Origin: Mycobacterium paraffinicum
GTDB taxonomy: Bacteria; Actinomycetota; Actinomycetes; Mycobacteriales; Mycobacteriaceae
Direction of reading: 5' to 3'
DNA length: 64,000 bases
Assembly: GCF_001907675.1 (NCBI RefSeq)
Contig: NZ_MPNT01000009.1
Span: 75,254-139,253, forward strand
Part shown: positions 1-64,000 of the stretch, piece by piece
Layout of the letters: every line of letters starts with the position of its first letter
Position numbering within the stretch: the first letter of the stretch is position 1
Program-made: the position numbers and the translations under genes
Notes under the pieces: generated by a model
What the model saw: only the letters and a program-made list of their open reading frames with translations
Database searches by the model: none
What the model was told of the DNA's origin: nothing

Positions 1-612
1 GCCGCCCGCACCGTGACGGTGTTGGAGGACGCCGGGCTGGCGGGCTGCCACCTGGAGGATCAGGAGAACCCGAAGCGCTGCGGACACCTCGACGGCAAGG
101 CCGTGGTGCCCGTCGCCGCGATGGTGCGGCGGCTGCGGGCGGCCGTATCGGCGCGGCGCGACCCGAATTTCGTCATCTGCGCGCGCACCGATGCCGCCGC
201 CATCGAGGGCGTCGACGCCGCGATCGATCGGGCGAAGGCGTACGCGGACGCGGGAGCGGACCTGATCTTCACCGAGGCGCTGCACACGCCGGCGGAATTC
301 GAGCGGTTCCGTGCGGCCGTCGATACGCCGTTGCTGGCCAACATGACCGAGTTCGGCAAGTCGCCGCTGCTGAGCGCCAGGCAGCTGACCGACATCGGCT
401 ACAACGCGGTGATCTATCCGGTGACCACGCTGCGCCTGGCCATGCACGCCGTCGAGCTAGGACTTCGTGAAATTGCCGATACCGGAACACAATCCGCCCT
501 GCTGGGCCGCATGCAGCAGCGCGGTCGGCTCTACGAATTGCTGCGGTACGCCGAATACAACCGATTCGATTCCGATATCTACAACTTCGCGCTCGAAGGA
601 GTCACGCCGTGA
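1..612 (+). CDS. prpB: Methylisocitrate lyase PrpB (5' end outside window)
   Basis: This enzyme cleaves 2-methylisocitrate to pyruvate and succinate in the cytosol, the last step of the methylcitrate cycle that disposes of propionyl-CoA. The frame is open from base 1, so the N-terminus lies upstream; 203 residues remain. The ICL/PEP-mutase family signature KRCGH is present, with the catalytic cysteine codon at 79-81, followed by the TDA and EAL segments that line the TIM-barrel active site. The stop overlaps the next start (GTGA at 609-612), so prpB and prpC are translationally coupled. Isocitrate lyase is excluded by the short spacing and by the PrpC partner. Identification is confident; completeness cannot be judged. 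Confidence 0.93.
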   Translation, partial: AARTVTVLEDAGLAGCHLEDQENPKRCGHLDGKAVVPVAAMVRRLRAAVSARRDPNFVICARTDAAAIEGVDAAIDRAKAYADAGADLIFTEALHTPAEFERFRAAVDTPLLANMTEFGKSPLLSARQLTDIGYNAVIYPVTTLRLAMHAVELGLREIADTGTQSALLGRMQQRGRLYELLRYAEYNRFDSDIYNFALEGVTP

Positions 613-1733
613 GCACCATCGAAGACAAGCCCCGCATCTTCAAGGGCCTGGCCGGTGTCGTCGTCGACACCACCGCCATCTCCAAGGTGGTACCGGAGAC
701 CAACTCGCTGACCTATCGCGGGTACGCGGTGCAAGACCTGGCCAAGAATTGCAGCTTCGAGCAGGTGGCGTACCTGCTCTGGCACGGCGAACTGCCCACT
801 GACCACGCGCTGGCACTCTTCACCCAACGCGAGCGCGCATCGCGCCGGCTGAATAGGACCATGCTGTCGCTGCTGGCGAAGCTGCCCGACACCTGCCATC
901 CGATGGACGTGGTGCGCACGCTGATCAGTCACATGGGTGCCGAAGACCCTGAGGAGGACGACAGCGACGAGTCGGCCAACTACGCCAAGTCGTTGCGGAT
1001 GTTGGCGGTGCTGCCGACTATCGTGGCCGCCGACATGCGCCGCCGGCGCGGCCTGGAACCCATCGCGCCGCACGCCCACATGAGCTACGCCCAGAACTTC
1101 CTGCACATGTGCTTCGGCGATGTCCCCGAGCAGGTGGTGGTGGACGCGTTTGAGCAGTCGATGGTCCTCTACGCCGAACACAGCTTCAACGCCTCGACGT
1201 TCGCGGCGCGGGTGGTCACCTCAACCCAGTCCGACATCTACAGCGCGGTCACGGCGGCCATCGGCGCCCTGAAAGGCCCGCTGCACGGGGGCGCCAACGA
1301 AGCCGTGATGCACGACATGCTCGAAATAGGCCTGGCGGAAAACGCTTCCGAATGGTTGCGGGGCAAGCTGGCGCGCAAAGAGAAGATCATGGGGTTCGGC
1401 CACCGCGTGTACAAGAACGGCGACTCCCGGGTGCCCACCATGAAGGAGGCGCTCGAGCGGGTGGCCGCCGTGCGCGACGGACAGAAGTGGCTGGACATCT
1501 ACGAGGTCCTGGAGAACGGCATGGCCGAAGCCAACGGCATCAAGCCGAACCTCGACTTCCCCACCGGGCCGGCCTACTACCTGATGGGCTTCGACATTGC
1601 CTGCTTCACGCCCATCTTCGTGATGAGCAGGATCACCGGATGGACGGCCCACATCATGGAGCAGACGGCGTCCAACGCGTTGATCCGTCCGCTCAGCGAA
1701 TATGTCGGACCTCCGCAACGGGCTCTATCGTAA
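609..1733 (+). CDS. prpC: 2-methylcitrate synthase PrpC
   Basis: It condenses propionyl-CoA with oxaloacetate to 2-methylcitrate (citrate synthase family, cytosolic). The protein has 374 residues, near the usual prokaryotic size of about 370-390. Conserved family elements are visible: the first histidine in GPLHGGANEAVM, the second in GFGHRVYK, and the aspartate in NLDFPTGP. The GTG start overlaps the prpB stop and is preceded by AAGGAG. The prpB-prpC pairing favours methylcitrate synthase over plain citrate synthase, although mycobacterial PrpC can accept acetyl-CoA as well. No prpD is seen; it may lie upstream of the window. Pyruvate carboxylase follows after 5 bases, which would return the pyruvate product to oxaloacetate. 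Confidence 0.93.
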   Translation: MSTIEDKPRIFKGLAGVVVDTTAISKVVPETNSLTYRGYAVQDLAKNCSFEQVAYLLWHGELPTDHALALFTQRERASRRLNRTMLSLLAKLPDTCHPMDVVRTLISHMGAEDPEEDDSDESANYAKSLRMLAVLPTIVAADMRRRRGLEPIAPHAHMSYAQNFLHMCFGDVPEQVVVDAFEQSMVLYAEHSFNASTFAARVVTSTQSDIYSAVTAAIGALKGPLHGGANEAVMHDMLEIGLAENASEWLRGKLARKEKIMGFGHRVYKNGDSRVPTMKEALERVAAVRDGQKWLDIYEVLENGMAEANGIKPNLDFPTGPAYYLMGFDIACFTPIFVMSRITGWTAHIMEQTASNALIRPLSEYVGPPQRALS

Positions 1734-1738
1734 GTACC

Positions 1739-4700
1739 GTGTTCGCGAAAGTTCTGGTCGCCAATCGAGGAGAGATCGCGATCCGCGCGTTTCGCGCGGC
1801 CTACGAGTTGGAACTGGCCACCGTGGCGGTCTATCCCTACGAGGATCGCAACTCCGTTCATCGACTGAAGGCCGACGAGTCCTACCAGATCGGCGAGCAG
1901 GGGCACCCCGTCCGTGCCTACCTGTCGGTCGACGAGATCGTCGAAACCGCGCTGGCCTGCGGAGCTGACGCGATCTACCCGGGCTATGGCTTCCTGTCGG
2001 AGAACCCGGACCTGGCGGCGGCGTGCGCGGCGGCGGGCATCACCTTCGTCGGCCCGAGCGCGGAGGTGCTGGAACTCACGGGCAACAAGTCCCGAGCCGT
2101 CGCCGCCGCCCGGGAGGCCGGCCTGCCGGTGCTCGCCTCCTCGGCGCCTTCAACGTCGGTGGACGAGCTGCTGACGGCCGCCGAGTCGCTGACGTTTCCG
2201 TTGTTCGTCAAGGCGGTCGCCGGCGGCGGCGGCCGCGGCATGCGCCGGGTCACCGACCCCGCCGCGCTGGCCGAGGCGATCGAGGCGGCAAGTCGCGAGG
2301 CCGAATCGGCGTTCGGTGACGCCTCGGTGTTCCTCGAGGAGGCGGTGCTCAACCCCCGCCACATCGAGGTCCAGGTGTTGGCCGACAACCACGGCAACGT
2401 CATCCACCTCTACGAGCGCGACTGCAGCGTCCAGCGCCGACACCAGAAGGTGATCGAGATCGCGCCGGCCCCGAACCTGGATCCCGAACTGCGCCAGCGC
2501 ATCTGTTCCGACGCGGTGAACTTCGCCCGCAGCATTCGTTACACGTGCGCGGGCACGGTGGAATTCCTGCTCGACGAACGCGGCCAGCACGTGTTCATCG
2601 AGATGAATCCGCGCATTCAGGTCGAGCACACCGTCACCGAGGAGATCACCGACGTCGACCTGGTGTCCGCCCAGCTGCGAATCGCCGGCGGAGAGACGCT
2701 GGAAGAGATTGGTCTGAGCCAGGATTCGGTGGTCCCGCACGGTGCGTCGTTGCAGTGCCGCATCACAACCGAGGACCCGGCCAACGGCTTTCGCCCGGAC
2801 ACCGGCCGCATCACCGCCTACCGCACCCCGGGCGGGGCGGGAATCCGGCTGGACGGCGGGACGACGCTGGGCGCGGAGATCAGCGCCCACTTCGACTCGA
2901 TGCTGATCAAGCTCACGTGTCGGGGCCGCGACTTCGCGACGGCCGTGCGGCGCGCCCGCCGCGCCGTCGCGGAGTTCCGCATCCGCGGCGTGTCGACGAA
3001 CATCCCGTTCCTGCAAGCGGTCCTGGACGACCCGAGCTTCCAAGCCGGCCGGGTCACCACGTCGTTCATCGAGGACCGCCCGCAGCTGCTCACCGCACGC
3101 GGCTCCGCCGACCGCGGCACCAAGATCCTCAGCTACCTGGCCGACGTGACCGTCAACAAGCCGCACGGTGAGCGCCAGTCGGCGGTCTACCCCCACGACA
3201 AGCTGCCCGAGATCGACCTGACCGCGGACCCACCCGAGGGCTCCAAGCAGCGCCTGGCCGAACTCGGGCCCGAACGATTCGCGGCCTGGCTGCGCGAATC
3301 GCACGGCGTCGCCGTCACGGACACCACGTTCCGCGACGCGCATCAGTCCCTGCTCGCGACGCGGGTCCGCACAAGCGGCCTGGTCACGGTGGCGCCCTAC
3401 ATCGCGCGGATGATGCCGCAGCTGCTCTCGATCGAATGCTGGGGTGGGGCGACCTACGACGTAGCGCTGCGGTTTTTGAAGGAGGACCCGTGGGAGCGCC
3501 TGGCGGTGCTGCGGGAGGCCGTGCCGAACATCTGCCTGCAGATGCTGCTGCGCGGCCGAAACACGGTGGGCTACACCCCCTATCCGGAGACGGTGACCAC
3601 GGCCTTCGTCGAAGAAGCCGCCCGCACCGGAATCGACATCTTCCGGATCTTCGACGCCCTGAACAATGTCGACTCGATGCGGCCCGCCATCGACGCGGTT
3701 CGCGAAACCGGCTCCGCCTTAGCGGAAGTCGCGATGTCCTACGCCGGCGATCTGAGCGATCCGACCGAGACGCTCTACACGCTCGACTACTACCTGAAGC
3801 TGGCCGAACAGATCGTCGAGGCGGGCGCACACGTCCTGGCGATCAAGGACATGGCCGGGCTGCTGCGGGTGCCGGCAGCGACGACACTGGTCACGGCGCT
3901 CAAGTCGCGGTTCGACCTGCCGGTCCACGTGCACACCCACGACACCCCGGGCGGACAGCTGGCGACCTACGCGGCGGCGTGGCACGCCGGAGCCGACGCC
4001 GTCGACGGCGCCGCCGCGCCGCTGGCGGGCACCACCAGCCAGCCCGCGCTGTCATCGATCGTGGCAGCCGCGGCGCACACCACCTACGACACCGGGCTGT
4101 CGCTGGAGGCGGTGTGCGAATTGGAGCCCTACTGGGAAGCGCTGCGCAAGGTGTACGCGCCTTTCGAGTCCGGCCTGCCGGCCCCGACCGGCCGCGTGTA
4201 CCGCCACGAGATTCCCGGGGGTCAACTGTCGAACCTGCGCCAGCAGGCCATCGCGCTGGGGTTGGGTGACCGCTTCGAAGAGATCGAAAACGCTTACGCC
4301 GGAGCCGATGCCATCCTCGGGCACCTGGTCAAGGTCACCCCCTCCAGCAAGGTGGTCGGCGACCTGGCGCTGGCGCTGGTGGGCGCGGGCGTCAGCGCCC
4401 AGGAATTCGCCGAGGATCCCGCGCGCTACGACATCCCGGAGTCGGTCATCGGCTTTTTGCGAGGGGAGCTTGGTGACCCGCCCGGCGGGTGGCCGGAACC
4501 CCTGCGCACCAAGGCGTTACAGGGTCGCGGTCCGGCCAAACCGGAAGAGCGGCTGTCGGGAGACGACGAAAAGGCGCTGGGCACCGCCGGCCCCGTGCGC
4601 CAGGCGGTGCTGAATCGGCTGCTGTTCCCGGGGCCGACTCGCGAACTCGAGGAGCACCGCGAACAATACGGAGACACCTCGCAACTGAGCGCCAACCAAT

Positions 4701-5122
4701 TCTTCTACGGGCTCCGCCAGGACGAGGAGCACCGGGTGGAACTGGAGCGCGGCGTGGAGCTCCTTATCGGTTTGGAGGCCATCTCCGATCCCGACGAACG
4801 CGGCATGCGGACCGTGATGTGCATCCTCAACGGCCAGTTGCGCCCGGTCGTGGTACGCGACCGCGGCATCGCCGCGGACGTTCCCACCGCCGAAAAGGCC
4901 GATCGGAACAACCCCGACCACATCGCCGCCCCGTTTGCCGGTGTTGTCACGGTGAGTACGAACGTCGGCGATGAGGTCGAGGCGGGGCAAACCATCGCGA
5001 CGATCGAAGCGATGAAGATGGAGGCCGCCGTGACCACCCCCAAGGGGGGCAAGGTCGCGCGGATCGCGGTGTCCGCGACCGCCCAGGTCGAGGGCGGCGA
5101 TCTGCTGGTGGTGGTCAGCTAG
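1739..5122 (+). CDS. pyc: Pyruvate carboxylase
   Basis: This biotin enzyme carboxylates pyruvate to oxaloacetate (anaplerosis). The product has 1127 residues, the normal size for the single-chain form. In order there are a biotin carboxylase domain (about 1-450, glycine-rich ATP loop GGGGRGM, EMNPRIQVEHTVTE), a carboxyltransferase barrel starting near 530 (FRDAHQS, with the metal/catalytic aspartate near 533), and a C-terminal biotinyl domain with EAMKMEA, biotinyl lysine about residue 1093. The GTG start was chosen because FAKVLVANRGEIA is the family N-terminus; no strong ribosome site is seen, fitting coupling to prpC. Its TAG stop interlocks with the convergent lyase stop in a shared CTAG. 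Confidence 0.96.
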   Translation: MFAKVLVANRGEIAIRAFRAAYELELATVAVYPYEDRNSVHRLKADESYQIGEQGHPVRAYLSVDEIVETALACGADAIYPGYGFLSENPDLAAACAAAGITFVGPSAEVLELTGNKSRAVAAAREAGLPVLASSAPSTSVDELLTAAESLTFPLFVKAVAGGGGRGMRRVTDPAALAEAIEAASREAESAFGDASVFLEEAVLNPRHIEVQVLADNHGNVIHLYERDCSVQRRHQKVIEIAPAPNLDPELRQRICSDAVNFARSIRYTCAGTVEFLLDERGQHVFIEMNPRIQVEHTVTEEITDVDLVSAQLRIAGGETLEEIGLSQDSVVPHGASLQCRITTEDPANGFRPDTGRITAYRTPGGAGIRLDGGTTLGAEISAHFDSMLIKLTCRGRDFATAVRRARRAVAEFRIRGVSTNIPFLQAVLDDPSFQAGRVTTSFIEDRPQLLTARGSADRGTKILSYLADVTVNKPHGERQSAVYPHDKLPEIDLTADPPEGSKQRLAELGPERFAAWLRESHGVAVTDTTFRDAHQSLLATRVRTSGLVTVAPYIARMMPQLLSIECWGGATYDVALRFLKEDPWERLAVLREAVPNICLQMLLRGRNTVGYTPYPETVTTAFVEEAARTGIDIFRIFDALNNVDSMRPAIDAVRETGSALAEVAMSYAGDLSDPTETLYTLDYYLKLAEQIVEAGAHVLAIKDMAGLLRVPAATTLVTALKSRFDLPVHVHTHDTPGGQLATYAAAWHAGADAVDGAAAPLAGTTSQPALSSIVAAAAHTTYDTGLSLEAVCELEPYWEALRKVYAPFESGLPAPTGRVYRHEIPGGQLSNLRQQAIALGLGDRFEEIENAYAGADAILGHLVKVTPSSKVVGDLALALVGAGVSAQEFAEDPARYDIPESVIGFLRGELGDPPGGWPEPLRTKALQGRGPAKPEERLSGDDEKALGTAGPVRQAVLNRLLFPGPTRELEEHREQYGDTSQLSANQFFYGLRQDEEHRVELERGVELLIGLEAISDPDERGMRTVMCILNGQLRPVVVRDRGIAADVPTAEKADRNNPDHIAAPFAGVVTVSTNVGDEVEAGQTIATIEAMKMEAAVTTPKGGKVARIAVSATAQVEGGDLLVVVS

Positions 5123-6027
5123 CCGTTTCGGATCAGGGCGGCGCGTGCCAGCGTCGCCTGCGCCATCTTCACGTGCGCGGCGTCGACCAGGACACCATTG
5201 ACGCCCACCGCTCCCCTACCCCTGGCCTCGGCTTCCCGGTATGCCGCGAGATTTGTCTCGGCGCGGGCTATTTCGTCGGCCGTCGGTGCGTAGATGCGGT
5301 TGGCGACGGGGACTTGGTCGGGATGGATCGCCCACTTGCCGGTGTAGCCCATCAGCGAGGCCCGCCGGGCGTCACGCTCGTAGCCCGCCAGGTCGCGGTA
5401 GTCAGGGTATGGCGCGTCGATCGCGTCGATGCCGGCGATCCGCGCGGCAACGATCACCTTATTGCGCGCGTAATGCCAGAAATCACCGGGGTATTCGCCG
5501 AGCGGGGCGAAGTTGGTGTCTACCCGCGCGCCCTGCGACAAAGAGAAGTCGCCCAAGCCGAAGATCAATGCGTCCAGCCGGGGGCTGGCCAGGGCGATCT
5601 CTTCGGCGTTGGCCAGCCCCTCGACTTCCTCGATGAGGACTTCGAGCCGAATTTGCTTGCCCAGTCCTAGTGCTGACTCGAGCTGGGTGAGCAGCACGTC
5701 GACCCACCAGACGTCGCGTGCGCGGCGGGCCTTCGGGATGATGACGGTGTCGAGGTTTTCGCCGGCCTTGGTCACCACGTCGATCAGGTCGGCGTGACAC
5801 CAGCGGGTGTCCAGGCCGTTGATCCGCACCGCCCGCGCGGTGTGACCCCAGTCGAGGTCGTTGAGCGCACTGATCGCCTTGGCGCGTGATGCCTCCTTGA
5901 CGGCGGCGGGCACAGCGTCCTCAAGATCGAGGAATACCAGGTCGGCGCCGCACGCGGCCGCCTTGGCGAACATGTTGTCGTTGCTCGCGGGGACGGCGAG
6001 CTCGGAGCGGCGGAGAAGTTGCGTCAT
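5119..6027 (-). CDS. HpcH/HpaI (CitE/Mcl-type) CoA-ester lyase
   Basis: The 302-residue protein belongs to the CitE/malyl-CoA lyase group, which splits or forms beta-hydroxyacyl-CoA esters such as malyl-CoA or citramalyl-CoA with a Mg2+-bound TIM barrel. Visible signatures are the N-terminal RSELAVPASN, the metal-site LDLEDAVP, IIPKARRARDV, FGLGDFSLS and the C-terminal GKWAIHPDQV. Size and the GKWxIHP element resemble L-malyl-CoA/beta-methylmalyl-CoA lyases more than citrate lyase beta subunits; no citrate lyase partners are present. It starts 14 bases after a family III CoA-transferase gene, suggesting that the transferase makes the CoA ester and this enzyme cleaves it. The exact substrate is not determinable here. 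Confidence 0.85.
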   Translation of the reverse strand: MTQLLRRSELAVPASNDNMFAKAAACGADLVFLDLEDAVPAAVKEASRAKAISALNDLDWGHTARAVRINGLDTRWCHADLIDVVTKAGENLDTVIIPKARRARDVWWVDVLLTQLESALGLGKQIRLEVLIEEVEGLANAEEIALASPRLDALIFGLGDFSLSQGARVDTNFAPLGEYPGDFWHYARNKVIVAARIAGIDAIDAPYPDYRDLAGYERDARRASLMGYTGKWAIHPDQVPVANRIYAPTADEIARAETNLAAYREAEARGRGAVGVNGVLVDAAHVKMAQATLARAALIRNG

Positions 6028-6041
6028 CGAATGTCCTTTTG

Positions 6042-7226
6042 TTACAGCACGCCTCGTGCGCGCAGGTCGTCGATCTGCGTTGCGGCCAGTCCGAGCAAGT
6101 CGCCGTAGATCTCGGCGTTATGCTCGCCCAAGCGCGGCCCAAGGTGACCGACCGTCCCGGCCGCCGACGAGAATCGCGGGACGGGGGCCTGCACCGTCAT
6201 CGGCCCGAGCTGTGGGTCCTCGACGGCGACGAACACCTCCCGGTGCGCGAGCTGATCGTCGGCCATCAGGTCGCGGATGTCGTAGACCGGGGCCGCGGCC
6301 ACGTCGTGCGCCTCGAAGACCGCCATCGCCTCCGAAAGCGTTCTGCTGGCAACCCAATCGGCCACCACCCGGTCGACCTCGCTTGCACGGGCCAGGCGTC
6401 GCTGTGGGTCGGCAAAGTCGGCGTCCCGTAACAGGTCTTCGCGGCCGATGGCGCGGAATACCCTCAGCGCCAACGCCGGTGAACTGCCGGACATGGCCAG
6501 CCACCGCCCGTCCGTGGTGCGATAGGTGTTACGCGGGGCAGAGATATCCCACCGGTTGCCCGAGCGCTCCGGGACCAGTCCCAGCTGGTCATAGCCCAGC
6601 AGGGTCTGTTCGAGCAGCCGGGCCAGCGGATCGATCAGGTTGACGTCGATCAGCTGCCCCGGCCCCCCGTGCACGTCACGGTGATAGAGCGCCATCAGCA
6701 CCGCGTAGGCGGCGTTCAACGACGCGACGCCGTCGGCCAGCATGAACGGCGGCAGCGTGGGTGGTCCACCGGCCTGGCCGGTGATGTGGGCGAACCCGCT
6801 CATCGCCTCACCCAGCGTGCCGAAACCCGGCCGCTCGCTTTTGGGTCCACTGAGCCCATAGCCGGTGATGTGCAGCATCACCAATCGGTCGTTCACCGCG
6901 CGCAGGCTCTCGTAGTCCAGGCCCCACTTCCGTAACGTTTGCGGCCGGCTGTTGAAGATGGCGACGTCGGCCCGCTCCACCAACCGGCGCACCAGCTCCT
7001 GCCCCTCGGCGCAGCGCAGGTCCAGCGTGATGGATCGTTTGTTGCGCGATATGGACTTCCACATCAGGCCGATCCCGTCGCGCTGGTTGCCCCAACCGCG
7101 GATCGGATCGCCGCGCTTGGGCTCTTCGACCTTGATCACGTCGGCGCCGAATTCGCCGAGGTAGGTCGCCACCAGCGGGGCAGCGGCAAGGGTGGCGAGG
7201 TCGAGCACCCGGAGGCCGTCAAGCAC
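6042..7226 (-). CDS. Family III CoA-transferase (CaiB/BaiF)
   Basis: Such enzymes move CoA between carboxylic acids through an aspartyl-CoA intermediate. The 394-residue length is typical. The family N-terminus (GLRVLDL, then GADVIKVEEP) is intact, RNKRSITLDL is present, and the likely catalytic aspartate is about D165 in the MLADGVASL segment. The GTG start overlaps the stop of the upstream monooxygenase by 8 bases, so the three minus-strand genes read as one operon. With a malyl/citramalyl-CoA-type lyase directly downstream, a dicarboxylate acceptor (malate, citramalate or itaconate) is a reasonable guess, but carnitine-, bile- or oxalate-type substrates cannot be excluded from sequence alone. 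Confidence 0.88.
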   Translation of the reverse strand: MLDGLRVLDLATLAAAPLVATYLGEFGADVIKVEEPKRGDPIRGWGNQRDGIGLMWKSISRNKRSITLDLRCAEGQELVRRLVERADVAIFNSRPQTLRKWGLDYESLRAVNDRLVMLHITGYGLSGPKSERPGFGTLGEAMSGFAHITGQAGGPPTLPPFMLADGVASLNAAYAVLMALYHRDVHGGPGQLIDVNLIDPLARLLEQTLLGYDQLGLVPERSGNRWDISAPRNTYRTTDGRWLAMSGSSPALALRVFRAIGREDLLRDADFADPQRRLARASEVDRVVADWVASRTLSEAMAVFEAHDVAAAPVYDIRDLMADDQLAHREVFVAVEDPQLGPMTVQAPVPRFSSAAGTVGHLGPRLGEHNAEIYGDLLGLAATQIDDLRARGVL

Positions 7227-8577
7227 CGGCGGTCACCCGGGCGTTCGACGGGCGTTCCAGCCCGAGGTGGCCCCGCAGCGTCGACGCTTCGTACCGGGTC
7301 CGGAACAGGCCTCGTCGTTGCAGTTCCGGGACAACCATGCGCACGAGGTCTTCGAATGCGCCGGGCAAATGCGTTGCGGCCAAGACGAACCCGTCGCACG
7401 CTTCGGTCTGGAACCACTCCGCCATCTGGTCGGCGACCTGCTCGCCGGTGCCGACGAAGCGGGGACCTTGCAAGAGGGTGGCGCGGTGGTTCGCCAGATC
7501 GCGCAGGGTCACCGTGTCCCCACCGATGTGCGCGCGCAGGCTTTGCACCAATCCGCGGATGCCGGACACCGATGCCAGGAGTTCGTCGGTCACCGGATCG
7601 TCCAGGCCATGTTGCGCGAAGTCGTAATTCGTCAGTTCCGACAGGAGCGTCAGCGACGCCATCGGATGGACCAGGTCGTTGAGGAACAGGGCTTCGCGGT
7701 CTTTGGCGTGCGCCTCGGACTCCCCGACCACGGCGTAGGCCATCGGGCAGATGCGCACCGCCGCGGGATCGCGGCCCGCGGTGGCGATGCGCTCCTTCTG
7801 ATCCGCGTAATGGCCCCGCGCCACGTCGATCCCCGGATCGCCGGTGAAGATCAATTCCGCCCAGCGCGAGGCGAATTCGCGACCTCTGCCCGACGATCCG
7901 GCCTGGATGATCACGGGCCTGCCCTGGGGGGTGCGCGGCACGGTCAGCGGTCCGCGCGCGGAGAAGTACGGGCCGACATGCGCCAGCTCGTGCACCTTGC
8001 CCGGATCGGCGTAGCGGCCGGCCACCCGGTCGTGCAGCACGGCGTCGTCCTCCCACGTGTCCCACAACCCGGTCACCACGTCCAGGAATTCATCGGCGCG
8101 GTCGTAGCGTTCGTCGTGGCCCAGGTGGGCGTCGAGACCGAAGTTCTGCGCTTCACGGTCGTTGACCGAAGTGACCACGTTCCAGGCTGCGCGGCCCCCG
8201 GAAAGGTGATCGAGCGTGGCGAAAGTTCTCGCGACGTGGAACGGCGCGTAGTAGGTGGTCGAGTACGTCGCACCCAGCCCGATTTTCGAGGTGGATTCGG
8301 CCAGCACCCCGAGTACCACGCCGAGGTCGAGCTTGACCGGGCGTGCGCCGTACGACACCGCGTCGGCCACCGAGGCGCCATAGACGCCCGGCATCGCCAG
8401 CCGGTCGTCGAAGAACATCAGGTCGAAGCAGCCCTCTTCCAATTGTCGGCCGATCTTGGCGTAGTAGGCGGCGTCGAGGTACCGGTGTTCCGTCGCGGGG
8501 TGCCGCCACGAGCCCGCGTACACGGAGGTGCTGCCGGCCTGCATGAACGCCACGAGCGCCATCTTGTCGGTTCGCAT
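7219..8577 (-). CDS. NtaA/SnaA/DszA-family flavin monooxygenase
   Basis: A 452-residue luciferase-fold oxygenase of the nitrilotriacetate monooxygenase component A group, which uses reduced FMN supplied by a separate reductase. Hallmarks are the start (ALVAFMQAGSTSVYAGSWRHP), the LGATYSTTYYAPFHVARTFATLDHLS block, SGGRAAWNVVTS, and the C-terminal TGEQVADQMAEW. No flavin reductase gene is in the neighbourhood. It is the first gene of an operon with a CoA-transferase and a CoA-ester lyase and is divergent from a GntR regulator, which suggests an inducible catabolic pathway for an organic acid, amine or sulfur compound. The ATG at 8577 is well placed 15 bases from the operator palindromes. Confidence 0.87.
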   Translation of the reverse strand: MRTDKMALVAFMQAGSTSVYAGSWRHPATEHRYLDAAYYAKIGRQLEEGCFDLMFFDDRLAMPGVYGASVADAVSYGARPVKLDLGVVLGVLAESTSKIGLGATYSTTYYAPFHVARTFATLDHLSGGRAAWNVVTSVNDREAQNFGLDAHLGHDERYDRADEFLDVVTGLWDTWEDDAVLHDRVAGRYADPGKVHELAHVGPYFSARGPLTVPRTPQGRPVIIQAGSSGRGREFASRWAELIFTGDPGIDVARGHYADQKERIATAGRDPAAVRICPMAYAVVGESEAHAKDREALFLNDLVHPMASLTLLSELTNYDFAQHGLDDPVTDELLASVSGIRGLVQSLRAHIGGDTVTLRDLANHRATLLQGPRFVGTGEQVADQMAEWFQTEACDGFVLAATHLPGAFEDLVRMVVPELQRRGLFRTRYEASTLRGHLGLERPSNARVTAGA

Positions 8578-8591
8578 AATTGGAATCTAAC

Positions 8592-8636
8592 ATCTGATAT
8601 TTCAGATACCAAATGTAGGATTTGTAATTTGGTATC
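8592..8636. promoter_or_regulatory. Double palindrome, probable GntR operator
   Basis: In the 67-base divergent gap there are two perfect inverted repeats. One has 6-base arms ATCTGA/TCAGAT at 8592-8597 and 8602-8607. The other has 10-base arms GATACCAAAT/ATTTGGTATC at 8605-8614 and 8627-8636. The arms overlap at 8605-8607. The right arm ends 8 bases before the GntR ATG, so a bound regulator would block its own expression and probably the divergent operon. The AT-rich block contrasts with its GC-rich surroundings. Confidence 0.75.
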
Positions 8637-8644
8637 CTTCGCAG

Positions 8645-9292
8645 ATGGCAGCGATCGACATCTCCGGAACGGTGCGAGAACGTGCCGCCCGTGAACTTCG
8701 GGACCGCATTCTGACCGGCGCACTGCCGGCCGGGTCGCGGGTCGACCTGGATGCGATCACCGAGGAGTTCGCGACCAGCCGGACACCCGTGCGTGAGGCG
8801 CTGCTAGAGCTTTCGTTCGAGGGCCTGGTCCAGGTGGCGCCGCGCAGTGGCGTGACGGTGCTCGGCATCAGCCCCGACGACGTCCTCGACAGCTTCACCA
8901 TCTTGGGGGTGCTGACGGGACAAGCGGCGGCATGGGCCGCCGAACGGATCGAACCCGAGGAGCTGCAGACGCTGCGGGAGCTGGCGGCCGACGTGGTTGC
9001 CCGATCCGGTGACGACAGCATCGGCGAGGCCAACTGGCATTTTCACCAGATGATCCACCGCGCCGCGCATTCGCCCCGGTTGCTCACTCAGATCAAACAG
9101 GCATCACGCGTGGTGCCGAGCAACTTCCTCACACTGTTCCCGGAGCACGAAAAACATTCGCTCGATGAACACCAGGAACTGCTTGACGCGCTGGGCGACA
9201 AAGACGCCGAACGGGCGCGCACGATCGCAGAACGGCATGTCCTCGACGCCGGCCGTTCGCTGGCCGACTGGTTGCAGCGCCGCGAAGCCTAG
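8645..9292 (+). CDS. GntR-family regulator (FadR/FCD subfamily)
   Basis: The 215-residue protein has an N-terminal winged helix (residues about 5-75, with LDAITEEFATSRTPVREALLELSFEGLV) and a helical FCD ligand domain. The FCD domain shows the spaced histidines expected for a metal/ligand pocket (FHQMIHRAAHSPRL, later EHQELLDAL and ERHVLDAG). Members usually repress the adjacent catabolic operon until an organic acid is bound. Here that would be the divergent monooxygenase/CoA-transferase/lyase operon, and the intergenic palindromes are the obvious binding sites. The start ATG at 8645 has no clear Shine-Dalgarno sequence, so a very short leader or leaderless transcript is possible. Confidence 0.9.
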   Translation: MAAIDISGTVRERAARELRDRILTGALPAGSRVDLDAITEEFATSRTPVREALLELSFEGLVQVAPRSGVTVLGISPDDVLDSFTILGVLTGQAAAWAAERIEPEELQTLRELAADVVARSGDDSIGEANWHFHQMIHRAAHSPRLLTQIKQASRVVPSNFLTLFPEHEKHSLDEHQELLDALGDKDAERARTIAERHVLDAGRSLADWLQRREA

Positions 9293-9517
9293 TTGTTGCT
9301 CGACAAGAGGTCGTTGACGTCCGGGGTGGAGTCTGGATACATCACACGGTCTGCATTCTGCGCTTGTGGGCGTCGATGGTTGGTGTCCAATGCGGGTGCC
9401 GAAAGGCGGCATGCGGCGGGCTTGGACGTGTCGCGCTCGGGCACACGTGCGCCGGGTGCCCCGACCCAGCCGGCTTGCTCGCATGATGCGGCCCCGCAAG
9501 CCTGGGGATGCGGCGGG

Positions 9518-10153
9518 TCAGTTGCGGGGACGTCGTCGTTCGCTTTTGCGGGCCGGGGTCCATGGCCATGCTGTTGCCGCCAGCGCGGCGGTCGCGCGCA
9601 GCTCACTGCGGGTAGCGCCGTCGCGGGCTTGGGCGGCCATGCCCTGCATAACAACGCTGGCGTAGAGCGCTAGCGTGTGGGCGTCGGCCGCCGCGTCGAG
9701 TTCACCGTGAGCGATGGCGCGGGCGATGACGGTCTCAAGTTGTTTGAGGCTCTGAGCACGCTCGTCGCCCAACAGCTGCGCGACCTCGGGGCAGGTGCAG
9801 TTGACGGCGGCATTGATGATCAGGCAGCCACGTGGCTTGTTCGGTCGCGTGTATGAGTCCGCGGCGTCCTTGAGCAGTCGCGCGATGCCGGCGCGCAACG
9901 TGGGCTCCTCGGTCAGGGCGCGGGCCATGTATCCGTGGTAGGTGCGCTTGTACCGGTCGACAACCTGGGCGAACAGCTCGCGCTTGCTGCCGAACGCGGT
10001 GTATAGGCTGGGCGCTTCGATATCGACGGCCGCTGTGATCGTCCTGGTTGTCGTCGCGTCATACCCGTGTTTCCAGAACAGCTCCAGCGCAGTGTCCAGT
10101 GCTGCCGTTCGGTCGAATCCCGGAGGTCGCCCCCGCTGTGCTTCCTGCCTCAC
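9518..10153 (-). CDS. TetR/AcrR-family repressor
   Basis: A 211-residue regulator with an N-terminal helix-turn-helix (about residues 12-60: RTAALDTALELFWKHGYDAT, then APSLYTAFGSKRELF) and a C-terminal domain of the TetR_C_16/YxaF type carrying the segment PRGCLIINAAVNC. The tail is rich in Arg and Lys. The start is GTG at 10153. It diverges from an SDR gene; the gap holds TAGCG/CGCTA palindromic sites that it probably binds. The ligand is unknown. The 225 bases downstream (9293-9517), before the convergent GntR gene, hold no gene I can recognise. Confidence 0.88.
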   Translation of the reverse strand: MRQEAQRGRPPGFDRTAALDTALELFWKHGYDATTTRTITAAVDIEAPSLYTAFGSKRELFAQVVDRYKRTYHGYMARALTEEPTLRAGIARLLKDAADSYTRPNKPRGCLIINAAVNCTCPEVAQLLGDERAQSLKQLETVIARAIAHGELDAAADAHTLALYASVVMQGMAAQARDGATRSELRATAALAATAWPWTPARKSERRRPRN

Positions 10154-10165
10154 ACCATAATTGTA

Positions 10166-10219
10166 TAGCGTGCGCTAAAGAAGACTGTTAACGTCGTTCC
10201 GTAACAAGCGCTAAAGAAA
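10166..10219. promoter_or_regulatory. TetR operator candidates with repeated half-sites
   Basis: A perfect palindrome TAGCG-TG-CGCTA lies at 10166-10177. An 11-base direct repeat, GCGCTAAAGAA, occurs at 10172-10182 and again at 10208-10218, 36 bases apart; the second copy carries the near-palindrome AGCGCT. They sit between the divergent TetR and SDR starts, with the second copy 12 bases from the SDR ATG, so one repressor could control both genes. Confidence 0.65.
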
Positions 10220-10230
10220 GGTGGCACGAG

Positions 10231-11025
10231 ATGGCGACGTTGACGGGCAAGACCGCTTTGGTCACTGGCGGAGGGCGGGGCATCGGCCGGGCGATCGCTT
10301 TGCGCCTCGCGCGCGAGGGGGCCGTCGTGGCGGTGCACTACGGAACCAACGAGGCTGCCGCAGCGGACACCACCGCCGCGATCACCGCAGAAGGTGGCCG
10401 GGCCTTCGTCATCGGAGAATGTCTGGGTTCGACCGGTGACGCCGAAAGGCTGTGGAGCGCTTTCGATGACGGTATCAGCGCGCACGCCGATTCGACCGGA
10501 GTGGACATTGTCGTCAACAACGCCGGAACGGCCCTCTACGGCACCATCGAGACGGTGACCGCGGAGGATTTCGACCACGTGACCGCGGTCAACGCCAAGG
10601 CTCCGTTCTTCATCGTCAAGCACGCGCTGACCCGCATCCGTGACGGCGGGCGGATCATCAATATCTCCTCGGGCGCCTCACGGGTGGCCTCTCCGCTTAC
10701 TATCGCGTACTCGATGACCAAAGGCGCAATCAACGCGTTCACCCGCACGCTCGCGCTGGAGCTTGCGCCACGCGGCATCACGGTCAACGCGGTGGAGCCC
10801 GGAATCGTCAAGACCGACATCACCCCGTGGCTGGCCGATGAACAGATGAGCGCCCAGGCCGCCGGATGGTCGGCGTTCAACAGGCTCGGCGAGCCCGCCG
10901 ACATCGCCGATGTGGTCGCTTTTCTGGCCTCCCCCGATTCTCGGTGGATCACCGGGCAATTCCTCGACGCCTCCGGCGGCCTCCTGCTCGGCCCCACCGT
11001 GCGAATCGGAGAGGGCGTCGCGTGA
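10231..11025 (+). CDS. Short-chain dehydrogenase/reductase (FabG-like)
   Basis: The 264-residue classical SDR has the cofactor loop TGGGRGIGRAI near the N-terminus, the NNAG motif, the serine in INISSGAS and the catalytic YSMTK. The arginine in the loop region and lack of an acidic residue at the end of beta-2 leave NADPH or NADH open. The substrate is unknown. The gene is preceded by GAAAGGTGG and is probably controlled by the divergent TetR protein. Its stop overlaps the GTG of the Ddn-like gene (GTGA at 11022-11025), so both are co-translated. Confidence 0.9.
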   Translation: MATLTGKTALVTGGGRGIGRAIALRLAREGAVVAVHYGTNEAAAADTTAAITAEGGRAFVIGECLGSTGDAERLWSAFDDGISAHADSTGVDIVVNNAGTALYGTIETVTAEDFDHVTAVNAKAPFFIVKHALTRIRDGGRIINISSGASRVASPLTIAYSMTKGAINAFTRTLALELAPRGITVNAVEPGIVKTDITPWLADEQMSAQAAGWSAFNRLGEPADIADVVAFLASPDSRWITGQFLDASGGLLLGPTVRIGEGVA

Positions 11026-11483
11026 GAACACTGGACGGCGAATACGCTCCTAGCCCAATCGATTTCGTCAGCGAACAGGTACGCCGGTACGAGGACAGCG
11101 ACGGCCGCGAAGGCGCCACCCTAGAAGGGCGACCCGTCATCATCTTGACCCACCGCGGAGCCAAAACTGGCAAGTTGCGCAAGACGCCGGTGATGCGGAT
11201 CCCGCACAACAACGGCTATTTGGCAGTGGCGTCCTATGGTGGCGCCCCCATCAACCCGGCGTGGTATCACAACCTGCGTGCGCATTCCCTAGTCGAGGTA
11301 CAGGACGGCGCCACGATCACCACCATGACAGCCCGTGAGGCGTCCACCGCTGACAAAGCAGAATTATGGCCCGTCTGCGAAGCGGCTTGGGCACACTTCC
11401 CCGAATACCGCGCCAGCGCCGCCGCCCGGGAGATCCCGATATTCGTGCTGGTACCAATCGAACTGACAGGTGGCGATCAATGA
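11022..11483 (+). CDS. Deazaflavin (F420)-dependent nitroreductase-family protein
   Basis: The 153-residue protein belongs to the Ddn/F420H2-dependent reductase family with a split beta-barrel fold. The diagnostic blocks are HRGAKTGKLRKTPVM (F420 phosphate contact), YLAVASYGG, and NPAWYHNLRAH. It probably reduces an enone, quinone or nitro compound with F420H2, a cofactor abundant in mycobacteria. GTG was taken as start because it overlaps the SDR stop and the family N-terminus follows. Its own stop overlaps the ATG of a haloalkane dehalogenase fragment (ATGA at 11480-11483), indicating an originally three-gene operon. Confidence 0.88.
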   Translation: MRTLDGEYAPSPIDFVSEQVRRYEDSDGREGATLEGRPVIILTHRGAKTGKLRKTPVMRIPHNNGYLAVASYGGAPINPAWYHNLRAHSLVEVQDGATITTMTAREASTADKAELWPVCEAAWAHFPEYRASAAAREIPIFVLVPIELTGGDQ

Positions 11484-11600
11484 CCCAGTCCCGAGTCCTG
11501 CGCACCCCCGATGATCGCTTCACTGATTTGGACGGGTGGCCATACCAAGCGCGCTACGTAGCCCGCGGAGGCGGGGCGGACAACGGCGCTGTGCGTATCA
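11480..11600 (+). pseudogene. Haloalkane dehalogenase N-terminal remnant
   Basis: From the ATG overlapping the previous stop, about 35-40 codons read VLRTPDDRFTDLDGWPYQ and then ARY. That closely matches the conserved start of haloalkane dehalogenases (VLRTPxxRFxxLxxYPFxxxY). Nothing that follows resembles the alpha/beta-hydrolase core: there is no HG oxyanion element, no GxDxxxxG nucleophile and no catalytic histidine. By 11693 the strand is occupied by the end of an oppositely oriented oxidoreductase. The reading frame stays open for a long way, but only as a high-GC shadow. The right boundary is approximate; 11600-11692 shows no recognisable coding. Confidence 0.65.
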
Positions 11601-11692
11601 ATCATATTTTGTGCAACGCCGGGGGACCCTTTTTGAGCGCTGATCGTGCCGGCCCGCATACCCCGTATTCCCATGCACAGCTCGAGGTTTGG

Positions 11693-12664
11693 CTACCTAA
11701 GCGCGGGCAGCACCTTGTCGGTGAGCAGCTGGACCGACTTCCAGGCCTCGTCGACGGGCATGCCACCGACCAGGGGGTGCAGCACGAGCGGCCCGTAGTT
11801 GTCGGCGGCGCGCACCTCCGCGATCAGCTCGTCGGGGGTCAGGAAGCGGTACCGCCCCGACGCCCTGACCTCGTCCAGCGTCTGCACGCCGGGCAAATGC
11901 ATGAGGGACCGCTGATCGGTCGCCCACGCGCCGTAAGTGACCGCCTCCCAAAGGATGTGGTCGCCGAGTTCCGACCATGCCCGGTCGGGGTCCTCGTGCA
12001 GGAAGATCATTCCGCGGTTCACCGGCCCCGGCATGAGGATGAGCGGCGTCATGCCGGCCTCGGCACACAGCTCGCGGTAGTAGGCGGCGATGTCGGGCAG
12101 GTGATCCGCCAGGCTAAGCGGCAGCCGGAAGCGCACCGCCCGTCGCGCCGTGGCCCGCGCGCCGCCACCGACATACAGCGGGGGGTGCGGTCGGGTCCAG
12201 GTGCCGGTGCATATTCCCGCGTCGGCATCGGCGCCCGCCCACACAGACAGCATCCGTTCGAGCAGGCTGTCCATCAGCGCGCCCCGCTGCGCGAAATCGG
12301 TTGCCATGGCCTGGTATTCGACGGGACGGTAGCCGAGGCCCACCGTGGTGTGCAGCCGGCCCCGGCTCATGTTGTCGACCAGTGCGATGTCCTCGGCGAG
12401 CCGAACCGGATTCCACAGCGGGCCCAACGCGCAATCCACGCTGGCGATCAGTGTCGAGGTCCGGGCCAAGAACATCGCGGCCGCCATGATGGGGTTGCAG
12501 CTCCAGCCGTGTCCGGTCGCGTGATGCTCGTCGACGCTGATGGAGGTGATGCCGTGCGCCTCGCCCCACTGCGCCAATTCGAGGGCGGCCGACAACAGCC
12601 CGCTTTGCGTGCGGGGTTCGCCGTGCGGGGAGGCGAAGTTGAAGCGCAGCACCGTCAGCAACAC
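11693..12664 (-). CDS. Luciferase-like (LLM) oxidoreductase
   Basis: The 323-residue bacterial-luciferase-fold protein probably uses F420 or FMN. Family features are the start (VLRFNFASP), the block DEHHATGHGWSCNPI, the SRGRLHTTVGLGYRPVEY stretch with the usual glycine-rich loop, and PPLYVGGGA. GTG at 12664 was preferred to upstream in-frame starts because it follows the VOC gene stop by one base and gives the family N-terminus. It is the last gene of a minus-strand operon (sulfotransferase, metallo-hydrolase, SDR, VOC, LLM). No specific substrate can be assigned. Confidence 0.85.
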   Translation of the reverse strand: MLLTVLRFNFASPHGEPRTQSGLLSAALELAQWGEAHGITSISVDEHHATGHGWSCNPIMAAAMFLARTSTLIASVDCALGPLWNPVRLAEDIALVDNMSRGRLHTTVGLGYRPVEYQAMATDFAQRGALMDSLLERMLSVWAGADADAGICTGTWTRPHPPLYVGGGARATARRAVRFRLPLSLADHLPDIAAYYRELCAEAGMTPLILMPGPVNRGMIFLHEDPDRAWSELGDHILWEAVTYGAWATDQRSLMHLPGVQTLDEVRASGRYRFLTPDELIAEVRAADNYGPLVLHPLVGGMPVDEAWKSVQLLTDKVLPALR

Positions 12665-12665
12665 G

Positions 12666-13145
12666 TCACGCCTCCTGTGGGGCGGCCATCGACTGCAGGA
12701 AGGCGGGGAAGTCCGGAAACAGCGAGCGATCGACGATCTCGATGCGTGCACCGGAAGAGTCTGTGTAGTAAGCGAATAGCCCAAGCTCGGAGCCGGACAC
12801 GTCGGCCGTCATCTCAAGAGTGAAGCCGTTGGCCTCCAGCGCTCGGGCGCTGGAGACGAGGTCGTCACTGAAGTAACCGAGGTGGTGAACCGCGTTGCCC
12901 GGCGCGGACATCCACGGGCTTTCGGGCACCTCTTGCACCAGTTCCAGGTGCGGGCTCTGCAGGGAGTAGGCGATCGTGGAGGTCAACTCGCGGACGCCGG
13001 TCGGGGTGCGGAACGGCAGGGTGTAGGTCATCGGGGTGATCCAGCGATAGCCGGCCAGCGCGCTCAGCCGCGCCATCGCCGCATCGAGGTCGGGAACGAT
13101 GACGCCGGTGTGGTAGAAATCCTCGGGGCGCAGCGCAATTGTCAT
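12666..13145 (-). CDS. VOC (glyoxalase/bleomycin resistance) family protein
   Basis: A 159-residue protein with two beta-alpha-beta-beta-beta modules: the first begins FYHTGVIVPDLDAAM, the second around HHLGYFSDDLVSSARALEANGF, ending with RIEIVDRS. The histidines and the glutamate in these positions could bind a divalent metal, as in glyoxalases, epimerases or extradiol-type enzymes. It starts with ATG at 13145, 15 bases after the SDR stop, and runs into the LLM gene with one base between them. Role within the operon is unknown; isomerisation or ring/lactone chemistry on the same substrate is possible. Confidence 0.82.
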   Translation of the reverse strand: MTIALRPEDFYHTGVIVPDLDAAMARLSALAGYRWITPMTYTLPFRTPTGVRELTSTIAYSLQSPHLELVQEVPESPWMSAPGNAVHHLGYFSDDLVSSARALEANGFTLEMTADVSGSELGLFAYYTDSSGARIEIVDRSLFPDFPAFLQSMAAPQEA

Positions 13146-13160
13146 GTCTCTCCTCGATTT

Positions 13161-13910
13161 TCAGACGCAGTCCGACGCGGCGTCGACGACGAACACCGCG
13201 CCGCTGGTGTAGCTGCTCTGCTCGGTGCACAAGAAGGCGACGGTGGGGGCGATCTCACCGACGGAACCGAAGCGGCGCAACGGGATGTGCGCCAGCTCGG
13301 ACTCGACCAATTCGGCCGAGCCGTGCATGGGTGCGGTCATCGGGGTGTCGATGGCGCCCGGCGCCACCGCGTTCACCCGGATCCCCTTGCCGGCCCACTT
13401 GACCGCGAGGTTCCTGGTGACGCAGACGACCCCGGCCTTTGCCGCCCCGTATCCCGGCACCAAGGGCACGGCCCGCAGCGCCGACATCGATGCCAGATTC
13501 ACGACGCTGGCGCCGCCGGCCGCGGTGGACGCCTTCAACGCGCGGTAGAGCCCGACCGTCAACCGGTAGGGCCCGGTTAGGTTCAGCGCGACCGAGGCCT
13601 CGAATCCGTCCGGCTTCGATTCGTCAAGTCCGCTAGGGAAATTGGCACCGGCGTTGTTGACCAGTACGTCGAGGGCGGTGAACTTCTCCGCCAGCGCGTC
13701 CACCGAATCGGGATCGCTGATCTGCAGCTGGTGATACTCCATGCCGGACAGGTCGGCCTGGTAGTCGGCCGCGGCCGGCCTGGTTCCGGTGATCGCGACG
13801 CGGGCCCCGGCGTCGCGGAACAAGGCGGCGGTCGCGTGCCCGATCCCACTGGTGCCCCCGGTGATCAGCGCGGTGGTGCCGGTGAAGTCGAAGCTGACCC
13901 GAGCCGTCAT
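13161..13910 (-). CDS. Short-chain dehydrogenase/reductase
   Basis: The 249-residue classical SDR carries the cofactor loop TGGTSGIG, the NNAGANFPSG segment and the catalytic tyrosine in GYGAAKAG, so the catalytic YxxxK is altered in register. The sequence reads PGYGAAKAGV, where Y and K are four apart as required. ATG at 13910 overlaps the stop of the metallo-hydrolase (ATGA) and has GAGG upstream; a GTG 30 bases earlier is also in frame but less likely. Coupling to the hydrolase suggests it oxidises or reduces the hydrolase product. Confidence 0.88.
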   Translation of the reverse strand: MTARVSFDFTGTTALITGGTSGIGHATAALFRDAGARVAITGTRPAAADYQADLSGMEYHQLQISDPDSVDALAEKFTALDVLVNNAGANFPSGLDESKPDGFEASVALNLTGPYRLTVGLYRALKASTAAGGASVVNLASMSALRAVPLVPGYGAAKAGVVCVTRNLAVKWAGKGIRVNAVAPGAIDTPMTAPMHGSAELVESELAHIPLRRFGSVGEIAPTVAFLCTEQSSYTSGAVFVVDAASDCV

Positions 13911-15148
13911 GAGTTCCTCGCTATCTGGTTTCTGAGCCACGCGGTCTCCCAGAAGTTCGCGCTGCTCGCCAGGAGTTCTGCATGGGCGTCACGAAGCACG
14001 GCCCGCGCCCCCGCGTCGTCCGACGGGAGTAGCTCGGCGAGGTGGATGGCGTGCAGCGGGCGGCCGGCGGCAAGGTGTTCTCGCGCGCGGCCCACTAATG
14101 CCTCGGCCCCGGCCAGTTCGACGACGTCGGCGGCGACGGCGTCGAACCCGACCGGATAGAGCTCGGTGGTCGACTCGTGGTGAAACCAGCCGGAGTAGTT
14201 TTCCCAGACGGCCCGCACGTCCCAGGCCACCTTTCCATAGCCTTGCCCCACTTCGTATTCCGCGGGCAGCGTGATCTCGCGCATCAGTGTTCGCACGTCC
14301 TTACCGGCGTTCATCCCCTCTACCGTCTGGTCGTGGACGTACCGGATCGCGTCGCGCAGCCGGGTCAGCTCGGCGTGAATGCGCTCGGCGCCCGCTACCG
14401 GCTCGAAATGACCGGTCACCAGGAGTTCGGGGCGCAGGTCGCGCACCCTGTCCACCGACGAAATGGCTGTCAGGGCATCGCGATACCGGTCGCCACGCAT
14501 GGTGACCAGGTTGGGAATGTGCCCGAACAGCGGACCGAAGACGTTCCCGCACAGGCAGACCCGCTCGTCCGGCAGCCACACCACCAGCGAGTCGGTGGTT
14601 TCGCCGCCGGGCACGGAGATCAGTTCCAACCGCCGGCCGCCGACCTCGAGCGTCAGGGTGTCTTCGAAATCGAGATCGACGACGGGAACGCTCTGGCCGG
14701 CCAACCGGGTACTACCCAAGCGCCGTTGGATGGCTTGGATTCCGGTCGCCAGGGTGTCTTTGAACGCGAAGGCGCTGCGGCTGGCGCGGTACCGGATGAG
14801 GCGTTCGTTGTCGTCTCGCCACAGCGTCCAATTCGCCTGGGCGACGACGGTCGTCTCCGGGTCGCGCACGCTGTCCAAACCGCCGACATGGTCGACGTGG
14901 CCCTGCGTGAAGACGATGTAGCGCACCGGCGATGAATCGACGGCGTCGAAGTTCGCGCGGTGCACCGGTCCCTCGAAACCCATGCCGGTGTTGACGATCA
15001 CCCGGCCATCAGCCGTGGTGATCAGGTAGGAGTTCGACAGCCCGGGCGAACACCACAAGCCGGGCGCGATCTCCTCCGCCCGTTCGGCGGACGCGGGTCG
15101 CATGGCGTCGGCGCCTGGCCGGCTGCGGTAGACCGGATCGAAACTCAT
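13907..15148 (-). CDS. Metallo-beta-lactamase-fold hydrolase, alkylsulfatase-like
   Basis: The 413-residue protein has an N-terminal MBL domain with the zinc motif TQGHVDHVGG (H-x-D-H core) and PGGETTDSLVVWLPD, where a histidine of the usual metal set appears to be substituted. Later come VTGHFEPV and a C-terminal helical part (HESTTELYP, then helices rich in Ala) like the dimerisation domain of SdsA-type alkylsulfatases. It is shorter than SdsA1 (about 650). Co-transcription with a sulfotransferase gene upstream suggests chemistry on a sulfate ester, but another MBL hydrolase activity is possible. Confidence 0.8.
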   Translation of the reverse strand: MSFDPVYRSRPGADAMRPASAERAEEIAPGLWCSPGLSNSYLITTADGRVIVNTGMGFEGPVHRANFDAVDSSPVRYIVFTQGHVDHVGGLDSVRDPETTVVAQANWTLWRDDNERLIRYRASRSAFAFKDTLATGIQAIQRRLGSTRLAGQSVPVVDLDFEDTLTLEVGGRRLELISVPGGETTDSLVVWLPDERVCLCGNVFGPLFGHIPNLVTMRGDRYRDALTAISSVDRVRDLRPELLVTGHFEPVAGAERIHAELTRLRDAIRYVHDQTVEGMNAGKDVRTLMREITLPAEYEVGQGYGKVAWDVRAVWENYSGWFHHESTTELYPVGFDAVAADVVELAGAEALVGRAREHLAAGRPLHAIHLAELLPSDDAGARAVLRDAHAELLASSANFWETAWLRNQIARNS

Positions 15149-15167
15149 CGCTGTGGCTGCCCTCCGG

Positions 15168-16439
15168 CTAGGTCTCGGCCTGGACGTCGAACTTGTCGAA
15201 GTAGAAGTCGAAACGCCCGCGCAACTCGTCGGGCGTGACGCCGAAGTGCCGGTGCAGGTCGTAGCGAATGCGGCCGTGTTTGCCCCGCGGGTTGCCGTCC
15301 AGGTAGTTCTGAAAGCGCGCCCGCACTTTTGGTGTCAGTTCGACGCCTCCGCGGCGGTAAAGCCGCTCGAGGACCGGCATTTCGTTGCCGTTCAGCTGAT
15401 GGAAGCTGATGTCGATGCTGCTTTCGGCCGGCACCAGCTCGCGGTCGCGCACGCACGCGCCGAGCAGCCGGTGCACCCGGTCGCTCCAATACTCCACCAG
15501 CCAGTCCGGCTCGATGCTGGTTCGGCGCAGTCGATCGGAGTAGGCCATCATCGTGATCGCCGACTGGATCACCGCGACCGGATCGCGGTGCGTGAAGGCC
15601 ACGGTCGCGTCGGGAAACGTCGCCATGAGCGGGCCGAGTTGCTCACAGTGCTGCGGGCTCTTCAGGATCCAGGTCCGCGGGCCCCGTAGGAAGGTCAAGG
15701 CCTGCAGCACCTTCCGCAAGTACGCGTAGTGCCTGGTTTGGTCGAGGCCCAGGTAGTAGTCGCGCCAGTCCGGCACGCGCGCATGCCATTCCAGGACGTA
15801 GGCGGCCAGATCGAGATCGAGGAGCTCGACCTCTTCCTCGATCGCCTCGGGGTACCGGTCGTGCATGGCGGCGACCACCGGTGCGCTGGCCATCAGCGCG
15901 TCGTGCTCGGATTTGGCCCGCGCGTAACGCGGGTCGACGCCGGAGATGTCGGGGCCCTGTCCCCGGGCGGGGATGGGTTCTTGGCTCTCCCAGTACGGCA
16001 ACGCGCGCCGGCGCGGGTCGGCGGCAATGAGATTCACCAGATGCGTGGTGCCCGAACGGGGCATTCCGACGACGATGAACGGCTTCTCGATAGGGATCGC
16101 TTCGATTTCGGGGTAGCGCCGGAGGAGTTCGGTCAGCGATAACCGGTTGCGCAACAGACGCACGACTCGTTGCCGCAGCGAGGACCGCGTCAGCTGGCGC
16201 AGGCCGTCATCGCCTTCGATCGCGGCGACGTGTGCGGCGAGTCGATCAGCGAAGCCGTCGCCGTCGTCGAGGTCGGCCCCCCTTTTCAGCCCGGCCTGCT
16301 CGATCGCCTCCGCAAGCATCCGGTCGATGTCGAAGTCGACGACTTTGGCCTCGGTGAAGTCCAGAATCTGGCGTTGGACGTCGGTCAGCTTGGGCGCGGT
16401 GAGGTCATCGAAGTCGATGTCATCAACGGCAGAGCCCAC
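15168..16439 (-). CDS. Sulfotransferase family protein (PAPS-dependent)
   Basis: The protein (423 residues) transfers sulfate from PAPS to a hydroxyl acceptor. The 5'-phosphosulfate loop is clear (FIVVGMPRSGTTHL), and the 3'-phosphate site appears as TFPDATVAFTHRDPVAV. Mycobacteria have many such Stf-type enzymes acting on glycolipids and small molecules. GTG at 16439 was chosen because AGAGGA lies just upstream; an earlier in-frame GTG at 16481 would add 14 residues. It leads the operon ending at 11693. No membrane segment is apparent, so action is probably cytosolic or membrane-peripheral. Confidence 0.88.
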   Translation of the reverse strand: MGSAVDDIDFDDLTAPKLTDVQRQILDFTEAKVVDFDIDRMLAEAIEQAGLKRGADLDDGDGFADRLAAHVAAIEGDDGLRQLTRSSLRQRVVRLLRNRLSLTELLRRYPEIEAIPIEKPFIVVGMPRSGTTHLVNLIAADPRRRALPYWESQEPIPARGQGPDISGVDPRYARAKSEHDALMASAPVVAAMHDRYPEAIEEEVELLDLDLAAYVLEWHARVPDWRDYYLGLDQTRHYAYLRKVLQALTFLRGPRTWILKSPQHCEQLGPLMATFPDATVAFTHRDPVAVIQSAITMMAYSDRLRRTSIEPDWLVEYWSDRVHRLLGACVRDRELVPAESSIDISFHQLNGNEMPVLERLYRRGGVELTPKVRARFQNYLDGNPRGKHGRIRYDLHRHFGVTPDELRGRFDFYFDKFDVQAET

Positions 16440-16511
16440 CGGATCCTCTTTTCGACGTGTCGTCGAACTGAAATATGACACAAGGGCCAGGCGTCGATCT
16501 GCCGTGGCCCC

Positions 16512-16898
16512 CTATAGGTTCGCCAAGTCGTCGGGCACGTCGACCTTGTGTTCCTGCAGCGTCTCCAGCGGCACCACCTCAAGCGTGCGCTCGTGCGTGG
16601 AGGCCAGCACCACCGGCGCCGCGCAGCCATCCTGGTGCGCACGAAGCCAGTTCAGCGCGGTGACGCACCAGCGGTCGCCGGGCAGCAGGCCGGGGAACCG
16701 GTATTCGGGGACCGGTGTCAGCAAGTCATTGCCGATCGAACGCTGGTGCTCGAGGAATTCGGCGGTCATGACCGCACAGATGGTGTGCCGGCCGATGTCC
16801 TCGGGTCCCGTCGAGCAACAGCCGTCGCGGTAGTAACCGGTCAGTGGTTCCGTGCCGCACGGTTCCAGCGGGCCGCCTAACACGTTTCGATCGGGCAC
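16512..16898 (-). CDS. DUF2237 family protein
   Basis: The 128-residue protein matches the small DUF2237 family: NVLGGPLEPC, then YYRDGCCSTGPEDIGRHT, PGDRWCVTA and the terminal ASTHERTLEVV. The family is widespread in bacteria, rich in conserved cysteines, and has no experimentally settled function that I know of. GTG at 16898 places the family N-terminus (VPDRNVLGG) correctly; longer in-frame extensions are arginine-rich and unlike the family. It is a stand-alone minus-strand gene 72 bases upstream of the sulfotransferase, perhaps sharing its transcript. Confidence 0.85.
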   Translation of the reverse strand: MPDRNVLGGPLEPCGTEPLTGYYRDGCCSTGPEDIGRHTICAVMTAEFLEHQRSIGNDLLTPVPEYRFPGLLPGDRWCVTALNWLRAHQDGCAAPVVLASTHERTLEVVPLETLQEHKVDVPDDLANL

Positions 16899-16984
16899 GG
16901 TTTCAGTATCGCGCTCTCGGGGGTGAAGTTTGAAGCAACCTTGCCGTCTCCGCCGGCGCAAATTTGCCCGGGCGGCGCTGGGGA

Positions 16985-17317
16985 CTATCCGGCCATCGGG
17001 TAGGCCGCCAGCGGGCGCACGCCAAGCACGCTGCCCGCCGCCGCGGCGTCGACCTCGGAGTACATCCGCGCGATGTCGACCACCGCCGTGCCCATCCGGA
17101 CCAGCTCTTCTTGCGCCGCGGTGTTAAGCGCCAGGAAGGCGGAGGCTTCGGCGGCGAACGCGAGGGCCGCCTGCGCGGACACCTCGTCGGCCCCGGCCGG
17201 CGGCAATGCGGTGGTCGCCGGCGATGCGGCGACACCGGCCTGGAGGCCTTGCGTGGCACCGCGGACAACGTCCGTCCCGATCCCGGCGGCGGCCGCATCG
17301 AATGACAGTGCCTGCAC
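16985..17317 (-). CDS. PE-family protein (orphan, PE domain only)
   Basis: A 110-residue protein made of one PE domain: two long helices with ALPPAGADEVSAQAALAF in the middle and EASAFLAL, typical of PE proteins exported by ESX type VII systems, usually as PE/PPE heterodimers. GTG at 17317 has GAGGAG upstream. The C-terminal sequence DIARMYSEVDAAAAG lies near the region where a YxxxD/E export motif would be expected (Y at MYSEVD is followed by D three positions later). No PPE partner is adjacent, so it is an orphan whose partner is encoded elsewhere, or it acts alone. Confidence 0.8.
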   Translation of the reverse strand: MQALSFDAAAAGIGTDVVRGATQGLQAGVAASPATTALPPAGADEVSAQAALAFAAEASAFLALNTAAQEELVRMGTAVVDIARMYSEVDAAAAGSVLGVRPLAAYPMAG

Positions 17318-17334
17318 GGAGTGCTCCTCACCGG

Positions 17335-17373
17335 GTCGTGATGATGTCGTGATGATGTCGTGATGATGTCGTG
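17335..17373. repeat. 11-bp tandem repeat upstream of PE gene
   Basis: The unit ATGATGTCGTG occurs three times exactly at 17341-17351, 17352-17362 and 17363-17373, with a partial copy (GTCGTG) at 17335-17340. It ends 18 bases from the PE start codon, in its leader. The 11-base period is close to one helical turn, so it could be a stacked protein-binding array or a slippage-prone spacer. Confidence 0.85.
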
Positions 17374-17480
17374 ATGCGATAGTAGTAATAGGAAACAATT
17401 TGTGTCTACAAATCTTTATCTTGGACATGGTGGTCGTGGCCCGGTGGACGCCGTGCCGGCGCGGGTGTTAACTCGGGCCA

Positions 17481-17927
17481 ATGTCGACGCCGAACCCGCC
17501 GGGAAGCCCCTCCGATCAGCCACCTTGGGGCCGGCAGCCGCCTGGGCCTCCGCCGCCGCCGGGATTTCCTCCGCCCCCGCAGCCCTATCCCGGCTATCCG
17601 TCGTATCCCGGCTATGCCGGTTACGGCGATCCCCAGGCGCCCTATGGCCGCGACCCCGTTACCGGACTGCCCCTGTCGGACAAGTCGGCCTCGACCGCGG
17701 GCTTGTTGCAGCTGTTCTTCGGGGTGTTCGGCGTCGGCCGCTTCTACCTCGACTCGACTCAAATCGCCGTCGCGCAGTTGTGTCTCGGCGTCTTCGGCAC
17801 GCTGTTCACGCTGTTCTGCTTCCTGGGCTTTCCCGTCCTGCTCGCGGCCGTCATCTGGGCCATCGTCGACGCGATCATGATGTTCACCGGCAGCGTCAAG
17901 GACAATTACGGCCGCAAGTTGCGCTAG
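17481..17927 (+). CDS. TM2-domain membrane protein with Pro/Tyr/Gly-rich N-terminus
   Basis: The 148-residue protein starts with about 60 residues of disordered Pro-Gly-Tyr sequence (PPPPGFPPPP, then repeated YPGYPSYPGYAGYG). A TM2 domain follows: a first membrane helix (LLQLFFGVFGVGRFYLDS, with the conserved GRFYL turn) and a second (LLAAVIWAIVDAIMMF) ending in the D-x-M motif. TM2 proteins are small inner-membrane proteins of unknown function. The proline-rich tail resembles adaptor tails of other actinobacterial membrane proteins. ATG at 17481 lies in a 163-base divergent gap shared with the PE gene. Confidence 0.87.
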   Translation: MSTPNPPGSPSDQPPWGRQPPGPPPPPGFPPPPQPYPGYPSYPGYAGYGDPQAPYGRDPVTGLPLSDKSASTAGLLQLFFGVFGVGRFYLDSTQIAVAQLCLGVFGTLFTLFCFLGFPVLLAAVIWAIVDAIMMFTGSVKDNYGRKLR

Positions 17928-18015
17928 CCGGCATCGTGCCGACGGGTGCCAGGTGACGGGGCGATAACAATTCCCCCGTCAAGCTGGTGCGACGCGCTGA
18001 GCAAATCCCGGGGAA

Positions 18016-19176
18016 ATGGCCGGGAAAATTTATCGTCACATCGTGCAACGACGAACGGCCCTTCAGCTGCCGCTTTTGCTGGCAGCAGGCACCGCGCTCG
18101 CCCGGGTGCCGCGCGCCTCGGCGGAGGAGGCGGGCCGATGGCCCGCCGAACGCGCCAACCGTTGGTATCAGGCGCAGGGCTTCCTGGTCGGGTCCAACTA
18201 CATCACCTCGAACGCGATCAACCAGCTGGAGATGTTTCAGCCCGACACGTTCGACCCGCGGCGGATCGACGCCGAGCTCGGCTGGGCGAGGTTCTACGGG
18301 CACAACACCGCCCGGGTGTTCCTGCACGATCAGCTCTGGGCGCAGGATCAGCGGGGTTTTCAGACGCGGCTGGGCCAGTTTGTCGACATCGCCGCGCGTC
18401 ATCGCATCAAGCCGCTGTTCGTCTTCTTCGATTCGTGTTGGGATCCGGCACCGAAGGCGGGCCGACAGCGCCCGCCGACGCCGGGCGTGCACAATTCGGG
18501 CTGGGTGCAAAGCCCGGGCGCCGAACGCCTTGGCGATCCCCGGTATGCGGCCGTCATGCGCGACTACGTCACCGGGGTGTTGACGCAGTTCCGCAACGAC
18601 GACCGCGTCCTGGGTTGGGACCTGTGGAACGAGCCGGACAACCCGGCGAAGGTGTACCGGAGCACCGAGCGCGGCGATAAGGAACAGCTTGTGGGGAACC
18701 TGCTCCCCCAGGTGTTCCGGTGGGCGCGCGCCGTCGATCCCAGCCAGCCGCTCACCAGTGGTGTGTGGCGCGGCGATTGGGGACAACCCCAGGGGCGCAG
18801 CGCCATCAGCGACATCCAGCTCGCCAACTCCGACGTGGTCACGTTCCATTCCTATGCCGAACCCGGCGGCTTCGAGTCCCGGATCGGCGAGCTTGCCCCG
18901 CTGGGCAGGCCGATGCTGTGCACCGAGTACATGGCCAGGCCAAGGGGCAGCACGGTGGAAGGAATTCTGCCAATTGCCAAGCGCCACAACGTCGGTGCCA
19001 TCAACTGGGGTCTGGTCGCCGGCAAGACCCAGACCTACTTTCCGTGGGAATCCTGGGACCACCCCTACACCGCGATCCCGAAGGTCTGGTTCCACGACCT
19101 GCTCCGCCCCGACGGCCGGCCCTTCCAGGACACCGAGGCGCTGACGACCCGGAAGCTCGCCGGCACCCAGGCTTAG
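18016..19176 (+). CDS. Exported glycoside hydrolase family 5-like protein
   Basis: A 386-residue protein with an N-terminal export signal (QRRTALQLPLLLAAGTALA, with a twin-arginine but not a textbook Tat motif) cleaved probably near ASA. The rest is a GH5-like TIM barrel: the acid/base glutamate is E206 in DLWNEPDN and the nucleophile E304 in LCTEYMAR, with FHSYAEPGG and WGLVAGK as supporting active-site loops. Likely substrates are beta-mannans or beta-glucans of host, plant or own envelope; the specificity cannot be read. The gene stands alone on the plus strand. A later GTG (18043) is a possible alternative start. Confidence 0.82.
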   Translation: MAGKIYRHIVQRRTALQLPLLLAAGTALARVPRASAEEAGRWPAERANRWYQAQGFLVGSNYITSNAINQLEMFQPDTFDPRRIDAELGWARFYGHNTARVFLHDQLWAQDQRGFQTRLGQFVDIAARHRIKPLFVFFDSCWDPAPKAGRQRPPTPGVHNSGWVQSPGAERLGDPRYAAVMRDYVTGVLTQFRNDDRVLGWDLWNEPDNPAKVYRSTERGDKEQLVGNLLPQVFRWARAVDPSQPLTSGVWRGDWGQPQGRSAISDIQLANSDVVTFHSYAEPGGFESRIGELAPLGRPMLCTEYMARPRGSTVEGILPIAKRHNVGAINWGLVAGKTQTYFPWESWDHPYTAIPKVWFHDLLRPDGRPFQDTEALTTRKLAGTQA

Positions 19177-19257
19177 AGCGCCGCTGTTCGGTGAGCCGAA
19201 ACGGCCGTCCTTCGCTCGTTCTGCGGTAGTAGCGTTGAGCCGGAGAAGGGGGTGGCG

Positions 19258-20895
19258 ATGACTCTGACTCATCTGAGCGAACCAGAGCTGATCGCCTCGG
19301 CCGGGGGCGATCCGTGGGCGATCAACCACGGCCTGCAGGCGGGTAGCCCGTTTCAAATTTCACGGCTGGCCGAGGCGTTTTATGCCGCGGGCCGACACAC
19401 CGCCGAAGCCGACCACGCCTTCCGCATGGCCCAGAAGCGCTTCGGCGAGTCGTGGAACCACCAGAACGGCGACAACCCGATCAACGACTCCGCGGAAGTG
19501 CAGCGGTTGACGAAATCCCTTGGCGCGCAATCGGAGCAACTACCGAAGATCGGCGCAGACTTGGAGAACATCGCCGCATCCTTGGCCGACGCCCAGAAGC
19601 AAGGCGCCGCCGAGATCGCTACCTTGGACCACCAGTTGCATTGGCTCGATGAGCTTTATGGCGCCGCGCAAGCCGATCTGCGCGACCTCACCCTTCCCCC
19701 GAAGGAGGTAGCGAAACTGCACATGATCATGGACGCGGCACACGCCGACGCCGTGGACGACGTCCGCGACGCGGTGAAGCAGATGAACTCGATCCGAGGC
19801 GCATACGCGGACGCCTTGCACAAAGCGCTGGCCTCCTTACACAGCGAGGGCTACGACCCGCCCGCCACCATCGACGACACGTTGGAGCAGCCGTTGCGGG
19901 GTCAGGTGCGAGATCTCGGACCCATCGCCGGCACCGGTGCCGTCCCTGGCATTCCGGGGATCGGCGCAGCAGATCTAGGCGAGATCGTCGAGGTGCCCGG
20001 GCAGCCGGGGAAGTTTCTCGCAGTCTTTGGGGATTCGTTTTCCGGCAATAAGGTTGGCGAGGGTCAGCATTACCGCTCCGTTGCCGTACCGGTGACCTTC
20101 GACGCCGACGGACGCCCGCACTTCGGAGCGCCGCTGACCGGACCGGAAGGCAGCGGTACCGAACTGTTTCCCATTCCCAAAGATGCGGACGGCGTCACCG
20201 ACACGCTGCCCGCGGGGACTATCACTGCGGGCGGGAAAACTTACATGATGGTCACGGGCACCAAGGGAGATCTTCAGCCCGTGGGATCGTGGCTGGTGGA
20301 AGTCAATGGCGACCCGGGCAAGGGGTGGACCATGGTGCGGGATTCATACCGCGCGGCGGGACAGGCGCCCAGTCAAGTCAGCGGTTATAAGGGCTCGGAC
20401 GGCAAAGTCTACATTGCCGCTGATTCGTTCGACCGAAGCCGAGGTATCACCATGTACCGCGCCGATCCCGACCAAGTGTGGGATCGCAAGAGTTGGCAGC
20501 CATGGACCGGGACTGATTGGGGCAGTCCGACGGACCGACCAATGCAAGTGACCAACGATCGCTACGGCGAACTCAGCTTTCGCGAGGTAGGCGGCAAACC
20601 TGTCCTGTCGGGTTTCAACGTGGATGCACACGGTGGAAGTGTCGAGGTACGTGTCGGCCTGAGCCCGACGAGTGTGTTCAATCCAGACATAAACCCAACA
20701 ATGGTTGTCCAGAACGGCGATAGGGCCGCTCCGAACTACATGCACCAACCGTACGGGGGATATATATTACCTGGCTCGACGCTTGATAACCTCAGAATGT
20801 TTGTTAGCGAATGGAACACATCGAAAGGCCCGGACCATCAACCGATCGGCGCTCCATATGATACCCGGGAATTCCAAGTGAATCTTCACCAATGA
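19258..20895 (+). CDS. DUF4185 protein with helical (type VII-like) N-terminus
   Basis: A 545-residue protein (547 from an in-frame GTG at 19252). Residues about 1-205 are predominantly helical and Ala/Leu/Asp-rich (AEAFYAAGRHTAEADHAF, then NPINDSAEVQRLTKSLGAQ), resembling WXG100-like N-termini of actinobacterial secreted proteins. From about 215 a DUF4185 beta-propeller-like domain begins, with repeated motifs such as FLAVFGDSFSG, GGKTYMMVTG and DGKVYIAADSF, a fold related to sialidase/glycosidase propellers. There is no signal peptide, so export, if any, would need another route. GGAGAAGGGGG precedes the start. The 3' half has visibly lower GC than its neighbours. Function unknown. Confidence 0.72.
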   Translation: MTLTHLSEPELIASAGGDPWAINHGLQAGSPFQISRLAEAFYAAGRHTAEADHAFRMAQKRFGESWNHQNGDNPINDSAEVQRLTKSLGAQSEQLPKIGADLENIAASLADAQKQGAAEIATLDHQLHWLDELYGAAQADLRDLTLPPKEVAKLHMIMDAAHADAVDDVRDAVKQMNSIRGAYADALHKALASLHSEGYDPPATIDDTLEQPLRGQVRDLGPIAGTGAVPGIPGIGAADLGEIVEVPGQPGKFLAVFGDSFSGNKVGEGQHYRSVAVPVTFDADGRPHFGAPLTGPEGSGTELFPIPKDADGVTDTLPAGTITAGGKTYMMVTGTKGDLQPVGSWLVEVNGDPGKGWTMVRDSYRAAGQAPSQVSGYKGSDGKVYIAADSFDRSRGITMYRADPDQVWDRKSWQPWTGTDWGSPTDRPMQVTNDRYGELSFREVGGKPVLSGFNVDAHGGSVEVRVGLSPTSVFNPDINPTMVVQNGDRAAPNYMHQPYGGYILPGSTLDNLRMFVSEWNTSKGPDHQPIGAPYDTREFQVNLHQ

Positions 20896-21449
20896 TCACA
20901 GCTTTTTCGTTACTCGTTAGGATGAGCATGCTGTTTCTAAATCGTTTTCGGGTCATCGGTTTGGCGGCCGCCGCTTTATTACCTGCGTGTACGGCGCATG
21001 CCGACCCGCCCAAGTTTCCCGATCTGAGCAAATACGCCGCCGCCGCACCCGCTGACTACACGATCGAAGTTCCCAATCCCGGACGGCCACCACTCCCGAC
21101 CGTTTACTTCCTTACGCCTGACGGCATAGTGTGCAACTTTTTGCCCGATCAAGCGCAATGCAGTGGAAATAATTTCCCGTCGGTACCTGCCGCTACTGGC
21201 AACTCGAATGCCAGTCGCGCCGCGGTGAATTGGATAGGGACGACGACTGGACTAAAGCAAACTAATGAAGGGGAGCCATCTCGTGTGATTGATGACCAAC
21301 CCATCAAAACGCTTCCTCCGTTTCACGCCATTACGGTAAACGGCGTTATTTGCGGAGTGGACGACTCCGGCATGACCGCATGCAAAGACCCACAGGGGCG
21401 TGGCTTTGTACTGTCGCCGCACGGCTCCGGGTGGCTGCCCCATGTGTGA
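20892..21449 (+). CDS. Small exported four-cysteine protein
   Basis: Up to 185 residues, overlapping the DUF4185 stop by ATGA; ATG at 20922 or 20928 would give a more normal signal peptide (VIGLAAAALLPACTAHA, cleavage after AHA). The mature part has two similar halves, each with a Val/Ile-Cys start and a second Cys 9-10 residues later (GIVCNFLPDQAQC and GVICGVDDSGMTAC), so two disulfides are likely, then GRGFVLSPHGSGW. Such secreted proteins occur in mycobacteria without known function. Coupling to the DUF4185 gene suggests a joint extracellular role. Codon use here is the least GC-rich of the window. Confidence 0.75.
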   Translation: MITAFSLLVRMSMLFLNRFRVIGLAAAALLPACTAHADPPKFPDLSKYAAAAPADYTIEVPNPGRPPLPTVYFLTPDGIVCNFLPDQAQCSGNNFPSVPAATGNSNASRAAVNWIGTTTGLKQTNEGEPSRVIDDQPIKTLPPFHAITVNGVICGVDDSGMTACKDPQGRGFVLSPHGSGWLPHV

Positions 21450-21478
21450 GAGGGGCGTCGGAAATCTGGTTCTCACAC
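21444..21478. terminator. Stem-loop spanning two convergent stop codons
   Basis: GTGTGAGA at 21444-21451 pairs with TCTCACAC at 21471-21478 around a 19-base loop. The arms contain the TGA stops of both convergent genes (ends at 21449 and 21473). A shared bidirectional terminator is the likely role; no T-run follows, as is common in mycobacteria. Confidence 0.5.
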
Positions 21479-22867
21479 GGCCTTGATCCTGCGAACCGTC
21501 TCGGCGAGGAGCTCATCGAGGGCGCTTAGCGGCAGGGGCGGCGTGTCGCCCTTGAACAGCCACCCGCCAGCGCTCGAGCTGCTGACGACGATCAGTCCCC
21601 GCACCTGGGTGACCCTCAGCGCCTCGACGCCTTCGCCACACATGCTGTGACCGCGGACATCAACCTCCCGCATCCACCGGTGGGTTAACCGCACCGTGTC
21701 CTCGCCTTCGGCGAGAGCCGAATCCGTCTGGAGGGCCTGGCGGTTCTCTCGGTCCCCGCAGACTGCCGGCTTCTCCGCCAAACGCGCGGTGCACGTACCG
21801 ATTTCACGCCGGAGGTCGGCCAGGAAATCGTCACCGGCTTGCGCCCGGCCGATCATGACTTTGGGCCTTGGTGGTTTCCCGGGGGTGTCCCACTTCGACT
21901 GGTTGAAGTCCTGCCAACCGGCCTGCGAGTCGTAGCGCGGGGCGGGGACGCGGCCACCGGACGGGCAGAGCGACCACAATGCTCCGCCTGGCTCGCCGGT
22001 GAGGGCGCCGTTGTCGGCGGAAGCGGTCGCAATGCCGGTGTCGACCGACAGCGCCGGAAGCAGCGTCGAGATCTGGGCTTGGCTCCAGTCGGCGAGCCCG
22101 GGCGGCAGCGCCGACCGCGGCGGCGGTCGTCCCGACGCGCCGATCAATTCCGCCAGGAGCTGGTTACGCGAGGCCGCAGACGGATCGGGCGTGCGGTACC
22201 AGGCCTGCACGGTTACCCCGCTGGGAAGCAGCGTCGCTGCCATATTGACTATGGAGGGCCACTGCAGACTGGTGTCACCCGACTGATACTGCGTCAGCTT
22301 TTCGCTGGATGCCCCGATCAGCCAGCCTTGGACGCCAGCGTTGTCCATGGAGTGGGCGACGGCCCACATGGGGCATCTACGAACCCAAGCGGCCATGTCA
22401 CCCGATATGTCGTCGCCATCGCTCGCAACAGCGAACCGCATCCGAACGAAATCACCGCCGTGTGCCGGGAATCGATCGCGTGCGGAATGGCCATTGGCGT
22501 CTCTAGCAGGGTTGTACTCGACATCCAGTTCCGGCTTATCCGTCGCGCCGAACCTCGGCAGACGTTGGCACTCCTCGGGAATCGACTCTCGACCCCAGAA
22601 GGGCGGCTCGGCCCCGAATTCGCGACGCGGCTGGTAGACGGCGACACCGTTGAAGGGGTTGTCCTGAATGTCGGCCAGCCCGGGGACGCAGCGCGCCAAC
22701 CGATCTGGCGCGCAATCTTCGATTGCGGTCGGCGCTGCCGTGAGCGTCGCCCGACTCGAAGTCGAATCCTGCTTGTGGTGGGTGCAGGCACTCGAGGCCG
22801 TCAGGAGCACCGCGACCACGCCAAGCCTCGCGGCGGCACGGATGAAACCCCCAACAACCGGCGCCAC
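21473..22867 (-). CDS. Probable lipoprotein of unknown function
   Basis: A 464-residue protein with an N-terminal hydrophobic segment (RLGVVAVLLTASSAC) and a cysteine at residue 28 that could be lipidated, although the lipobox is imperfect. The mature region is Trp/Cys-rich with at least eight cysteines (for example CAPDRLARC, CPMWAV, CPSG, CGDRENRQ, CGEGVEAL), implying disulfides outside the membrane. I do not recognise a domain. Segments around VQGWLIGASSEKLTQY and VRGLIVVSSSSAGGWLF look like two divergent copies of a sensor-like module. It converges on the DUF4185/small exported pair and lies just upstream of tRNA-Ser(CGA). Confidence 0.68.
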   Translation of the reverse strand: MAPVVGGFIRAAARLGVVAVLLTASSACTHHKQDSTSSRATLTAAPTAIEDCAPDRLARCVPGLADIQDNPFNGVAVYQPRREFGAEPPFWGRESIPEECQRLPRFGATDKPELDVEYNPARDANGHSARDRFPAHGGDFVRMRFAVASDGDDISGDMAAWVRRCPMWAVAHSMDNAGVQGWLIGASSEKLTQYQSGDTSLQWPSIVNMAATLLPSGVTVQAWYRTPDPSAASRNQLLAELIGASGRPPPRSALPPGLADWSQAQISTLLPALSVDTGIATASADNGALTGEPGGALWSLCPSGGRVPAPRYDSQAGWQDFNQSKWDTPGKPPRPKVMIGRAQAGDDFLADLRREIGTCTARLAEKPAVCGDRENRQALQTDSALAEGEDTVRLTHRWMREVDVRGHSMCGEGVEALRVTQVRGLIVVSSSSAGGWLFKGDTPPLPLSALDELLAETVRRIKAV

Positions 22868-22970
22868 GGGGGCGACTCTACGTCACTGGTGTGGTCGCGA
22901 CGGCTCCCGCGCGCGGACATGAGAGGCACCCGAGAACGGCCTTCCCCGCCGTAGCGGGTGTGAAGGTCTT

Positions 22971-23060
22971 TGGCGGTGGCGGAGGGATTTGAACCCTCGG
23001 ACGGTGTTAGCCGTCACACGCTTTCGAGGCGTGCTCCTTAGGCCGCTCGGACACGCCACC
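22971..23060 (-). tRNA. tRNA-Ser (anticodon CGA)
   Basis: On the minus strand the acceptor arms GGTGGCG and CGCCACC pair, followed by G and an encoded CCA. The anticodon loop CTCGAAA (stem CACGC/GCGTG) gives CGA. A long variable arm and the GGTTCAAATCC T-loop confirm a serine tRNA. Reads UCG codons. Confidence 0.96.
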
Positions 23061-23089
23061 GCGGAGCAGCTTACCGAACCGTCGGCCCC

Positions 23090-23548
23090 TTACCCCAATC
23101 GCTGGCGGCCGAAGAAGGCCTCCAGCGGTGCGGCGCACTCCTCGGCCAGTACGCCGCCGCGTACTTCCGGCCGATGGTTGAGCCGTCGATCGCGGACCAC
23201 GTCCCACAGCGATCCGACCGCGCCCGTCTTTGGTTCCCACGCACCGAAGACCAGCCGGCCGATGCGGGCCAGCACCAGGGCGCCGGCGCACATGGTGCAC
23301 GGTTCGACGGTGACGGCCAGCGTGGCGCCCTCCAGCCGCCAGCCGTCGCCGAGCGCGCCAGCCGCCGCGCGCAGCGCCAAGATCTCGGCATGCGCCGTGG
23401 GGTCGCCAAGGGCTTCCCGGGCATTGACCGCACGGGCCAGTTCGGTTCCGTCGGCACCGACGACCACCGCGCCGATGGGCACGTCGCGGGGCCCCGCCGT
23501 CGCGGCGACCGCCAACGCGCCACGGATCAGGTCCTCGTCAGAAATCAC
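23090..23548 (-). CDS. tadA: tRNA adenosine(34) deaminase TadA
   Basis: The 152-residue cytidine-deaminase-fold enzyme converts A34 to inosine in tRNA-Arg(ACG); such a tRNA is encoded at 49139-49211. The zinc site is complete: HAEIL with the proton-shuttling glutamate and PCTMCAGAL with two zinc cysteines. The fragment DVPIGAVVV and the end of the sequence are typical of TadA rather than free cytidine deaminase. ATG at 23548 overlaps the stop of the upstream partner gene (ATGA). This corresponds to Rv3752c in gene order as I recall it. Confidence 0.93.
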   Translation of the reverse strand: MISDEDLIRGALAVAATAGPRDVPIGAVVVGADGTELARAVNAREALGDPTAHAEILALRAAAGALGDGWRLEGATLAVTVEPCTMCAGALVLARIGRLVFGAWEPKTGAVGSLWDVVRDRRLNHRPEVRGGVLAEECAAPLEAFFGRQRLG

Positions 23549-24066
23549 CGACCGATGCGGTCGATCACGGCCGACAACTGGTCGGCGAAACCCATCTCCC
23601 GGGCGATGCGGCCCAGCTGCTCGTCCGCGTACAGGTCGGCCTCGTCGAGGATGACGCCCAGCACTGCCTCCGGCAGCCCGATGTCGGACAGCAACCCCAG
23701 GTCGCCCTCCTCGAACGGGTCGGAATCCTCCAGATCCTCAGGGTCGATGTCGGCGTCCAGCTTGTCGAGCACTTCGGCGGCGATGTCGTAGTCCAATGCG
23801 GCGGTGGCGTCCGACAGCAGCAGCCGCGTCCCCGACGGCGCGGGGCGCACGATCACGAAGAACTCGTCATCCACGTCGAGGAGCCCGAACACGGCGCCGG
23901 CGCTGCGCAACTCGCGCAGCTCCGTCTCGGCGGCCTTGAGGCTCATCAGGGATTTACGGGCCATCGGAGAACACCGCCACTGGCCCTCTTCGCGCACGAC
24001 CGCTACGCCGAAGCCGTCCGGCGTGTCGGCGGACAGGCCTTGGGCTGGGGCCCGTTGTGCTCCCAT
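23545..24066 (-). CDS. tRNA adenosine deaminase-associated protein
   Basis: A 173-residue acidic protein of the family that always sits directly upstream of tadA in actinobacteria. Recognisable parts are DGFGVAVVREEGQWRC near the N-terminus and the acidic stretch DIDPEDLEDSDPFEEGD, followed by a helical C-terminus (LPEAVLGVILDEADLYADEQ). No enzymatic motif is visible; a role as TadA partner or regulator is inferred only from the strict gene pairing and ATGA overlap. ATG at 24066 opens a 113-base divergent gap with tyrA. Confidence 0.85.
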   Translation of the reverse strand: MGAQRAPAQGLSADTPDGFGVAVVREEGQWRCSPMARKSLMSLKAAETELRELRSAGAVFGLLDVDDEFFVIVRPAPSGTRLLLSDATAALDYDIAAEVLDKLDADIDPEDLEDSDPFEEGDLGLLSDIGLPEAVLGVILDEADLYADEQLGRIAREMGFADQLSAVIDRIGR

Positions 24067-24179
24067 GGCCGCTTACGGTAGTCGCAGACCAGGCCCCCTG
24101 ACCAGACGGAGCGCGACGAACCCGGGGCGCGGCGACATCTGGCCGCACCGCCGCCGCCGGATTGTGCCAACCTTGGTCT

Positions 24180-25151
24180 GTGGCTAGCCCCGTTTCCCAA
24201 ACACCGGTCTGCGTGCTCGGGCTGGGGCTGATCGGGGGCTCGATCATGCGGGCCGCCACGGCGGCGGGCCGGGACGTGTTCGGCTACAACCGGTCGGTGG
24301 AGGGCGCAAAGGCCGCCGCCGCCGACGGTTTCGACGCCACCACCGATCTCACCGCGACGCTGACCCGCGCCGCGCACACCGGCGCGCTGATCGTCCTGGC
24401 GGTGCCGATGCCGGCGATGGCCGGCATGCTCGCCCATATCGGCGAACTGGCGCCGGCCTGCCCGTTGACCGACGTCACCAGCGTCAAACGGGCGGTGCTC
24501 GACGAGGTCGTCGCCGCCGGTCTGCAGGAACGATTCGTCGGGGGCCACCCGATGGCGGGCACCGCCCACTCGGGTTGGGCCGCCGGCCACCCCGGCCTGT
24601 TCACCAGGGCGCCCTGGGTGGTCAGCGTGGACGACCACGTCGACCCCGGGGTGTGGTCGATGGTGGTGACGCTGGCGCTGGACTGCGGCGCGGTGGTGGT
24701 GCCGGCCAAGTCCGACGACCACGACGCCGCGGCGGCCGCCATCTCGCACCTGCCCCACCTGCTCGCCGAGGCGCTGGCCGTCATCGCCGGGGAGGTGCCC
24801 CTGGCGTTCGCGCTGGCCGCAGGGTCGTTCCGGGACGGGACGCGAGTGGCGGCGACCGCCCCTGACCTGGTACGGGCTATGTGCGAGGGCAACTCCGACC
24901 AGCTGATACCCGCGGCCGACCGGGTCATCGAGCTCCTGGGCCGGGCCCGCGAGTCGCTGGTCGCGAACAATAACGTGGCCGAACTCGTCGAGGCCGGCCA
25001 CGCCGCCCGGACACGTTATGACAGCTTCCCGCGTTCGGACATCTTCCACGTCGTCATCGGCGCCGAGGGCTGGCGCGAGGAATTGGCCGCCGCCGGCCGG
25101 GCGGGCGGGGTGATCAGATCCGCTCTGCCAAGCCTGGATAGTCGACGATGA
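24180..25151 (+). CDS. tyrA: Prephenate dehydrogenase TyrA
   Basis: The 323-residue enzyme oxidatively decarboxylates prephenate to 4-hydroxyphenylpyruvate for tyrosine. The N-terminal Rossmann domain has GLGLIGGS. The substrate region shows [21 protein letters not shown] (His/substrate-binding histidine) and later [21 protein letters not shown] at 24180 yields [15 protein letters not shown]; an upstream TTG is in frame but without support. Its last 38 bases overlap the end of the convergent glycolipid-binding-domain gene. Position matches Rv3754 of M. tuberculosis. Confidence 0.93.
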
Positions 25152-25713
25152 AGCCCTCTTCGTCGACGCTGACGACGGTGTCGGCGACCGGCGAGCGCAG
25201 CTTGATGCCTTCGAGGCCGCCGGAGCTGCTGTAGCTGACCACGTCCGGCGTGATGGACATGTCGGGCAGGTTGACGTAGACCACCGGCAACGTCACCGAG
25301 TCCGCCTGTTCGTGCAAGCTGCGCCGCCGGATGGGTAACGCGTTGAAGAACGGGCTGAACACCACGTCGCAGTCGAGCGCGCCGTTGTACGCCGCGCGGT
25401 GCTCGCCCTGGTGGTCGGTGACCAGCCACATGTTCTCTTCGTCACGGGCGACGGACAACACCCGTTCGCGTTCGGCCAGCGTGACCGTCATGCCGAGGCG
25501 TTTGGTGGCGCCGGTCTCGTCGGTCTGCAAGTCGTAGTACGCGCCGAACGCCGGGTTGGTTTCGGTAGCGGCCGCGACGATGCGGCCGTTGGCCTTGATC
25601 CTCTTGCCGGACACCTGGATTCGTACCGATTCCATCCGCGATACGTCCTGTGCACGCCAAGTGAGCATCGCCTGCCACACGCGCCGAGTCGAATCAGAGG
25701 AATCTGCGTTCAC
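25114..25713 (-). CDS. Putative glycolipid-binding domain protein
   Basis: The 199-residue protein fits the putative glycolipid-binding family (formerly DUF1089): an N-terminal [19 protein letters not shown], a centre [10 protein letters not shown], then [27 protein letters not shown], and the family ending [13 protein letters not shown]. Family function is poorly established. It begins with GTG immediately after the proZ TGA, so it is the last gene of the pro operon, and it overlaps tyrA's 3' end by 38 bases in convergent orientation. Corresponds to Rv3755c by order. A link to osmolyte import is suggested only by co-transcription. Confidence 0.82.
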
Positions 25714-26427
25714 TCACCTACCGTAAATCGTGCCCGCGAAGCGCGAGGGAAGTGTCCGATAAGTGTGGCGCAGTCGACCGGTGCCCGGCACCGAGATCCA
25801 CACCGCTAACGCCAGCAGCCCGTCGAGCGCGAGCGCCAAGGCGGCCACCATCAACGCGCCGACCAGGGCTAGGTGGAACTCGCGCTCCTTGATCCCGTCG
25901 ATGAGGTAGCGGCCCAGGCCGCCGAGGCTGGCGTAGGCCGCGACCGTCGCGGTGGCGACCACCTGCAGCGTCGCATTGCGCAACCCGCCCAGGATCAAGG
26001 GCAGCGCGTTGCGCGCCTCCACCCTCAGCACCTGAGCCTCCGTCATACCCATCGCGCGCGCGGCGTCCACCACGGTCGGCTCGACGTTGGCGATGCCCGC
26101 ATAGGTGCCGGCCAGCAGCGCCGGCACACCCAGCAGCATCAGGGCGACCAGAGGCGGCCCGATGCCCAGCCCGAAGAGCAGCGTGCCGAGCAAGAGCACG
26201 CCCAGCGTAGGCAGTGCGCGCAGCCCGTTGACCGCGCCCACCACCAGCAGCGTGCCGCGTCCGGTGTGCCCGATGATGAGCCCGACCGGGACGGCGATCA
26301 GGGCCGAGGCGCCGACCGCAACGGCCGTGTACTCCAGATGCTCGAGGATGCGCGCCGCGAGCCCGACCGGGCCGGTCCAGTTATCGGCGGTCAACAGAAA
26401 GGAGACGGCCCGCGCCACGAAGTTCAT
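25714..26427 (-). CDS. proZ: Osmoprotectant ABC transporter permease ProZ
   Basis: One of two inner-membrane permeases of a glycine betaine/choline-type (OpuC/ProU) importer. The 237-residue protein has about six hydrophobic helices (for example TAVAVGASALIAVPVGLIIG and PLVALMLLGVPALLAG) and the coupling EAA loop around VDAARAMGMTEAQVL. ATG at 26427 overlaps the proW stop (ATGA), giving the expected family length; upstream extensions are Arg-rich shadow. It is followed directly by the glycolipid-binding-domain gene. Confidence 0.93.
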   Translation of the reverse strand: MNFVARAVSFLLTADNWTGPVGLAARILEHLEYTAVAVGASALIAVPVGLIIGHTGRGTLLVVGAVNGLRALPTLGVLLLGTLLFGLGIGPPLVALMLLGVPALLAGTYAGIANVEPTVVDAARAMGMTEAQVLRVEARNALPLILGGLRNATLQVVATATVAAYASLGGLGRYLIDGIKEREFHLALVGALMVAALALALDGLLALAVWISVPGTGRLRHTYRTLPSRFAGTIYGR

Positions 26428-27110
26428 CGCGCGCCCCCCACGATCGGGGCGACCACCGACCGCCGGCGCGACGCCCGCCCGGCGCGTTCCCAGGGCGTGA
26501 TCAGCCGGCCCGCCACCATGATCAGCGCGTCGATGACGATCGCCAGCACGAAGAGCGCGATGATGCCGGCCAGGATCTGGTCGCTTTTGTTGGTCTGATA
26601 GCCCTCGGTGAACCACGTGCCCAGGCCGCCGATGCCGATCACCGAGCCCACCGAGACCATCGCGATGTTGGTGACCACCACCACCCGTAAACCGGCCACC
26701 AGAACCGGAATCGACAGCGGCAGTTCAACTTTCAGAATGCGGCTGAGCGGCGGGTAGCCCACGGCGGTGGCGGCGTCGCGCACCTGGGCCGGCACCGCGT
26801 CGAGCGCTTCGAGGACGGCCCGCACCAGCAGCGCCGCGGTGTAGGCGGTCAGTGCGACCATCACGTTGGCCTCGTCGAGGATGCGGGTGCCGATGATCAT
26901 CGGCAAGACCACGAACAGAGCCAGCGACGGGATGGTGAACACGACGCTCGCGGTCGCCGTCGTCAGCCGGCGCGCCGCCGGCGCACGCTGCACCGCGGCG
27001 CCCAGCGGGACGGCGATCGCCAATCCGATCAGCACCGGCACCAACGACAGCCGTAGATGGACCACGGTCAGCACCCAAGCGTCGTCGAGGTGGGTGAGCA
27101 GGTAGTGCAT
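26424..27110 (-). CDS. proW: Osmoprotectant ABC transporter permease ProW
   Basis: The second permease (228 residues) of the importer. It shows the conserved LRLSLVPVLIGLAIAVPLG first helix, the motif IPSLALFVVLPMI, and the EAA-type loop DAVPAQVRDAATAVGYP that contacts the ProV ATPase. The C-terminal GSVIGIGGLGTWFTEGYQT is typical of OpuCB/YehW-like subunits. ATG lies three bases after the proV stop; the stop overlaps proZ. Confidence 0.93.
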   Translation of the reverse strand: MHYLLTHLDDAWVLTVVHLRLSLVPVLIGLAIAVPLGAAVQRAPAARRLTTATASVVFTIPSLALFVVLPMIIGTRILDEANVMVALTAYTAALLVRAVLEALDAVPAQVRDAATAVGYPPLSRILKVELPLSIPVLVAGLRVVVVTNIAMVSVGSVIGIGGLGTWFTEGYQTNKSDQILAGIIALFVLAIVIDALIMVAGRLITPWERAGRASRRRSVVAPIVGGAR

Positions 27111-27113
27111 GGG

Positions 27114-28202
27114 TCACCCCCGCCGCCGGGCGTCCGCGGCGGCCAGCACGTCGCCGGCCAGCACACCGCCGATGACCCTGCCGCCGTCGTCCACGGCGAC
27201 GCCCACCCCGGACGGCGACGACAGCGCCGCGTCCAGTGCGTGGCTGAGATTCCCGCCGGGACGAAACAGCGAGCCGACGGCGCTCATGCTCTCCGGCAGC
27301 GGCTCGCCGGACCGGTGCCGGCGCAGGCCGTCGGTGTCGATCCAGCCCATCGGTGTGTGCGCGCCGTCTACCACCACGGCCCAACCGTCGGCGAGAGTCT
27401 CGGGGAGATCGGCCGCGGGGACGCACTGCACGCCGTGCAGCGGCAGGCCGGCCGCGTCGATGAGTTGCAACCAGCGATAGCCGCGGCCGAGGCCGATGAA
27501 CCTCGCCACGAAATCGTTGGCCGGCCGCGACAGCAGCCGTGCGGGTTCGTCGTACTGCTGCAGCGTGCCGGCCCGGAAGACGGCGACCTGGTCGGCGAGC
27601 TTGAGCGCCTCGTCGATGTCGTGGGTGACGAACACGATGGTCTTACGCAATTCGCTTTGCAGACGCAGGATTTCGTTCTGCAGGTCGACGCGCACCACCG
27701 GGTCGACCGCCGAGAACGGCTCGTCCATCAACAAGATGGGTGGGTCGGCGGCCAGTGCGCGCGCCACGCCCACGCGTTGTTGCTCGCCGCCGGACAGCTG
27801 CGCGGGGTATCGGGTGGCGAGCTTGGTGTCCAGCCCGACGCGTTCGAGCACCCCGTAGGCGGCGTCGCGGGCGGCCCGCCGGGACTGCCCCTTCAGCACC
27901 GGAACCGTCGCGACGTTGTCGATCACCCGCAGGTGCGGCATCAGCCCGGCGTGCTGCATGACATAGCCGATTCCGAGGCGCAACCGCACCGGGTCGACCG
28001 TCGAAACGTCCACCCCGTCGACGGTGATGGTGCCCGACGTCGGCTCGATCATGCGGTTGACCATGCGCAGCGCGGTGGTCTTGCCGCTGCCCGACGAACC
28101 GACGAAGACGGTCAGCTTCCCGGTGGGGATCTCCAGACTGAGCCCGTCCACCGCGGTGGTTCCGTCGGGGAAGGCCTTGCTGACGTCGTCGAAGGCGATC
28201 AT
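27114..28202 (-). CDS. proV: Osmoprotectant ABC transporter ATPase ProV (with CBS-type tail)
   Basis: The 362-residue ATPase powers the importer. Walker A is GSSGSGKTT, the signature LSGGEQQRVGVARAL, and Walker B ILLMDEPFSAVD, followed by the switch FVTHDIDE. After the nucleotide domain (about 1-240) a C-terminal regulatory region of roughly 110 residues resembles paired CBS domains, as in OpuA/OpuC ATPases that sense ionic strength. ATG at 28202 overlaps the proX stop (ATGA); an extension of 13 codons upstream is inside proX. Confidence 0.94.
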   Translation of the reverse strand: MIAFDDVSKAFPDGTTAVDGLSLEIPTGKLTVFVGSSGSGKTTALRMVNRMIEPTSGTITVDGVDVSTVDPVRLRLGIGYVMQHAGLMPHLRVIDNVATVPVLKGQSRRAARDAAYGVLERVGLDTKLATRYPAQLSGGEQQRVGVARALAADPPILLMDEPFSAVDPVVRVDLQNEILRLQSELRKTIVFVTHDIDEALKLADQVAVFRAGTLQQYDEPARLLSRPANDFVARFIGLGRGYRWLQLIDAAGLPLHGVQCVPAADLPETLADGWAVVVDGAHTPMGWIDTDGLRRHRSGEPLPESMSAVGSLFRPGGNLSHALDAALSSPSGVGVAVDDGGRVIGGVLAGDVLAAADARRRG

Positions 28203-29146
28203 TGGCCCACGGGATGGCTGAAGCCGTTGTCCCGCAACCAATTCCGTGCGGCCTGGTCGGGGTCGATGCCGGAGTTTCCCGCCACCGCGGCGTTGAGCCC
28301 GGCCACCCCAGTGGTGGTCAGCTTCGCCGACACCGCGTCCAGCACCTGCTTGAGCCGGTCCGACTTCTTCTGGGAATTGACCAGCGGCACAATGTTGCCG
28401 GCCATGAAGTTCTGCTCCGGATCCTCGAGCACCACCAGATGGTTCTGCGGGATTGCGGGGGACGTGGTGAAGACATTGGCGGCGTTGACCCTTCCCTCCA
28501 CGAGGGCGCGCACCGTCACCGCGCCGCCACCGTCGTTGATGGCGACGAAATTACCGGGCCTGATGTCGAGCCCGTATTTCTGCCGCAGCCCCGGCAGGCC
28601 GGCCGGACGGTTGGCGAACGCAGAGGGCGCCGCGAACCTCACGTCCGCCGAATGTGCCGCCAGGTCGGCGATTGTCTTCAGCTTCCACGACTTAGCGGTC
28701 CCGTCGGTCACGGTCACGGTGTCGGTGTCGGCGGCCGGCGACGGGGTGAGGATAGCCAGGTCACCGGGAAGTTTGCGGTCGAGCTCTAACTCGACGGCAT
28801 CGAGCATGGTCGCGGTCGACTCCGGCTCGAAGTAGAGCAGCAGGTTGCCGATGTACTCCGGCACCAAGTCGATGGAATGGTCTTTGAGCGCGGGGATATA
28901 CGTCTCCCGGCTGCCGATCCCCATCCGGCGGCCGACCTCAAAGCCGTTGGCCTGCAACGCTTGTGCGTATATTTCGGCGATGATGTGCGATTCCGGGAAG
29001 TCGCCGGAGCCCACCACGATGGATTTCGGGCTGCCGACCTCGGCACCCAGCGGGTCGGAGCTGCTGCACGCCGCAAGCACACCGATCGCCGTGAGGAACG
29101 CCGCCACTTGGACGATCGCGCGGTGCGCGCGCGACGGCAACCTCAT
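28199..29146 (-). CDS. proX: Osmoprotectant-binding lipoprotein ProX
   Basis: The 315-residue substrate-binding lipoprotein captures the solute outside the membrane. A signal peptide ends with the lipobox VLAAC (lipidated cysteine about residue 27). The OpuAC-type domain follows (SIVVGSGDFPESHIIAEIYAQ, LVPEYIGNLLLYF, APSAFANRPAGLPGL). ATG at 29146 is the only start that supplies the signal peptide; the frame continues open upstream for over a kilobase but merely shadows other genes. It leads the operon proX-proV-proW-proZ-glycolipid-binding gene. Confidence 0.93.
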   Translation of the reverse strand: MRLPSRAHRAIVQVAAFLTAIGVLAACSSSDPLGAEVGSPKSIVVGSGDFPESHIIAEIYAQALQANGFEVGRRMGIGSRETYIPALKDHSIDLVPEYIGNLLLYFEPESTATMLDAVELELDRKLPGDLAILTPSPAADTDTVTVTDGTAKSWKLKTIADLAAHSADVRFAAPSAFANRPAGLPGLRQKYGLDIRPGNFVAINDGGGAVTVRALVEGRVNAANVFTTSPAIPQNHLVVLEDPEQNFMAGNIVPLVNSQKKSDRLKQVLDAVSAKLTTTGVAGLNAAVAGNSGIDPDQAARNWLRDNGFSHPVGQ

Positions 29147-29246
29147 ACCGCCGACAGTAACGTCAGAACCCGCCGTGCGCCGAGACCAAGCGGGGCGGTT
29201 GGGCTGCCTGGTTTCATTCTGTGCCGGATCGGACAAAGATGGCCTT

Positions 29247-29597
29247 ATGAGCAGCCCTGACCCTGCCTCGCCCAGCCAGCCGCCCGTCAAGCCCGCCGCG
29301 GCGCCCACGTCCCCCGCGGCACCCAAGGAACCGGCCATCGGGTTCACCCGCGCCGGCGCGCTGTGGTCGTCCCTGATCGCCGGGTTCCTGATCCTGATCC
29401 TTTTGCTGATCTTCATCACCCAGAACACGACGTCGACGCCGTTCCAGTTCTTGGGCTGGCATTGGAGCCTGCCGCTGGGGGTGGCGATTTTGCTCGCCGC
29501 CGTGGTCGGCGGCCTGATCACCGTGGCCGTCGGCACCGCGCGCATCCTGCAGCTGCGCCGGGCCGCCAAGAAGCACCACGCCGCCGCGTCGCGATAG
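29247..29597 (+). CDS. LapA/DUF1049-like small membrane protein
   Basis: A 116-residue protein: a Pro/Ala-rich N-terminus (about 45 residues), two membrane helices (LWSSLIAGFLILILLLIFI and LPLGVAILLAAVVGGLITV) and a basic cytosolic tail (RRAAKKHH). The QNTTSTPFQFLGWHWSLP between the helices matches the lipopolysaccharide-assembly-protein-A-like family (DUF1049). Function in mycobacteria is unknown. It diverges from proX over 100 bases and ends 4 bases before the convergent APH-like gene. Equivalent to Rv3760 by order. Confidence 0.86.
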   Translation: MSSPDPASPSQPPVKPAAAPTSPAAPKEPAIGFTRAGALWSSLIAGFLILILLLIFITQNTTSTPFQFLGWHWSLPLGVAILLAAVVGGLITVAVGTARILQLRRAAKKHHAAASR

Positions 29598-29601
29598 GGG
29601 G

Positions 29602-30648
29602 CTAACCGGGGAGCTTGGCCAGCTCCGCCAGCCCCCGCGAAATCAGCGGCGCGACGACCTCCGGCATGTTGTCGGAGTCCACCCCGCGCGCCTGATCCGA
29701 CATCCGCCTGCGGAAGTCGATCCCGGCGGCGATGATGGCGAGCTTGAAGTAGGCCAGCGCCATGTAGAACTCCCAATGCGCCAGCGGCAGACCGGCGACC
29801 AGCGAATAGCGATCGGCCAGCTCGTCGGCCGTCGGCAGCAGGGGTGACGTCCAGGCGGCCTGCGCGTTGACGATCAGGTCGAGCGCGGGGTCGCGGTACA
29901 CGCACATCAGGGCCGCGTCGGAGAGCGGGTCCCCGAGGGTGGACAGCTCCCAGTCGACGACGGCACGCACCTTCGTCGGGTCGTCGGCGTCCAGGATCGT
30001 GTTGTCGATCCGGTAGTCGCCGTGCACGATCGACGTCCGGCTCTGCTGCGGGATGGCGTCCTGCAGACCGGAATGCAGGCGCTCGACGTCGGCGTCGCGG
30101 CGGTCGTCGGGCAGCCGCACCAGTGCCCATTGCGAACCCCACCGCCGCACCTGACGCTCCAGGTAGCCGTCGGGCTTGCCGAAGTCGGCCAAGCCCACGG
30201 CCGCGGGGTCGACGGAGTGCAGGTCGACGAGGACCCGGATCAGCGAGTCGACGCAGCCCTCGATCACGGTGTGGCTCAACGCTTCCAGCTGGGCGCGGCG
30301 GCGCACCACCTGGCCGGCGACGAATTCGACGATTTGGAAGGGCGCCCCCAGCACCGACTCGTCCTGGCACAGCGCGATTGCGCGCGCCACCGGAACCGGC
30401 GTGTCCCGCAGCGCCGCGACGACCCGGTACTCGCGGGCCATGTCATGCGCCGACGGAGTCAGCCCGTGCAGCGGCGGGCGCCGCACCAGCCAGCTGGTCG
30501 CGTCGTCGTAGACGCGGAACGTCAGATTCGAGCGGCCACCGGAGATGAAATCCGCGCGCAATTCCCCGTCACGTCCGACGCCCAGCGAACGCAGGTAGGA
30601 GTCCAGCGAGGCCAGGTCGAGCCCCTCGAGTTGGTCAGCTGAAGTCAC
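29602..30648 (-). CDS. fadE36: APH-family phosphotransferase (annotated FadE36 in M. tuberculosis)
   Basis: The 348-residue protein has the aminoglycoside/choline kinase-like fold: the N-lobe NLTFRVYDDATSWLVRRPP, the catalytic IVHGDYRIDNTILD (Brenner motif) and the metal site VVDWELSTLGDPLSD. By gene order it corresponds to Rv3761c, which carries the name FadE36, but there is no acyl-CoA dehydrogenase domain here. The family includes kinases of unknown small-molecule or acyl-linked substrates, often next to acyl-CoA dehydrogenases. The GTG at 30648 starts nine bases after the phosphatase stop, so both form one operon. Confidence 0.85.
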   Translation of the reverse strand: MTSADQLEGLDLASLDSYLRSLGVGRDGELRADFISGGRSNLTFRVYDDATSWLVRRPPLHGLTPSAHDMAREYRVVAALRDTPVPVARAIALCQDESVLGAPFQIVEFVAGQVVRRRAQLEALSHTVIEGCVDSLIRVLVDLHSVDPAAVGLADFGKPDGYLERQVRRWGSQWALVRLPDDRRDADVERLHSGLQDAIPQQSRTSIVHGDYRIDNTILDADDPTKVRAVVDWELSTLGDPLSDAALMCVYRDPALDLIVNAQAAWTSPLLPTADELADRYSLVAGLPLAHWEFYMALAYFKLAIIAAGIDFRRRMSDQARGVDSDNMPEVVAPLISRGLAELAKLPG

Positions 30649-30657
30649 CGGACTTGT

Positions 30658-31266
30658 TTACCACCTCTGATTTCGCGGCAGCAGGTCCCACACGTGCTCG
30701 ACGCCGTTGACCCCCGCGACCGTCGCCTGACCGGATCGCGAGAACAGCAGCCGGGTGACCGACGCGTAGTCGACGGGGAACGACAACAGCCGGGAGGTGC
30801 CCAGGATCTGGTGCAGCAGCACGTTGATCACCCCGCCATGGCTGAACACCGCGACGGTGGCCTCGGGGTCGACCGAGGCGACGAGGTCGTCGACCGCCGC
30901 GCGCACCCGGGCGAGGAACGCGTCCTCGTCGACCGCGCTGGGCAGGTGCCCCTGCGCCAGGCGCGCCCACTCCTCGGGCATCTCCTCCCTGATCTGCTCG
31001 ACGGGGATGTACAGCGGAAGGTCGCGGTCGTATTCGGCGAATCGATCGTCGATCTCGACGGTCAGCTCGCGCGCCGCCGCGACCGGCTCGGCGGTCTGGA
31101 TGGCGCGGCGCTGCGGGCTGCTCACCACGCGAGAAATGGGAAACCTGTCCAGCGCCTTGGGCAGTCGCTCGATCTGCGCCAATCCCTCGTCCGACAGGTC
31201 CGGGTCGGAGCCCTCGCCGTGTTCGCTGCGCAGCGGCAGCGCATGCCGGACCAGAAGCAATTGCAT
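30658..31266 (-). CDS. Histidine phosphatase family protein
   Basis: A 202-residue phosphoglycerate-mutase-like phosphatase: the phospho-accepting histidine is in LLLVRHALPL, the second core arginine in SSPQRRAIQTA, and the second histidine in VAVFSHGGVINVL. The substrate is unknown (sugar phosphates, nucleotides or phosphoproteins). ATG at 31266 gives the family N-terminus directly. It is co-transcribed with the APH-like kinase downstream, an interesting kinase/phosphatase pairing, and diverges from a methyltransferase gene. Confidence 0.9.
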   Translation of the reverse strand: MQLLLVRHALPLRSEHGEGSDPDLSDEGLAQIERLPKALDRFPISRVVSSPQRRAIQTAEPVAAARELTVEIDDRFAEYDRDLPLYIPVEQIREEMPEEWARLAQGHLPSAVDEDAFLARVRAAVDDLVASVDPEATVAVFSHGGVINVLLHQILGTSRLLSFPVDYASVTRLLFSRSGQATVAGVNGVEHVWDLLPRNQRW

Positions 31267-31370
31267 GTGTGTGTTCCCGTCTGTGGTTCGGCGCGACGTT
31301 TTCATTCAAAGCATCCATCCCCGCCGCCGCAAAATGGGGGGTGAGGGAAGGCGGATACCGAGGAGGACTA

Positions 31371-32030
31371 ATGAGCGAGCCGAGTATGGATTGGGACGCC
31401 GCGTACCGGCAGGAAACACCGCCGCCGTGGAGCATCGGCGGGCCGCAACCCGAGCTTGCGGCGCTGATCGCCGAAGGCACGATTCGCAGCGACGTGCTGG
31501 ACGCCGGCTGCGGCCACGCCGCCCTGTCGCTGGCCCTGGCCGAGCGCGGCTACACCGTCGTCGGGCTGGACACCAGCGCCACCGCGATCGAGGCCGCTTC
31601 GGTGGCGGCCGCGGAACGCGGGCTGACGACGGCGACCTTCGCGCAGGCCGACGTCACGAACTTCCGCGGCTATGACGGTCGCTTCTCCACCATCCTGGAC
31701 AGCGGGCTGATGCACGCGCTGCGGCCGGAGAAGCGCCAGGATTACCTGCGGTCCATCTTCCGGGCGGCCGCCCCGGGGGCGGCGCTGTACATCCTGGCCT
31801 TCGCCGCGGGCGCGCTGGGCGACGCCCATGGGGGCGCGCCGCGCGGCTTTGCCGAGGACGAATTGCGTGACGCCGTCTCGACGCTGTGGCGGGTCGATGA
31901 CCTGCGCCCGGCGCAGGTCTACGGCAACGCGCCCGAGTCCTCCGACGGCCCGTTGGCACACCTGGATCGCGACGACGAAGGGCACTTCCTGGCCCCCGGA
32001 TTTCTGCTCACCGCTCACAAACCGGACTGA
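31371..32030 (+). CDS. Class I SAM-dependent methyltransferase
   Basis: The 219-residue protein has SAM motif I LDAGCGHAALSLALAERG, motif II region VVGLDTSATAIEAA, and ATFAQADVTNF. The N-terminal MDWDAAYRQETPPPWSIGGPQ is like a widespread group of thiopurine/tellurite-resistance-type small methyltransferases. Substrate unknown. The start is firm: AGGAGGA lies just upstream of ATG. It stands alone on the plus strand, 104 bases from the divergent phosphatase. Confidence 0.88.
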   Translation: MSEPSMDWDAAYRQETPPPWSIGGPQPELAALIAEGTIRSDVLDAGCGHAALSLALAERGYTVVGLDTSATAIEAASVAAAERGLTTATFAQADVTNFRGYDGRFSTILDSGLMHALRPEKRQDYLRSIFRAAAPGAALYILAFAAGALGDAHGGAPRGFAEDELRDAVSTLWRVDDLRPAQVYGNAPESSDGPLAHLDRDDEGHFLAPGFLLTAHKPD

Positions 32031-32053
32031 GCCGAAAGGCCGGCGCGCGGACC

Positions 32054-32070
32054 GGAGAATGCTATTCTCC
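32054..32070. promoter_or_regulatory. Perfect palindrome, candidate TetR operator
   Basis: GGAGAAT at 32054-32060 and ATTCTCC at 32064-32070 flank a 3-base centre. It lies 22 bases upstream of the first gene of an operon that encodes its own TetR protein (35279-35887), the usual layout of an autoregulated operator. Confidence 0.6.
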
Positions 32071-32092
32071 GCGCAGAGAGCGGGGCGTGCCG

Positions 32093-33151
32093 ATGACGAC
32101 GATGGATCGGTCCGGGCTGGACCCAGGCGTGCTTGCGCGCTGGCTGGATGCGAACGGCGCCCCGGGGAACGGTGAAGAACCCCGGTTGGAGCAGCTCAAG
32201 GGCGGTTCGCAGAACACGCTGTACCTGCTCGAGCGCGGTGGCGAGCGGATGGTGTTGCGGATGCCCGGCGCCCGCGCCGACGCAGCGCGCATCGATGGCT
32301 TGCTGCGCGAGATCCGCTTGGTTGGGGCGCTCTCGGGGACCGACGTCCCGCATGCGGCGCTGATCGCCGCCGACGACACCGGCTCCGTGCTGGGCATGCC
32401 GTTCTACGTCATGCAGGCCATCGACGGGTGGAGCCCGATGGACGGCGGGTGGCCGCCGCCGTTCGACACCGACCTGACGACTCGGCGCGGGCTGGCGTTT
32501 GAGCTCGTCGAGGGTGCGGCCAAACTGGGCCGGGTGGACTGGCGAGCCCAGGGCCTCGACGGCTTCGGCCGGCCGGACGGATTCCACGAGCGACAGGTCG
32601 ACCGCTGGCTGACCTTCCTCGACGCCTACAAGGTGCGCGACCTCCCGGGCCTCGACGAGGCCGCCGACTGGCTGCGAAGCAACCGGCCCGCGCACTACCG
32701 GCCGGGCATCATGCACGGCGATTACCAGTTCGCCAACGTGATGTTCGCGCACGGGGCGCCGGCGCGACTGGCCGCGATCGTCGACTGGGAGATGACGACG
32801 GTCGGCGACCCGCTGCTGGACCTGGCGTGGTGCCTGCTGAGCTACGACGGCGAAGAGCCGCGCGCCGACGGGTTCTATCTGGACATGGCGGGCATGCCCA
32901 GCCGTAGCGAGTTGCTGGCGCACTACGAGGCGATCAGCGGGCTGTCCACGGAAAACATCGACTACTACCTGGTGCTGGCCAACTGGAAACTCGGCATCGT
33001 GCTGGAAAAGACCTACGCAAGCGGGGTACGCATGGGGGCCGGAAAAGGAGGGGCCGACCCCAAGATCCAAGACGCCTTCGGGGCGATGATCCCGCAGCTG
33101 ATCGCCACGGCGGCCGAACTCGCGCGGTCACTGCCTCCCGGTGGGCGCTGA
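32093..33151 (+). CDS. APH-family phosphotransferase
   Basis: The 352-residue kinase-fold protein shows the N-lobe motif GGSQNTLYLLERG, the catalytic IMHGDYQFANVMF and the metal-binding IVDWEMTTVGDPLLDLAW. It is about 40 % like its neighbours at 29602 and 44021 by eye at the motifs, but its loops differ. ATG at 32093 is preferred to the GTG two codons earlier. It opens an operon with an SDR, an acyl-CoA dehydrogenase, a TetR regulator and a quinone oxidoreductase; this pairing with an acyl-CoA dehydrogenase resembles eukaryotic ACAD10/11, in which a kinase domain acts with an acyl-CoA dehydrogenase on hydroxyacyl-CoA. Confidence 0.87.
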   Translation: MTTMDRSGLDPGVLARWLDANGAPGNGEEPRLEQLKGGSQNTLYLLERGGERMVLRMPGARADAARIDGLLREIRLVGALSGTDVPHAALIAADDTGSVLGMPFYVMQAIDGWSPMDGGWPPPFDTDLTTRRGLAFELVEGAAKLGRVDWRAQGLDGFGRPDGFHERQVDRWLTFLDAYKVRDLPGLDEAADWLRSNRPAHYRPGIMHGDYQFANVMFAHGAPARLAAIVDWEMTTVGDPLLDLAWCLLSYDGEEPRADGFYLDMAGMPSRSELLAHYEAISGLSTENIDYYLVLANWKLGIVLEKTYASGVRMGAGKGGADPKIQDAFGAMIPQLIATAAELARSLPPGGR

Positions 33152-33152
33152 A

Positions 33153-33917
33153 ATGGGTTACGCCGACCGGCTTTTCGATCTCACCGACCAGGTCGTGCTG
33201 GTCACCGGCGGCAGCCGCGGGCTGGGTCGCGAGATGGCCTTCGCGGCGGCCCGCTGCGGCGCCGATGTGGTGATCGCCAGCCGCAACATGGACAACTGCG
33301 TGGCCACGGCCACGCAAATCGAGGCCGAAACCGGCCGCTCGGCCCTCCCGTATCAGGTGCACGTCGGTCGCTGGGACCAGCTCGACGGATTGGTCGAGGC
33401 TACCTACGACCGATTCGGCAAGGTCGATGTCCTGATCAACAACGCCGGCATGTCACCGCTGTACGACAAGCTGACCGACGTCACGGAGAAACTGTTCGAC
33501 GCGGTGCTCAGCCTGAATCTCAAGGGCCCGTTCCGGTTGGCGGCCCTGGTGGGCGAGCGGATGGTGGCGGCCGGCCGGGGATCGATCATCAACGTGAGCA
33601 CAGCCGGCTCATTGCGCCCGACGCCCGACATCATCCCCTACGCCGCCGCCAAGGCCGGGCTCAACGCCATGACCGAGGCGCTGGCGAAAGCGTTCGGGCC
33701 GTCGGTGCGGGTCAACACGCTGATGGCCGGACCGTTCCTCACCGACGTGAGCAAGGCGTGGAACCTCGACGCGGCCCCCGGCAAGCCGTTCGCACACCTG
33801 GCGCTGCAGCGCGCCGGTGACCCCGCCGAAATCATCGGCGCTGCACTGTTTCTGGCGTCGGACGCCGCCAGCTTCACCACCGGCTCCATCGTGCGCGCCG
33901 ACGGTGGAATTCCCTAA
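33153..33917 (+). CDS. Short-chain dehydrogenase/reductase
   Basis: The 254-residue classical SDR contains TGGSRGLGREMA, NNAGMSPLYDK, the catalytic serine in NVSTAGS and YAAAKAG, and the C-terminal FTTGSIVRADGG. ATG at 33153 begins one base after the kinase stop codon; an in-frame GTG four codons earlier overlaps that stop. The protein probably oxidises or reduces the hydroxyl/keto intermediate of the acyl-CoA pathway encoded by this operon. Confidence 0.9.
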   Translation: MGYADRLFDLTDQVVLVTGGSRGLGREMAFAAARCGADVVIASRNMDNCVATATQIEAETGRSALPYQVHVGRWDQLDGLVEATYDRFGKVDVLINNAGMSPLYDKLTDVTEKLFDAVLSLNLKGPFRLAALVGERMVAAGRGSIINVSTAGSLRPTPDIIPYAAAKAGLNAMTEALAKAFGPSVRVNTLMAGPFLTDVSKAWNLDAAPGKPFAHLALQRAGDPAEIIGAALFLASDAASFTTGSIVRADGGIP

Positions 33918-33974
33918 CGCGACGGGTCGGCGCCGCTTGACGGATCACCGCCGATGAAAGAGTAGGAGATTCGA

Positions 33975-35282
33975 ATGTCTTGGGATTTTTCCACCGAACC
34001 GGAATTTCAGGAGAAAATCGACTGGGTCCGCGAGTTCGTCCACCAAGAGGTGGAGCCCCTCGAGGTGCTGTTCCCCGGTTGCGAGTTCCTGCCGCTCAAC
34101 GACGAGCGCCGCCGCATCGTCGATCCGCTCAAGCAGCAGGTCCGCGACCGCGGCCTGTGGGCACCTCATTTGGGCCCCGAGCTGGGCGGGCAGGGATTCG
34201 GCGCGGTGAAGCTGACCTTGATCAACGAGATCCTGGGCCGCAGCCCATGGGCGCCGATCGTGTTCGGCACGCAGGCGCCCGACACCGGCAACGCCGAGAT
34301 CATCGCCCGCTTCGGCACCCAGGAGCAAAAGGACCGCTACCTGGCGGGGCTGTTGTCCGGCGAGATCTTCTCGTGCTTCTCGATGACCGAGCCCCAGGGC
34401 GGAGCCGATCCGCGCGTCTTCCGGACGCGCGCGTTCCGCGACGGTGACGACTGGGTGATCACCGGGCGAAAGTACTTCTCCTCCAACGCCTCCGTCGCCT
34501 CCTTCTTCATCGTCGTCGCGATCACCGACCCGGACGTGCCGGTCCATCGCGGCGCCTCGACGTTCCTGGTGCCCGCCGATACCGAAGGCCTCACCATCGA
34601 AGCCACCCATCACCTGGTCGGCGCGCTGCCGCACGAGCCCGGGCACTCGCTGGTCCATTACGAGGGCGTCCGAGTGCCGGCGGACGCGATGCTGGGCGAA
34701 CCCGGCCAGGGGTTCATGATCCTGCAGACCCGGCTGGCCGGGGGGCGGCTGCATCACGCGATGCGCTCGATCGGGGTGGCCCAACGGGCGGTGGATATGA
34801 TGGCCCGGCGCGCGAAAAGCCGCTTCACACAAGGCAGTTCGCTGGCAGATAAGCAACTGGTGCAGGCGTTCATCGCCGACTCGTACACCGAGCTGATGCC
34901 GTTCCGGCTCGCGGTGCTGCACGCGGCATGGCTCATCGACACCGCCGGGGAGCATGCGGCCCGCGCAGAGATCGGCGCCTGCAAGATCCTGGCCTCCCAG
35001 GTGCTCAAGTCCATCGGTTTGCGCGCGATCCAAGTGCACGGCGCACTCGGCACCACCGATCAACTGCCGCTGGTCAACGTGCTGCTCGCCGGCGTGGCAC
35101 TGGGCCTGGCCGACGGACCGACCGAAGCCCACAAGGTCAACCTGGCCCGGCTGCTACTCAAGGGATACGAGGCCGAGGATGCCGAGTGGCCGAGCGAACT
35201 GCTTGCCATCCGCCGGGAGGCCGCGCGCACCAAGTACGGCGACCTGATCGATCGGGTTCCGGCGCTGCCCGATTCGCCATGA
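33975..35282 (+). CDS. Acyl-CoA dehydrogenase family protein
   Basis: The 435-residue flavoprotein catalyses alpha,beta-dehydrogenation of an acyl-CoA. Family blocks are visible: CFSMTEPQGGADP (flavin/substrate contact), WVITGRKYFSSNAS, and IQVHGALGTTDQLPL near the C-terminus. Its length and N-terminus (WVREFVHQEVEPLE) resemble ACAD11/FadE-type long enzymes. The catalytic base normally near the C-terminus is not certain by eye. AGGAG lies before ATG. The 57-base gap from the SDR is the only sizeable one in the operon. The stop overlaps the TetR start (ATGA). Confidence 0.92.
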   Translation: MSWDFSTEPEFQEKIDWVREFVHQEVEPLEVLFPGCEFLPLNDERRRIVDPLKQQVRDRGLWAPHLGPELGGQGFGAVKLTLINEILGRSPWAPIVFGTQAPDTGNAEIIARFGTQEQKDRYLAGLLSGEIFSCFSMTEPQGGADPRVFRTRAFRDGDDWVITGRKYFSSNASVASFFIVVAITDPDVPVHRGASTFLVPADTEGLTIEATHHLVGALPHEPGHSLVHYEGVRVPADAMLGEPGQGFMILQTRLAGGRLHHAMRSIGVAQRAVDMMARRAKSRFTQGSSLADKQLVQAFIADSYTELMPFRLAVLHAAWLIDTAGEHAARAEIGACKILASQVLKSIGLRAIQVHGALGTTDQLPLVNVLLAGVALGLADGPTEAHKVNLARLLLKGYEAEDAEWPSELLAIRREAARTKYGDLIDRVPALPDSP

Positions 35283-35887
35283 GCAGCCGGGTGACGGCGG
35301 CCGTCGAACGGGCGCTCGACGAGCGCCAGCGGGAGGCGACCGAAGAGGTGGAGCGGATCCTGGCCGCCGCCGTCCGCGTCATGGAACGGGTTGCGCCCGA
35401 ACCGCCGCGGGTGAGCGACATCGTCGCCGAGGCCGGCTCGTCGAACAAGGCGTTCTACCGCTATTTCGCCGGCAAGGACGACCTCATCCTGGCCGTCATG
35501 GAGCGCGGAGTCGCCATCGTCGTGTCCTACCTCGAGCACCAGATGGCCAAGGAGCGCGAGCCCCGCGACCAGGTCGCCCGCTGGATCGAGGGCACGCTCG
35601 CGCAGGTGGCCGACCCGCACCTGATCAGCATGAGCCGGGCGGCCGCCGGCCAGATGTCGGCCGGCGCGCATTGGCGCGCGGCGGATCAGGAGATGATGCG
35701 GCCGTTGCGGGATCTCCTCGTCGAACCCGTTGCCGCGCTGGGCAGCACGGATGTCGAGCGCGATGTCGAGGCCGTGTTCAGCTGCACCGCCGCGACGATG
35801 CGCCGCTACCTGGGATCTGCCGACCGGCCCGGGTCGGCGGACATCGCCCACCTGGTGGAGTTCTGTCTGCGCGGTCTGGGGGTTTGA
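35279..35887 (+). CDS. TetR-family regulator inside acyl-CoA operon
   Basis: The 202-residue regulator has a helix-turn-helix in residues about 20-70 (PRVSDIVAEAGSSNKAFYRYFAGKDDL) and an all-helical ligand domain of unknown specificity, perhaps an acyl-CoA. Its gene overlaps both neighbours (ATGA upstream, TGATG downstream), so regulator and enzymes are co-expressed, suggesting autorepression. The palindrome at 32054-32070 in front of the operon is the best candidate operator. Confidence 0.9.
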   Translation: MSSRVTAAVERALDERQREATEEVERILAAAVRVMERVAPEPPRVSDIVAEAGSSNKAFYRYFAGKDDLILAVMERGVAIVVSYLEHQMAKEREPRDQVARWIEGTLAQVADPHLISMSRAAAGQMSAGAHWRAADQEMMRPLRDLLVEPVAALGSTDVERDVEAVFSCTAATMRRYLGSADRPGSADIAHLVEFCLRGLGV

Positions 35888-36852
35888 TGCGCGCCGTCGT
35901 CTGTCGTTCCTACGGCACTCCGGAAGATCTGGTTCTCGAGGACGTCGACGAGCCCGTGCCCGGACCCGGGCAGCTGCTGGTGCGGGTGCACGCCGCGGCG
36001 GTCAACTTTCCCGATGTCCTGTTCATCGCCGGCAAGTACCAGGTCAAGATTCCGCCACCGTTCATCCCGGGCAACGAGGTCGCCGGCGAGGTGATCGCCG
36101 TCGGTCCGGGCGCGCGATTCGAGCCGGGACAGCGGGTGTCCGGCACCACCTTCGGGGCGTTCGCCGAGCAGGCGCTGCTGGACGCGAGCCAGGCGGTGCC
36201 GATGCCCGACGACGTCGACTTCGGGTCGGCCGCCGCCTTCGGGGTGACGTACCGCACCGCCTACCACGCGCTGCGCTCGACGGCCGCAGTGACGGAAGGG
36301 GATTGGGTCGTCGTGCTGGGCGCCGCGGGCGGCGTCGGGCTGGCCGCGGTCGACCTGGCCGTCGCCATGAAGGCGCGGGTGCTGGCAGCGGCGTCCAGCC
36401 CCGAGAAGCTCGAGTTGTGCCGACAACGCGGCGCCGAGGCGACCGTCGACTACGACCGGGAGGACCTCAAGTCGCGCATCCGCGAGTTGACCGGCGACAG
36501 CGCCCGGACGGTCCTCGACCCCGTCGGCGGGCCGTACGCGGAACCCGCGCTGCGCGGGCTGGCACGCGGCGGCACCTTCGTCACCCTGGGCTACGCCGCG
36601 GGAACCATCCCGGCGATTCCGCTCAACCTCGTTCTGCTCAAGGACATCTGCGTGCGCGGCATGGAGATCCGGACCTTCGCGACCGACCACCCCGACGACT
36701 CCGCCCGCGACCTGCGGGAGCTCTCGGAGATGTTCGCCGCCGGCACGATCCGGCCGTACATCGGCGCCCGGTTCCCGCTGGCCGAAACGGCGGCGGCGCT
36801 GCGGCATGTGGCCGACCGAAAGGTGTTGGGCAAGGTCGTCATCGACATCTGA
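35887..36852 (+). CDS. NADPH:quinone oxidoreductase (zinc-less MDR family)
   Basis: The 321-residue medium-chain dehydrogenase/reductase has the GroES-like domain (RVHAAAVNFPDVLFIAG, PFIPGNEVAGEV) and a Rossmann domain with GAAGGVGLAAV. Cysteines for zinc are missing, as in QOR, so it reduces quinones or enones, perhaps the enoyl product of the adjacent acyl-CoA dehydrogenase. It starts within the TetR stop (TGATG). It is the last gene of the operon; a stem-loop follows. Confidence 0.9.
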   Translation: MRAVVCRSYGTPEDLVLEDVDEPVPGPGQLLVRVHAAAVNFPDVLFIAGKYQVKIPPPFIPGNEVAGEVIAVGPGARFEPGQRVSGTTFGAFAEQALLDASQAVPMPDDVDFGSAAAFGVTYRTAYHALRSTAAVTEGDWVVVLGAAGGVGLAAVDLAVAMKARVLAAASSPEKLELCRQRGAEATVDYDREDLKSRIRELTGDSARTVLDPVGGPYAEPALRGLARGGTFVTLGYAAGTIPAIPLNLVLLKDICVRGMEIRTFATDHPDDSARDLRELSEMFAAGTIRPYIGARFPLAETAAALRHVADRKVLGKVVIDI

Positions 36853-36861
36853 CATTGGCGC

Positions 36862-36919
36862 CGAGATTGCCGCCACGGTCGGCGAATCCCGCCCGACGAC
36901 AACCCTCGCGGCAATCTCG
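36862..36919. terminator. Long inverted repeat between convergent genes
   Basis: CGAGATTGCCGC (36862-36873) and GCGGCAATCTCG (36908-36919) are exact 12-base complements separated by 34 bases. They fill the 69-base gap between the quinone oxidoreductase and the convergent alkylsulfatase gene. A shared transcription terminator or a small repetitive element is likely; there is no T-run. Confidence 0.55.
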
Positions 36920-36921
36920 CG

Positions 36922-38796
36922 TCACGGCGTGACGATGTCGAAGCCCGGGTCGGGCTGATCGAGCACACCGAGGAGGGCCTGCAGCGCCGCCTGGTTGCCG
37001 GATATCTGCAAACCGGGCGAGGAGAAGTCCCCCAGCGCAGCGGAGAGGAGCCGAGACTTGCTGTCCAGCTGGACCGTGACCGATGCCGTCGCCGGCTCGG
37101 CCGCCACCTTCCGGTAGACCAGCACCCCGTTGCGCAGGGTGAGCCGGTAGTTGGCGGCGAGATCGGCGAAGGCGATGTCGATGGCGAGGTCGAGATCCCA
37201 GCTGCGCGGGCCGTCGACCCGGCTGGCGAGGCTGTCGAAGATCTGCTCGGGCGTCAGCTGGGAGAGCATGGTCGGCGAGGCGACCTGCGCGGCGGTGCCG
37301 AAGTTCCCGCCACGCAATTCCGTTGCGCCACTGAGGAAGAAATTGCGCCACGTCGCGTTCTCGGCCCCATAGGCCAGCTGCTCGAGCGTGTCCGCGTACA
37401 GGGTGCGGGCGCCCCCGTGCGCGCTGTCGGTGAAGATGGCGTGATCCAGCAGCGTTGCGGCCCAACGGAAATCACCCGAGTCAAAGGCCTCTTGGGCCAG
37501 CCCGACGACACGGTCGATCCCGCCCATCGCCTCGACGTAGCGCGGCGCGAGGGCTTCCGGGGGATGCGGCCATAACCGCGCGGGGTTGCCGTCGAACCAG
37601 CCCATGTAGCGCTGATAGACGGCCTTCACGTTGTGGCTGACCGACCCGTAGTAGCCGTGGGTGTGCCACGCACGCTCGAGCGCCGGCGGCATCCGGAACA
37701 TCTCCGCGATCTCGATCCCGGTGTAGCCCTGGTTGAGCAATCGCAGCGTCTGGTCGTGCAGGTAGGCGTACATGTCGCGCTGCAGCGACAGGAAGCCGAC
37801 GATGTTCTCCCGTCCCCAGGTCGGCCAGTGGTGGGAGGCGAACACCACGTCGGCGCGGTCGGCGAAGGTGTCGATCGCCTCGGTGAGGTAGCCGGCCCAC
37901 GCGTGCGGGTCGCGCACCAGGGCGCCGCGCAGGGTCAGCAGGTTGTGCAGATTGTGGGTGGCGTTCTCGGCCATGCACAACGCGCGAAACTGTGGGAAGT
38001 AGAAGTGCATCTCGGCGGGCGCCTCGGTGCCGGGCGCCATCTGGAATTCGATCTCGACCCCGTCGATGGTGTGCTTCTCACCGGTCTCGCGGATGTCGAC
38101 GGTCGGCACGATGATCGCCACCTCACCGGTCGACGGGGCCTGACCCAGGCCGCAGCCCACTTGGTCGTGGGGTCCGCGGGGCAGCATGCTGCCGTACATG
38201 TACGTCGCCCGCCGCGTCATGGCCGGGCCGGCGTACACGTTTTCCTGGACCGCATGCTCGACGAAGCCGTCCGGCGCCAACACGGCCACGGCGCCGGCGT
38301 CAACGTCCGCCTGCGAGGTGACGCCGAGCACGCCACCGAAGTGGTCGACGTGGCTGTGGGTGTAGATCACTGCGACGACGGGCCGGTCGCCCCCGCGGTG
38401 GGTGCGATACAGCCCCAGCGCGGCCGCAGCGACCTCCGTGGACACCAGCGGGTCGATGACGATGATCCCGGTGTCGGTCTCGACGAACGTGACGTTGGAG
38501 ATGTCGAGGCCACGAACCTGGTAAATCCCCGGAACCACTTCGTAAAGGCCCTGTTTGGCGGCCAGCGTCGACTGTCGCCACAGGCTGGGGTGCACTGATG
38601 TCGGCGCGGGACCGCCGAGGAAGGCATACGCGTCGTTGTCCCACACCACGCGGCCGTCGGCGGCCTTGATGACGCACGGGGACAGGGCGGCGATGAATCC
38701 GCGATCGGCGTTGTGAAAGTCCGTGTCGTCGTCGAATGGCAGCGCGTGTGCGCGATGCGCCGCCTCGATGGCTTCGGTGGGGGGTTTGCGTTGCAC
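36922..38796 (-). CDS. Alkyl/aryl-sulfatase (SdsA1-like, MBL fold)
   Basis: About 624 residues, the size of SdsA-type alkylsulfatases. The MBL domain carries [10 protein letters not shown] (zinc ligands), NATHNLHNL and SHHWPTWG. The dimerisation domain follows (TRRATYMYG region, then [16 protein letters not shown]), and a C-terminal SCP2-like domain begins near 500. It hydrolyses sulfate esters such as alkyl sulfates to alcohol and sulfate. Start uncertain: GTG at 38796 gives [18 protein letters not shown] at 38802 or longer frames are possible. By order it corresponds to Rv3762c. No signal peptide is seen with this start. Confidence 0.86.
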
Positions 38797-38892
38797 CGGC
38801 AATACATTGCCACCGATGCGGCCCCCAACGGCCGGAGAATTTTTGATCAATCTTGGCCTACACCGCCCGGCAAACACGCATACTGCCTTGAC

Positions 38893-38912
38893 GGCCCTCA
38901 ACGACGAGGGCC
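38893..38912 (+). promoter_or_regulatory. Stem-loop in lpqH leader
   Basis: GGCCCTC (38893-38899) pairs with GAGGGCC (38906-38912) around a 6-base loop, ending 25 bases before the lpqH GTG and leaving GAAGGAGAA free. It may stabilise or regulate the lpqH message. Confidence 0.45.
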
Positions 38913-38937
38913 GCAACGATCGGGTGAAGGAGAACAG

Positions 38938-39405
38938 GTGAAGCGTGGACTGACTGTTGCGGCGACAGGAGCGGCAATTCTGGCCGCCGCACTATCGGGA
39001 TGTTCGGGCAACAAGTCGGGTGGCGTTTCGACGTCAGTGCCGGGAGGCTCGGTGTCGGCCGGCGGCAACAACTCGACGAAGGTCATCATCGACGGCAAAG
39101 ACCAGAACGTCCAAGGCACCACAATTTGCACCAAGGCCGGCGGTGACATCTCGATCGCGGTCGGTGGCAACACCACCGGCATCAGCGTCGTGCTCGCCGA
39201 CGCCAACCCGCTCACCGTGAAGGCGGTCCAACTCGGCAACGTCAACGGTGTGACCCTGCAGTACGCGCAGGGCGGTCAGGGCAACGCGTCGGTGTCCAAG
39301 GACGGCAACACCTACAAGGTCACCGGTACGGCCACCGGCATCGACATGGCCAACCCGATGCAGCCGGTGAACAAGCCATTCGAAATCGACGCGACTTGCT
39401 CCTGA
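38938..39405 (+). CDS. lpqH: 19-kDa lipoprotein antigen LpqH
   Basis: The 155-residue exported lipoprotein matches LpqH (about 159 residues in M. tuberculosis): a signal peptide with lipobox LSGC (cysteine near residue 22), a Ser/Gly/Thr-rich linker ([17 protein letters not shown], where LpqH is glycosylated), then the folded domain with [21 protein letters not shown] and the final DATCS. LpqH is a TLR2 ligand and surface antigen. GTG at 38938 is preceded by GAAGGAG. It diverges from the alkylsulfatase and converges on tcrY, the order of Rv3763. Confidence 0.93.
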
Positions 39406-39414
39406 GTCGATGAG

Positions 39415-40908
39415 TTAAGACGTGCGCGCGGGCGGTTGCCACCCGTTGAGTGGCAACCGCACCGTGAAGTCGGTATGGCCGGGTGAGCTGTCCACGGTGA
39501 TCGTGCCGTTGTGCGCCTTGACCACCGCGGACACGATCGCCAGCCCCAGCCCGGTGCTGCCGCCCTTGCGGGACCGTGAGGTGTCGCCGCGGGCGAATCG
39601 CTCGAACACTTCGGATTGAAGCGGCGCCGGGATCCCGGGGCCGTTGTCGATGACCTGCAGCACGGTGTGGGCCGGCTCGGTGCTCAACCGTGTGGTCACC
39701 ACTGTGCCCGCGCCGGTGTGCAGGCGGGCGTTGGCGAGCAGGTTGGCCAGCACCTGGTGCAGACGGGCCGCGTCGCCCGTGACGATCACGGGTTCCTCGG
39801 GCAGGTCGAGTTCCCACTGGTGGTCCGGCCCGGCGACATGCGCGTCGTTGACGGCGTCGACGGCCACCCGCGACAGATCGACCGGTTCGCGCTCCAGCGG
39901 CCGGCCGGAGTCCAGCCGGGCCAGCAGCAGCAGGTCCTCCACCAGGCGCGTCATCCGTTCAGTCTCCGAGGCCACCCGGCTCATCGCGTGCGCCACCGCT
40001 TCCCGGTCGTCGCCCATGCGCTGGGTGAGTTCGGTGTAACCGCGGATCGCGGCAAGGGGCGTGCGCAGTTCGTGACTGGCGTCGGCGACGAACTGGCGCA
40101 CGCGGGTCTCACTGGCCTGCCGGGCCGACAGCGCGGCCGCGATGTGGTCGAGCATCCGGTTAAGAGCCGAGCCCAGCTGGCCCACCTCGGTGGAGGGGTT
40201 CGCGTCGGATTCGCGCACCCGGAGCGGCAGCTCGACCTCACCGCGATCCAGCGGTAGGTCGGCCACCCTGCTGGCGGTCTGCGCGACGCGGCGCAGCGGC
40301 GCCAGCGCGCGCCGGATGATGATGACCCCGGCGATCGTCGCGGCGGCCAGCGCGACCGCGGTGACGATCGCGAAAATGACCAGCATCCTGATCAGGGTGG
40401 CGTCGACGTTGGCCATCGAGAGGCCTGTGACGATGGTGTCGCCGCCGTTGCGGCTCGGGGCGGCCACCACCCGATACCGGCCGAGCCCGTCCAGGTCCAG
40501 GGTGACCGGCGCCCGGCTGCCCGCGATCTGCTCCAGCTGCGCCTGGGCGGCCGGGGTCAGCGCGGCCCGGGTGCCGCTGCTGGTCAGGTATCCGGCGTCG
40601 ACGGTTTTGCCATGGTTGACCACCGCGGCCACCATGCCCGCCGGCTGACCGGGGGCGTCCAGGAACCGCGGGCCCGGGCCGGGCCGGGGATAGTACGAGT
40701 GCTCGCGCCGCGGGCGGTTCGGCTCGGGGTACATCAGCGCCGAGCGGAAGGAGGTGCCGGCGAGTTGCCCGTCGAGTTGCTTCACCAGATGGTGATTGAG
40801 CGCCAGCTCGGTCACCGCGGTGATGCCGACGCACACGATGGCCAACACGACGATCTGCCCGACCAACAGCCGCAGCCGCAGCGACCAGGCCCGCCGCGCG
40901 CTGGCCAA
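39415..40908 (-). CDS. tcrY: Sensor histidine kinase TcrY (N-terminus variable)
   Basis: A membrane sensor kinase partner of TcrX. Two membrane helices (LLVGQIVVLAIVCVGITAV and VIFAIVTAVALAAATIAG) flank a periplasmic domain of about 140 residues; then HAMP, the H-box DASHELRTPLAAIRG (phosphorylated histidine), and ATP-binding N/G boxes (LANARLHTG, DNGPGIP, GLGLAIV). The start shown is the TTG beginning LASARRAWSLRL, which gives 497 residues, close to the 475 I recall for TcrY. The frame remains open through three 54-base repeats to ATG at 41085 or GTG at 41097, which would add up to 63 residues. True start unresolved. Confidence 0.88.
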   Translation of the reverse strand: MASARRAWSLRLRLLVGQIVVLAIVCVGITAVTELALNHHLVKQLDGQLAGTSFRSALMYPEPNRPRREHSYYPRPGPGPRFLDAPGQPAGMVAAVVNHGKTVDAGYLTSSGTRAALTPAAQAQLEQIAGSRAPVTLDLDGLGRYRVVAAPSRNGGDTIVTGLSMANVDATLIRMLVIFAIVTAVALAAATIAGVIIIRRALAPLRRVAQTASRVADLPLDRGEVELPLRVRESDANPSTEVGQLGSALNRMLDHIAAALSARQASETRVRQFVADASHELRTPLAAIRGYTELTQRMGDDREAVAHAMSRVASETERMTRLVEDLLLLARLDSGRPLEREPVDLSRVAVDAVNDAHVAGPDHQWELDLPEEPVIVTGDAARLHQVLANLLANARLHTGAGTVVTTRLSTEPAHTVLQVIDNGPGIPAPLQSEVFERFARGDTSRSRKGGSTGLGLAIVSAVVKAHNGTITVDSSPGHTDFTVRLPLNGWQPPARTS

Positions 40909-41064
40909 CGGTCGCGACCCGCAGCGCCCGGCTTCGCCGCGCTCGCGATCGCTCCCGGCCAACGGTCGCGACCCGCAGCGCCCGGCTTCGCCGCGCTCGC
41001 GATCGCTCCCGGCCAACGGTCGCGACCCGCAGCGCCCGGCTTCGCCGCGCTCGCGATCGCTCCT
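40903..41064 (-). repeat. Three 54-bp tandem repeats (MIRU-like) at tcrX/tcrY junction
   Basis: Copies begin at 40903, 40957 and 41011, and are identical except for the final base of the third. Each is 54 bases, a multiple of three with no stop in the tcrY frame. On the coding strand each contains GGAGCGATCGCGAG and GCGGCGAAGCCGGGC. The array ends inside the tcrX TAG stop codon. This location at overlapping ends of two-component genes is characteristic of mycobacterial interspersed repetitive units. Confidence 0.92.
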
Positions 41065-41767
41065 AGCGCGCCGGCTTGAGGACATAACCCGCGCCACGCA
41101 GCGTGTGGATCATGGGGTCGCGGCCGCTGTCGATCTTCTTACGCAGATAAGAGATGTAGAGCTCGACGATGTTGGACCGGCCGCCGAAGTCGTAGCTCCA
41201 CACCCGGTCGAGGATTTGGGCCTTGCTCAGCACCCGCTTGGAGTTGCGCATCATGAACCGCAACAACTCGAACTCGGTGGAGGTCAACGAGATCGGCTCG
41301 CCGCCGCGGGTGACCTCGTGACTGTCCTCATCCAGGACCAGATCGCCGACGACGAGTTGCGCGCCGCTGTCCAGCGTCGTCACCCCGGTGCGCCGCAGCA
41401 GGGCCCGCAGGCGCAGCACCACCTCTTCGATGCTGAACGGTTTGGTGACATAGTCATCGCCGCCGGCCGTCAACCCCGCGATGCGATCCTCCACGGCATC
41501 CTTGGCCGTCAACAGCAGCACCGGCAGCTGGGGGTTCTCCTCGCGCAACTTGTGCAGGACGTCGAGCCCGCTCATATCGGGAAGCATCACATCGAGGACG
41601 ACGACGTCCGGACGCTGGGCCCGGGCGGTGGCGATGGCCGACGCCCCGTCGCTGGCCGTCGCGATGTTCCAGCCCTCGTAGCGCAGCGCCATGGCCACCA
41701 TCTCGGCCAGGACCGACTCGTCGTCCACGACCAACACATTGATCGGATTGCCATCGGCTCGACACAT
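41063..41767 (-). CDS. tcrX: Response regulator TcrX
   Basis: The 234-residue OmpR/PhoB-type regulator has an N-terminal receiver domain (VLVVDDES acidic pocket, phosphoacceptor aspartate in VVLDVMLPDMSG, LLTAKD, and the lysine in YVTKPFS) and a C-terminal winged helix (LTSTEFELLRFMM, ISYLRKKID, RGAGYVLKP). In M. tuberculosis TcrX/TcrY respond to low-iron conditions. ATG at 41767 gives exactly the length I recall for TcrX; a longer frame to 41821 exists. The TAG stop is part of the 54-base repeat array. Confidence 0.93.
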   Translation of the reverse strand: MCRADGNPINVLVVDDESVLAEMVAMALRYEGWNIATASDGASAIATARAQRPDVVVLDVMLPDMSGLDVLHKLREENPQLPVLLLTAKDAVEDRIAGLTAGGDDYVTKPFSIEEVVLRLRALLRRTGVTTLDSGAQLVVGDLVLDEDSHEVTRGGEPISLTSTEFELLRFMMRNSKRVLSKAQILDRVWSYDFGGRSNIVELYISYLRKKIDSGRDPMIHTLRGAGYVLKPAR

Positions 41768-41862
41768 GACGACCCGCTCGACGGAGGCTCGGGGCTGAGT
41801 CACACGTTCCAGTATGCGCACCGCGCTGAGCCGCCGCTATGGCCTAGCTTTGCGTGCCCTGT

Positions 41863-41904
41863 GAAACGGATCGCGCGACTGCCGAGCAGTCGCGCGATCC
41901 CGTT
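41863..41904 (-). terminator. Strong stem-loop terminator
   Basis: GGATCGCGCGACTG (41868-41881) and CAGTCGCGCGATCC (41887-41900) form a perfect 14-base stem with a 5-base loop, flanked by AAAC and CGTTTT. It lies just after the small membrane gene (stop 41920) on the minus strand and upstream of tcrX, so it should separate the two transcripts. Confidence 0.8.
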
Positions 41905-41919
41905 TTCCCGGCGAGGTGG

Positions 41920-42075
41920 CTAATACCAATAGCGCCGGCCGGCGACCGGGCGGCCAACGGAGCCCAAGATCCACAACACGGCGCCGATAACGAGTAGCAC
42001 CACGCCAAGAGTGGTGAGGATCGGTACGTGCAAGACATACCCCAATACGAGCAGGACAATCCCGAGGATGACCAT
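41920..42075 (-). CDS. 51-residue hydrophobic membrane protein (DUF6131-like)
   Basis: A very small gene with strong support: AAGGAG lies six bases before ATG at 42075, and a strong terminator follows the TAG. The product begins MVILGIVLLVLGYVLHV, has two membrane-spanning stretches (the second VVLLVIGAVLWILGSVG) and ends in the basic, aromatic tail AGRRYWY. It looks like the mycobacterial DUF6131 family (small envelope proteins of unknown function). The same interval read differently gives only a cysteine-rich shadow. It is probably co-transcribed with the 75-residue gene upstream (21-base gap). Confidence 0.82.
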   Translation of the reverse strand: MVILGIVLLVLGYVLHVPILTTLGVVLLVIGAVLWILGSVGRPVAGRRYWY

Positions 42076-42096
42076 GTCGACTCCTTTTAGTGAGCG

Positions 42097-42324
42097 TTAG
42101 AGACTAATTGCTGGCATTGAACTCGGCTGCGGCAAATGACAATCCGTGACTTTCGGGTTGACGCCAAAGTAGTTCAGTGGTCCAGCGATGACAGTCACCG
42201 CAACGGTGCCCGCCGAGGCGCATGTTGTGTTGTCATTTTTGAAGTAATCACGTTGCCACGCCGCAATGACCCCGATTACCAACCACACCAAAGCGATCGA
42301 ACTGATAATTCCGCTGCCACGCAT
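42097..42324 (-). CDS. Small single-pass membrane protein
   Basis: A 75-residue protein: MRGSGIISSIALVWLVIGVIAAWQR forms one membrane helix, followed by an outside or cytosolic domain with two cysteines (TTCASAG and VTDCHLPQP) and a hydrophobic patch VAVTVIAGPLNYFGVNPKV. I recall similar small proteins in other mycobacteria but no function. ATG at 42324 has GGAGG in the correct position (GGAGGTCACC). Start at 42336 is less likely. It forms a two-gene unit with the 51-residue protein. Confidence 0.78.
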   Translation of the reverse strand: MRGSGIISSIALVWLVIGVIAAWQRDYFKNDNTTCASAGTVAVTVIAGPLNYFGVNPKVTDCHLPQPSSMPAISL

Positions 42325-42436
42325 GGTGACCTCCAATGTGGTCGAGAAAAATTTCTCGTGGACGATAGTTACCCATTCGACTTGTGTCTAAACATTTGCC
42401 AGCGGTGAATTGGGCACTGCCCCAGCGAAGCCGGGC

Positions 42437-42847
42437 TTAGGTGCGGTCGGCGAGCCACGCGGCGGCCCGCCTCCTCGATGCCCGGGACAGCCACGCATCT
42501 TGGATCAACTCGGCGAGTTCCGTCCTGGTGATTTCAGCCAGTCGGCTGGCGCGCACCAGCACTGACGGATGGCCGTCGAAATGTTCGGTGGTGAAGAACG
42601 GTGAATCGGGATCCTGGGTCAGCGCCAACTTGTCGCTCTCCGACTCCACCCAGAGCATGATCACGTCGGCATAGCGCTCGCCGGTGTCCGGATCGGTCGC
42701 GTCGGGCTGCGGCGTCCGGAAGAACACGAACGACTTGCCGCCCACCTGATAGATGGCATTGCCCTTCGGCCCCTCCAGGCGCTGGACATGCGGCATCGAT
42801 CCGGCGATCTCGTGCACATCGCTCACTCGCGCGGGTCGATCAGCCAC
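42437..42847 (-). CDS. MmcQ/YjbR family protein
   Basis: The 136-residue protein fits the YjbR-like family with a double-wing DNA-binding-like fold: the N-terminal VSDVHEIAGSMPHVQR, then AIYQVGGKSFVFFRTP, VLRASRLAEITRTELAELI and a basic C-terminus (SRASRRRAAAWLADR). DNA binding has been suggested for the family but is not proven. ATG at 42847. It is transcribed towards the small membrane genes, 112 bases away; nothing identifiable lies in that gap. Confidence 0.82.
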   Translation of the reverse strand: MADRPARVSDVHEIAGSMPHVQRLEGPKGNAIYQVGGKSFVFFRTPQPDATDPDTGERYADVIMLWVESESDKLALTQDPDSPFFTTEHFDGHPSVLVRASRLAEITRTELAELIQDAWLSRASRRRAAAWLADRT

Positions 42848-42908
42848 ACCGGCGAGCGTAGCGGCTTTGCGGGCGTGGGCGATTCAGCTGTCGAGGGGCG
42901 TTTACACC

Positions 42909-43850
42909 CTAGCCGCGCCGCTGCGCGGAAACGTAGAGAGTCGGCGGCATCGTGGCCTCGGCATCCTCCGGAATGCTGCGACCATAGCGGGCCATCAACT
43001 CGGCGAACGTCGCGGTGGTGACCTCCCAACCGTGCTCGCGCAGCCACCCGTCGACCGGGGTGCGCTCTTCGGCGTACCAGAGGTCGTCGAAATCGGTGAT
43101 CTCGGAGTCGACCAGCTTGGCGGCCGCGGCCCGCATGCGCTGCATATCCTCCCGCTGGCGCCGCACGATCTCGGGATCGGTGAACCCGGCGGCCGGCACG
43201 TTCGAGGCCACCCAACTGCCGTCCGCGCTGAGCGAATGGATCCGCTCGAACAACATGTCCTGTGCCTGCGCCGGCAGGTACCGCACCAGGCCCTCGGCCG
43301 ACCACGCCGCCGGCTTCGACGGGTCAAAGCCCGCCTCCTGCAGCGCCTTCGGCCAGTCCTGGCGCAGATCGATCGGCACGTTGATCAGCCGCGCCTTCGG
43401 CTCGGCGCCGTGCTCGTGCAGCGTGTTGGACTTGAATTCGAGGACCTTAGGCTGGTCCAGCTCGTAGACGACCGTGCCGTCGGGCCAGGGTAGCCGCCAG
43501 GTGCGGGCGTCCAGGCCGGCGGCCAAGATCACCACCTGCCGCACGCCGGAGTCAGCCGCGCCCAGGAAGAACTCGTCGAAAAACGCTGTCCGCGTGGCCA
43601 TGAAGTCGATCATCAGCTGGATCCGCGAGCGCACGTCCGGCTCCAGTTCAACGGCCTTGGCCAACAGCTTGGGATCGGCGTAGATGCTCCACATGCCTTC
43701 GCCAGCCGCGTCCACGAACACGCGGGCGAACGGGTCGTTGATGAGCGGGTCGGCACTCTCGGTCTCGGCGGCCCGCGCCGCGGCGACGCCCAGCGCGGTG
43801 GCTCCCACGCTTTGGGTGATGTCCCAGGAATCGTTGTCGGTACGCGGCAT
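42909..43850 (-). CDS. SAM-dependent methyltransferase (TIGR00027/LCMT-like family)
   Basis: A 313-residue protein of the large mycobacterial family of putative O-methyltransferases (Rv3767c by gene order). Diagnostic blocks are [28 protein letters not shown], the SAM loop [31 protein letters not shown] and [14 protein letters not shown]. The substrate is unknown, possibly carboxyl groups of lipids or small molecules. ATG at 43850. It diverges from the APH-like kinase gene at 44021 over 132-170 bases. Confidence 0.9.
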
Positions 43851-43982
43851 CGCCAGATCCTTCCGAGGGCGAGTCAGTTAGTTGTGCACACTATTGTTCC
43901 AGGCTCCGCCGCGCGAAGCCGCTTCCAAACGGTCGCCTAGGCTTTTTCCCAGACGCCCCACAGGTTGCAAAGGAGCGCTGGC

Positions 43983-44033
43983 ATGACGGAAGTGTTCGCC
44001 CCGAGCGGCAAGGGTCGCGCGTGGACGCCGTGA
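43983..44033 (+). CDS. Possible 16-codon leader peptide
   Basis: ATG at 43983 follows a strong ribosome site (AAAGGAG, 7 bases upstream) and encodes MTEVFAPSGKGRAWTP before TGA at 44031-44033, running 13 bases into the kinase gene in another frame. Either a translated leader coupled to the kinase start, or evidence that the kinase's true N-terminus was shifted out of frame by an indel. Confidence 0.35.
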   Translation: MTEVFAPSGKGRAWTP

Positions 44034-45055
44034 ACCTGGACGCCGTCGCGGCGTGGATGTCCGAGCGAGGGCTGGGCGCGGGCCCGTTGGAGGACGTCTC
44101 CCCCGTCACCGGTGGCACCCAGAACGTCATGCTGCGGTTCACCCGGGCCGGCCGCCCGTACGTGCTGCGGCGCGGGCCGCGCCACCTGCGTCCCCGGAGC
44201 AACAGCGTGATCTTGCGCGAGACGAAAGTGCTTGCGGCCCTGGCCGGTTCCGATGTGCCGCACCCGCACCTGATCGCCGCCTGCGAGGACACCGGCGTGC
44301 TGGGTGACGCCGTCTTCTATCTGATGGACCCGGTCGACGGGTTCAACGCCGGCGAGGGACTGCCACCGCTGCATGCGGGCGATCCCAGCGTGCGGCACGG
44401 CATGGGACTGTCGATGGCCGATGCGCTGGCCAGGCTCGGCGCCATCGACCATGTCGCGGTGGGTCTCGCCGATTTCGGCAAGCCGGAGGGCTTCCTGGAA
44501 CGCCAGGTGCCGCGCTGGCTTGCCGAGTTGGACTCCTACAGCGAGTACGAGGGCTATCCGGGTCCGGACATCCCCGGCATCGACGACGTGGCGGGCTGGC
44601 TCGAGCGCCACCGGCCGACCGACTGGAGCCCGGGCATCATGCACGGCGACTACCACGCCGCCAACGTGATGTTCTCCCGCACCGGTCCGGACGTGGTCGC
44701 CATCGTCGACTGGGAGATGTGCACGATCGGCGACCCGCTGCTGGACCTGGGCTGGCTGCTGGCCACGTGGCGCCAGCCCGACGGTTCCAGCGTGTTCAGC
44801 CACGCCCTGGGCGGCCAGGACGGGCTGGCCAGCACCGGCGAGCTGTTTGAGCGCTACGCGGCCAACACCACCCGCGACCTGTCGCATATCACCTGGTACA
44901 CCGTGCTGGCCTGCTTCAAGCTGGGCATCGTCATCGAGGGAACGCTCGCCCGGGCCTGCGCCGGCAAGGCCGAAAAGGAGGTCGGCGACCAGTTGCACGC
45001 GGGCACGGTCCACCTGTTCGAGCGCGCACTGGGCCTCATCGAGGGCGAGCGCTGA
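44021..45055 (+). CDS. APH-family phosphotransferase
   Basis: The 344-residue kinase-fold protein carries GGTQNVMLRFTRAG in the N-lobe, YVLRRGPRHLRP, the catalytic IMHGDYHAANVMF and IVDWEMCTIGDPLLDLGW. It is the third such gene in the window and most like that at 32093. Substrate unknown. GTG at 44021 is the first start in this frame; its own ribosome site (AAGGG, nine bases away) is weaker than that of the overlapping 16-codon frame upstream. A Thr/Pro-rich exported protein gene follows 19 bases later. Confidence 0.86.
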   Translation: MDAVNLDAVAAWMSERGLGAGPLEDVSPVTGGTQNVMLRFTRAGRPYVLRRGPRHLRPRSNSVILRETKVLAALAGSDVPHPHLIAACEDTGVLGDAVFYLMDPVDGFNAGEGLPPLHAGDPSVRHGMGLSMADALARLGAIDHVAVGLADFGKPEGFLERQVPRWLAELDSYSEYEGYPGPDIPGIDDVAGWLERHRPTDWSPGIMHGDYHAANVMFSRTGPDVVAIVDWEMCTIGDPLLDLGWLLATWRQPDGSSVFSHALGGQDGLASTGELFERYAANTTRDLSHITWYTVLACFKLGIVIEGTLARACAGKAEKEVGDQLHAGTVHLFERALGLIEGER

Positions 45056-45074
45056 TCCCCTAAAATCTCCCCTC

Positions 45075-45569
45075 GTGCCGCCTTACCCCGAGGAACCCGA
45101 CTACTACTCCGAGCCCACCCAGTACGGCGGGTATTACGACGAGCCGACGCCCGAGCCCGAACCGCCGACGCCGTGGTACCGCCGTCCGGCGGCGCTGGTG
45201 GCGGCCGGCGCGATCGGGGTGATCGTGCTGGCGCTGGTGGCGTTCGCCGTCGTCAAGCTGGTGGCCGGTTCGCCCGCGCACAGCCCCGCGACGACGACCA
45301 GCACGACCACCACGATTCCGTCCACCACCGTGACCACCACCACGACCGAGCCGCCCCGGCACCACGGCGGTGGCGGCGGTGGCGGCGCGCCGACCGAGAC
45401 GATCACCGAGACGGCCCCGCCCCCGAGCACCGACACCCCCACTCCCACCACAACGGAGCCGCCGAGCACCGTCACGGTTTCGCCGAGCACCGAGACCAGC
45501 ACCGTCACGCAAACGGTGACCGTCCCGCCGCGCCGCGGGCCGTTCGGGGGTCCGTTCGGCGGGCGCTAG
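45075..45569 (+). CDS. Single-pass Thr/Pro-rich envelope protein
   Basis: A 164-residue protein in three parts: a short acidic Tyr/Pro-rich cytosolic start (YYSEPTQYGGYYDEPTPEPE), one membrane helix (ALVAAGAIGVIVLALVAFAVV) and an exported low-complexity tail of Thr/Pro/Ser with a Gly run and repeated TxTxTxx (TTTSTTTTIPSTTVTTTTT), ending RRGPFGGPFGGR. The tail is a likely O-mannosylation substrate. Function unknown. GTG at 45075 is the only start before the conserved-looking N-terminus. Confidence 0.75.
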   Translation: MPPYPEEPDYYSEPTQYGGYYDEPTPEPEPPTPWYRRPAALVAAGAIGVIVLALVAFAVVKLVAGSPAHSPATTTSTTTTIPSTTVTTTTTEPPRHHGGGGGGGAPTETITETAPPPSTDTPTPTTTEPPSTVTVSPSTETSTVTQTVTVPPRRGPFGGPFGGR

Positions 45570-45582
45570 CGACCGGCGCGCC

Positions 45583-46233
45583 TCACAGTTTCGCGCTCAA
45601 GCCGGCGACCAGATTGATGGTGACCGCGAGGATGACCGCGCCGAGAAGGTACGACAGCAGCGCGTGGCGTAAGACCGTCGCCCGCAGCCGAGAGACGTTG
45701 ATCTCGGTGTCGGAAACCTGGAAGGTCATCCCGACGGTGAACGCCACGTACGCGAAGTCGACGTAACGCGGCGGGTGCGGGTCGTGGAAATCGATGCCCC
45801 CGACCTCGTCCGAGTAATAGAGGCGCGCGTAGTGCGCGGTGAAAAGCGTATGCACGGCGAACCAGGAGGCCGCCACCGCCAGCACGCCGACGCCGGCTGC
45901 CGCGAGGGATTCCCTGCCCGAATGCGCGCCCGCGGCGACGACGTATCCAACACCGCCGAGACTGCCCACGCTGGCCGAGACGACGACCACGTCCGCAAGC
46001 AACCGCGTCGCGTCCTCGCGGGTGGCGTGGCGAGCGGTCCGTTCGGCATCCATCGGGGCGATGATCAGCCAACTCCACCCGACGTACACCGCCGCGGCAA
46101 CAACCCAGCCGAGGAGCGCGAACCTCCACCCGGCGCCCTCACCGATCGCGACGGCGACCGCCATTCCGGTCAGCAGGGCGACGAAGAGCCGCACCGCGAC
46201 GGTGTCGCGGGCAAGGCGAACGTAGGACGTCAC
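45583..46233 (-). CDS. DUF1345 family membrane protein
   Basis: The 216-residue integral membrane protein has about five helices ([95 protein letters not shown]). The DUF1345 signature lies between them: [13 protein letters not shown] and the block [22 protein letters not shown]. Function unknown. ATG at 46233. It converges on the Thr/Pro-rich gene (13-base gap). Its start lies 61 bases from the left repeat of the tRNA-Arg cassette, so it marks the left chromosomal flank. Confidence 0.9.
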
Positions 46234-46294
46234 AGCGTCGACTTTAAAGAGATGTCGACTTTGGACAGATGAGGCAGCCGAACCGAGCTTTCAA

Positions 46295-46326
46295 GAGCGC
46301 GCCCGAAGGGATTCGACCCCCTAACC
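46295..46326. repeat. Left direct repeat: partial tRNA-Arg 3' end (att-like)
   Basis: These 32 bases match 49136-49167 at 31 positions (one C/A difference). The right copy is the 3' part of the tRNA-Arg(ACG) gene plus 3 bases beyond it. The left copy is not followed by the rest of a tRNA, so it is a fragment, as expected of an attachment-site duplication. Confidence 0.8.
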
Positions 46327-46581
46327 CGGGCGGATCGCGCGCAGACACGATACGAGTTCAATTGCCGTCCACGTGGTGTCTGGAAGCGTGACTGTCGTCG
46401 TGGTTGTCGTCGGAACTGTCATCAGCTCACGCTATGGCGCCGGACGCACCGCGTGGCTCGGGGCGGGCGGAAGCAGGATAGGCCGATCCGATCGGGTATG
46501 GTTAACACACCGGTAATCTCGCCGGTCCTCAGGGAAGACCGTTGGAGGTTGGGCTTACGGCCCGCCACGATCCCGTCGCCT
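46327..46581. other. Gene-free leader of the cassette
   Basis: The 371-base gap from 46234 to 46604 holds the left repeat and no convincing gene. Frames present are short, Arg/Ser-rich and without ribosome sites. The promoter of the DUF1611/racemase pair must lie here; no sigma-factor consensus is clear enough to call. Confidence 0.5.
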
Positions 46582-46597
46582 TCTGAGACTTCTCAGA
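46582..46597 (+). promoter_or_regulatory. Palindrome overlapping ribosome site of DUF1611 gene
   Basis: TCTGAG (46582-46587) and CTCAGA (46592-46597) are perfect complements with a 4-base centre. The right arm shares bases with the Shine-Dalgarno AGAGGA (46595-46600), 5 bases before ATG. It could be an operator or an RNA hairpin limiting translation. Confidence 0.55.
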
Positions 46598-46604
46598 GGA
46601 TCTT

Positions 46605-47780
46605 ATGTCTTCTCTCGCCTGCGGTACCCCTTCTCTCGGCGCGTCCGAACAGAGCGAGCGGATCCTTCCAGCGGCTCCCTTCGCGCTGCCTGGTGGTTCG
46701 ACCGCGATCGTCTACTGCGAGGGCGTGTTCGGCGAACAGGACGGTAAGACCGCCAACGGCCTGGTCAGGCATTCGAAGAAGTACGAGATCCTCAGTGTCA
46801 TCGACAGCATCCGGGCGGGAGTCGATGCCGGGAAGTTCCTCGACGGCATAGCGAACGGCATCCCGGTGCTGGCGTCGCTCGCCGAGTCCATCTCTCACGC
46901 CGGCCGCGTACCTGACTACCTGATCTGTGGGCTGGCGCCCGCCGACGGCCTACTGTCGGATGAGCAGCGGGTCGTGATGCTCGAAGGCATCGCCCGCGGG
47001 ATGCACATCATCAACGGCCTGCATGAGTTCCTCAACGACGACGCCGAGTTCGACGCGGCAGCCGCGGACGCCGGCGTCACCATCACCGATGTACGCCGAC
47101 CGAAGGCCAAGCGCGACCTGCACCTGTTCTCCGGCCGGATCTTCGACGTCACATGTCCAAGGATCGCGATCCTGGGCACGGACGGGGCGATTGGGAAGCG
47201 CACCACCGCCACGTTGCTGGTCCAGGCGCTGAACGCGCGGGGCATCAAGGCGGTCATGGTCGGCACCGGTCAGACCACCTTGATCCAGGGCGGCAAGTAC
47301 GGCGTCGCGCTGGATGCGCTGGTCCCTCAGTTCTGCTCGGGCGAGGTCGAGCATCAGGTCGTCGCCGCGTTCGAGGGTGAGGACCCTGACGTGATCGTGG
47401 TCGAGGGCCAGGGCGCGCTCAGCCACCCCGCATACCTGACGTCGGCTCACATCCTGCGTGGCAGCCGCCCGGCCGGCGTGATCGTGCAGCACGCGCCGAA
47501 ACGCAAAGTCCTCGGCGACTTTCCGATGGTCTCGATGCCGACCGCGGCCAGCGAGATCGCACTGATCGAGGCGTTCGCCGAGACCCGCGTCATCGGGGTC
47601 ACGATCAACCACGAAGAGATGACCGAAGACGCGCTGACCAAGGCGATCTCCGAGCATCGTTCGCAGCTCGGCCTCCCGGTCACTGACCCGCTGACGCGCC
47701 CGGCGTCGGATCTGGTCGATATGGTGCTGGCGGCCTTCCCCTCCCTCGCGGTCGTGGCCGACACGTCCACCCCGGTGTGA
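46605..47780 (+). CDS. DUF1611 family protein (DgcN-like P-loop protein)
   Basis: The 391-residue protein belongs to DUF1611, known from the DgcN N-acyltransferase linked to D-glutamate use in proteobacteria. A central P-loop is visible (ILGTDGAIGKRTTATLL, residues about 188-204), preceded by an N-terminal domain (VYCEGVFGEQDGKTANGLVRH) and followed by VVEGQGALSHPAYLTS and the nucleotide/acyl region VIVQHAPKRK. AGAGGA precedes ATG. The stop overlaps the racemase GTG (GTGA), indicating joint function on an amino acid. Codon use is less GC-biased at third positions than in neighbouring core genes by eye, in keeping with transfer. Confidence 0.83.
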   Translation: MSSLACGTPSLGASEQSERILPAAPFALPGGSTAIVYCEGVFGEQDGKTANGLVRHSKKYEILSVIDSIRAGVDAGKFLDGIANGIPVLASLAESISHAGRVPDYLICGLAPADGLLSDEQRVVMLEGIARGMHIINGLHEFLNDDAEFDAAAADAGVTITDVRRPKAKRDLHLFSGRIFDVTCPRIAILGTDGAIGKRTTATLLVQALNARGIKAVMVGTGQTTLIQGGKYGVALDALVPQFCSGEVEHQVVAAFEGEDPDVIVVEGQGALSHPAYLTSAHILRGSRPAGVIVQHAPKRKVLGDFPMVSMPTAASEIALIEAFAETRVIGVTINHEEMTEDALTKAISEHRSQLGLPVTDPLTRPASDLVDMVLAAFPSLAVVADTSTPV

Positions 47781-48943
47781 CGCTTCGGATCGCGACCGAT
47801 CTCGACAAGGTCGAGCAGAACACGCGGATCCTGGTTGACCGGCTTGCCTCAACGGGCATCCGAGTCACCGGGATAACCAAGGCCGTGTTGGGCTCGCCGG
47901 GAGTCGGCGCGGCGATGCTGCGCGGCGGCGCCGGCGGCCTCGGCGATTCCCGGGTGACGAACCTCGCTCGACTGGCCGGGCTCGACGGATCCCGGTTACG
48001 CACGTTGATCCGCTCACCCATGCTCAGCCAGGTGGCACGGGTCGTTGAGTTCGCCGACGTCAGTTTGAACACTCAGGCCGTCGTCTTGGCGGCGCTCGAT
48101 CAGGCCGCGTTCGAGCAGAAGCGCATGCACGCCGTCGTGCTCATGGTCGAGCTGGGCGACCTGCGCGAGGGCATCGCGCTCGCCGACGTCGGCGAGGCCG
48201 CGCGGACTGTCCTCGGTCACGCTTCCCTCCGGCTGGTAGGGGTCGGCGCCAACCTCGCTTGTCAGAACGGTGTCACGCCCGACGACCGGAACATGGGCAT
48301 CCTCTCCGGCCTCGCCAACGACATGGAGGCACTGCACGGGATCTCGCTCGACGTCGTCTCGGGTGGCAATTCGGCGAACCTGAACTGGGCTCTGCACACC
48401 CACGATGTGGGCCGGATCGACGAGCTCCGGCTCGGCGAAGCCATCCTTCTCGGCGTCGATCCGCTGTACCGCACACCGATCCCGGGCCTGCACACGGACG
48501 CCTTCACCTTGACAGCCGAAGTCATCGAGGTCGCCATGAAACCGGCTCAACCCTGGGGAGATCGTGCTCAGGCGGCCTTCGGCGAGGCGCCGGTCCGCAC
48601 CGGCAGCGGGACCGTGCACCAAGCAATCCTGGCCCTCGGTCGCCAGGACGTGGACCCGGACGGTCTGCAGCCACCCGAGGGCATCACGATCCTCGGGATG
48701 AGCAGCGATCACCTGATGGTTGACCTCGGCGATCACCCCGTCGCGGTCGGCGACGAGATCGACTTCGGTGTCGCCTACGGGGCACTCGTGCGGGCGATGA
48801 CGTCGCCCTTCGTCACCAAGGTCGAGCACTTCGGCCGTTCCGTCACACCCGAGGTGACCCAGGTGCCAACACCGATCCAAGTTTCGACCCCCCGCTCAGT
48901 GCCGGAGGCCCATGCCGGTGGCGACCTGCCTTACCTACCTTGA
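47777..48943 (+). CDS. Ornithine/alanine racemase-family PLP enzyme
   Basis: A 388-residue fold-type III PLP protein of the alanine/ornithine racemase family. The PLP lysine is probably in VTGITKAVLGSP (about residue 37). Typical barrel elements follow: NTRILVDRL before it, VVLMVELGDLREG, VGANLACQNGV, VSGGNSANLNWAL and ELRLGEAILLGVDPLY, the last characteristic of ornithine racemase-type enzymes. It should interconvert L and D forms of an amino acid (ornithine, alanine or glutamate-related). The C-terminal 40 residues (Pro/Thr-rich) are an extension. GTG start overlaps the DUF1611 stop. Confidence 0.83.
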   Translation: MTLRIATDLDKVEQNTRILVDRLASTGIRVTGITKAVLGSPGVGAAMLRGGAGGLGDSRVTNLARLAGLDGSRLRTLIRSPMLSQVARVVEFADVSLNTQAVVLAALDQAAFEQKRMHAVVLMVELGDLREGIALADVGEAARTVLGHASLRLVGVGANLACQNGVTPDDRNMGILSGLANDMEALHGISLDVVSGGNSANLNWALHTHDVGRIDELRLGEAILLGVDPLYRTPIPGLHTDAFTLTAEVIEVAMKPAQPWGDRAQAAFGEAPVRTGSGTVHQAILALGRQDVDPDGLQPPEGITILGMSSDHLMVDLGDHPVAVGDEIDFGVAYGALVRAMTSPFVTKVEHFGRSVTPEVTQVPTPIQVSTPRSVPEAHAGGDLPYLP

Positions 48944-48953
48944 GTGCCTGCTT

Positions 48954-48977
48954 GACAGCGCAAGCTCACTCGCTGTC
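48954..48977 (+). terminator. Stem-loop after racemase gene
   Basis: GACAGCG (48954-48960) pairs with CGCTGTC (48971-48977), 10-base loop, 10 bases after the racemase stop. No T-run. The rest of the gap up to 49138 has only a 15-codon frame (49070-49117) behind a GGAGG, too short to call a gene. Confidence 0.6.
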
Positions 48978-49135
48978 CTGGGCGGGTGTTAGCGGGCAAT
49001 TGATCGAAGGACGAATCCTAAAGAAGGGGGCGGGCGCTACATAGGACGTCGAAGCCGGAGGTTGGACGATGGTCAAGACTGTCGTCAATGAGCGCCCGGG
49101 CAGCTTCCCGCACTGACGGAAAGGGCCTCCGAATT

Positions 49136-49167
49136 GAGCGCGCCCGAAGGGATTCGAACCCCTAACC
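49136..49167. repeat. Right direct repeat within tRNA-Arg (att-like)
   Basis: Partner of 46295-46326 (31 of 32 identical). It covers the T-arm and 3' acceptor strand of tRNA-Arg(ACG). The repeats are offset by 2841 bases, which is the apparent unit length of the cassette. Confidence 0.8.
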
Positions 49168-49211
49168 TTCTGATCCGTAGTCAGATGCTCTATCCGTTGA
49201 GCTACGGGCGC
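49139..49211 (-). tRNA. tRNA-Arg (anticodon ACG)
   Basis: On the minus strand GCGCCCG pairs with CGGGCGC; the anticodon loop CTACGGA in stem TCTGA/TCAGA gives ACG (A34 is the TadA substrate). T-loop GGTTCGAATCC is intact; CCA is not encoded. Its 3' part is duplicated at 46295-46326. Confidence 0.96.
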
Positions 49212-49241
49212 CAGTGTTCAGTTGTCTTGCATCGTGTTCCT

Positions 49242-49333
49242 TGGCGGAGGCGAGAGGATTTGAACCTCCGGTCCCCTTTGAGGGGGACAACTCATTAGCA
49301 GTGAGCCCCATTCGGCCGCTCTGGCACGCCTCC
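49242..49333 (-). tRNA. tRNA-Ser (anticodon GCT)
   Basis: Acceptor arms GGAGGCG/CGCCTCC, discriminator G and encoded CCA; anticodon loop ACTGCTAAT gives GCT. A long variable arm (GTCCCCC/GGGGAC) marks a serine tRNA. Only 30 bases separate it from tRNA-Arg. Confidence 0.95.
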
Positions 49334-49417
49334 CTTGGACTGTTTGAGGGTACCCGACCCCTTTCCGGTCTCGCGGAACCGGCCATAGCGTACACATTTG
49401 CGACATAAACTGTCGAA

Positions 49418-50485
49418 GTGACTGCTCGCTTGCGTCCCGAACTGGCTGGACTGCCAGTCTATGTGCCCGGCAAGAACGTGCCCGGCTCCATCAAACTGGC
49501 CAGCAACGAGACCGTGCACGGCCCGCTGCCCAGCGTGCACGCGGCGATCGAGCGCGCGGCTGCCGTCGTCAACCGCTACCCGGACAACGCCAGCGTGGAC
49601 CTCAAGGCCGCGTTGGCGATGCACCTGGGGTCCGACGTCGCCCCCGAGCACATCGCGGTCGGCAGCGGTTCGGTCACCCTGTGCCAGCAGCTGGTGCAGA
49701 TCACCGCCGCCGCCGGCGACGAGGTGATGATCGGCTGGCGCAGCTTCGAGTGCTACCTGCCGATCATTCAGGTGTCCGGCGCGACCACCGTCAAGGTGCC
49801 GTTGACCGACCACACGCACGACCTCGACGCGATGCTCGCGGCGATCACCGACCGCACCCGGCTGATCTTCGTGTGCAACCCCAACAACCCGACGTCCACG
49901 GTCGTCGACCCCGACCACCTGGCCCGCTTCGTCGAGGCCGTGCCGCCGCACATCCTGATCGCCATCGACGAGGCGTACGTGGAATACATCCGCGACGGCA
50001 TGCTGCCGAACAGCTTGGAGTTGGCCCTGGCCCGCAGCAATGTGGTTGTGCTGCGCACCTTTTCGAAGGCCTACGGGTTGGCGGGCCTGCGCGTCGGATA
50101 TGCGGTCGGCCACCCCGAGCTGATCACCGCGCTGGACAAGGTCGTCATGCCGTTCGCCGTGACCAACGTCGGGCAGGCGGCCGCGATCGCGTCGCTGGAG
50201 GCGTCCGGCGAACTGGCGGCCCGCACCGACGCCCTGGTGGCCGAGCGCACCCGCGTCAGCGCCGCGCTGCGCGAAGCCGGGTTCACCCTGCCGCCCTCGC
50301 AGGCCAACTTCGTGTGGCTGCCGCTGGGCGCTCGTACCGAGGACTTCACCCAGCAGGCCGCCGAGGCGCGCCTGGTCGTGCGCCCGTTCGCGGGCGAGGG
50401 GGTGCGCGTCACCATCGGTGCGGCCGAGGAGAATGACGCCCTGTTGCACTTCGCCTGCGACTGGATTTCCCGCACCGAACCGTAA
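49418..50485 (+). CDS. hisC2: Histidinol-phosphate/aromatic aminotransferase (HisC2-like)
   Basis: A 355-residue class I/II PLP aminotransferase. Motifs: SIKLASNETVHGPLPS near the N-terminus, FVCNPNNPTSTVV, IDEAYVEYI, and the PLP lysine in VVLRTFSKAYGLAGLRVGY. The group includes phenylalanine/aromatic aminotransferases and HisC; in M. tuberculosis the corresponding gene (Rv3772) is named hisC2. GTG at 49418. DUF4334 gene follows after 11 bases. Confidence 0.92.
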   Translation: MTARLRPELAGLPVYVPGKNVPGSIKLASNETVHGPLPSVHAAIERAAAVVNRYPDNASVDLKAALAMHLGSDVAPEHIAVGSGSVTLCQQLVQITAAAGDEVMIGWRSFECYLPIIQVSGATTVKVPLTDHTHDLDAMLAAITDRTRLIFVCNPNNPTSTVVDPDHLARFVEAVPPHILIAIDEAYVEYIRDGMLPNSLELALARSNVVVLRTFSKAYGLAGLRVGYAVGHPELITALDKVVMPFAVTNVGQAAAIASLEASGELAARTDALVAERTRVSAALREAGFTLPPSQANFVWLPLGARTEDFTQQAAEARLVVRPFAGEGVRVTIGAAEENDALLHFACDWISRTEP

Positions 50486-50496
50486 GGAGTGGTCCA

Positions 50497-50958
50497 TTGG
50501 ACTTGGCGCGCAAACTGTTCACCGAGTTCAAGGAGCGCGGCGGCGAGATTCCCGATACCGAGCTCGACGACTTCTGGGCCAGCCTCGAGCCGGCGACGAT
50601 CGAGGGGATGCTGGGCGAGTGGAAGGGCGGCGAGTTCCGCACCGGCCACCGGATGAACGGCCAGCTCGAGAAGGCAGGCTGGTTCGGCAAGACGTTCACG
50701 TCGCCCCGCGACGTGCAGCCGCTGGTCTGCCTCGACGCCGACGGCAACAAATTCTCGAACGTGGAGATGGGCAAAGGCGAGGCCAGCCTGTGGCTCGAAG
50801 AGTTCCGCGGTGAGGTGACCGCGACGATGGTCTACGACGGCCAACCGGTGCACGACCACTTCAAGAAGATCGACGACGACGCCGTGATGGGCATCATGAA
50901 CGGCAAGGGCGTCAGGGACAACGGCCGGTATTACTACTTCTACCTCGAACGGGTCTAG
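50497..50958 (+). CDS. GXWXG/DUF4334 family protein
   Basis: The 153-residue protein has the N-terminal GXWXG part (LFTEFKERGGEIPDTELDDFW, then MLGEWKGGEFRTGH) and a DUF4334 C-terminal domain (DDDAVMGIMNGKGVRDNGRYYYFYLERV without gaps only in part). These proteins are small, often found near oxidoreductases, and functionally unknown. The TTG start at 50497 is supported by AAGGAG and by the family N-terminus; no ATG/GTG fits. Co-transcribed with hisC2. A pair of stem-loops follows. Confidence 0.83.
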   Translation: MDLARKLFTEFKERGGEIPDTELDDFWASLEPATIEGMLGEWKGGEFRTGHRMNGQLEKAGWFGKTFTSPRDVQPLVCLDADGNKFSNVEMGKGEASLWLEEFRGEVTATMVYDGQPVHDHFKKIDDDAVMGIMNGKGVRDNGRYYYFYLERV

Positions 50959-50983
50959 CGTCTCGGCCTAGCGTCTCGGCCTT

Positions 50984-51034
50984 CGAATGTGCGGCTGGCC
51001 GCACATTCGCCGACCAGTGTGCGGCTGGCCGCAC
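50984..51034. terminator. Tandem stem-loops between convergent genes
   Basis: First hairpin: CGAATGTGCGG (50984-50994) with CCGCACATTCG (50999-51009), loop CTGG. Second: GTGCGG (51019-51024) with CCGCAC (51029-51034), the same loop. A 17-base core is repeated 30 bases apart. They sit between the DUF4334 gene and the convergent TIGR03086-type gene and should end transcription from both sides. Confidence 0.7.
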
Positions 51035-51054
51035 GTTCGGCGGATGAGGGCGAG

Positions 51055-51639
51055 CTACCGGGCCGGGTTGCGGCCGGTGAACGCGACCAACCGCTCGAGC
51101 GCGCCGGCATCCTCGGGCACGTCGACCGGGTCGTCGAACCCGGCGCCGCCGCGAAACTCCGGCCTGATGACCTCACGGGCCAGCCCCAACACGTACTCGG
51201 ACAGCGGTTCGGGTGCGTCGATCTGGTGTCCCACGGCGGCGGCGTAATCCCAGGCGTGGACCAGGAATTCGATCGACAGCAACGCGCACGCGGTCTTGGC
51301 GGGTATCTCGCCCTTGCCGAACGGCACCGACCCGTCCAGGCCGTGCCGATGCCAGGCATCCAGCGCGGGCCGGGCGACGGTAACCACCTGCTCCTCGACG
51401 GAGTCGCCTTCGTCGCTCTCCGGAATCTCCGCGCCGACCATGCCGCCCATCGCCGTGATCGAGGCCAGCAGGTGACCGGTCAACTGCGCGATGTCGAACT
51501 CCGCGCACGGCGTCTGCCTCGACAGGTCGTCGGCCGCGATCGTGTGCAGCGCCCGCTGCAACACCCCGAGCGTGTCCTCGGCGCTGTGCAGTTCGTCGGT
51601 GGGCGGGGAATCGGGACCGGGCCGCAAATCAGGAGCCAT
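51055..51639 (-). CDS. TIGR03086/mycothiol-dependent DinB-like protein
   Basis: The 194-residue protein belongs to the maleylpyruvate isomerase/DinB-like group using mycothiol or a bound metal. Features are TLGVLQRALHTIAADDLSRQTPCAEFD, the metal-site histidine in QLTGHLLASI, and FLVHAWDYAAAVG with two further histidine/aspartate ligands. Substrate unknown. ATG at 51639 fits the family; an extension to 51675 would run into the divergent echA21 start. Corresponds to Rv3773c by order. Confidence 0.83.
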   Translation of the reverse strand: MAPDLRPGPDSPPTDELHSAEDTLGVLQRALHTIAADDLSRQTPCAEFDIAQLTGHLLASITAMGGMVGAEIPESDEGDSVEEQVVTVARPALDAWHRHGLDGSVPFGKGEIPAKTACALLSIEFLVHAWDYAAAVGHQIDAPEPLSEYVLGLAREVIRPEFRGGAGFDDPVDVPEDAGALERLVAFTGRNPAR

Positions 51640-51662
51640 ATTTGCCACGCTACGGTCTCGAT

Positions 51663-52487
51663 ATGGCGCAAGCATACGAATCCGTCACGGTGGAGACGAA
51701 GGATCACGTCGCGCAGGTGACGCTGATCGGACCGGGCAAGGGCAACGCGATGGGCCCGGCGTTCTGGTCCGAGATGCCGGAGCTGTTCGCGACGCTGGAC
51801 GCCGACCCCGAGGTGCGGGCCATCGTGCTGACGGGTTCGGGCAAGAACTTCAGCTACGGCCTCGACGTCCCCGCGATGGCTGGCTCGTTCACCCCGCTGC
51901 TGTCCGGGGACGCGCTGGCCGGCCCGCGGGCGGTCTTCCATCGCGAGGTCAAGCGCATGCAGGCCGCGATCACCGCGGTCGCGGATTGCCGCACCCCGAC
52001 CATCGCCTCGGTGCACGGCTGGTGCATCGGCGGCGGGGTAGACCTGATCTCGGCGGTCGACATCCGCTACGCGAGCGCCGACGCCAAATTCTCGGTGCGC
52101 GAGGTGAAGCTGGCCATCGTCGCCGACGTCGGCAGCCTGGCGCGCCTGCCGTACATCCTGAGCGACGGGCACCTGCGGGAATTGGCGCTGACCGGTAAAG
52201 ACATCGACGCGGCCAGGGCGGAGAAGATCGGCCTGGTCAACGACGTGTACGACGACGCCGAATCGACCCTGGCCGCCGCGCACGCCACCGCGGCCGAGAT
52301 CGCCGCCAACCCGCCGCTGACCGTCCACGGGGTCAAGGACGTGCTCGACCAGCAGCGCGTCGCCGCGGTCTCGGAGAGCCTGCGTTACGTCGCCGCCTGG
52401 AACGCCGCCTTCCTGCCGTCGAAGGACCTTACCGAGGGCATCGCGGCGACATTCGAGAAGCGGCCGCCGCAGTTCACGGGCGAGTGA
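51663..52487 (+). CDS. echA21: Enoyl-CoA hydratase/isomerase EchA21
   Basis: The 274-residue crotonase-fold protein has the oxyanion-hole blocks VLTGSGKNFSYGLDVPAM and ASVHGWCIGGGVDLISAVD. The glutamate pair of true hydratases is replaced (REVKLAIVADVGSLARLP carries D in place), as in dienoyl-CoA isomerases, so 3,5-2,4-dienoyl-CoA isomerase activity is likely. Length equals the M. tuberculosis EchA21 length as I recall. ATG at 51663. Serine hydrolase gene lipE follows after 19 bases. Confidence 0.91.
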   Translation: MAQAYESVTVETKDHVAQVTLIGPGKGNAMGPAFWSEMPELFATLDADPEVRAIVLTGSGKNFSYGLDVPAMAGSFTPLLSGDALAGPRAVFHREVKRMQAAITAVADCRTPTIASVHGWCIGGGVDLISAVDIRYASADAKFSVREVKLAIVADVGSLARLPYILSDGHLRELALTGKDIDAARAEKIGLVNDVYDDAESTLAAAHATAAEIAANPPLTVHGVKDVLDQQRVAAVSESLRYVAAWNAAFLPSKDLTEGIAATFEKRPPQFTGE

Positions 52488-52506
52488 GGCACGTACCCTC
52501 TCTGAG

Positions 52507-53748
52507 GTGACGACGACACCAGACGGCAGGATCCGCCTCCCGGCTGACTTGGACGCGGTGACGGCGATCGGCGCCGAAGACCACTCCGAAATCGACAGCG
52601 CCGCCGTCGACCGCATCTGGGCGGCCGCGCGGCATTGGTACCAGGGCGGCTACCACCCCGCCATCCAGCTGTGCATCCGCCGGCACGGGCGCGTCGTGCT
52701 CAACCGGGCGATCGGCCACGGCTGGGGCAACGCCCCGAGCGACCCGCCCGACGCCGAGAAGATCCCCGTCACGCCCGACACACCGTTCTGCGTGTACTCG
52801 GCGGCCAAGGGTATGGCGGCGACCGTCGTTCACATGCTCGTGGAGCGCGGTGTCTTCTCGCTCGACGACCGGGTGTGCGACTACATCCCCACGTTCACCA
52901 GTCATGGCAAGCACCGCATCACCATCCGCCACGTCATGACGCACAGCGCGGGACTGCCCTTCCCAACCGGCGCCAAGCCGGACGTCAAGCGGGCCGACGA
53001 CCACGAGTACGCGCAGCAGAAGCTGGGCGAGCTTCGCCCGCTCTACCGGCCCGGGCTGGTGCACATCTATCACGCGCTCACCTGGGGACCGCTGGTGCGC
53101 GAGCTCGTTTATGCGGCCACCGGCAAGGAGATTCGCGAGATTCTCGCCACCGAGATTCTCGACCCGCTCGGCTTTCGCTGGACCAACTTCGGCGTATCCC
53201 AGGAGGACCTGCCGTTGGTCGCGCCGAGTCACGCGACGGGGCGGCCGTTGCCGCCGGTGGTGGCCCAGATCTTCCGCAAGGCGATCGGCGGAACCGTGCA
53301 CGAGATGATTCCCATCACCAACACCCCGTTGTTTCTCACCACCATCATCCCGTCGTCCAACACGGTCTCGACCGCGCACGAGATGTCCCGGTTCGCCGAA
53401 ATCTGGCGTCGCGGAGGCAATCTCGACGGCGTCCGGGTGGTGAGCCCCGAGACGATGTACGGCGCGATCAAGCAATGCCGCCGACTGCGACCCGATTTCG
53501 CGGTCGGACTGCAGCCCGCCCGATGGGGCACCGGCTTCATCCTCGGAACCGACCGGTGGGGACCATTCGGACGCAACGCCCCCAACGCTTTCGGCAACCT
53601 CGGGCTGGTCAACATCGCGATCTGGGCCGACCCCGCGCGGGGCCTGGCGGCCGGCGTCGTCAGCAGCGGCAAACCCGGGCGCGACCCGGAAGCGAAGCGC
53701 TACACGGCCCTGATGGACACGATCACCGCCGAGATCCCCACCGATTGA
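52507..53748 (+). CDS. lipE: Serine esterase/beta-lactamase family protein LipE
   Basis: A 413-residue serine hydrolase of the class C beta-lactamase/esterase VIII family. The nucleophile lies in the SxxK motif SAAK (CVYSAAKGMAATVV), the tyrosine equivalent in VHIYHALTWG, and the C-terminal part has FGNLGLVNIAIWADP. It probably hydrolyses short acyl esters or lipids; in M. tuberculosis lipE (Rv3775) occupies this place. No signal peptide is visible. GTG at 52507. Downstream is a 63-residue gene. Confidence 0.89.
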   Translation: MTTTPDGRIRLPADLDAVTAIGAEDHSEIDSAAVDRIWAAARHWYQGGYHPAIQLCIRRHGRVVLNRAIGHGWGNAPSDPPDAEKIPVTPDTPFCVYSAAKGMAATVVHMLVERGVFSLDDRVCDYIPTFTSHGKHRITIRHVMTHSAGLPFPTGAKPDVKRADDHEYAQQKLGELRPLYRPGLVHIYHALTWGPLVRELVYAATGKEIREILATEILDPLGFRWTNFGVSQEDLPLVAPSHATGRPLPPVVAQIFRKAIGGTVHEMIPITNTPLFLTTIIPSSNTVSTAHEMSRFAEIWRRGGNLDGVRVVSPETMYGAIKQCRRLRPDFAVGLQPARWGTGFILGTDRWGPFGRNAPNAFGNLGLVNIAIWADPARGLAAGVVSSGKPGRDPEAKRYTALMDTITAEIPTD

Positions 53749-53777
53749 GGGCCCCCTCGGGTGGGAACACTGCGCGC

Positions 53778-53969
53778 ATGGCTACCTACCGAGTGCTCAA
53801 CCCGAAGGGCGACGTGGTCGCGACCAAGGACATCGAAAGCGCCGACAAAGCGCACGCGTGGTTCGCCGACGAGGCCGTTGAGGGCAACGAACTGGGCTGG
53901 CGCATGGAAGTCGAGGCCGACGGCGAGTGGCGCTTCTTCGACACCAGCGAAGGCGATCGCAGCTACTAG
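53778..53969 (+). CDS. Small 63-residue conserved protein
   Basis: A short acidic protein: MATYRVLNPKGDVVATKDIE, then KAHAWFADEAVEGNELGW and ending WRFFDTSEGDRSY. The beta-alpha-beta-like pattern and length resemble small DUF2188-type proteins, but I cannot place it in a named family. Start ATG at 53778; there is no strong ribosome site. It precedes a release-factor-fold gene by 36 bases and may share its transcript. Confidence 0.68.
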   Translation: MATYRVLNPKGDVVATKDIESADKAHAWFADEAVEGNELGWRMEVEADGEWRFFDTSEGDRSY

Positions 53970-54005
53970 GGTTTGTCTGTCGATCGGTGGGGCACCCGAA
54001 AAGGC

Positions 54006-55112
54006 ATGGATTCTGATCGCTTCCGCAAGTTGCTCGACGCTTCCGGGCCGTTCGCGTCGGTCTACTTCGATGATTCGCATGACACCCACGACGCCGAAGC
54101 TCAGCTCGAGCTCAAGTGGCGGGCATTGAAAGAAGACCTCGAAAGGCAGGGCGCCGCCGAGGCGCTCGTCGAGGAGATCGGGCGCGCGGTGATGGACCTT
54201 CGGCCGGCTATCGGGCGCAGCGGCCGCGCCGTCGTGGCCGGTGCGGAGGGCGTGCTGCTGAACGAACGCCTGCTGAGGTCGACAGCGCAGCCGATCGTCC
54301 GGTTGTCCGAATTGCCTTACCTCGTCCCGATTGTCGAACACGGCTTTCACCGCCCCGACTACCTGGTGGTGGAGGTCGACCATACGGGCGCCGACATCAC
54401 CCGGCAGGTCGGTGGCGGCGTGCGCTCCGAGACCGTGGACGGCGGTGGGTTCCCCGTCCACCACGCCGCGGGCGCCGAAACGGCCGGGTACGGCGATCCG
54501 CAACTGCGCACCGACGAAGCCGCGCGCAAGAACATGCGCGCCGTCGCCGACCGGATCGCGGAGCTGGTCGACGCGGCGAACATCGACGTCGTCTTCGTCG
54601 TCGGTGAGGTCCGCTCCCGGTCGGATCTGGTCGCCGAACTGCCGGAGCGGATAAGCCAACGCGTGGAACAGCTGAACGTCGGGGCGCGCCACAGCGGACA
54701 TGACGCCGACGAGTTGCAGCGCGCCATCGAGGCCGGCTGCCTGCGCCGGCATCTGAGCGTGATCGACGACGCCGCTGAGCGTTTCACCGCCGAGGTGGGT
54801 CGGCAATCCGGGCTGGCCGCCGAGGGGCTGGACGCGGTGTGCTCGGCCCTGCGCCAGGGCGCGGTGGACACGTTGATCATCGGCGACATCGGTGACGCCA
54901 CCGTGGTCGCCAATGCCGACCTGACGACGGTGGCCCCCAACGAGAACGTGCTGTCGGAACAGGGCGCGGCCCCGGACAGGACGCTGCGGGCCGACGAGGC
55001 GCTGCCGCTGTTCGCGATTTCGGTCGGGGCGGCGCTGGTGCGCACCGACGAGCGGATCACCCCGGCCGATGGCGTCGGTGCGCTGCTCCGCTACGCACCG
55101 ACGCTGCATTAG
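54006..55112 (+). CDS. baeRF/Vms1-like protein, Rv2629 family
   Basis: A 368-residue protein homologous to M. tuberculosis Rv2629 as I recall it: shared blocks are GPFASVYFDDSHDTHDA, RADEALPLFAISVGAALVR and DGVGALLRYAPT. The family (bacterial-archaeal-eukaryotic release factor-like, related to Vms1/eRF1 peptidyl-tRNA hydrolases) has an N-terminal Rossmann-like domain, a middle RNase-H-like domain (LVVEVDHTGADI) and a C-terminal L7Ae-like part (VDTLIIGDIGDATVV). Action on stalled ribosomes is plausible but unproven. Rv2629 is in the dormancy regulon; no DosR box is seen before this copy. Confidence 0.85.
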   Translation: MDSDRFRKLLDASGPFASVYFDDSHDTHDAEAQLELKWRALKEDLERQGAAEALVEEIGRAVMDLRPAIGRSGRAVVAGAEGVLLNERLLRSTAQPIVRLSELPYLVPIVEHGFHRPDYLVVEVDHTGADITRQVGGGVRSETVDGGGFPVHHAAGAETAGYGDPQLRTDEAARKNMRAVADRIAELVDAANIDVVFVVGEVRSRSDLVAELPERISQRVEQLNVGARHSGHDADELQRAIEAGCLRRHLSVIDDAAERFTAEVGRQSGLAAEGLDAVCSALRQGAVDTLIIGDIGDATVVANADLTTVAPNENVLSEQGAAPDRTLRADEALPLFAISVGAALVRTDERITPADGVGALLRYAPTLH

Positions 55113-55130
55113 GCCGCCGGCTGACATCCG

Positions 55131-55217
55131 CGGTGGCGGAGGGATTTGAACCCCCGGACGGTGTTAGCCGTCTCTCGCTTTCAAGGCGAGTGCATTAGGC
55201 CGCTCTGCCACGCCACC
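55131..55217 (-). tRNA. tRNA-Ser (anticodon TGA)
   Basis: Acceptor arms GGTGGCG/CGCCACC; anticodon loop CTTGAAA in stem CTCGC/GCGAG gives TGA. Very similar to the tRNA-Ser(CGA) at 22971-23060 in acceptor, variable and T arms, but without an encoded CCA. Confidence 0.96.
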
Positions 55218-55254
55218 GCTGATTAGGGTAACCGGACTCGGTAGCGTGGCCACC

Positions 55255-56223
55255 ATGCGCGCAATCGTCGCCGAATCCCCCGACCAGCTTTCCTGGCAAG
55301 ACGTGCCCGACGTGTCGGCCGGCCCCGGCGAGGTGCTGATCAAGGTCGCCGCGGCCGGCGTCAACCGCGCCGACGTACTGCAGGCCGCCGGCAAGTATCC
55401 GCCGCCACCGGGCGCCAGCGAGATCATCGGCATGGAGGTGTCCGGCGTGGTCGCCGACACCGGTGACGGCGTGGCGGGTTGGTCGGCGGGACAACAGGTT
55501 TGCGCGCTGCTCGCCGGCGGCGGATACGCCGAGCACGTCGCCGTCCCCGCCGGCCAGGTGATGCCGATTCCCGATGGCGTGGACCTCGTCGACGCCGCCG
55601 GGCTGCCGGAAGTGGCGTGCACGGTGTGGTCCAACCTGGTGCTGACCGCGCACTTGGGCACAGGGCAGTTGCTGCTGGTGCACGGCGGGGCGAGCGGCAT
55701 CGGGAGCCACGCGATTCAGGTGGCGCGGGCGCTGGGTGTGCGGGTGGCCGTCACGGCCGGATCGGCGGAGAAACTGGAATTCTGCCGTGAGTTGGGCGCC
55801 GAGATCACGATCAACTATCGCGACGAGGACTTCGTCGAGCGGCTGCGGGAAAGCGGTGGGGCCGACGTCATTCTCGACATCATGGGCGCCGCGTATCTGG
55901 ACCGCAATATCGACGCCCTGGCCACCGACGGCCAGCTGGTCATCATCGGCATGCAGGGCGGCATCAAGGGCGAGCTCAATATCGGCAAGCTCTTGATGAA
56001 GCGCGCCCGGGTCATCGGCACCACGCTGAGGGCGCGGCCGGTCACCGGGCCCAACAGCAAGACGGAGATCGTGCAGGCGGTGATCGGGTCGGTGTGGCCG
56101 ATGATCGCCGACGGCCGCGTCCGCCCGATCATCGGCGCCCGCCTGCCCATCCAGCAGGCCGGTGAGGCACATCAATTGCTGACCGAGGGCAAGGTGACCG
56201 GGAAGGTTGTGCTGACGGTTTAG
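55255..56223 (+). CDS. NAD(P)H quinone oxidoreductase
   Basis: A 322-residue zinc-less MDR enzyme of the PIG3/QOR type: ESPDQLSWQDVPD at the start, INKVAAAGVNRADVLQA-like substrate region, PPGASEIIGMEVSG, then the Rossmann motif HGGASGIGSHAIQ. It probably reduces quinones using NADPH. ATG at 55255 was preferred to the GTG three codons earlier. Corresponds to Rv3777. It converges on the class V aminotransferase gene with a 10-base gap. Confidence 0.9.
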   Translation: MRAIVAESPDQLSWQDVPDVSAGPGEVLIKVAAAGVNRADVLQAAGKYPPPPGASEIIGMEVSGVVADTGDGVAGWSAGQQVCALLAGGGYAEHVAVPAGQVMPIPDGVDLVDAAGLPEVACTVWSNLVLTAHLGTGQLLLVHGGASGIGSHAIQVARALGVRVAVTAGSAEKLEFCRELGAEITINYRDEDFVERLRESGGADVILDIMGAAYLDRNIDALATDGQLVIIGMQGGIKGELNIGKLLMKRARVIGTTLRARPVTGPNSKTEIVQAVIGSVWPMIADGRVRPIIGARLPIQQAGEAHQLLTEGKVTGKVVLTV

Positions 56224-56233
56224 CCGGCGCTCG

Positions 56234-57430
56234 TCAGCCCAGGGATGCCAGGGCGCGCACCAACTGGTCGACCTCGGCCGTCGTCGAGTAGTGCGCCAGC
56301 CCGATGGTGACGGCGCCGCCGATGTCGTTGACGCCCAGCACGTCGAGCGCGCGGGAGTTCTCGCACGTGACGGCCAGAATCCCGTTGTCCGCCAACCGCT
56401 GCACCACCCGCTCGGCGGGCACGCCGTTCAGCGCGAAGCTGACCACGGGTATCCGCACCTCCGGGCGGCCGATCACCATGACCAGCGGCAGCGAGCGCAG
56501 CGCCACCATCAGGTAATCGAAGATCCGGTTCATGTACAGGCCGGCCGATTGCATCGACACCGACAGGCGCTCGCGCCGGCTGCCGCGGGCGGACTCGTCG
56601 AGCGCCGCCAGATACTCGATGCTGGCGACCACCCCGGCCAGCAGACCGAATTGGTGCGCGCCGACCTCGAGCCGCGCCGCGCCGGTGGCCTTGGGGTCGG
56701 TGGAGATGGAACCGAACGAACTGAGCAGCGCCGGGTCGCGGAACACCACCGCGCCGATCGGCGGGCCGCCCCACGCCAGGGCGTTCACCGCGACCACGTC
56801 GGCGTCGGTTTCCTTCACGTCGAGCAACCGGTACGGCGCGGCGGCGGAATGGTCGACCACCACCAGCCCGCCGACGTCGTGCACCAGCTTGGTCATGGCC
56901 CGCAGGTCGGTGACCGTGCCCAGCGCGGCGGACGCCGAGGCGACGGCCACCAGCCTGGTCGACTTCCCGATCAGGCCCTCCCACTGCCAGGTGGGGAGCT
57001 CGCCGGTTTCGATGTCGATCTCGGCCCACTTCACCTTGGCGCCGTAGCGGTGCGCCGCCCGCAGCCACGGGGCGATGTTCGCTTCGTCGTCCAGGCGGCT
57101 GACGATCACCTCGTAGCCCAGCCCGGCCCGCGACGAGGACGCCTCGGCCAGCGCGGAGAGCAGGATCGCCCGGTCGGCCCCGAGCACCACACCGGCCGGG
57201 TCGACGTTGAACAGGTCGGCCACCGCCGCGCGCGCCGCCTCCAAGATGGCGGCGCTGCGCTGGGCCGAAGGGTGCGCGCCCACCGTGGTGGCGCTGGATC
57301 GCCGGAACGCCGTGGAAACGGTGGTCGCGACGGAGTCGGGGATCAGCATTCCGGTCGGCGCGTCGAAGTGCACCCACCCGTCACCCAGCGACGGATGCAG
57401 TCCGCGCACCCGGGCGACGTCGTAAGCCAT
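56234..57430 (-). CDS. Class V aminotransferase/cysteine desulfurase homologue lacking the PLP lysine
   Basis: A 398-residue protein with the aminotransferase class V fold: [32 protein letters not shown] (SufS/IscS-like), and [15 protein letters not shown] (the aspartate-x-histidine pair near PLP). The motif that should hold the PLP lysine (HK-x-x-GPxG) reads LAWGGPPIG, so alanine stands where the lysine belongs. No other lysine is near. It could be a PLP-independent or degenerate paralogue. ATG at 57430 gives the length I recall for Rv3778c. It diverges from the GT-C gene. Confidence 0.83.
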
Positions 57431-57559
57431 GCCAGCCACCTTAGAGCTTGCGCATTTCCGCGAAACTGTGACCGTAGCGGGTGCCTTGAAAGGGTCCAAG
57501 CCGTTCCGGCCAACCGGTGGCTTCCCGAGGCAGGACACCCGGCCAGCCATACTAGTCGA

Positions 57560-59536
57560 GTGGGCCTTTGGTTCGGAACGCTGATCGCATTGTTCTTGCT
57601 GATAGCCCCCGGAACGGTCATCGCGCGAATCAGTCAGCTGAGTTGGCCCATCGCGGTCGCGGTCGGCCCCGCGCTGACCTACGGCGCGGTCGCGCTGGCG
57701 ATCATCCCGTTCGGCGCCGTCGGCATCCCGTGGAACGGCTGGACCGCGCTGGCCACGCTGGTCGCCGTGTGCCTGGGGATGGTCGTCCTGCAGCTGCTGC
57801 TCGGTCGCTACCGCGACACCGAGGCCGAAGCCCGCGGGATCGGCCGCTGGCCGGCGCTGGCGGTGGCCGCCGGGGTGCTGCTCGGGGTGCTGCTGATCAT
57901 GTGGGCCGCCTATCGCGGTCTGGCCGCCCATTGGCAGACCATCCCCAGCACCTGGGACGCCGTCTGGCACGCCAACGAGATCCGGTTCATCCTCGACACC
58001 GGCCAGGCGTCGTCGACGCACATGGGCGAGCTGCGCAACGTCGAAACACACCAGACGCTGTACTACCCGTCGGTGTTCCACGCGCTGGCCGCGGTGTTCT
58101 GTCAGCTCACCGGCGCCGCCCCGACCACCGGCTACACGCTGAGCTCGGTGGCCGCCTCGGTCTGGCTGTTTCCGACCAGCGCGGCGATGCTGACCTGGAA
58201 GCTGCTGCGCCCCCACTGGTCGGAATGGCGCACCGCCGGCGTCGCCGCCACCGCCGCGGCGCTGTCGGTGTCGTTCACCGCCCTGCCCTACGTCGAGTTC
58301 GGCGTGGCGGCGATGCCCAACCTGGCCGCCTACGGCGTCGCCGTCCCGACGTTCGTGCTGATCACCTCGACGCTGCGCCACCGCGATCGCATCCCGCTGG
58401 CGGTGCTGGCCTTCGTCGGGCTGATGTCCGTCCACCTGACCGGCGGGTTCATCGTCATCTTGTTCCTGGTCGCCTGGTGGTTGCTGGATGTGTTGTGGCA
58501 TCCGGTGCAGGGCCGTATTCCCGACGCGGTGACGCTCGCCGGCGTCACCGTGGCCACCGGGCTGATCCTGCTGCCGCAGTTCATCAGCGTCCGCCAACAG
58601 GAAGACATCATCGCCGGGCACTCCTTCCTGACTCACCTGAGCAAGAAGCGCGGCCTGTTCGACGCCGTCTTCCAGCACTCGCGGCACCTCAACGACTTCC
58701 CCTACCAGTACGGGCTGATGGGGCTGGCGATCGCCGGCGGGCTGGTCTTCGCCTACAAGAAGATCTGGTGGCCGCTCGCGGTCTGGCTGCTGCTCGTGCT
58801 CGTCGACCTCGACGCGGGCACCCCGCTCGGCGGCCCACTCGGCGCGCTGGCCGGCGCCTTCGGGGAGTTCTTCTACAAGGATCCGCGCCGGATCTCGGCG
58901 GCGATCACCTTGCTGCTGATGCCGATGGCGGGGCTGGCCCTATTCCTGGTGGTGACGGCGGTGGTTGGTGCGGCCAAGCGGGCCGCCGACCGCCGATTCA
59001 AACCGTTGCCCGCGCCGGCCTGGACCGCGGCCACGGTTGTCGTGCTGTTGGCGACGACCGTGCTCACCGCACGCCACTACTTCTATCGGCACCTGGTGTT
59101 GTTCGGCGACAAGTACGACTCGGTGATGATCGACCAACGCGACCTGATGGCCATGGCGTACCTGGCGACGCTGCCCGAGGCGCACACCACCGTCATCGGC
59201 AACGCCAACACCGACGGCACGGCGTGGATGTACGCCGTCGCCGACCTGCACCCGCTGTGGACCCACTACGACTACCCGCAGCAGATGGGCCCCGGCCCCA
59301 ATCGGTACATCTTCTGGGCCGGCGCCCGCAAGGGCGACGCCGACCCGCGGGTGGTCGAGGCGATTAAAGCGCTCAATATCAGGTACATCTACACCAGCAC
59401 CCCGACGGTCCGGGGCTTCGCCGTACCCGACGGGCTAGTCTCACTGGATAAATCGAAGTCGTGGGCGCTGATCTACGACAACGGTGGAGCCCGAATCTAC
59501 GAATGGCGCGGAATCGGCGCGGCGCCGCACCCTTAG
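57560..59536 (+). CDS. GT-C membrane glycosyltransferase (Rv3779 homologue)
   Basis: A 658-residue integral membrane protein with about 11-13 helices (first [19 protein letters not shown]). A luminal-facing loop after the second to third helix contains [19 protein letters not shown] and DAVWHANEI, an acidic motif as in GT-C enzymes that use polyprenyl-phosphate sugars. Rv3779 has been reported as a polyprenyl-phosphomannose synthase, so envelope mannoside synthesis is the likely role. GTG at 57560. bpa follows after 21 bases, then the galactan export genes. Confidence 0.85.
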
Positions 59537-59557
59537 TCCGCAAAGGATGGTGAAGGA

Positions 59558-60064
59558 TTGAGTACCCGCAACGACGACGATGGCATCGAGATCATCGGCG
59601 GCGTCGACCCGCGGATCACGGCGGTAACGGAGGACGACTCCGACGAGCGCTCCCTGACCGACCTCGTTGAGCAGCCCGCCAAGGTCATGCGCATCGGGAC
59701 GATGATCAAGCAGCTGCTCGAGGAGGTGCGGGCCGCACCGCTCGACGAGGCCAGCCGCAACCGCCTGCGCGAGATCCACGCGACCAGCATCCGCGAACTG
59801 GAAGAGGGCCTGGCGCCGGAACTGCGCGAGGAGCTCGACCGCCTCACCCTGCCGTTCAACGAGGACGCGGCGCCGTCCGACGCCGAATTGCGGATCGCCC
59901 AGGCCCAGTTGGTCGGCTGGCTGGAGGGCTTGTTCCACGGCATCCAGACCGCGCTGTTCGCCCAGCAGATGGCCGCGCGAGCGCAGCTGGAGAACATGCG
60001 CCAGGGCGCGCTGCCCCCGGGCGTCGGCAAGCCGGGCGGCTCCGGACACGGTCAGTACCTCTAA
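59558..60064 (+). CDS. bpa: Bacterial proteasome activator Bpa (PafE)
   Basis: A 168-residue ring-forming activator that opens the 20S proteasome gate without ATP. The helical core reads QPAKVMRIGTMIKQLLEEVRAAP, then LREIHATSIRELEEGL and LVGWLEGLFHGIQTALFAQQM. The C-terminus ends GQYL, the HbYX-like tail that docks into the proteasome. TTG at 59558, behind GAAGGA, is the only start that retains the acidic N-terminus. By order it equals Rv3780. It lies inside the galactan cluster without obvious functional link. Confidence 0.94.
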   Translation: MSTRNDDDGIEIIGGVDPRITAVTEDDSDERSLTDLVEQPAKVMRIGTMIKQLLEEVRAAPLDEASRNRLREIHATSIRELEEGLAPELREELDRLTLPFNEDAAPSDAELRIAQAQLVGWLEGLFHGIQTALFAQQMAARAQLENMRQGALPPGVGKPGGSGHGQYL

Positions 60065-60074
60065 GCGAAGCACG

Positions 60075-60902
60075 GTGGCGGGCCCTCACATCGAGACGCA
60101 CAACGCGTGGGTGGAATTCCCCATTTTCGACGCGAAGTCGCGCTCCCTCAAGAAAGCCTTCCTGGGCAAGGCGGGCGGCACCATCGGCCGCAACAGCTCC
60201 AACGTGGTCGTCGTCGAGGCGCTGCGCGACATCACCATGTCGCTGGAGCTGGGCGACCGCGTCGGCCTGGTCGGCCACAACGGCGCGGGGAAATCGACTC
60301 TGCTGCGGCTGCTTTCGGGGATCTATGAGCCCACCCGCGGCTGGGCGAGGGTCACCGGCCGGGTCGCGCCCATCTTCGATCTGGGCGTCGGCATGGACCC
60401 CGAGATCTCCGGCTACGAGAACATCATCATCCGCGGGCTGTTCCTGGGGCAGACCCGCAAGCAGATGATGGCCAAGGTGGACGAGATCGCCGAGTTCACC
60501 GAGCTGGGTGATTATCTGTCGATGCCGCTGCGCACCTACTCCACCGGGATGCGGGTGCGGCTGGCCATGGGCGTGGTCACCAGCATCGACCCCGAAATCC
60601 TTTTGCTCGACGAGGGTTTGGGCGCCGTCGACGCCGACTTCATGAAGAAGGCCCAGTCCAGGCTGCAGAGCCTGGTGGAGCGGTCCGGAATCCTGGTGTT
60701 CGCCAGCCACTCCAACGAATTCCTCGCCCGGCTGTGTAAGACGGCGATGTGGATCGACCACGGCGTGATCCGCATGTCCGGCGGCATCGAAGACGTGGTG
60801 CGCGCCTACGAGGGCGAGGATGCGGCCCGGCACGTGCGCGAGGTGCTCGCCGAGACGGCCGCAGACAATCCGCTGGCGCAAAGAGCATCCGGGGATGAGT
60901 GA
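60075..60902 (+). CDS. wzt: Galactan ABC exporter ATPase (Wzt/RfbE-type, Rv3781)
   Basis: A 275-residue ABC ATPase of the polysaccharide-export group. Walker A GHNGAGKST, the signature YSTGMRVRLAMG, Walker B ILLLDEGLGAVD and the switch FASHSNEF are intact. The N-terminal VEFPIFDAKSRSLKKAF is typical of this family. With the permease at 61866 it exports the lipid-linked galactan precursor across the inner membrane. GTG at 60075. Overlaps glfT1 by 8 bases. Confidence 0.93.
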   Translation: MAGPHIETHNAWVEFPIFDAKSRSLKKAFLGKAGGTIGRNSSNVVVVEALRDITMSLELGDRVGLVGHNGAGKSTLLRLLSGIYEPTRGWARVTGRVAPIFDLGVGMDPEISGYENIIIRGLFLGQTRKQMMAKVDEIAEFTELGDYLSMPLRTYSTGMRVRLAMGVVTSIDPEILLLDEGLGAVDADFMKKAQSRLQSLVERSGILVFASHSNEFLARLCKTAMWIDHGVIRMSGGIEDVVRAYEGEDAARHVREVLAETAADNPLAQRASGDE

Positions 60903-61869
60903 CTCCATCTTCGCCGTCGTCGTCACCCACCGGCGCCCGGACGAACTGGCCAAGTCACTGGGCACCCTGAGCAGCCAGACCCGGGTGCCCGACCATCTCA
61001 TCGTCGTCGATAACGACGGGTGCGGTGACGGCCGGGTCCGCGACCTGGTGGCCGGCCAGCCCATCCCGACCACCTACCTGCCCTCCCGCCGAAACCTCGG
61101 CGGCGCAGGCGGTTTCGCGCTGGGCATGCTGCACGCGCTGGCCCACGGCGCCGACTGGGTATGGCTCGCCGACGACGACGGGCGACCGCAGGACTCGAAC
61201 GTGCTGGCCACGTTGCTGGAGTGCGCCGAAAAGCACGGCCTGGCCGAAGTGTCGCCGATGGTATGCAATATGGACGACCCGGAGCGGCTCGCGTTCCCGC
61301 TGCGCCGCGGCCTGGTATGGCGTAGGCGCGCAAGCGAATTGCGTACCGAGTCGGGACAGGACCTGCTGCCGGGGATCGCGTCGCTGTTCAACGGCGCGCT
61401 GTTCCGGGCGTCCACACTCGAGGCGATCGGCGTCCCCGACTTGCGCCTGTTCATCCGCGGCGACGAAGTCGAGATGCATCGGCGGCTGGTGCGGTCGGGC
61501 TTGCCGTTCGGCACCTGCTTGGATGCGATCTACCTGCACCCGTGCGGCTCGGCGGAATTCCGGCCGATCCTGGGCGGCCGCATGCACACCCAATACCCCG
61601 ACGACCCCAGCAAGCGGTTCTACACCTACCGCAACCGCGGCTACCTGCTGTCCCAGCCCGGCCTGCGCAAGCTGCAGCTTCAGGAGTGGGTCCGGTTCGG
61701 GTGGTATTTCCTGGTGACCCGCCGCGATCCCAAGGGCCTGGCCGAGTGGATTCGGTTGCGGCGCTTGGGCCGTCGCGAACAGTTCGGCAAACCTCGTGGC
61801 GGGTCGTCGCGAACAGTCGAAGCCGGGCGAAGCGGGTCGCCACCATCGGAGCCGGGAGGATCGGCATGA
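60895..61869 (+). CDS. glfT1: Galactofuranosyltransferase GlfT1
   Basis: A 324-residue GT2 enzyme that adds the first galactofuranose residues to the rhamnosyl linker of arabinogalactan. The GT-A domain has VVVTHRRPDELAKSL, VVDNDGCGD, metal-binding WLADDDGRP, and the acceptor region IRGDEVEMHRRLVRSG. It is about 20 residues longer than the 304 I recall for M. tuberculosis GlfT1; the extra tail (GSSRTVEAGRSGSPPSE) is encoded by a sequence resembling the tcrXY repeat. ATG at 60895 lies within the wzt 3' end; stop overlaps wzm (ATGA). Confidence 0.92.
   Translation: MSDSIFAVVVTHRRPDELAKSLGTLSSQTRVPDHLIVVDNDGCGDGRVRDLVAGQPIPTTYLPSRRNLGGAGGFALGMLHALAHGADWVWLADDDGRPQDSNVLATLLECAEKHGLAEVSPMVCNMDDPERLAFPLRRGLVWRRRASELRTESGQDLLPGIASLFNGALFRASTLEAIGVPDLRLFIRGDEVEMHRRLVRSGLPFGTCLDAIYLHPCGSAEFRPILGGRMHTQYPDDPSKRFYTYRNRGYLLSQPGLRKLQLQEWVRFGWYFLVTRRDPKGLAEWIRLRRLGRREQFGKPRGGSSRTVEAGRSGSPPSEPGGSA
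61817..61849 (+). repeat. Degenerate MIRU-like repeat at glfT1/wzm junction
   Basis: These 33 bases match the tcrY-strand form of the 54-base repeat (40905-40937, reverse complement) at 27 positions, with GAAGCCGGGCG and GCGGGTCGC blocks conserved. The match lies in the same orientation relative to transcription and 16 bases before the ATGA overlap. Confidence 0.6.
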
Positions 61870-62696
61870 CGTTTCTGGACGCCGCCGCCCAGTCGCGGAC
61901 CTTCACCCGCGCCCGCGGCGACCTGATCGCCGGCTTCCGCCGGCACGAGCTGTGGCTGCACCTGGGCTGGCAGGACATCAAGCAGCGCTACCGTCGCTCG
62001 GTGCTGGGCCCGTTCTGGATCACCATCGCGACCGGCACCACCGCCGTCGCGATGGGCGGCCTGTACTCCAAGCTGTTTCACCTCGAGCTCGCCGTCCACC
62101 TGCCGTACGTCACGCTGGGCCTGATCGTCTGGAACCTCATCAACGCCGCCATCTTGGAGGGCGCCGACGTCTTCGTCGCCAACGAGGGACTGATCAAGCA
62201 ACTGCCGACGCCGCTGTCCGTGCACGTGTACCGATTGGTGTGGCGGCAGATGATCCTGTTCGCGCACAACATCGTCATCTACGCCGTCATCGCGGTCATC
62301 TATCCCAAGCCGTGGTCGTGGGCGGACCTGTCGGTCATCCCGGCGCTGGGGCTGATCGTGCTCAATTGCATTTGGGTGTCACTGTGTTTCGGCATCCTGG
62401 CCACCCGGTACCGCGACATCGGCCCGCTGCTGTTCTCCGTCGTGCAGTTGCTGTTCTTCATGACGCCGATCATCTGGAACGACGACACGTTGCGGCAACA
62501 GGGCGCCGGCCGCTGGTCGCGGATCGTCGAACTCAACCCGCTGCTGCACTATCTCGACATCGTCCGCGCGCCGCTGCTGGGCGCCCACCAGGAGCTGCGG
62601 CACTGGGCCGTGGTGGTGGGGCTGACCGCCGTCGGCTGGGTGCTGGCGGCGTTCGCGATGCGGCAATACCGCGCCCGGGTCCCGTACTGGGTCTAG
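61866..62696 (+). CDS. wzm: Galactan ABC exporter permease (Wzm/RfbD-type, Rv3783)
   Basis: A 276-residue permease of the ABC-2 polysaccharide exporter family. About six helices (for example VYRLVWRQMILFAHNIVIYAV split over two segments, LLFSVVQLLFFMTPIIW) and the conserved RYRRSVLGPFWIT, LKQ-like and NPLLHYLDIVRAPLLG blocks are visible. Works with wzt. ATG at 61866 overlaps the glfT1 stop. It converges on the DUF732 gene with 11 bases between stops. Confidence 0.92.
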   Translation: MTFLDAAAQSRTFTRARGDLIAGFRRHELWLHLGWQDIKQRYRRSVLGPFWITIATGTTAVAMGGLYSKLFHLELAVHLPYVTLGLIVWNLINAAILEGADVFVANEGLIKQLPTPLSVHVYRLVWRQMILFAHNIVIYAVIAVIYPKPWSWADLSVIPALGLIVLNCIWVSLCFGILATRYRDIGPLLFSVVQLLFFMTPIIWNDDTLRQQGAGRWSRIVELNPLLHYLDIVRAPLLGAHQELRHWAVVVGLTAVGWVLAAFAMRQYRARVPYWV

Positions 62697-62707
62697 CGAT
62701 GTAGCGC

Positions 62708-63073
62708 TCACATGAGGGGCGGCAGCGGATTGAGCCAGTCCAGCGAACCGTCGATCTGCCCCTTGTACTGCGGGCAGTAGGCGGACACCGAGAGCCCGAC
62801 GAAGAACCCGGCTTGCCGCGCCGAAAGGTTGGTGTCCTTCATCACCTTCATCGCCACGACGCTGGATTTCTGGTTCCGGTCGAGCCCGGCGCAGACGGCG
62901 CGGCCCATCGCGATCGCGGTGCCCGGGTCGTTCATGACGATGCCGTTGGCCGCCAGGGCGCCCACGAAGGCGTCGTCGGACGGGTCGGCGACCGCCGGGG
63001 CAGCAGCGACCAGCGCGACGACGGCCAGCGCGGCCGCGGCGACCGTCGACCTCGTTACCGGACCGACGTTCAT
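62708..63073 (-). CDS. DUF732 exported protein
   Basis: The 121-residue protein has a signal peptide (VAAAALAVVALVAAAPAVA, cleavage before DPSD) and a DUF732 domain: DDAFVGALAANGIVMNDP, GRAVCAGLDRNQ and VGLSVSAYCPQYKGQ, with the two cysteines forming a probable disulfide. DUF732 proteins are numerous in mycobacteria and of unknown function. ATG at 63073 is preferred; two in-frame GTGs sit up to 9 bases upstream. Confidence 0.86.
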   Translation of the reverse strand: MNVGPVTRSTVAAAALAVVALVAAAPAVADPSDDAFVGALAANGIVMNDPGTAIAMGRAVCAGLDRNQKSSVVAMKVMKDTNLSARQAGFFVGLSVSAYCPQYKGQIDGSLDWLNPLPPLM

Positions 63074-63150
63074 ATCCACCACGATAGGCCGCGATCACCC
63101 TCCAAGAATTCATAGAGGATCCCGCAAGGCCGGCGCCCGACGCTGTGCCC

Positions 63151-63672
63151 ATGCGTAACACCGCTTTCGCCGATGGGGCCCGCGTGGCCACGATCCACCG
63201 CGCCGACGCGCCGCTGGGCCGCACCGCCAGGTTCCACTTGCGCAGGTTGTTCGACAACCTGCCCTGCTGCCACCGCTCGTGGGCCAACCACGGCAAGCGC
63301 TTCTTCCTGCACGGGTACGAGCGGGCCTTCGACATCGAGTTCGCCTGCGCCGAAACCGAAGCCGACACCGACGCGGTGATCGACGAGGCCACTCTGGACG
63401 AGGTCAAGACGGCGCTGCGGGGCCAGTTCGACCACACCACGCTGATCGCCGTCGACGACCCGCAGCGCGACCTGTTCGAGTTGCTGGCCGACCGGGGCGT
63501 CATCGACCTGCGGATCATGGACGACACCGGGATGGCGGGCACGGCCGCCTGGACGTTCGAGACGGTCGAAGGCATCGTCGCGCGGGCGACCGGCGGCCGC
63601 GTCTGGGTGTCCCGGATCAAGGCGCGGGAGAGCCGCAACAACGTCGTCACGCTCACGGCCGGCCCCGTTTAG
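63151..63672 (+). CDS. 6-pyruvoyl/6-carboxy-tetrahydropterin synthase-like protein
   Basis: A 173-residue T-fold protein. The zinc area reads LPCCHRSW and FFLHGYERAFDIEF, where PTPS/QueD proteins have a histidine and LHGHNY, so the second histidine of HGH is replaced by tyrosine. FDHTTLIAVDDP matches the LDHxxLN catalytic aspartate/histidine segment and KARESRNNVV the substrate-binding glutamate. Pterin or deazapurine chemistry is plausible but metal binding may be changed. ATG at 63151; 77-base divergent gap from DUF732. Confidence 0.7.
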   Translation: MRNTAFADGARVATIHRADAPLGRTARFHLRRLFDNLPCCHRSWANHGKRFFLHGYERAFDIEFACAETEADTDAVIDEATLDEVKTALRGQFDHTTLIAVDDPQRDLFELLADRGVIDLRIMDDTGMAGTAAWTFETVEGIVARATGGRVWVSRIKARESRNNVVTLTAGPV

Positions 63673-63691
63673 ACGAAATCCGACGCTCGCA

Positions 63692-63931
63692 ATGCCGATG
63701 CGGGAGTATGCGTTCGTGAGCGACGCCTCGGCAATCGGTTGCGTTGGGACGTTGACCGTGGCGACCCGCGGCGCCCGCGGCGCCGGGGAGGTGCTGGTCA
63801 CCGTGCGGGGCGCCAAGGAGGCCTTCCTGGCGTGGTCCGACCATCCCCTGCCGAAGGGCGCCCAGGTGCTGGTGGTGGAGGTCAGGGGTGCCCGGACGGT
63901 GGTCGTCGAACCCTGGCACGGCCTCGCCTGA
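63692..63931 (+). CDS. Small NfeD-like (OB-fold) protein
   Basis: A 79-residue protein, mostly beta strands: VGTLTVATRGARGAGEVLV, then GAKEAFLAWSDHPLPKGAQVLVVEV and ARTVVVEPW. The pattern (GxGEVxV...LPKGAxVxVVxV...VxVxP) is that of the soluble C-terminal OB domain of NfeD proteins, without the membrane helices. Partners of NfeD are SPFH/flotillin proteins; a new gene begins 59 bases downstream. Start at ATG 63692 or two codons later. Confidence 0.65.
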   Translation: MPMREYAFVSDASAIGCVGTLTVATRGARGAGEVLVTVRGAKEAFLAWSDHPLPKGAQVLVVEVRGARTVVVEPWHGLA

Positions 63932-63944
63932 TCCGAATTGACCA

Positions 63945-63959
63945 CCCGGCTTCGCCGGG
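63945..63959. terminator. Short GC hairpin
   Basis: CCCGGC (63945-63950) and GCCGGG (63954-63959) with a TTC loop, between the NfeD-like gene and the next start. Weak terminator or leader hairpin. Confidence 0.35.
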
Positions 63960-63990
63960 ATACAACAGCGAAACCCAAAAAGGAGTCCCC

Positions 63991-64000
63991 ATGCTCGGTT
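63991..64000 (+). CDS. Start of next gene, cut by window end
   Basis: AAGGAG at 63980-63985 followed five bases later by ATG and codons for Met-Leu-Gly. Only ten bases are present, so identity cannot be read. A flotillin/SPFH protein would be expected beside an NfeD-like gene, but this is a guess from context. Confidence 0.5.

Follow-up and report, generated by a model that had tools for sequence, protein, structure and literature searches.

Organisation of the locus

The window, a stretch of 64,000 nucleotides from a Mycobacterium paraffinicum contig (NZ_MPNT01000009.1), contains two copies of a 32-bp repeat which enclose 2.84 kb with two genes, one for a DUF1611 protein and one for a PLP racemase, overlapping by GTGA as a preliminary description had noted (Table 1). 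The copies agree at 31 of 32 positions, confirming the single mismatch reported there, and are the sole two matches in the 64 kb when the differing base is set to N and up to three mismatches are allowed (0 in 100 shuffles). We likewise found the right copy to be the 3′ end of an intact tRNA-Arg(ACG) on the minus strand, and the left copy to be a bare fragment, lying within no tRNA found by ARAGORN. In a non-overlapping reading, the interval between the copies (46327-49135) holds two genes, neither belonging by Pfam to an integrase, relaxase or conjugation family; the claim that the element lacks an integrase therefore stands for these two genes, which the scan covered and which the other frames of at least 100 aa overlap. 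The terminator attributed to the cassette finds no support, as the single terminator-like site in our scan (46580-46599) precedes the genes, and the inverted repeat seen by eye 3′ of the racemase gene (48954-48960/48971-48977) has no T run. Weak Rfam matches, for instance one of 23 bits (cut-off 37) to a type-II hammerhead at 46214-46283, were taken as chance.

Table 1. Features of the cassette and its target gene, in window coordinates
Feature	Position	Strand	Basis or remark
Left attachment-site copy (attL core), fragment of tRNA-Arg 3′ end	46295..46326	+	repeat search
Three TGTC[GA]TC[AG] repeats, 12 bp spacing (46393, 46405, 46417)	46393..46424	+	candidate arm-type sites
-10-like hexamer TATGGT, directly 5′ of leader	46497..46502	+	by eye
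Structured RNA leader	46505..46602	+	covariance model R1 match, 75.8 bits (R1 built from 39 sequences, this copy among them)
Hairpin P1, 46509-46514 with 46521-46526	46509..46526	+	covarying
Conserved UCAGGGAAGAC	46529..46539	+	GAC pairs with 46575-46577 (P2)
Hairpin P3	46551..46563	+	covarying, loop variable
Hairpin P4, 46580-46587 with 46592-46599	46580..46599	+	Shine-Dalgarno AGAGGA in 3′ arm
DUF1611 protein, 391 aa	46605..47780	+	Rossmann-like N domain, P-loop C domain; distant DgcN relative
PLP racemase-like protein, 388 aa	47777..48943	+	Orr relative below its cut-off
Single TGTCGTCA repeat near right end	49080..49087	+	common to L002, L156; missing in L001
Right copy of 32-bp repeat, 3′ end of tRNA-Arg	49136..49167	+	repeat search
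tRNA-Arg(ACG), intact, target gene	49138..49211	-	tRNA search

Occupied and empty sites in relatives

The insert is common to the window and one relative (L001), and is absent from the next closest relative found (L102/L159), which is collinear with the window over 7.0 kb of left and 1.4 kb of right flank and has one repeat copy and an intact tRNA-Arg, the very empty site that the preliminary description had proposed to look for. Among the relatives examined, the cassette is not fixed everywhere, nor does the left repeat occur where the cassette is missing. A second occupied lineage, L002, has perfect repeats of 44 bp, and its sister L104 is empty, the 10.5 kb examined (L160) containing a single core copy. 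The HisC tree joins the window with L001, then with the empty L102 and L103, and places L002 with L104 (support 100/99). In M. rhizamassiliense (L003), the cassette is flanked on each side by a copy of the 3′ end of tRNA-Ala(GGC); an assignment of these repeats to tmRNA 3′ ends was dropped, as ARAGORN and Rfam give tRNA-Ala(GGC).

The window's DUF1611 protein is 87-92% identical to copies in eight hosts; HisC of the same hosts is 52-73% identical. Our genus scan identified 10 close copies of the cassette in 198 genomes, which elsewhere occupy other sites, and the two-gene module, as had been overlooked, is widespread in Actinomycetota at differing sites. At twelve other mycobacterial loci (L005, L006, L008-L014, L018, L020, L022), some with little flank, no flanking repeat was found within about 3 kb, so that not every copy moved in this way, or the repeats have decayed. 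DUF1611 relatives in the plasmid and phage collections are all under 60% identity, and hence no plasmid or phage source was seen in those collections.

Both ends of the element carry TGTCGTC-like repeats that are common to other tRNA islands. Those on the left resemble repeats that other mycobacteria carry at their tRNA-Arg and tRNA-Ala islands. The left core is 16 bp shorter in the window and L001 than in L002. The same tRNA-Arg site is filled in L156 by a different cargo of one frame. A full-size island in G442 has these same arm-like repeats together with a tyrosine integrase; its 79% homologue adjoins tRNA-Ala in the L003 genome, where the left end of the cassette bears different arm-like repeats.

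Encoded enzymes

Pfam places the first protein in PF07755 and PF17396 (DUF1611) and the second in PF01168 (Ala_racemase_N), the latter at 59 bits against a cut-off of 24, as a member of the fold-III PLP racemase superfamily. Its Lys35, which we take to be the PLP lysine, is invariant in 15 of 15 sequences. Compared with solved structures, the racemase had no match as a single sequence, and its profile matched D-3-hydroxyaspartate aldolase, D-threonine aldolase and alanine racemase (E 0.0002-0.001). The likening of the pair to DgcN/DgcA, as analogous but not the same, is sustained by the DgcN equivalog model (NF041892), which the DUF1611 protein matches with 153 bits where 480 is the cut-off; the L043 DUF1611 frame had no NCBIfam match at E 0.001. 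With the Orr model (NF040742), the window's racemase scores 320 bits over 346 residues, that of L003 320 and that of L043 310, all below the cut-off of 480. Because each enzyme falls short of the cut-off of its model (DgcN, ornithine racemase), the D-amino-acid module is something that we infer, the enzymes probably acylating and/or racemising an amino acid and so allowing use of its D-form. No racemase gene is nearby in 31 of 80 DUF1611 loci, and the 10 neighbouring frames scanned include no constant gene hinting at a ligand. At L017, an M19 dipeptidase gene lies 3′ of the racemase gene.

A structured leader upstream of DUF1611

The 98 nt before the DUF1611 gene, passed over in the preliminary description, form a leader that we found 5′ of 79 of 80 DUF1611 relatives (Mycobacterium, Microbacterium, Acidimicrobiia and others), including 41 of 42 loci outside the model-building set. 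Each of 12 genomes, selected because they contain such loci, has exactly one match; 150 Microbacteriaceae yielded 8 matches and 396 Actinomycetota 5 (two genomes belong to both samples), all of them just upstream of DUF1611. Every match in the three scans thus precedes this gene; a conserved structure that regularly precedes a coherent set of genes is characteristic of riboswitches. The leader was not detected in 5 of 13 Microbacteriaceae with DUF1611. A consensus scan found no promoter 5′ of it, and it matches no family of Rfam 15 (E up to 5 for the window, up to 10 for L003 and L043).

Two-sided changes in its pairs number 86 cells, versus 13.1 in shuffled alignments. In our own phylogeny-aware covariation test, 3 of 22 pairs were significant, two in P1 and one in P3; P2, P4 and P5 had no support, largely because they hardly vary. 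A MAFFT alignment gave 7 pairs with two-sided change, a number equalled by 3 of 6 slid versions. P5 is an alternative pairing that UCAGGG within UCAGGGAAGAC could form with the 5′ arm of P4: 87.2% of its cells pair, a percentage exceeding shuffles (3 of 500), while its two-sided changes, pair types and covariation score are not above them. The stretch from P1 to P4 has two conserved motifs, UCAGGGAAGAC and GUCGCCUCCUCUG. As to folding energy, the window's leader has a z of -1.30 against shuffles, and that of L044 is worse than its shuffles. We read the leader, with its near-constant link to DUF1611 and its covarying P1 and P3, as a candidate translational riboswitch or cis-regulatory RNA.

Discussion

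We read this locus, with a probability of about 0.7, as a non-autonomous integrative cassette of 2.84 kb placed in the 3′ end of tRNA-Arg(ACG), carrying an operon with a leader acting on translation and enzymes for use of a D-form. Its repeats, the empty sites, its insertion in more than one lineage and at more than one site, and its shared ends are observed. A related island would provide the tyrosine integrase, insertion would proceed by recombination of the tRNA-derived core with the element's own copy, and the arm-like repeats at both ends would be the sites held by the integrase. The cargo would be one operon, comprising a promoter, the structured leader, the DUF1611 enzyme and the fold-III PLP racemase. 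P4 is predicted to hide the Shine-Dalgarno sequence, and ligand binding at the P1-UCAGGGAAGAC-P3 part would favour either P4 or an open form over the other, the most likely ligand being an amino acid, free or acylated, that is connected with DUF1611. From the preliminary description, this reading retains the tRNA-targeted insertion, the missing integrase and the comparison with DgcN/DgcA, and gives up the terminator and the lack of a parallel.

Could the cassette instead be the inert remnant of a larger, integrase-bearing element in tRNA-Arg that shrank to the operon and its ends, and never moved as such? The shortened left core in the window and L001 and the loss of the right arm in L001 would fit, and decay is also the thought origin of CIMEs (PMC7563491). 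Yet a similar small element occurs at tRNA-Arg in two HisC lineages that are separate, and L003 has the same operon between tRNA-Ala copies, and identical trimming three times over is less likely, which leaves this a possibility that we doubt. That the cassette was ancestral at tRNA-Arg and deleted in relatives is very improbable: deletion between direct repeats would likewise leave one copy, but close copies are few in the genus and elsewhere occupy other sites, and they are far more alike than the HisC proteins of their hosts.

The leader, too, has other readings. It may be no RNA sensor: P1 would then be a palindromic DNA operator bound by a repressor, and P4 just a common hairpin that covers a strong ribosome-binding site. 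P1 does lie directly 3′ of the -10-like box, covariation of a palindrome can stem from a DNA-binding protein, and the P4 pairs lack covariation support. However, P3 still pairs in most sequences despite its varying sequence and loop length, UCAGGGAAGAC and GUCGCCUCCUCUG are conserved between the two hairpins, and no constant repressor gene occurs among the 10 neighbouring frames scanned; we hold an operator to be unlikely. Control through ribosome stalling on a leader peptide (attenuation) is improbable. Many mycobacterial leaders do contain a frame of 24-28 codons, ending RSRRLL at a UGA inside P4, but 21 of 70 have no frame starting and ending inside the leader, and the frames are not conserved, those of Microbacterium differing and that of the window being a different one of 14 codons.

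No riboswitch that senses a D-amino acid is known to us. Our literature search, at the level of titles and abstract openings and with a 2017 survey of 224 candidate RNAs outside its scope, gave no DUF1611 leader or racemase riboswitch; the RNA-discovery papers PMC11109978 and PMC8632094 were covered by term search of the main text, supplements excluded, and 'D-amino' has no match in the main text of the review PMC10043782. Should the leader prove to be a riboswitch, it would be a direct indicator of the purpose of the DUF1611 enzyme, whose Pfam entry still reads 'unknown function', and its ligand would name the pathway. More broadly, the cassette illustrates how a metabolic unit that is complete and, it appears, regulated can travel between Actinomycetota, mycobacteria among them, although it carries no recombinase. 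Tentatively, the leader might represent a new Actinomycetota riboswitch class for a D- or acylated amino acid that opens the DUF1611 Shine-Dalgarno, with sensor and pathway spreading together, recombinase-free, between tRNA sites.

Comparison with known systems

The leader differs from known riboswitches in matching no Rfam family, and resembles translational riboswitches in that a single gene family has this conserved and structured 5′ leader, with the Shine-Dalgarno in a hairpin and an alternative pairing possible, its status being that of a candidate and its switch predicted. As in the DgcN-DgcA pathway of D-glutamate, a DUF1611 protein is encoded with a racemase. DgcA is an enolase-fold enzyme, unlike the window's fold-III PLP racemase, and the DgcN model score is below cut-off. 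The racemase resembles Orr over the 346 residues matched, below cut-off and with ornithine use putative. Tycheposons are cargo islands adjoining tRNA genes of marine bacteria; the cassette also adjoins a tRNA gene, a likeness by description, not by sequence comparison.

Empty sites, the tRNA-Ala case and ends shared with tRNA islands mean that the cassette works like a cis-mobilizable element (CIME), a known kind, and a minimal element of this sort is not without parallel, since CIMEs of 1.2-13 kb carrying cargo are described (PMC7563491). Like streptococcal CIMEs, it is a small cargo island with attachment sites at a gene's 3′ end and no integrase seen: putative att sites flank it (the 32-bp repeat and the single-copy empty site), and its two genes are not of integrase, relaxase or conjugation type. 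Its arms are shared with the integrase-bearing island of G442, which bears on a possible ICE or IME origin. CIMEs may stand in tandem with islands that bear an integrase, and move in cis once accreted to an active element; the arrangement in L003 suggests such a tandem state, seen in L003 alone and only if its contig is circular. Unlike the streptococcal elements, the cassette is actinobacterial and single at tRNA-Arg, its transfer being presumed by analogy, and it carries as cargo a single metabolic operon preceded by an RNA leader of its own.

The leader of the DUF1611 gene

The part of this finding most worth pursuing is the leader, the 98 nt before the DUF1611 gene. When the loci were aligned, conservation began well upstream of the ATG, and two leader sets (70 and 39 sequences) have in common hairpin P1, the unpaired stretch UCAGGGAAGAC, hairpin P3 with a variable loop, GUCGCCUCCUCUG, and hairpin P4 with the Shine-Dalgarno sequence. 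A covariance model (R1), built from the second set (n = 39) to which 38 of the 80 loci contributed, matched 79 of these 80, the best 80 of 135 DUF1611 relatives, L022 being the sole locus without a match; among the loci not used in model building, it matched 41 of 42. Searching 1.09 Mb of loci with R1 gave one weak extra match (opposite strand of L063, E 0.006), and 12 whole genomes, picked for carrying such loci, gave one match each. In two larger scans, run with strict filters that weak copies can escape, we found the leader in 5 of 396 Actinomycetota genomes and 8 of 150 Microbacteriaceae genomes, always before DUF1611 (5/5 and 8/8); two genomes (G007 and G269) are common to both samples, and some sampled genomes are also sources of L001-L080. 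Thirteen of the 150 Microbacteriaceae carry DUF1611 above the cut-off, five of them without a leader match. Searched against Rfam 15, the leader had no match.

No racemase relative lies within 31 of the 80 loci, mainly from Microbacterium (among L033-L080, e.g. L044, L062 and L076), and the leader is kept in all 31, so it belongs to DUF1611, not to the racemase. L044 continues on the other strand with a PemK-like gene and an ammonium transporter. Four leaders (L058, L073, L077, L080) are devoid of the middle (P3) part and keep P1 and P4 along with a UCAGGGAAGA-like stretch; these may represent a minimal form. Two other Actinomycetota loci (L084, L085) have distant leaders with an altered P1, which may allow a broader model.

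The proposed structure was assessed in several ways. In a MAFFT alignment of 70 leaders from 81 sources (11 left out by a motif rule), 91.7% of pair cells were standard, against 36-52% in slid versions, and two-sided changes occupied 26 cells, against 5.6 in shuffles; seven pairs showed two-sided change, a number also reached by three of six slid versions. The model-fitted alignment, which is biased towards the structure, gave 90.6% standard cells, 86 two-sided cells (13.1 shuffled) and 15 pairs with two-sided change (3-9 in slid versions). Because shuffles ignore kinship, we also ran a tree-based, R-scape-style covariation test in which substitutions were re-placed on the tree (84 rows, the weak L063 match and identical rows removed). 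Correcting for 22 pairs left three of the 22 significant, of which two lie in P1 and one in P3; these two hairpins thus have covariation support. The top-scoring column pair overall was a model pair, while over all column pairs none fell below E 0.05 (best 0.37), and P2 (a short pairing), P4 and P5 were unsupported in this test. Folding energies of six leaders gave z from -4.0 to +0.8 (window -1.3).

P4 is therefore best described as a clear potential hairpin, unproven by covariation, and a switch in which its 5′ arm would pair alternatively as P5 is offered as a hypothesis. Control by a leader peptide is unlikely, since reading frames are not conserved and 21 of the 70 leaders have none contained within them. 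We propose the leader as a new candidate class of gene-control element whose structure is moderately supported and whose gene specificity is very high.

The two proteins

The DUF1611 protein has solved relatives (2g0t, 2obn, 7xrj) and scores 153 bits against the model of DgcN, the DUF1611-family protein of the D-glutamate pathway; the racemase scores 320 bits against the ornithine racemase (Orr) model, both below a cut-off of 480. In L017, an M19 dipeptidase gene follows the racemase, which we take to fit D-amino acid release from dipeptides. Both genes form one 768-aa open frame in L008, an apparent natural fusion. DgcN-DgcA is named as a route for D-glutamate in PMC10845958.

Insertion site and probable horizontal movement

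The preliminary description of a repeat pair, a tRNA-Arg and a two-gene content was borne out: the 32-bp copies at 46295 and 49136 agree at 31 positions, and the genes between them overlap by GTGA. The repeat occurs only twice in the 64 kb at up to three mismatches (0 in 100 shuffles). The terminator claimed inside the cassette was unsupported in the window.

Coordinates of features in the window and in compared loci
Feature	Source	Position	Remark
Leader	window	46505-46602
DUF1611 gene	window	46605-47780
PLP racemase gene	window	47777-48943
tRNA-Arg(ACG), intact	window	49138-49211	its end is the right repeat copy
Left flank	window	39308-46326	aligns to L159 1-6972 (G408)
Right flank	window	49136-50496	aligns to L159 6941-8301 (G408)
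Single 32-bp copy	L159	6941-6972	seen initially in L102
tRNA-Ala(GGC), intact	genome of L003	C1:92979-93054
Integrase	genome of L003	C1:91657-92880	just before tRNA-Ala; 79% identical to integrase of G442 island
Imperfect direct repeat	L015	5714-5746 and 8335-8367	flanks cassette
Fused open frame	L008	6001-8307	DUF1611 and racemase
Small cargo	L156 (G556)	4006-6492	at tRNA-Arg site
Contig end	L161	5500-5923	arm sequence and core

The nearest relative found (L001, genome G001) carries the same insert. An empty site with one repeat copy, which had been suggested as a check, was found in the next nearest, G408 (HisC 95% identical), where both flanks are collinear with the window and the tRNA-Arg is intact. 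The two flank alignments overlap by just the single copy, and the insert is therefore 2841 bp. We surveyed 29 hisC loci (L102-L130), viewing several kb for G408 and G108 (L160) only and at most about 1.2 kb beside the tRNA for the rest, L116 being truncated. In a tree of 31 hisC genes (L116 dropped, no oriented match), the window groups with L001 (95/80), then with empty L102 and L103; occupied L002 is sister to L104 (100/99), whose genome has one core, the tRNA-derived repeat, in 10.5 kb (L160) and, immediately left of its tRNA, 1.5 kb non-homologous to the window.

Among L001-L023, the DNA in common is the cassette only (about 46441-48950, 82-92% identity), flanks being shared with the window in L001 and L002 alone. 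Records at this identity come from Mycobacterium, Mycobacteroides, Mycolicibacterium, Pseudonocardia and Rhodococcus, the last of which (L007, a 3.7-kb contig) could be contamination. The window's DUF1611 shares 87-92% identity (best tblastn segment) with that of eight hosts (L003, L006, L011, L014, L015, L019, L020, L023), whose HisC shares 52-73%. Within the genus, 10 of 198 genomes carry a copy with at least 86% identity; one distant copy (38%) and four weak matches (<32%) were also seen.

Flanking repeats were sought in 30 sources (the window and L001-L030 minus L027; about 3 kb per side where sequence was available) and were convincing in four besides the window: L001, L002 (44 bp, perfect), L003 and L015. 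In L003 (Mycobacterium rhizamassiliense), the cassette lies between two perfect 29-bp repeats that are tRNA-Ala(GGC) 3′ ends. It is located at 6.008 Mb on a 6.015-Mb contig that also carries the intact tRNA-Ala and integrase, and so about 98 kb from this integrase-bearing neighbour if the contig is circular. A TGTCGTC-type arm sits past its right repeat, inside the neighbour, and a different set of short repeats was seen by eye at the cassette's own left repeat. The 33-bp repeat of L015 (Mycobacteroides; three mismatches) is apparently a protein-gene end, a non-tRNA site. Within the same range, flanking repeats were absent from L014 and L020, which adjoin tRNA-Phe, and L016, which adjoins tRNA-Pro. 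A 16-bp match in L023 was taken as chance.

Element ends and comparison with known elements

Three TGTC[GA]TC[AG] repeats, spaced 12 bp, lie behind the left core, and a further one sits some 50 bp short of the right core. Of the 13 plus-strand octamers of this type in the window, 4 fall at the element ends. The L002 left-end sequence was found in 18 of 198 genus genomes, L001's included, mostly at 72-91% identity over partial length, by both tRNA-Arg-type and tRNA-Ala-type cores. In G560 it is present in four copies (C209, C142, C42 and C65; L151-L154) with varied neighbours, among them a glycosidase, fumarate reductase genes, an IclR regulator and an HTTM protein. By eye, the same arm sequence with a tRNA-Arg-type core also ends a 5.9-kb viral-collection contig (L161), one frame of which matches the phage capsid family PF25209.

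Similar ends enclose about 24.5 kb in G442, where a tyrosine integrase lies some 2 kb away from the right core. In G556, at the same tRNA-Arg site as in the window, they enclose another small integrase-free cargo, one 672-aa frame with no match in Pfam or NCBIfam, and this site is perhaps one of interchangeable cargo. Such features would be expected of a passenger that lacks a recombinase of its own and depends on an integrase family, whose integrase would recognize these ends. As a mobile element, the cassette adds a new member to an already known kind. PMC7563491 defines cis-mobilizable elements (CIMEs) as decayed elements in which the att sites are preserved and the genes for recombination are gone, and the cassette fits this definition in the respects that sequence can show.
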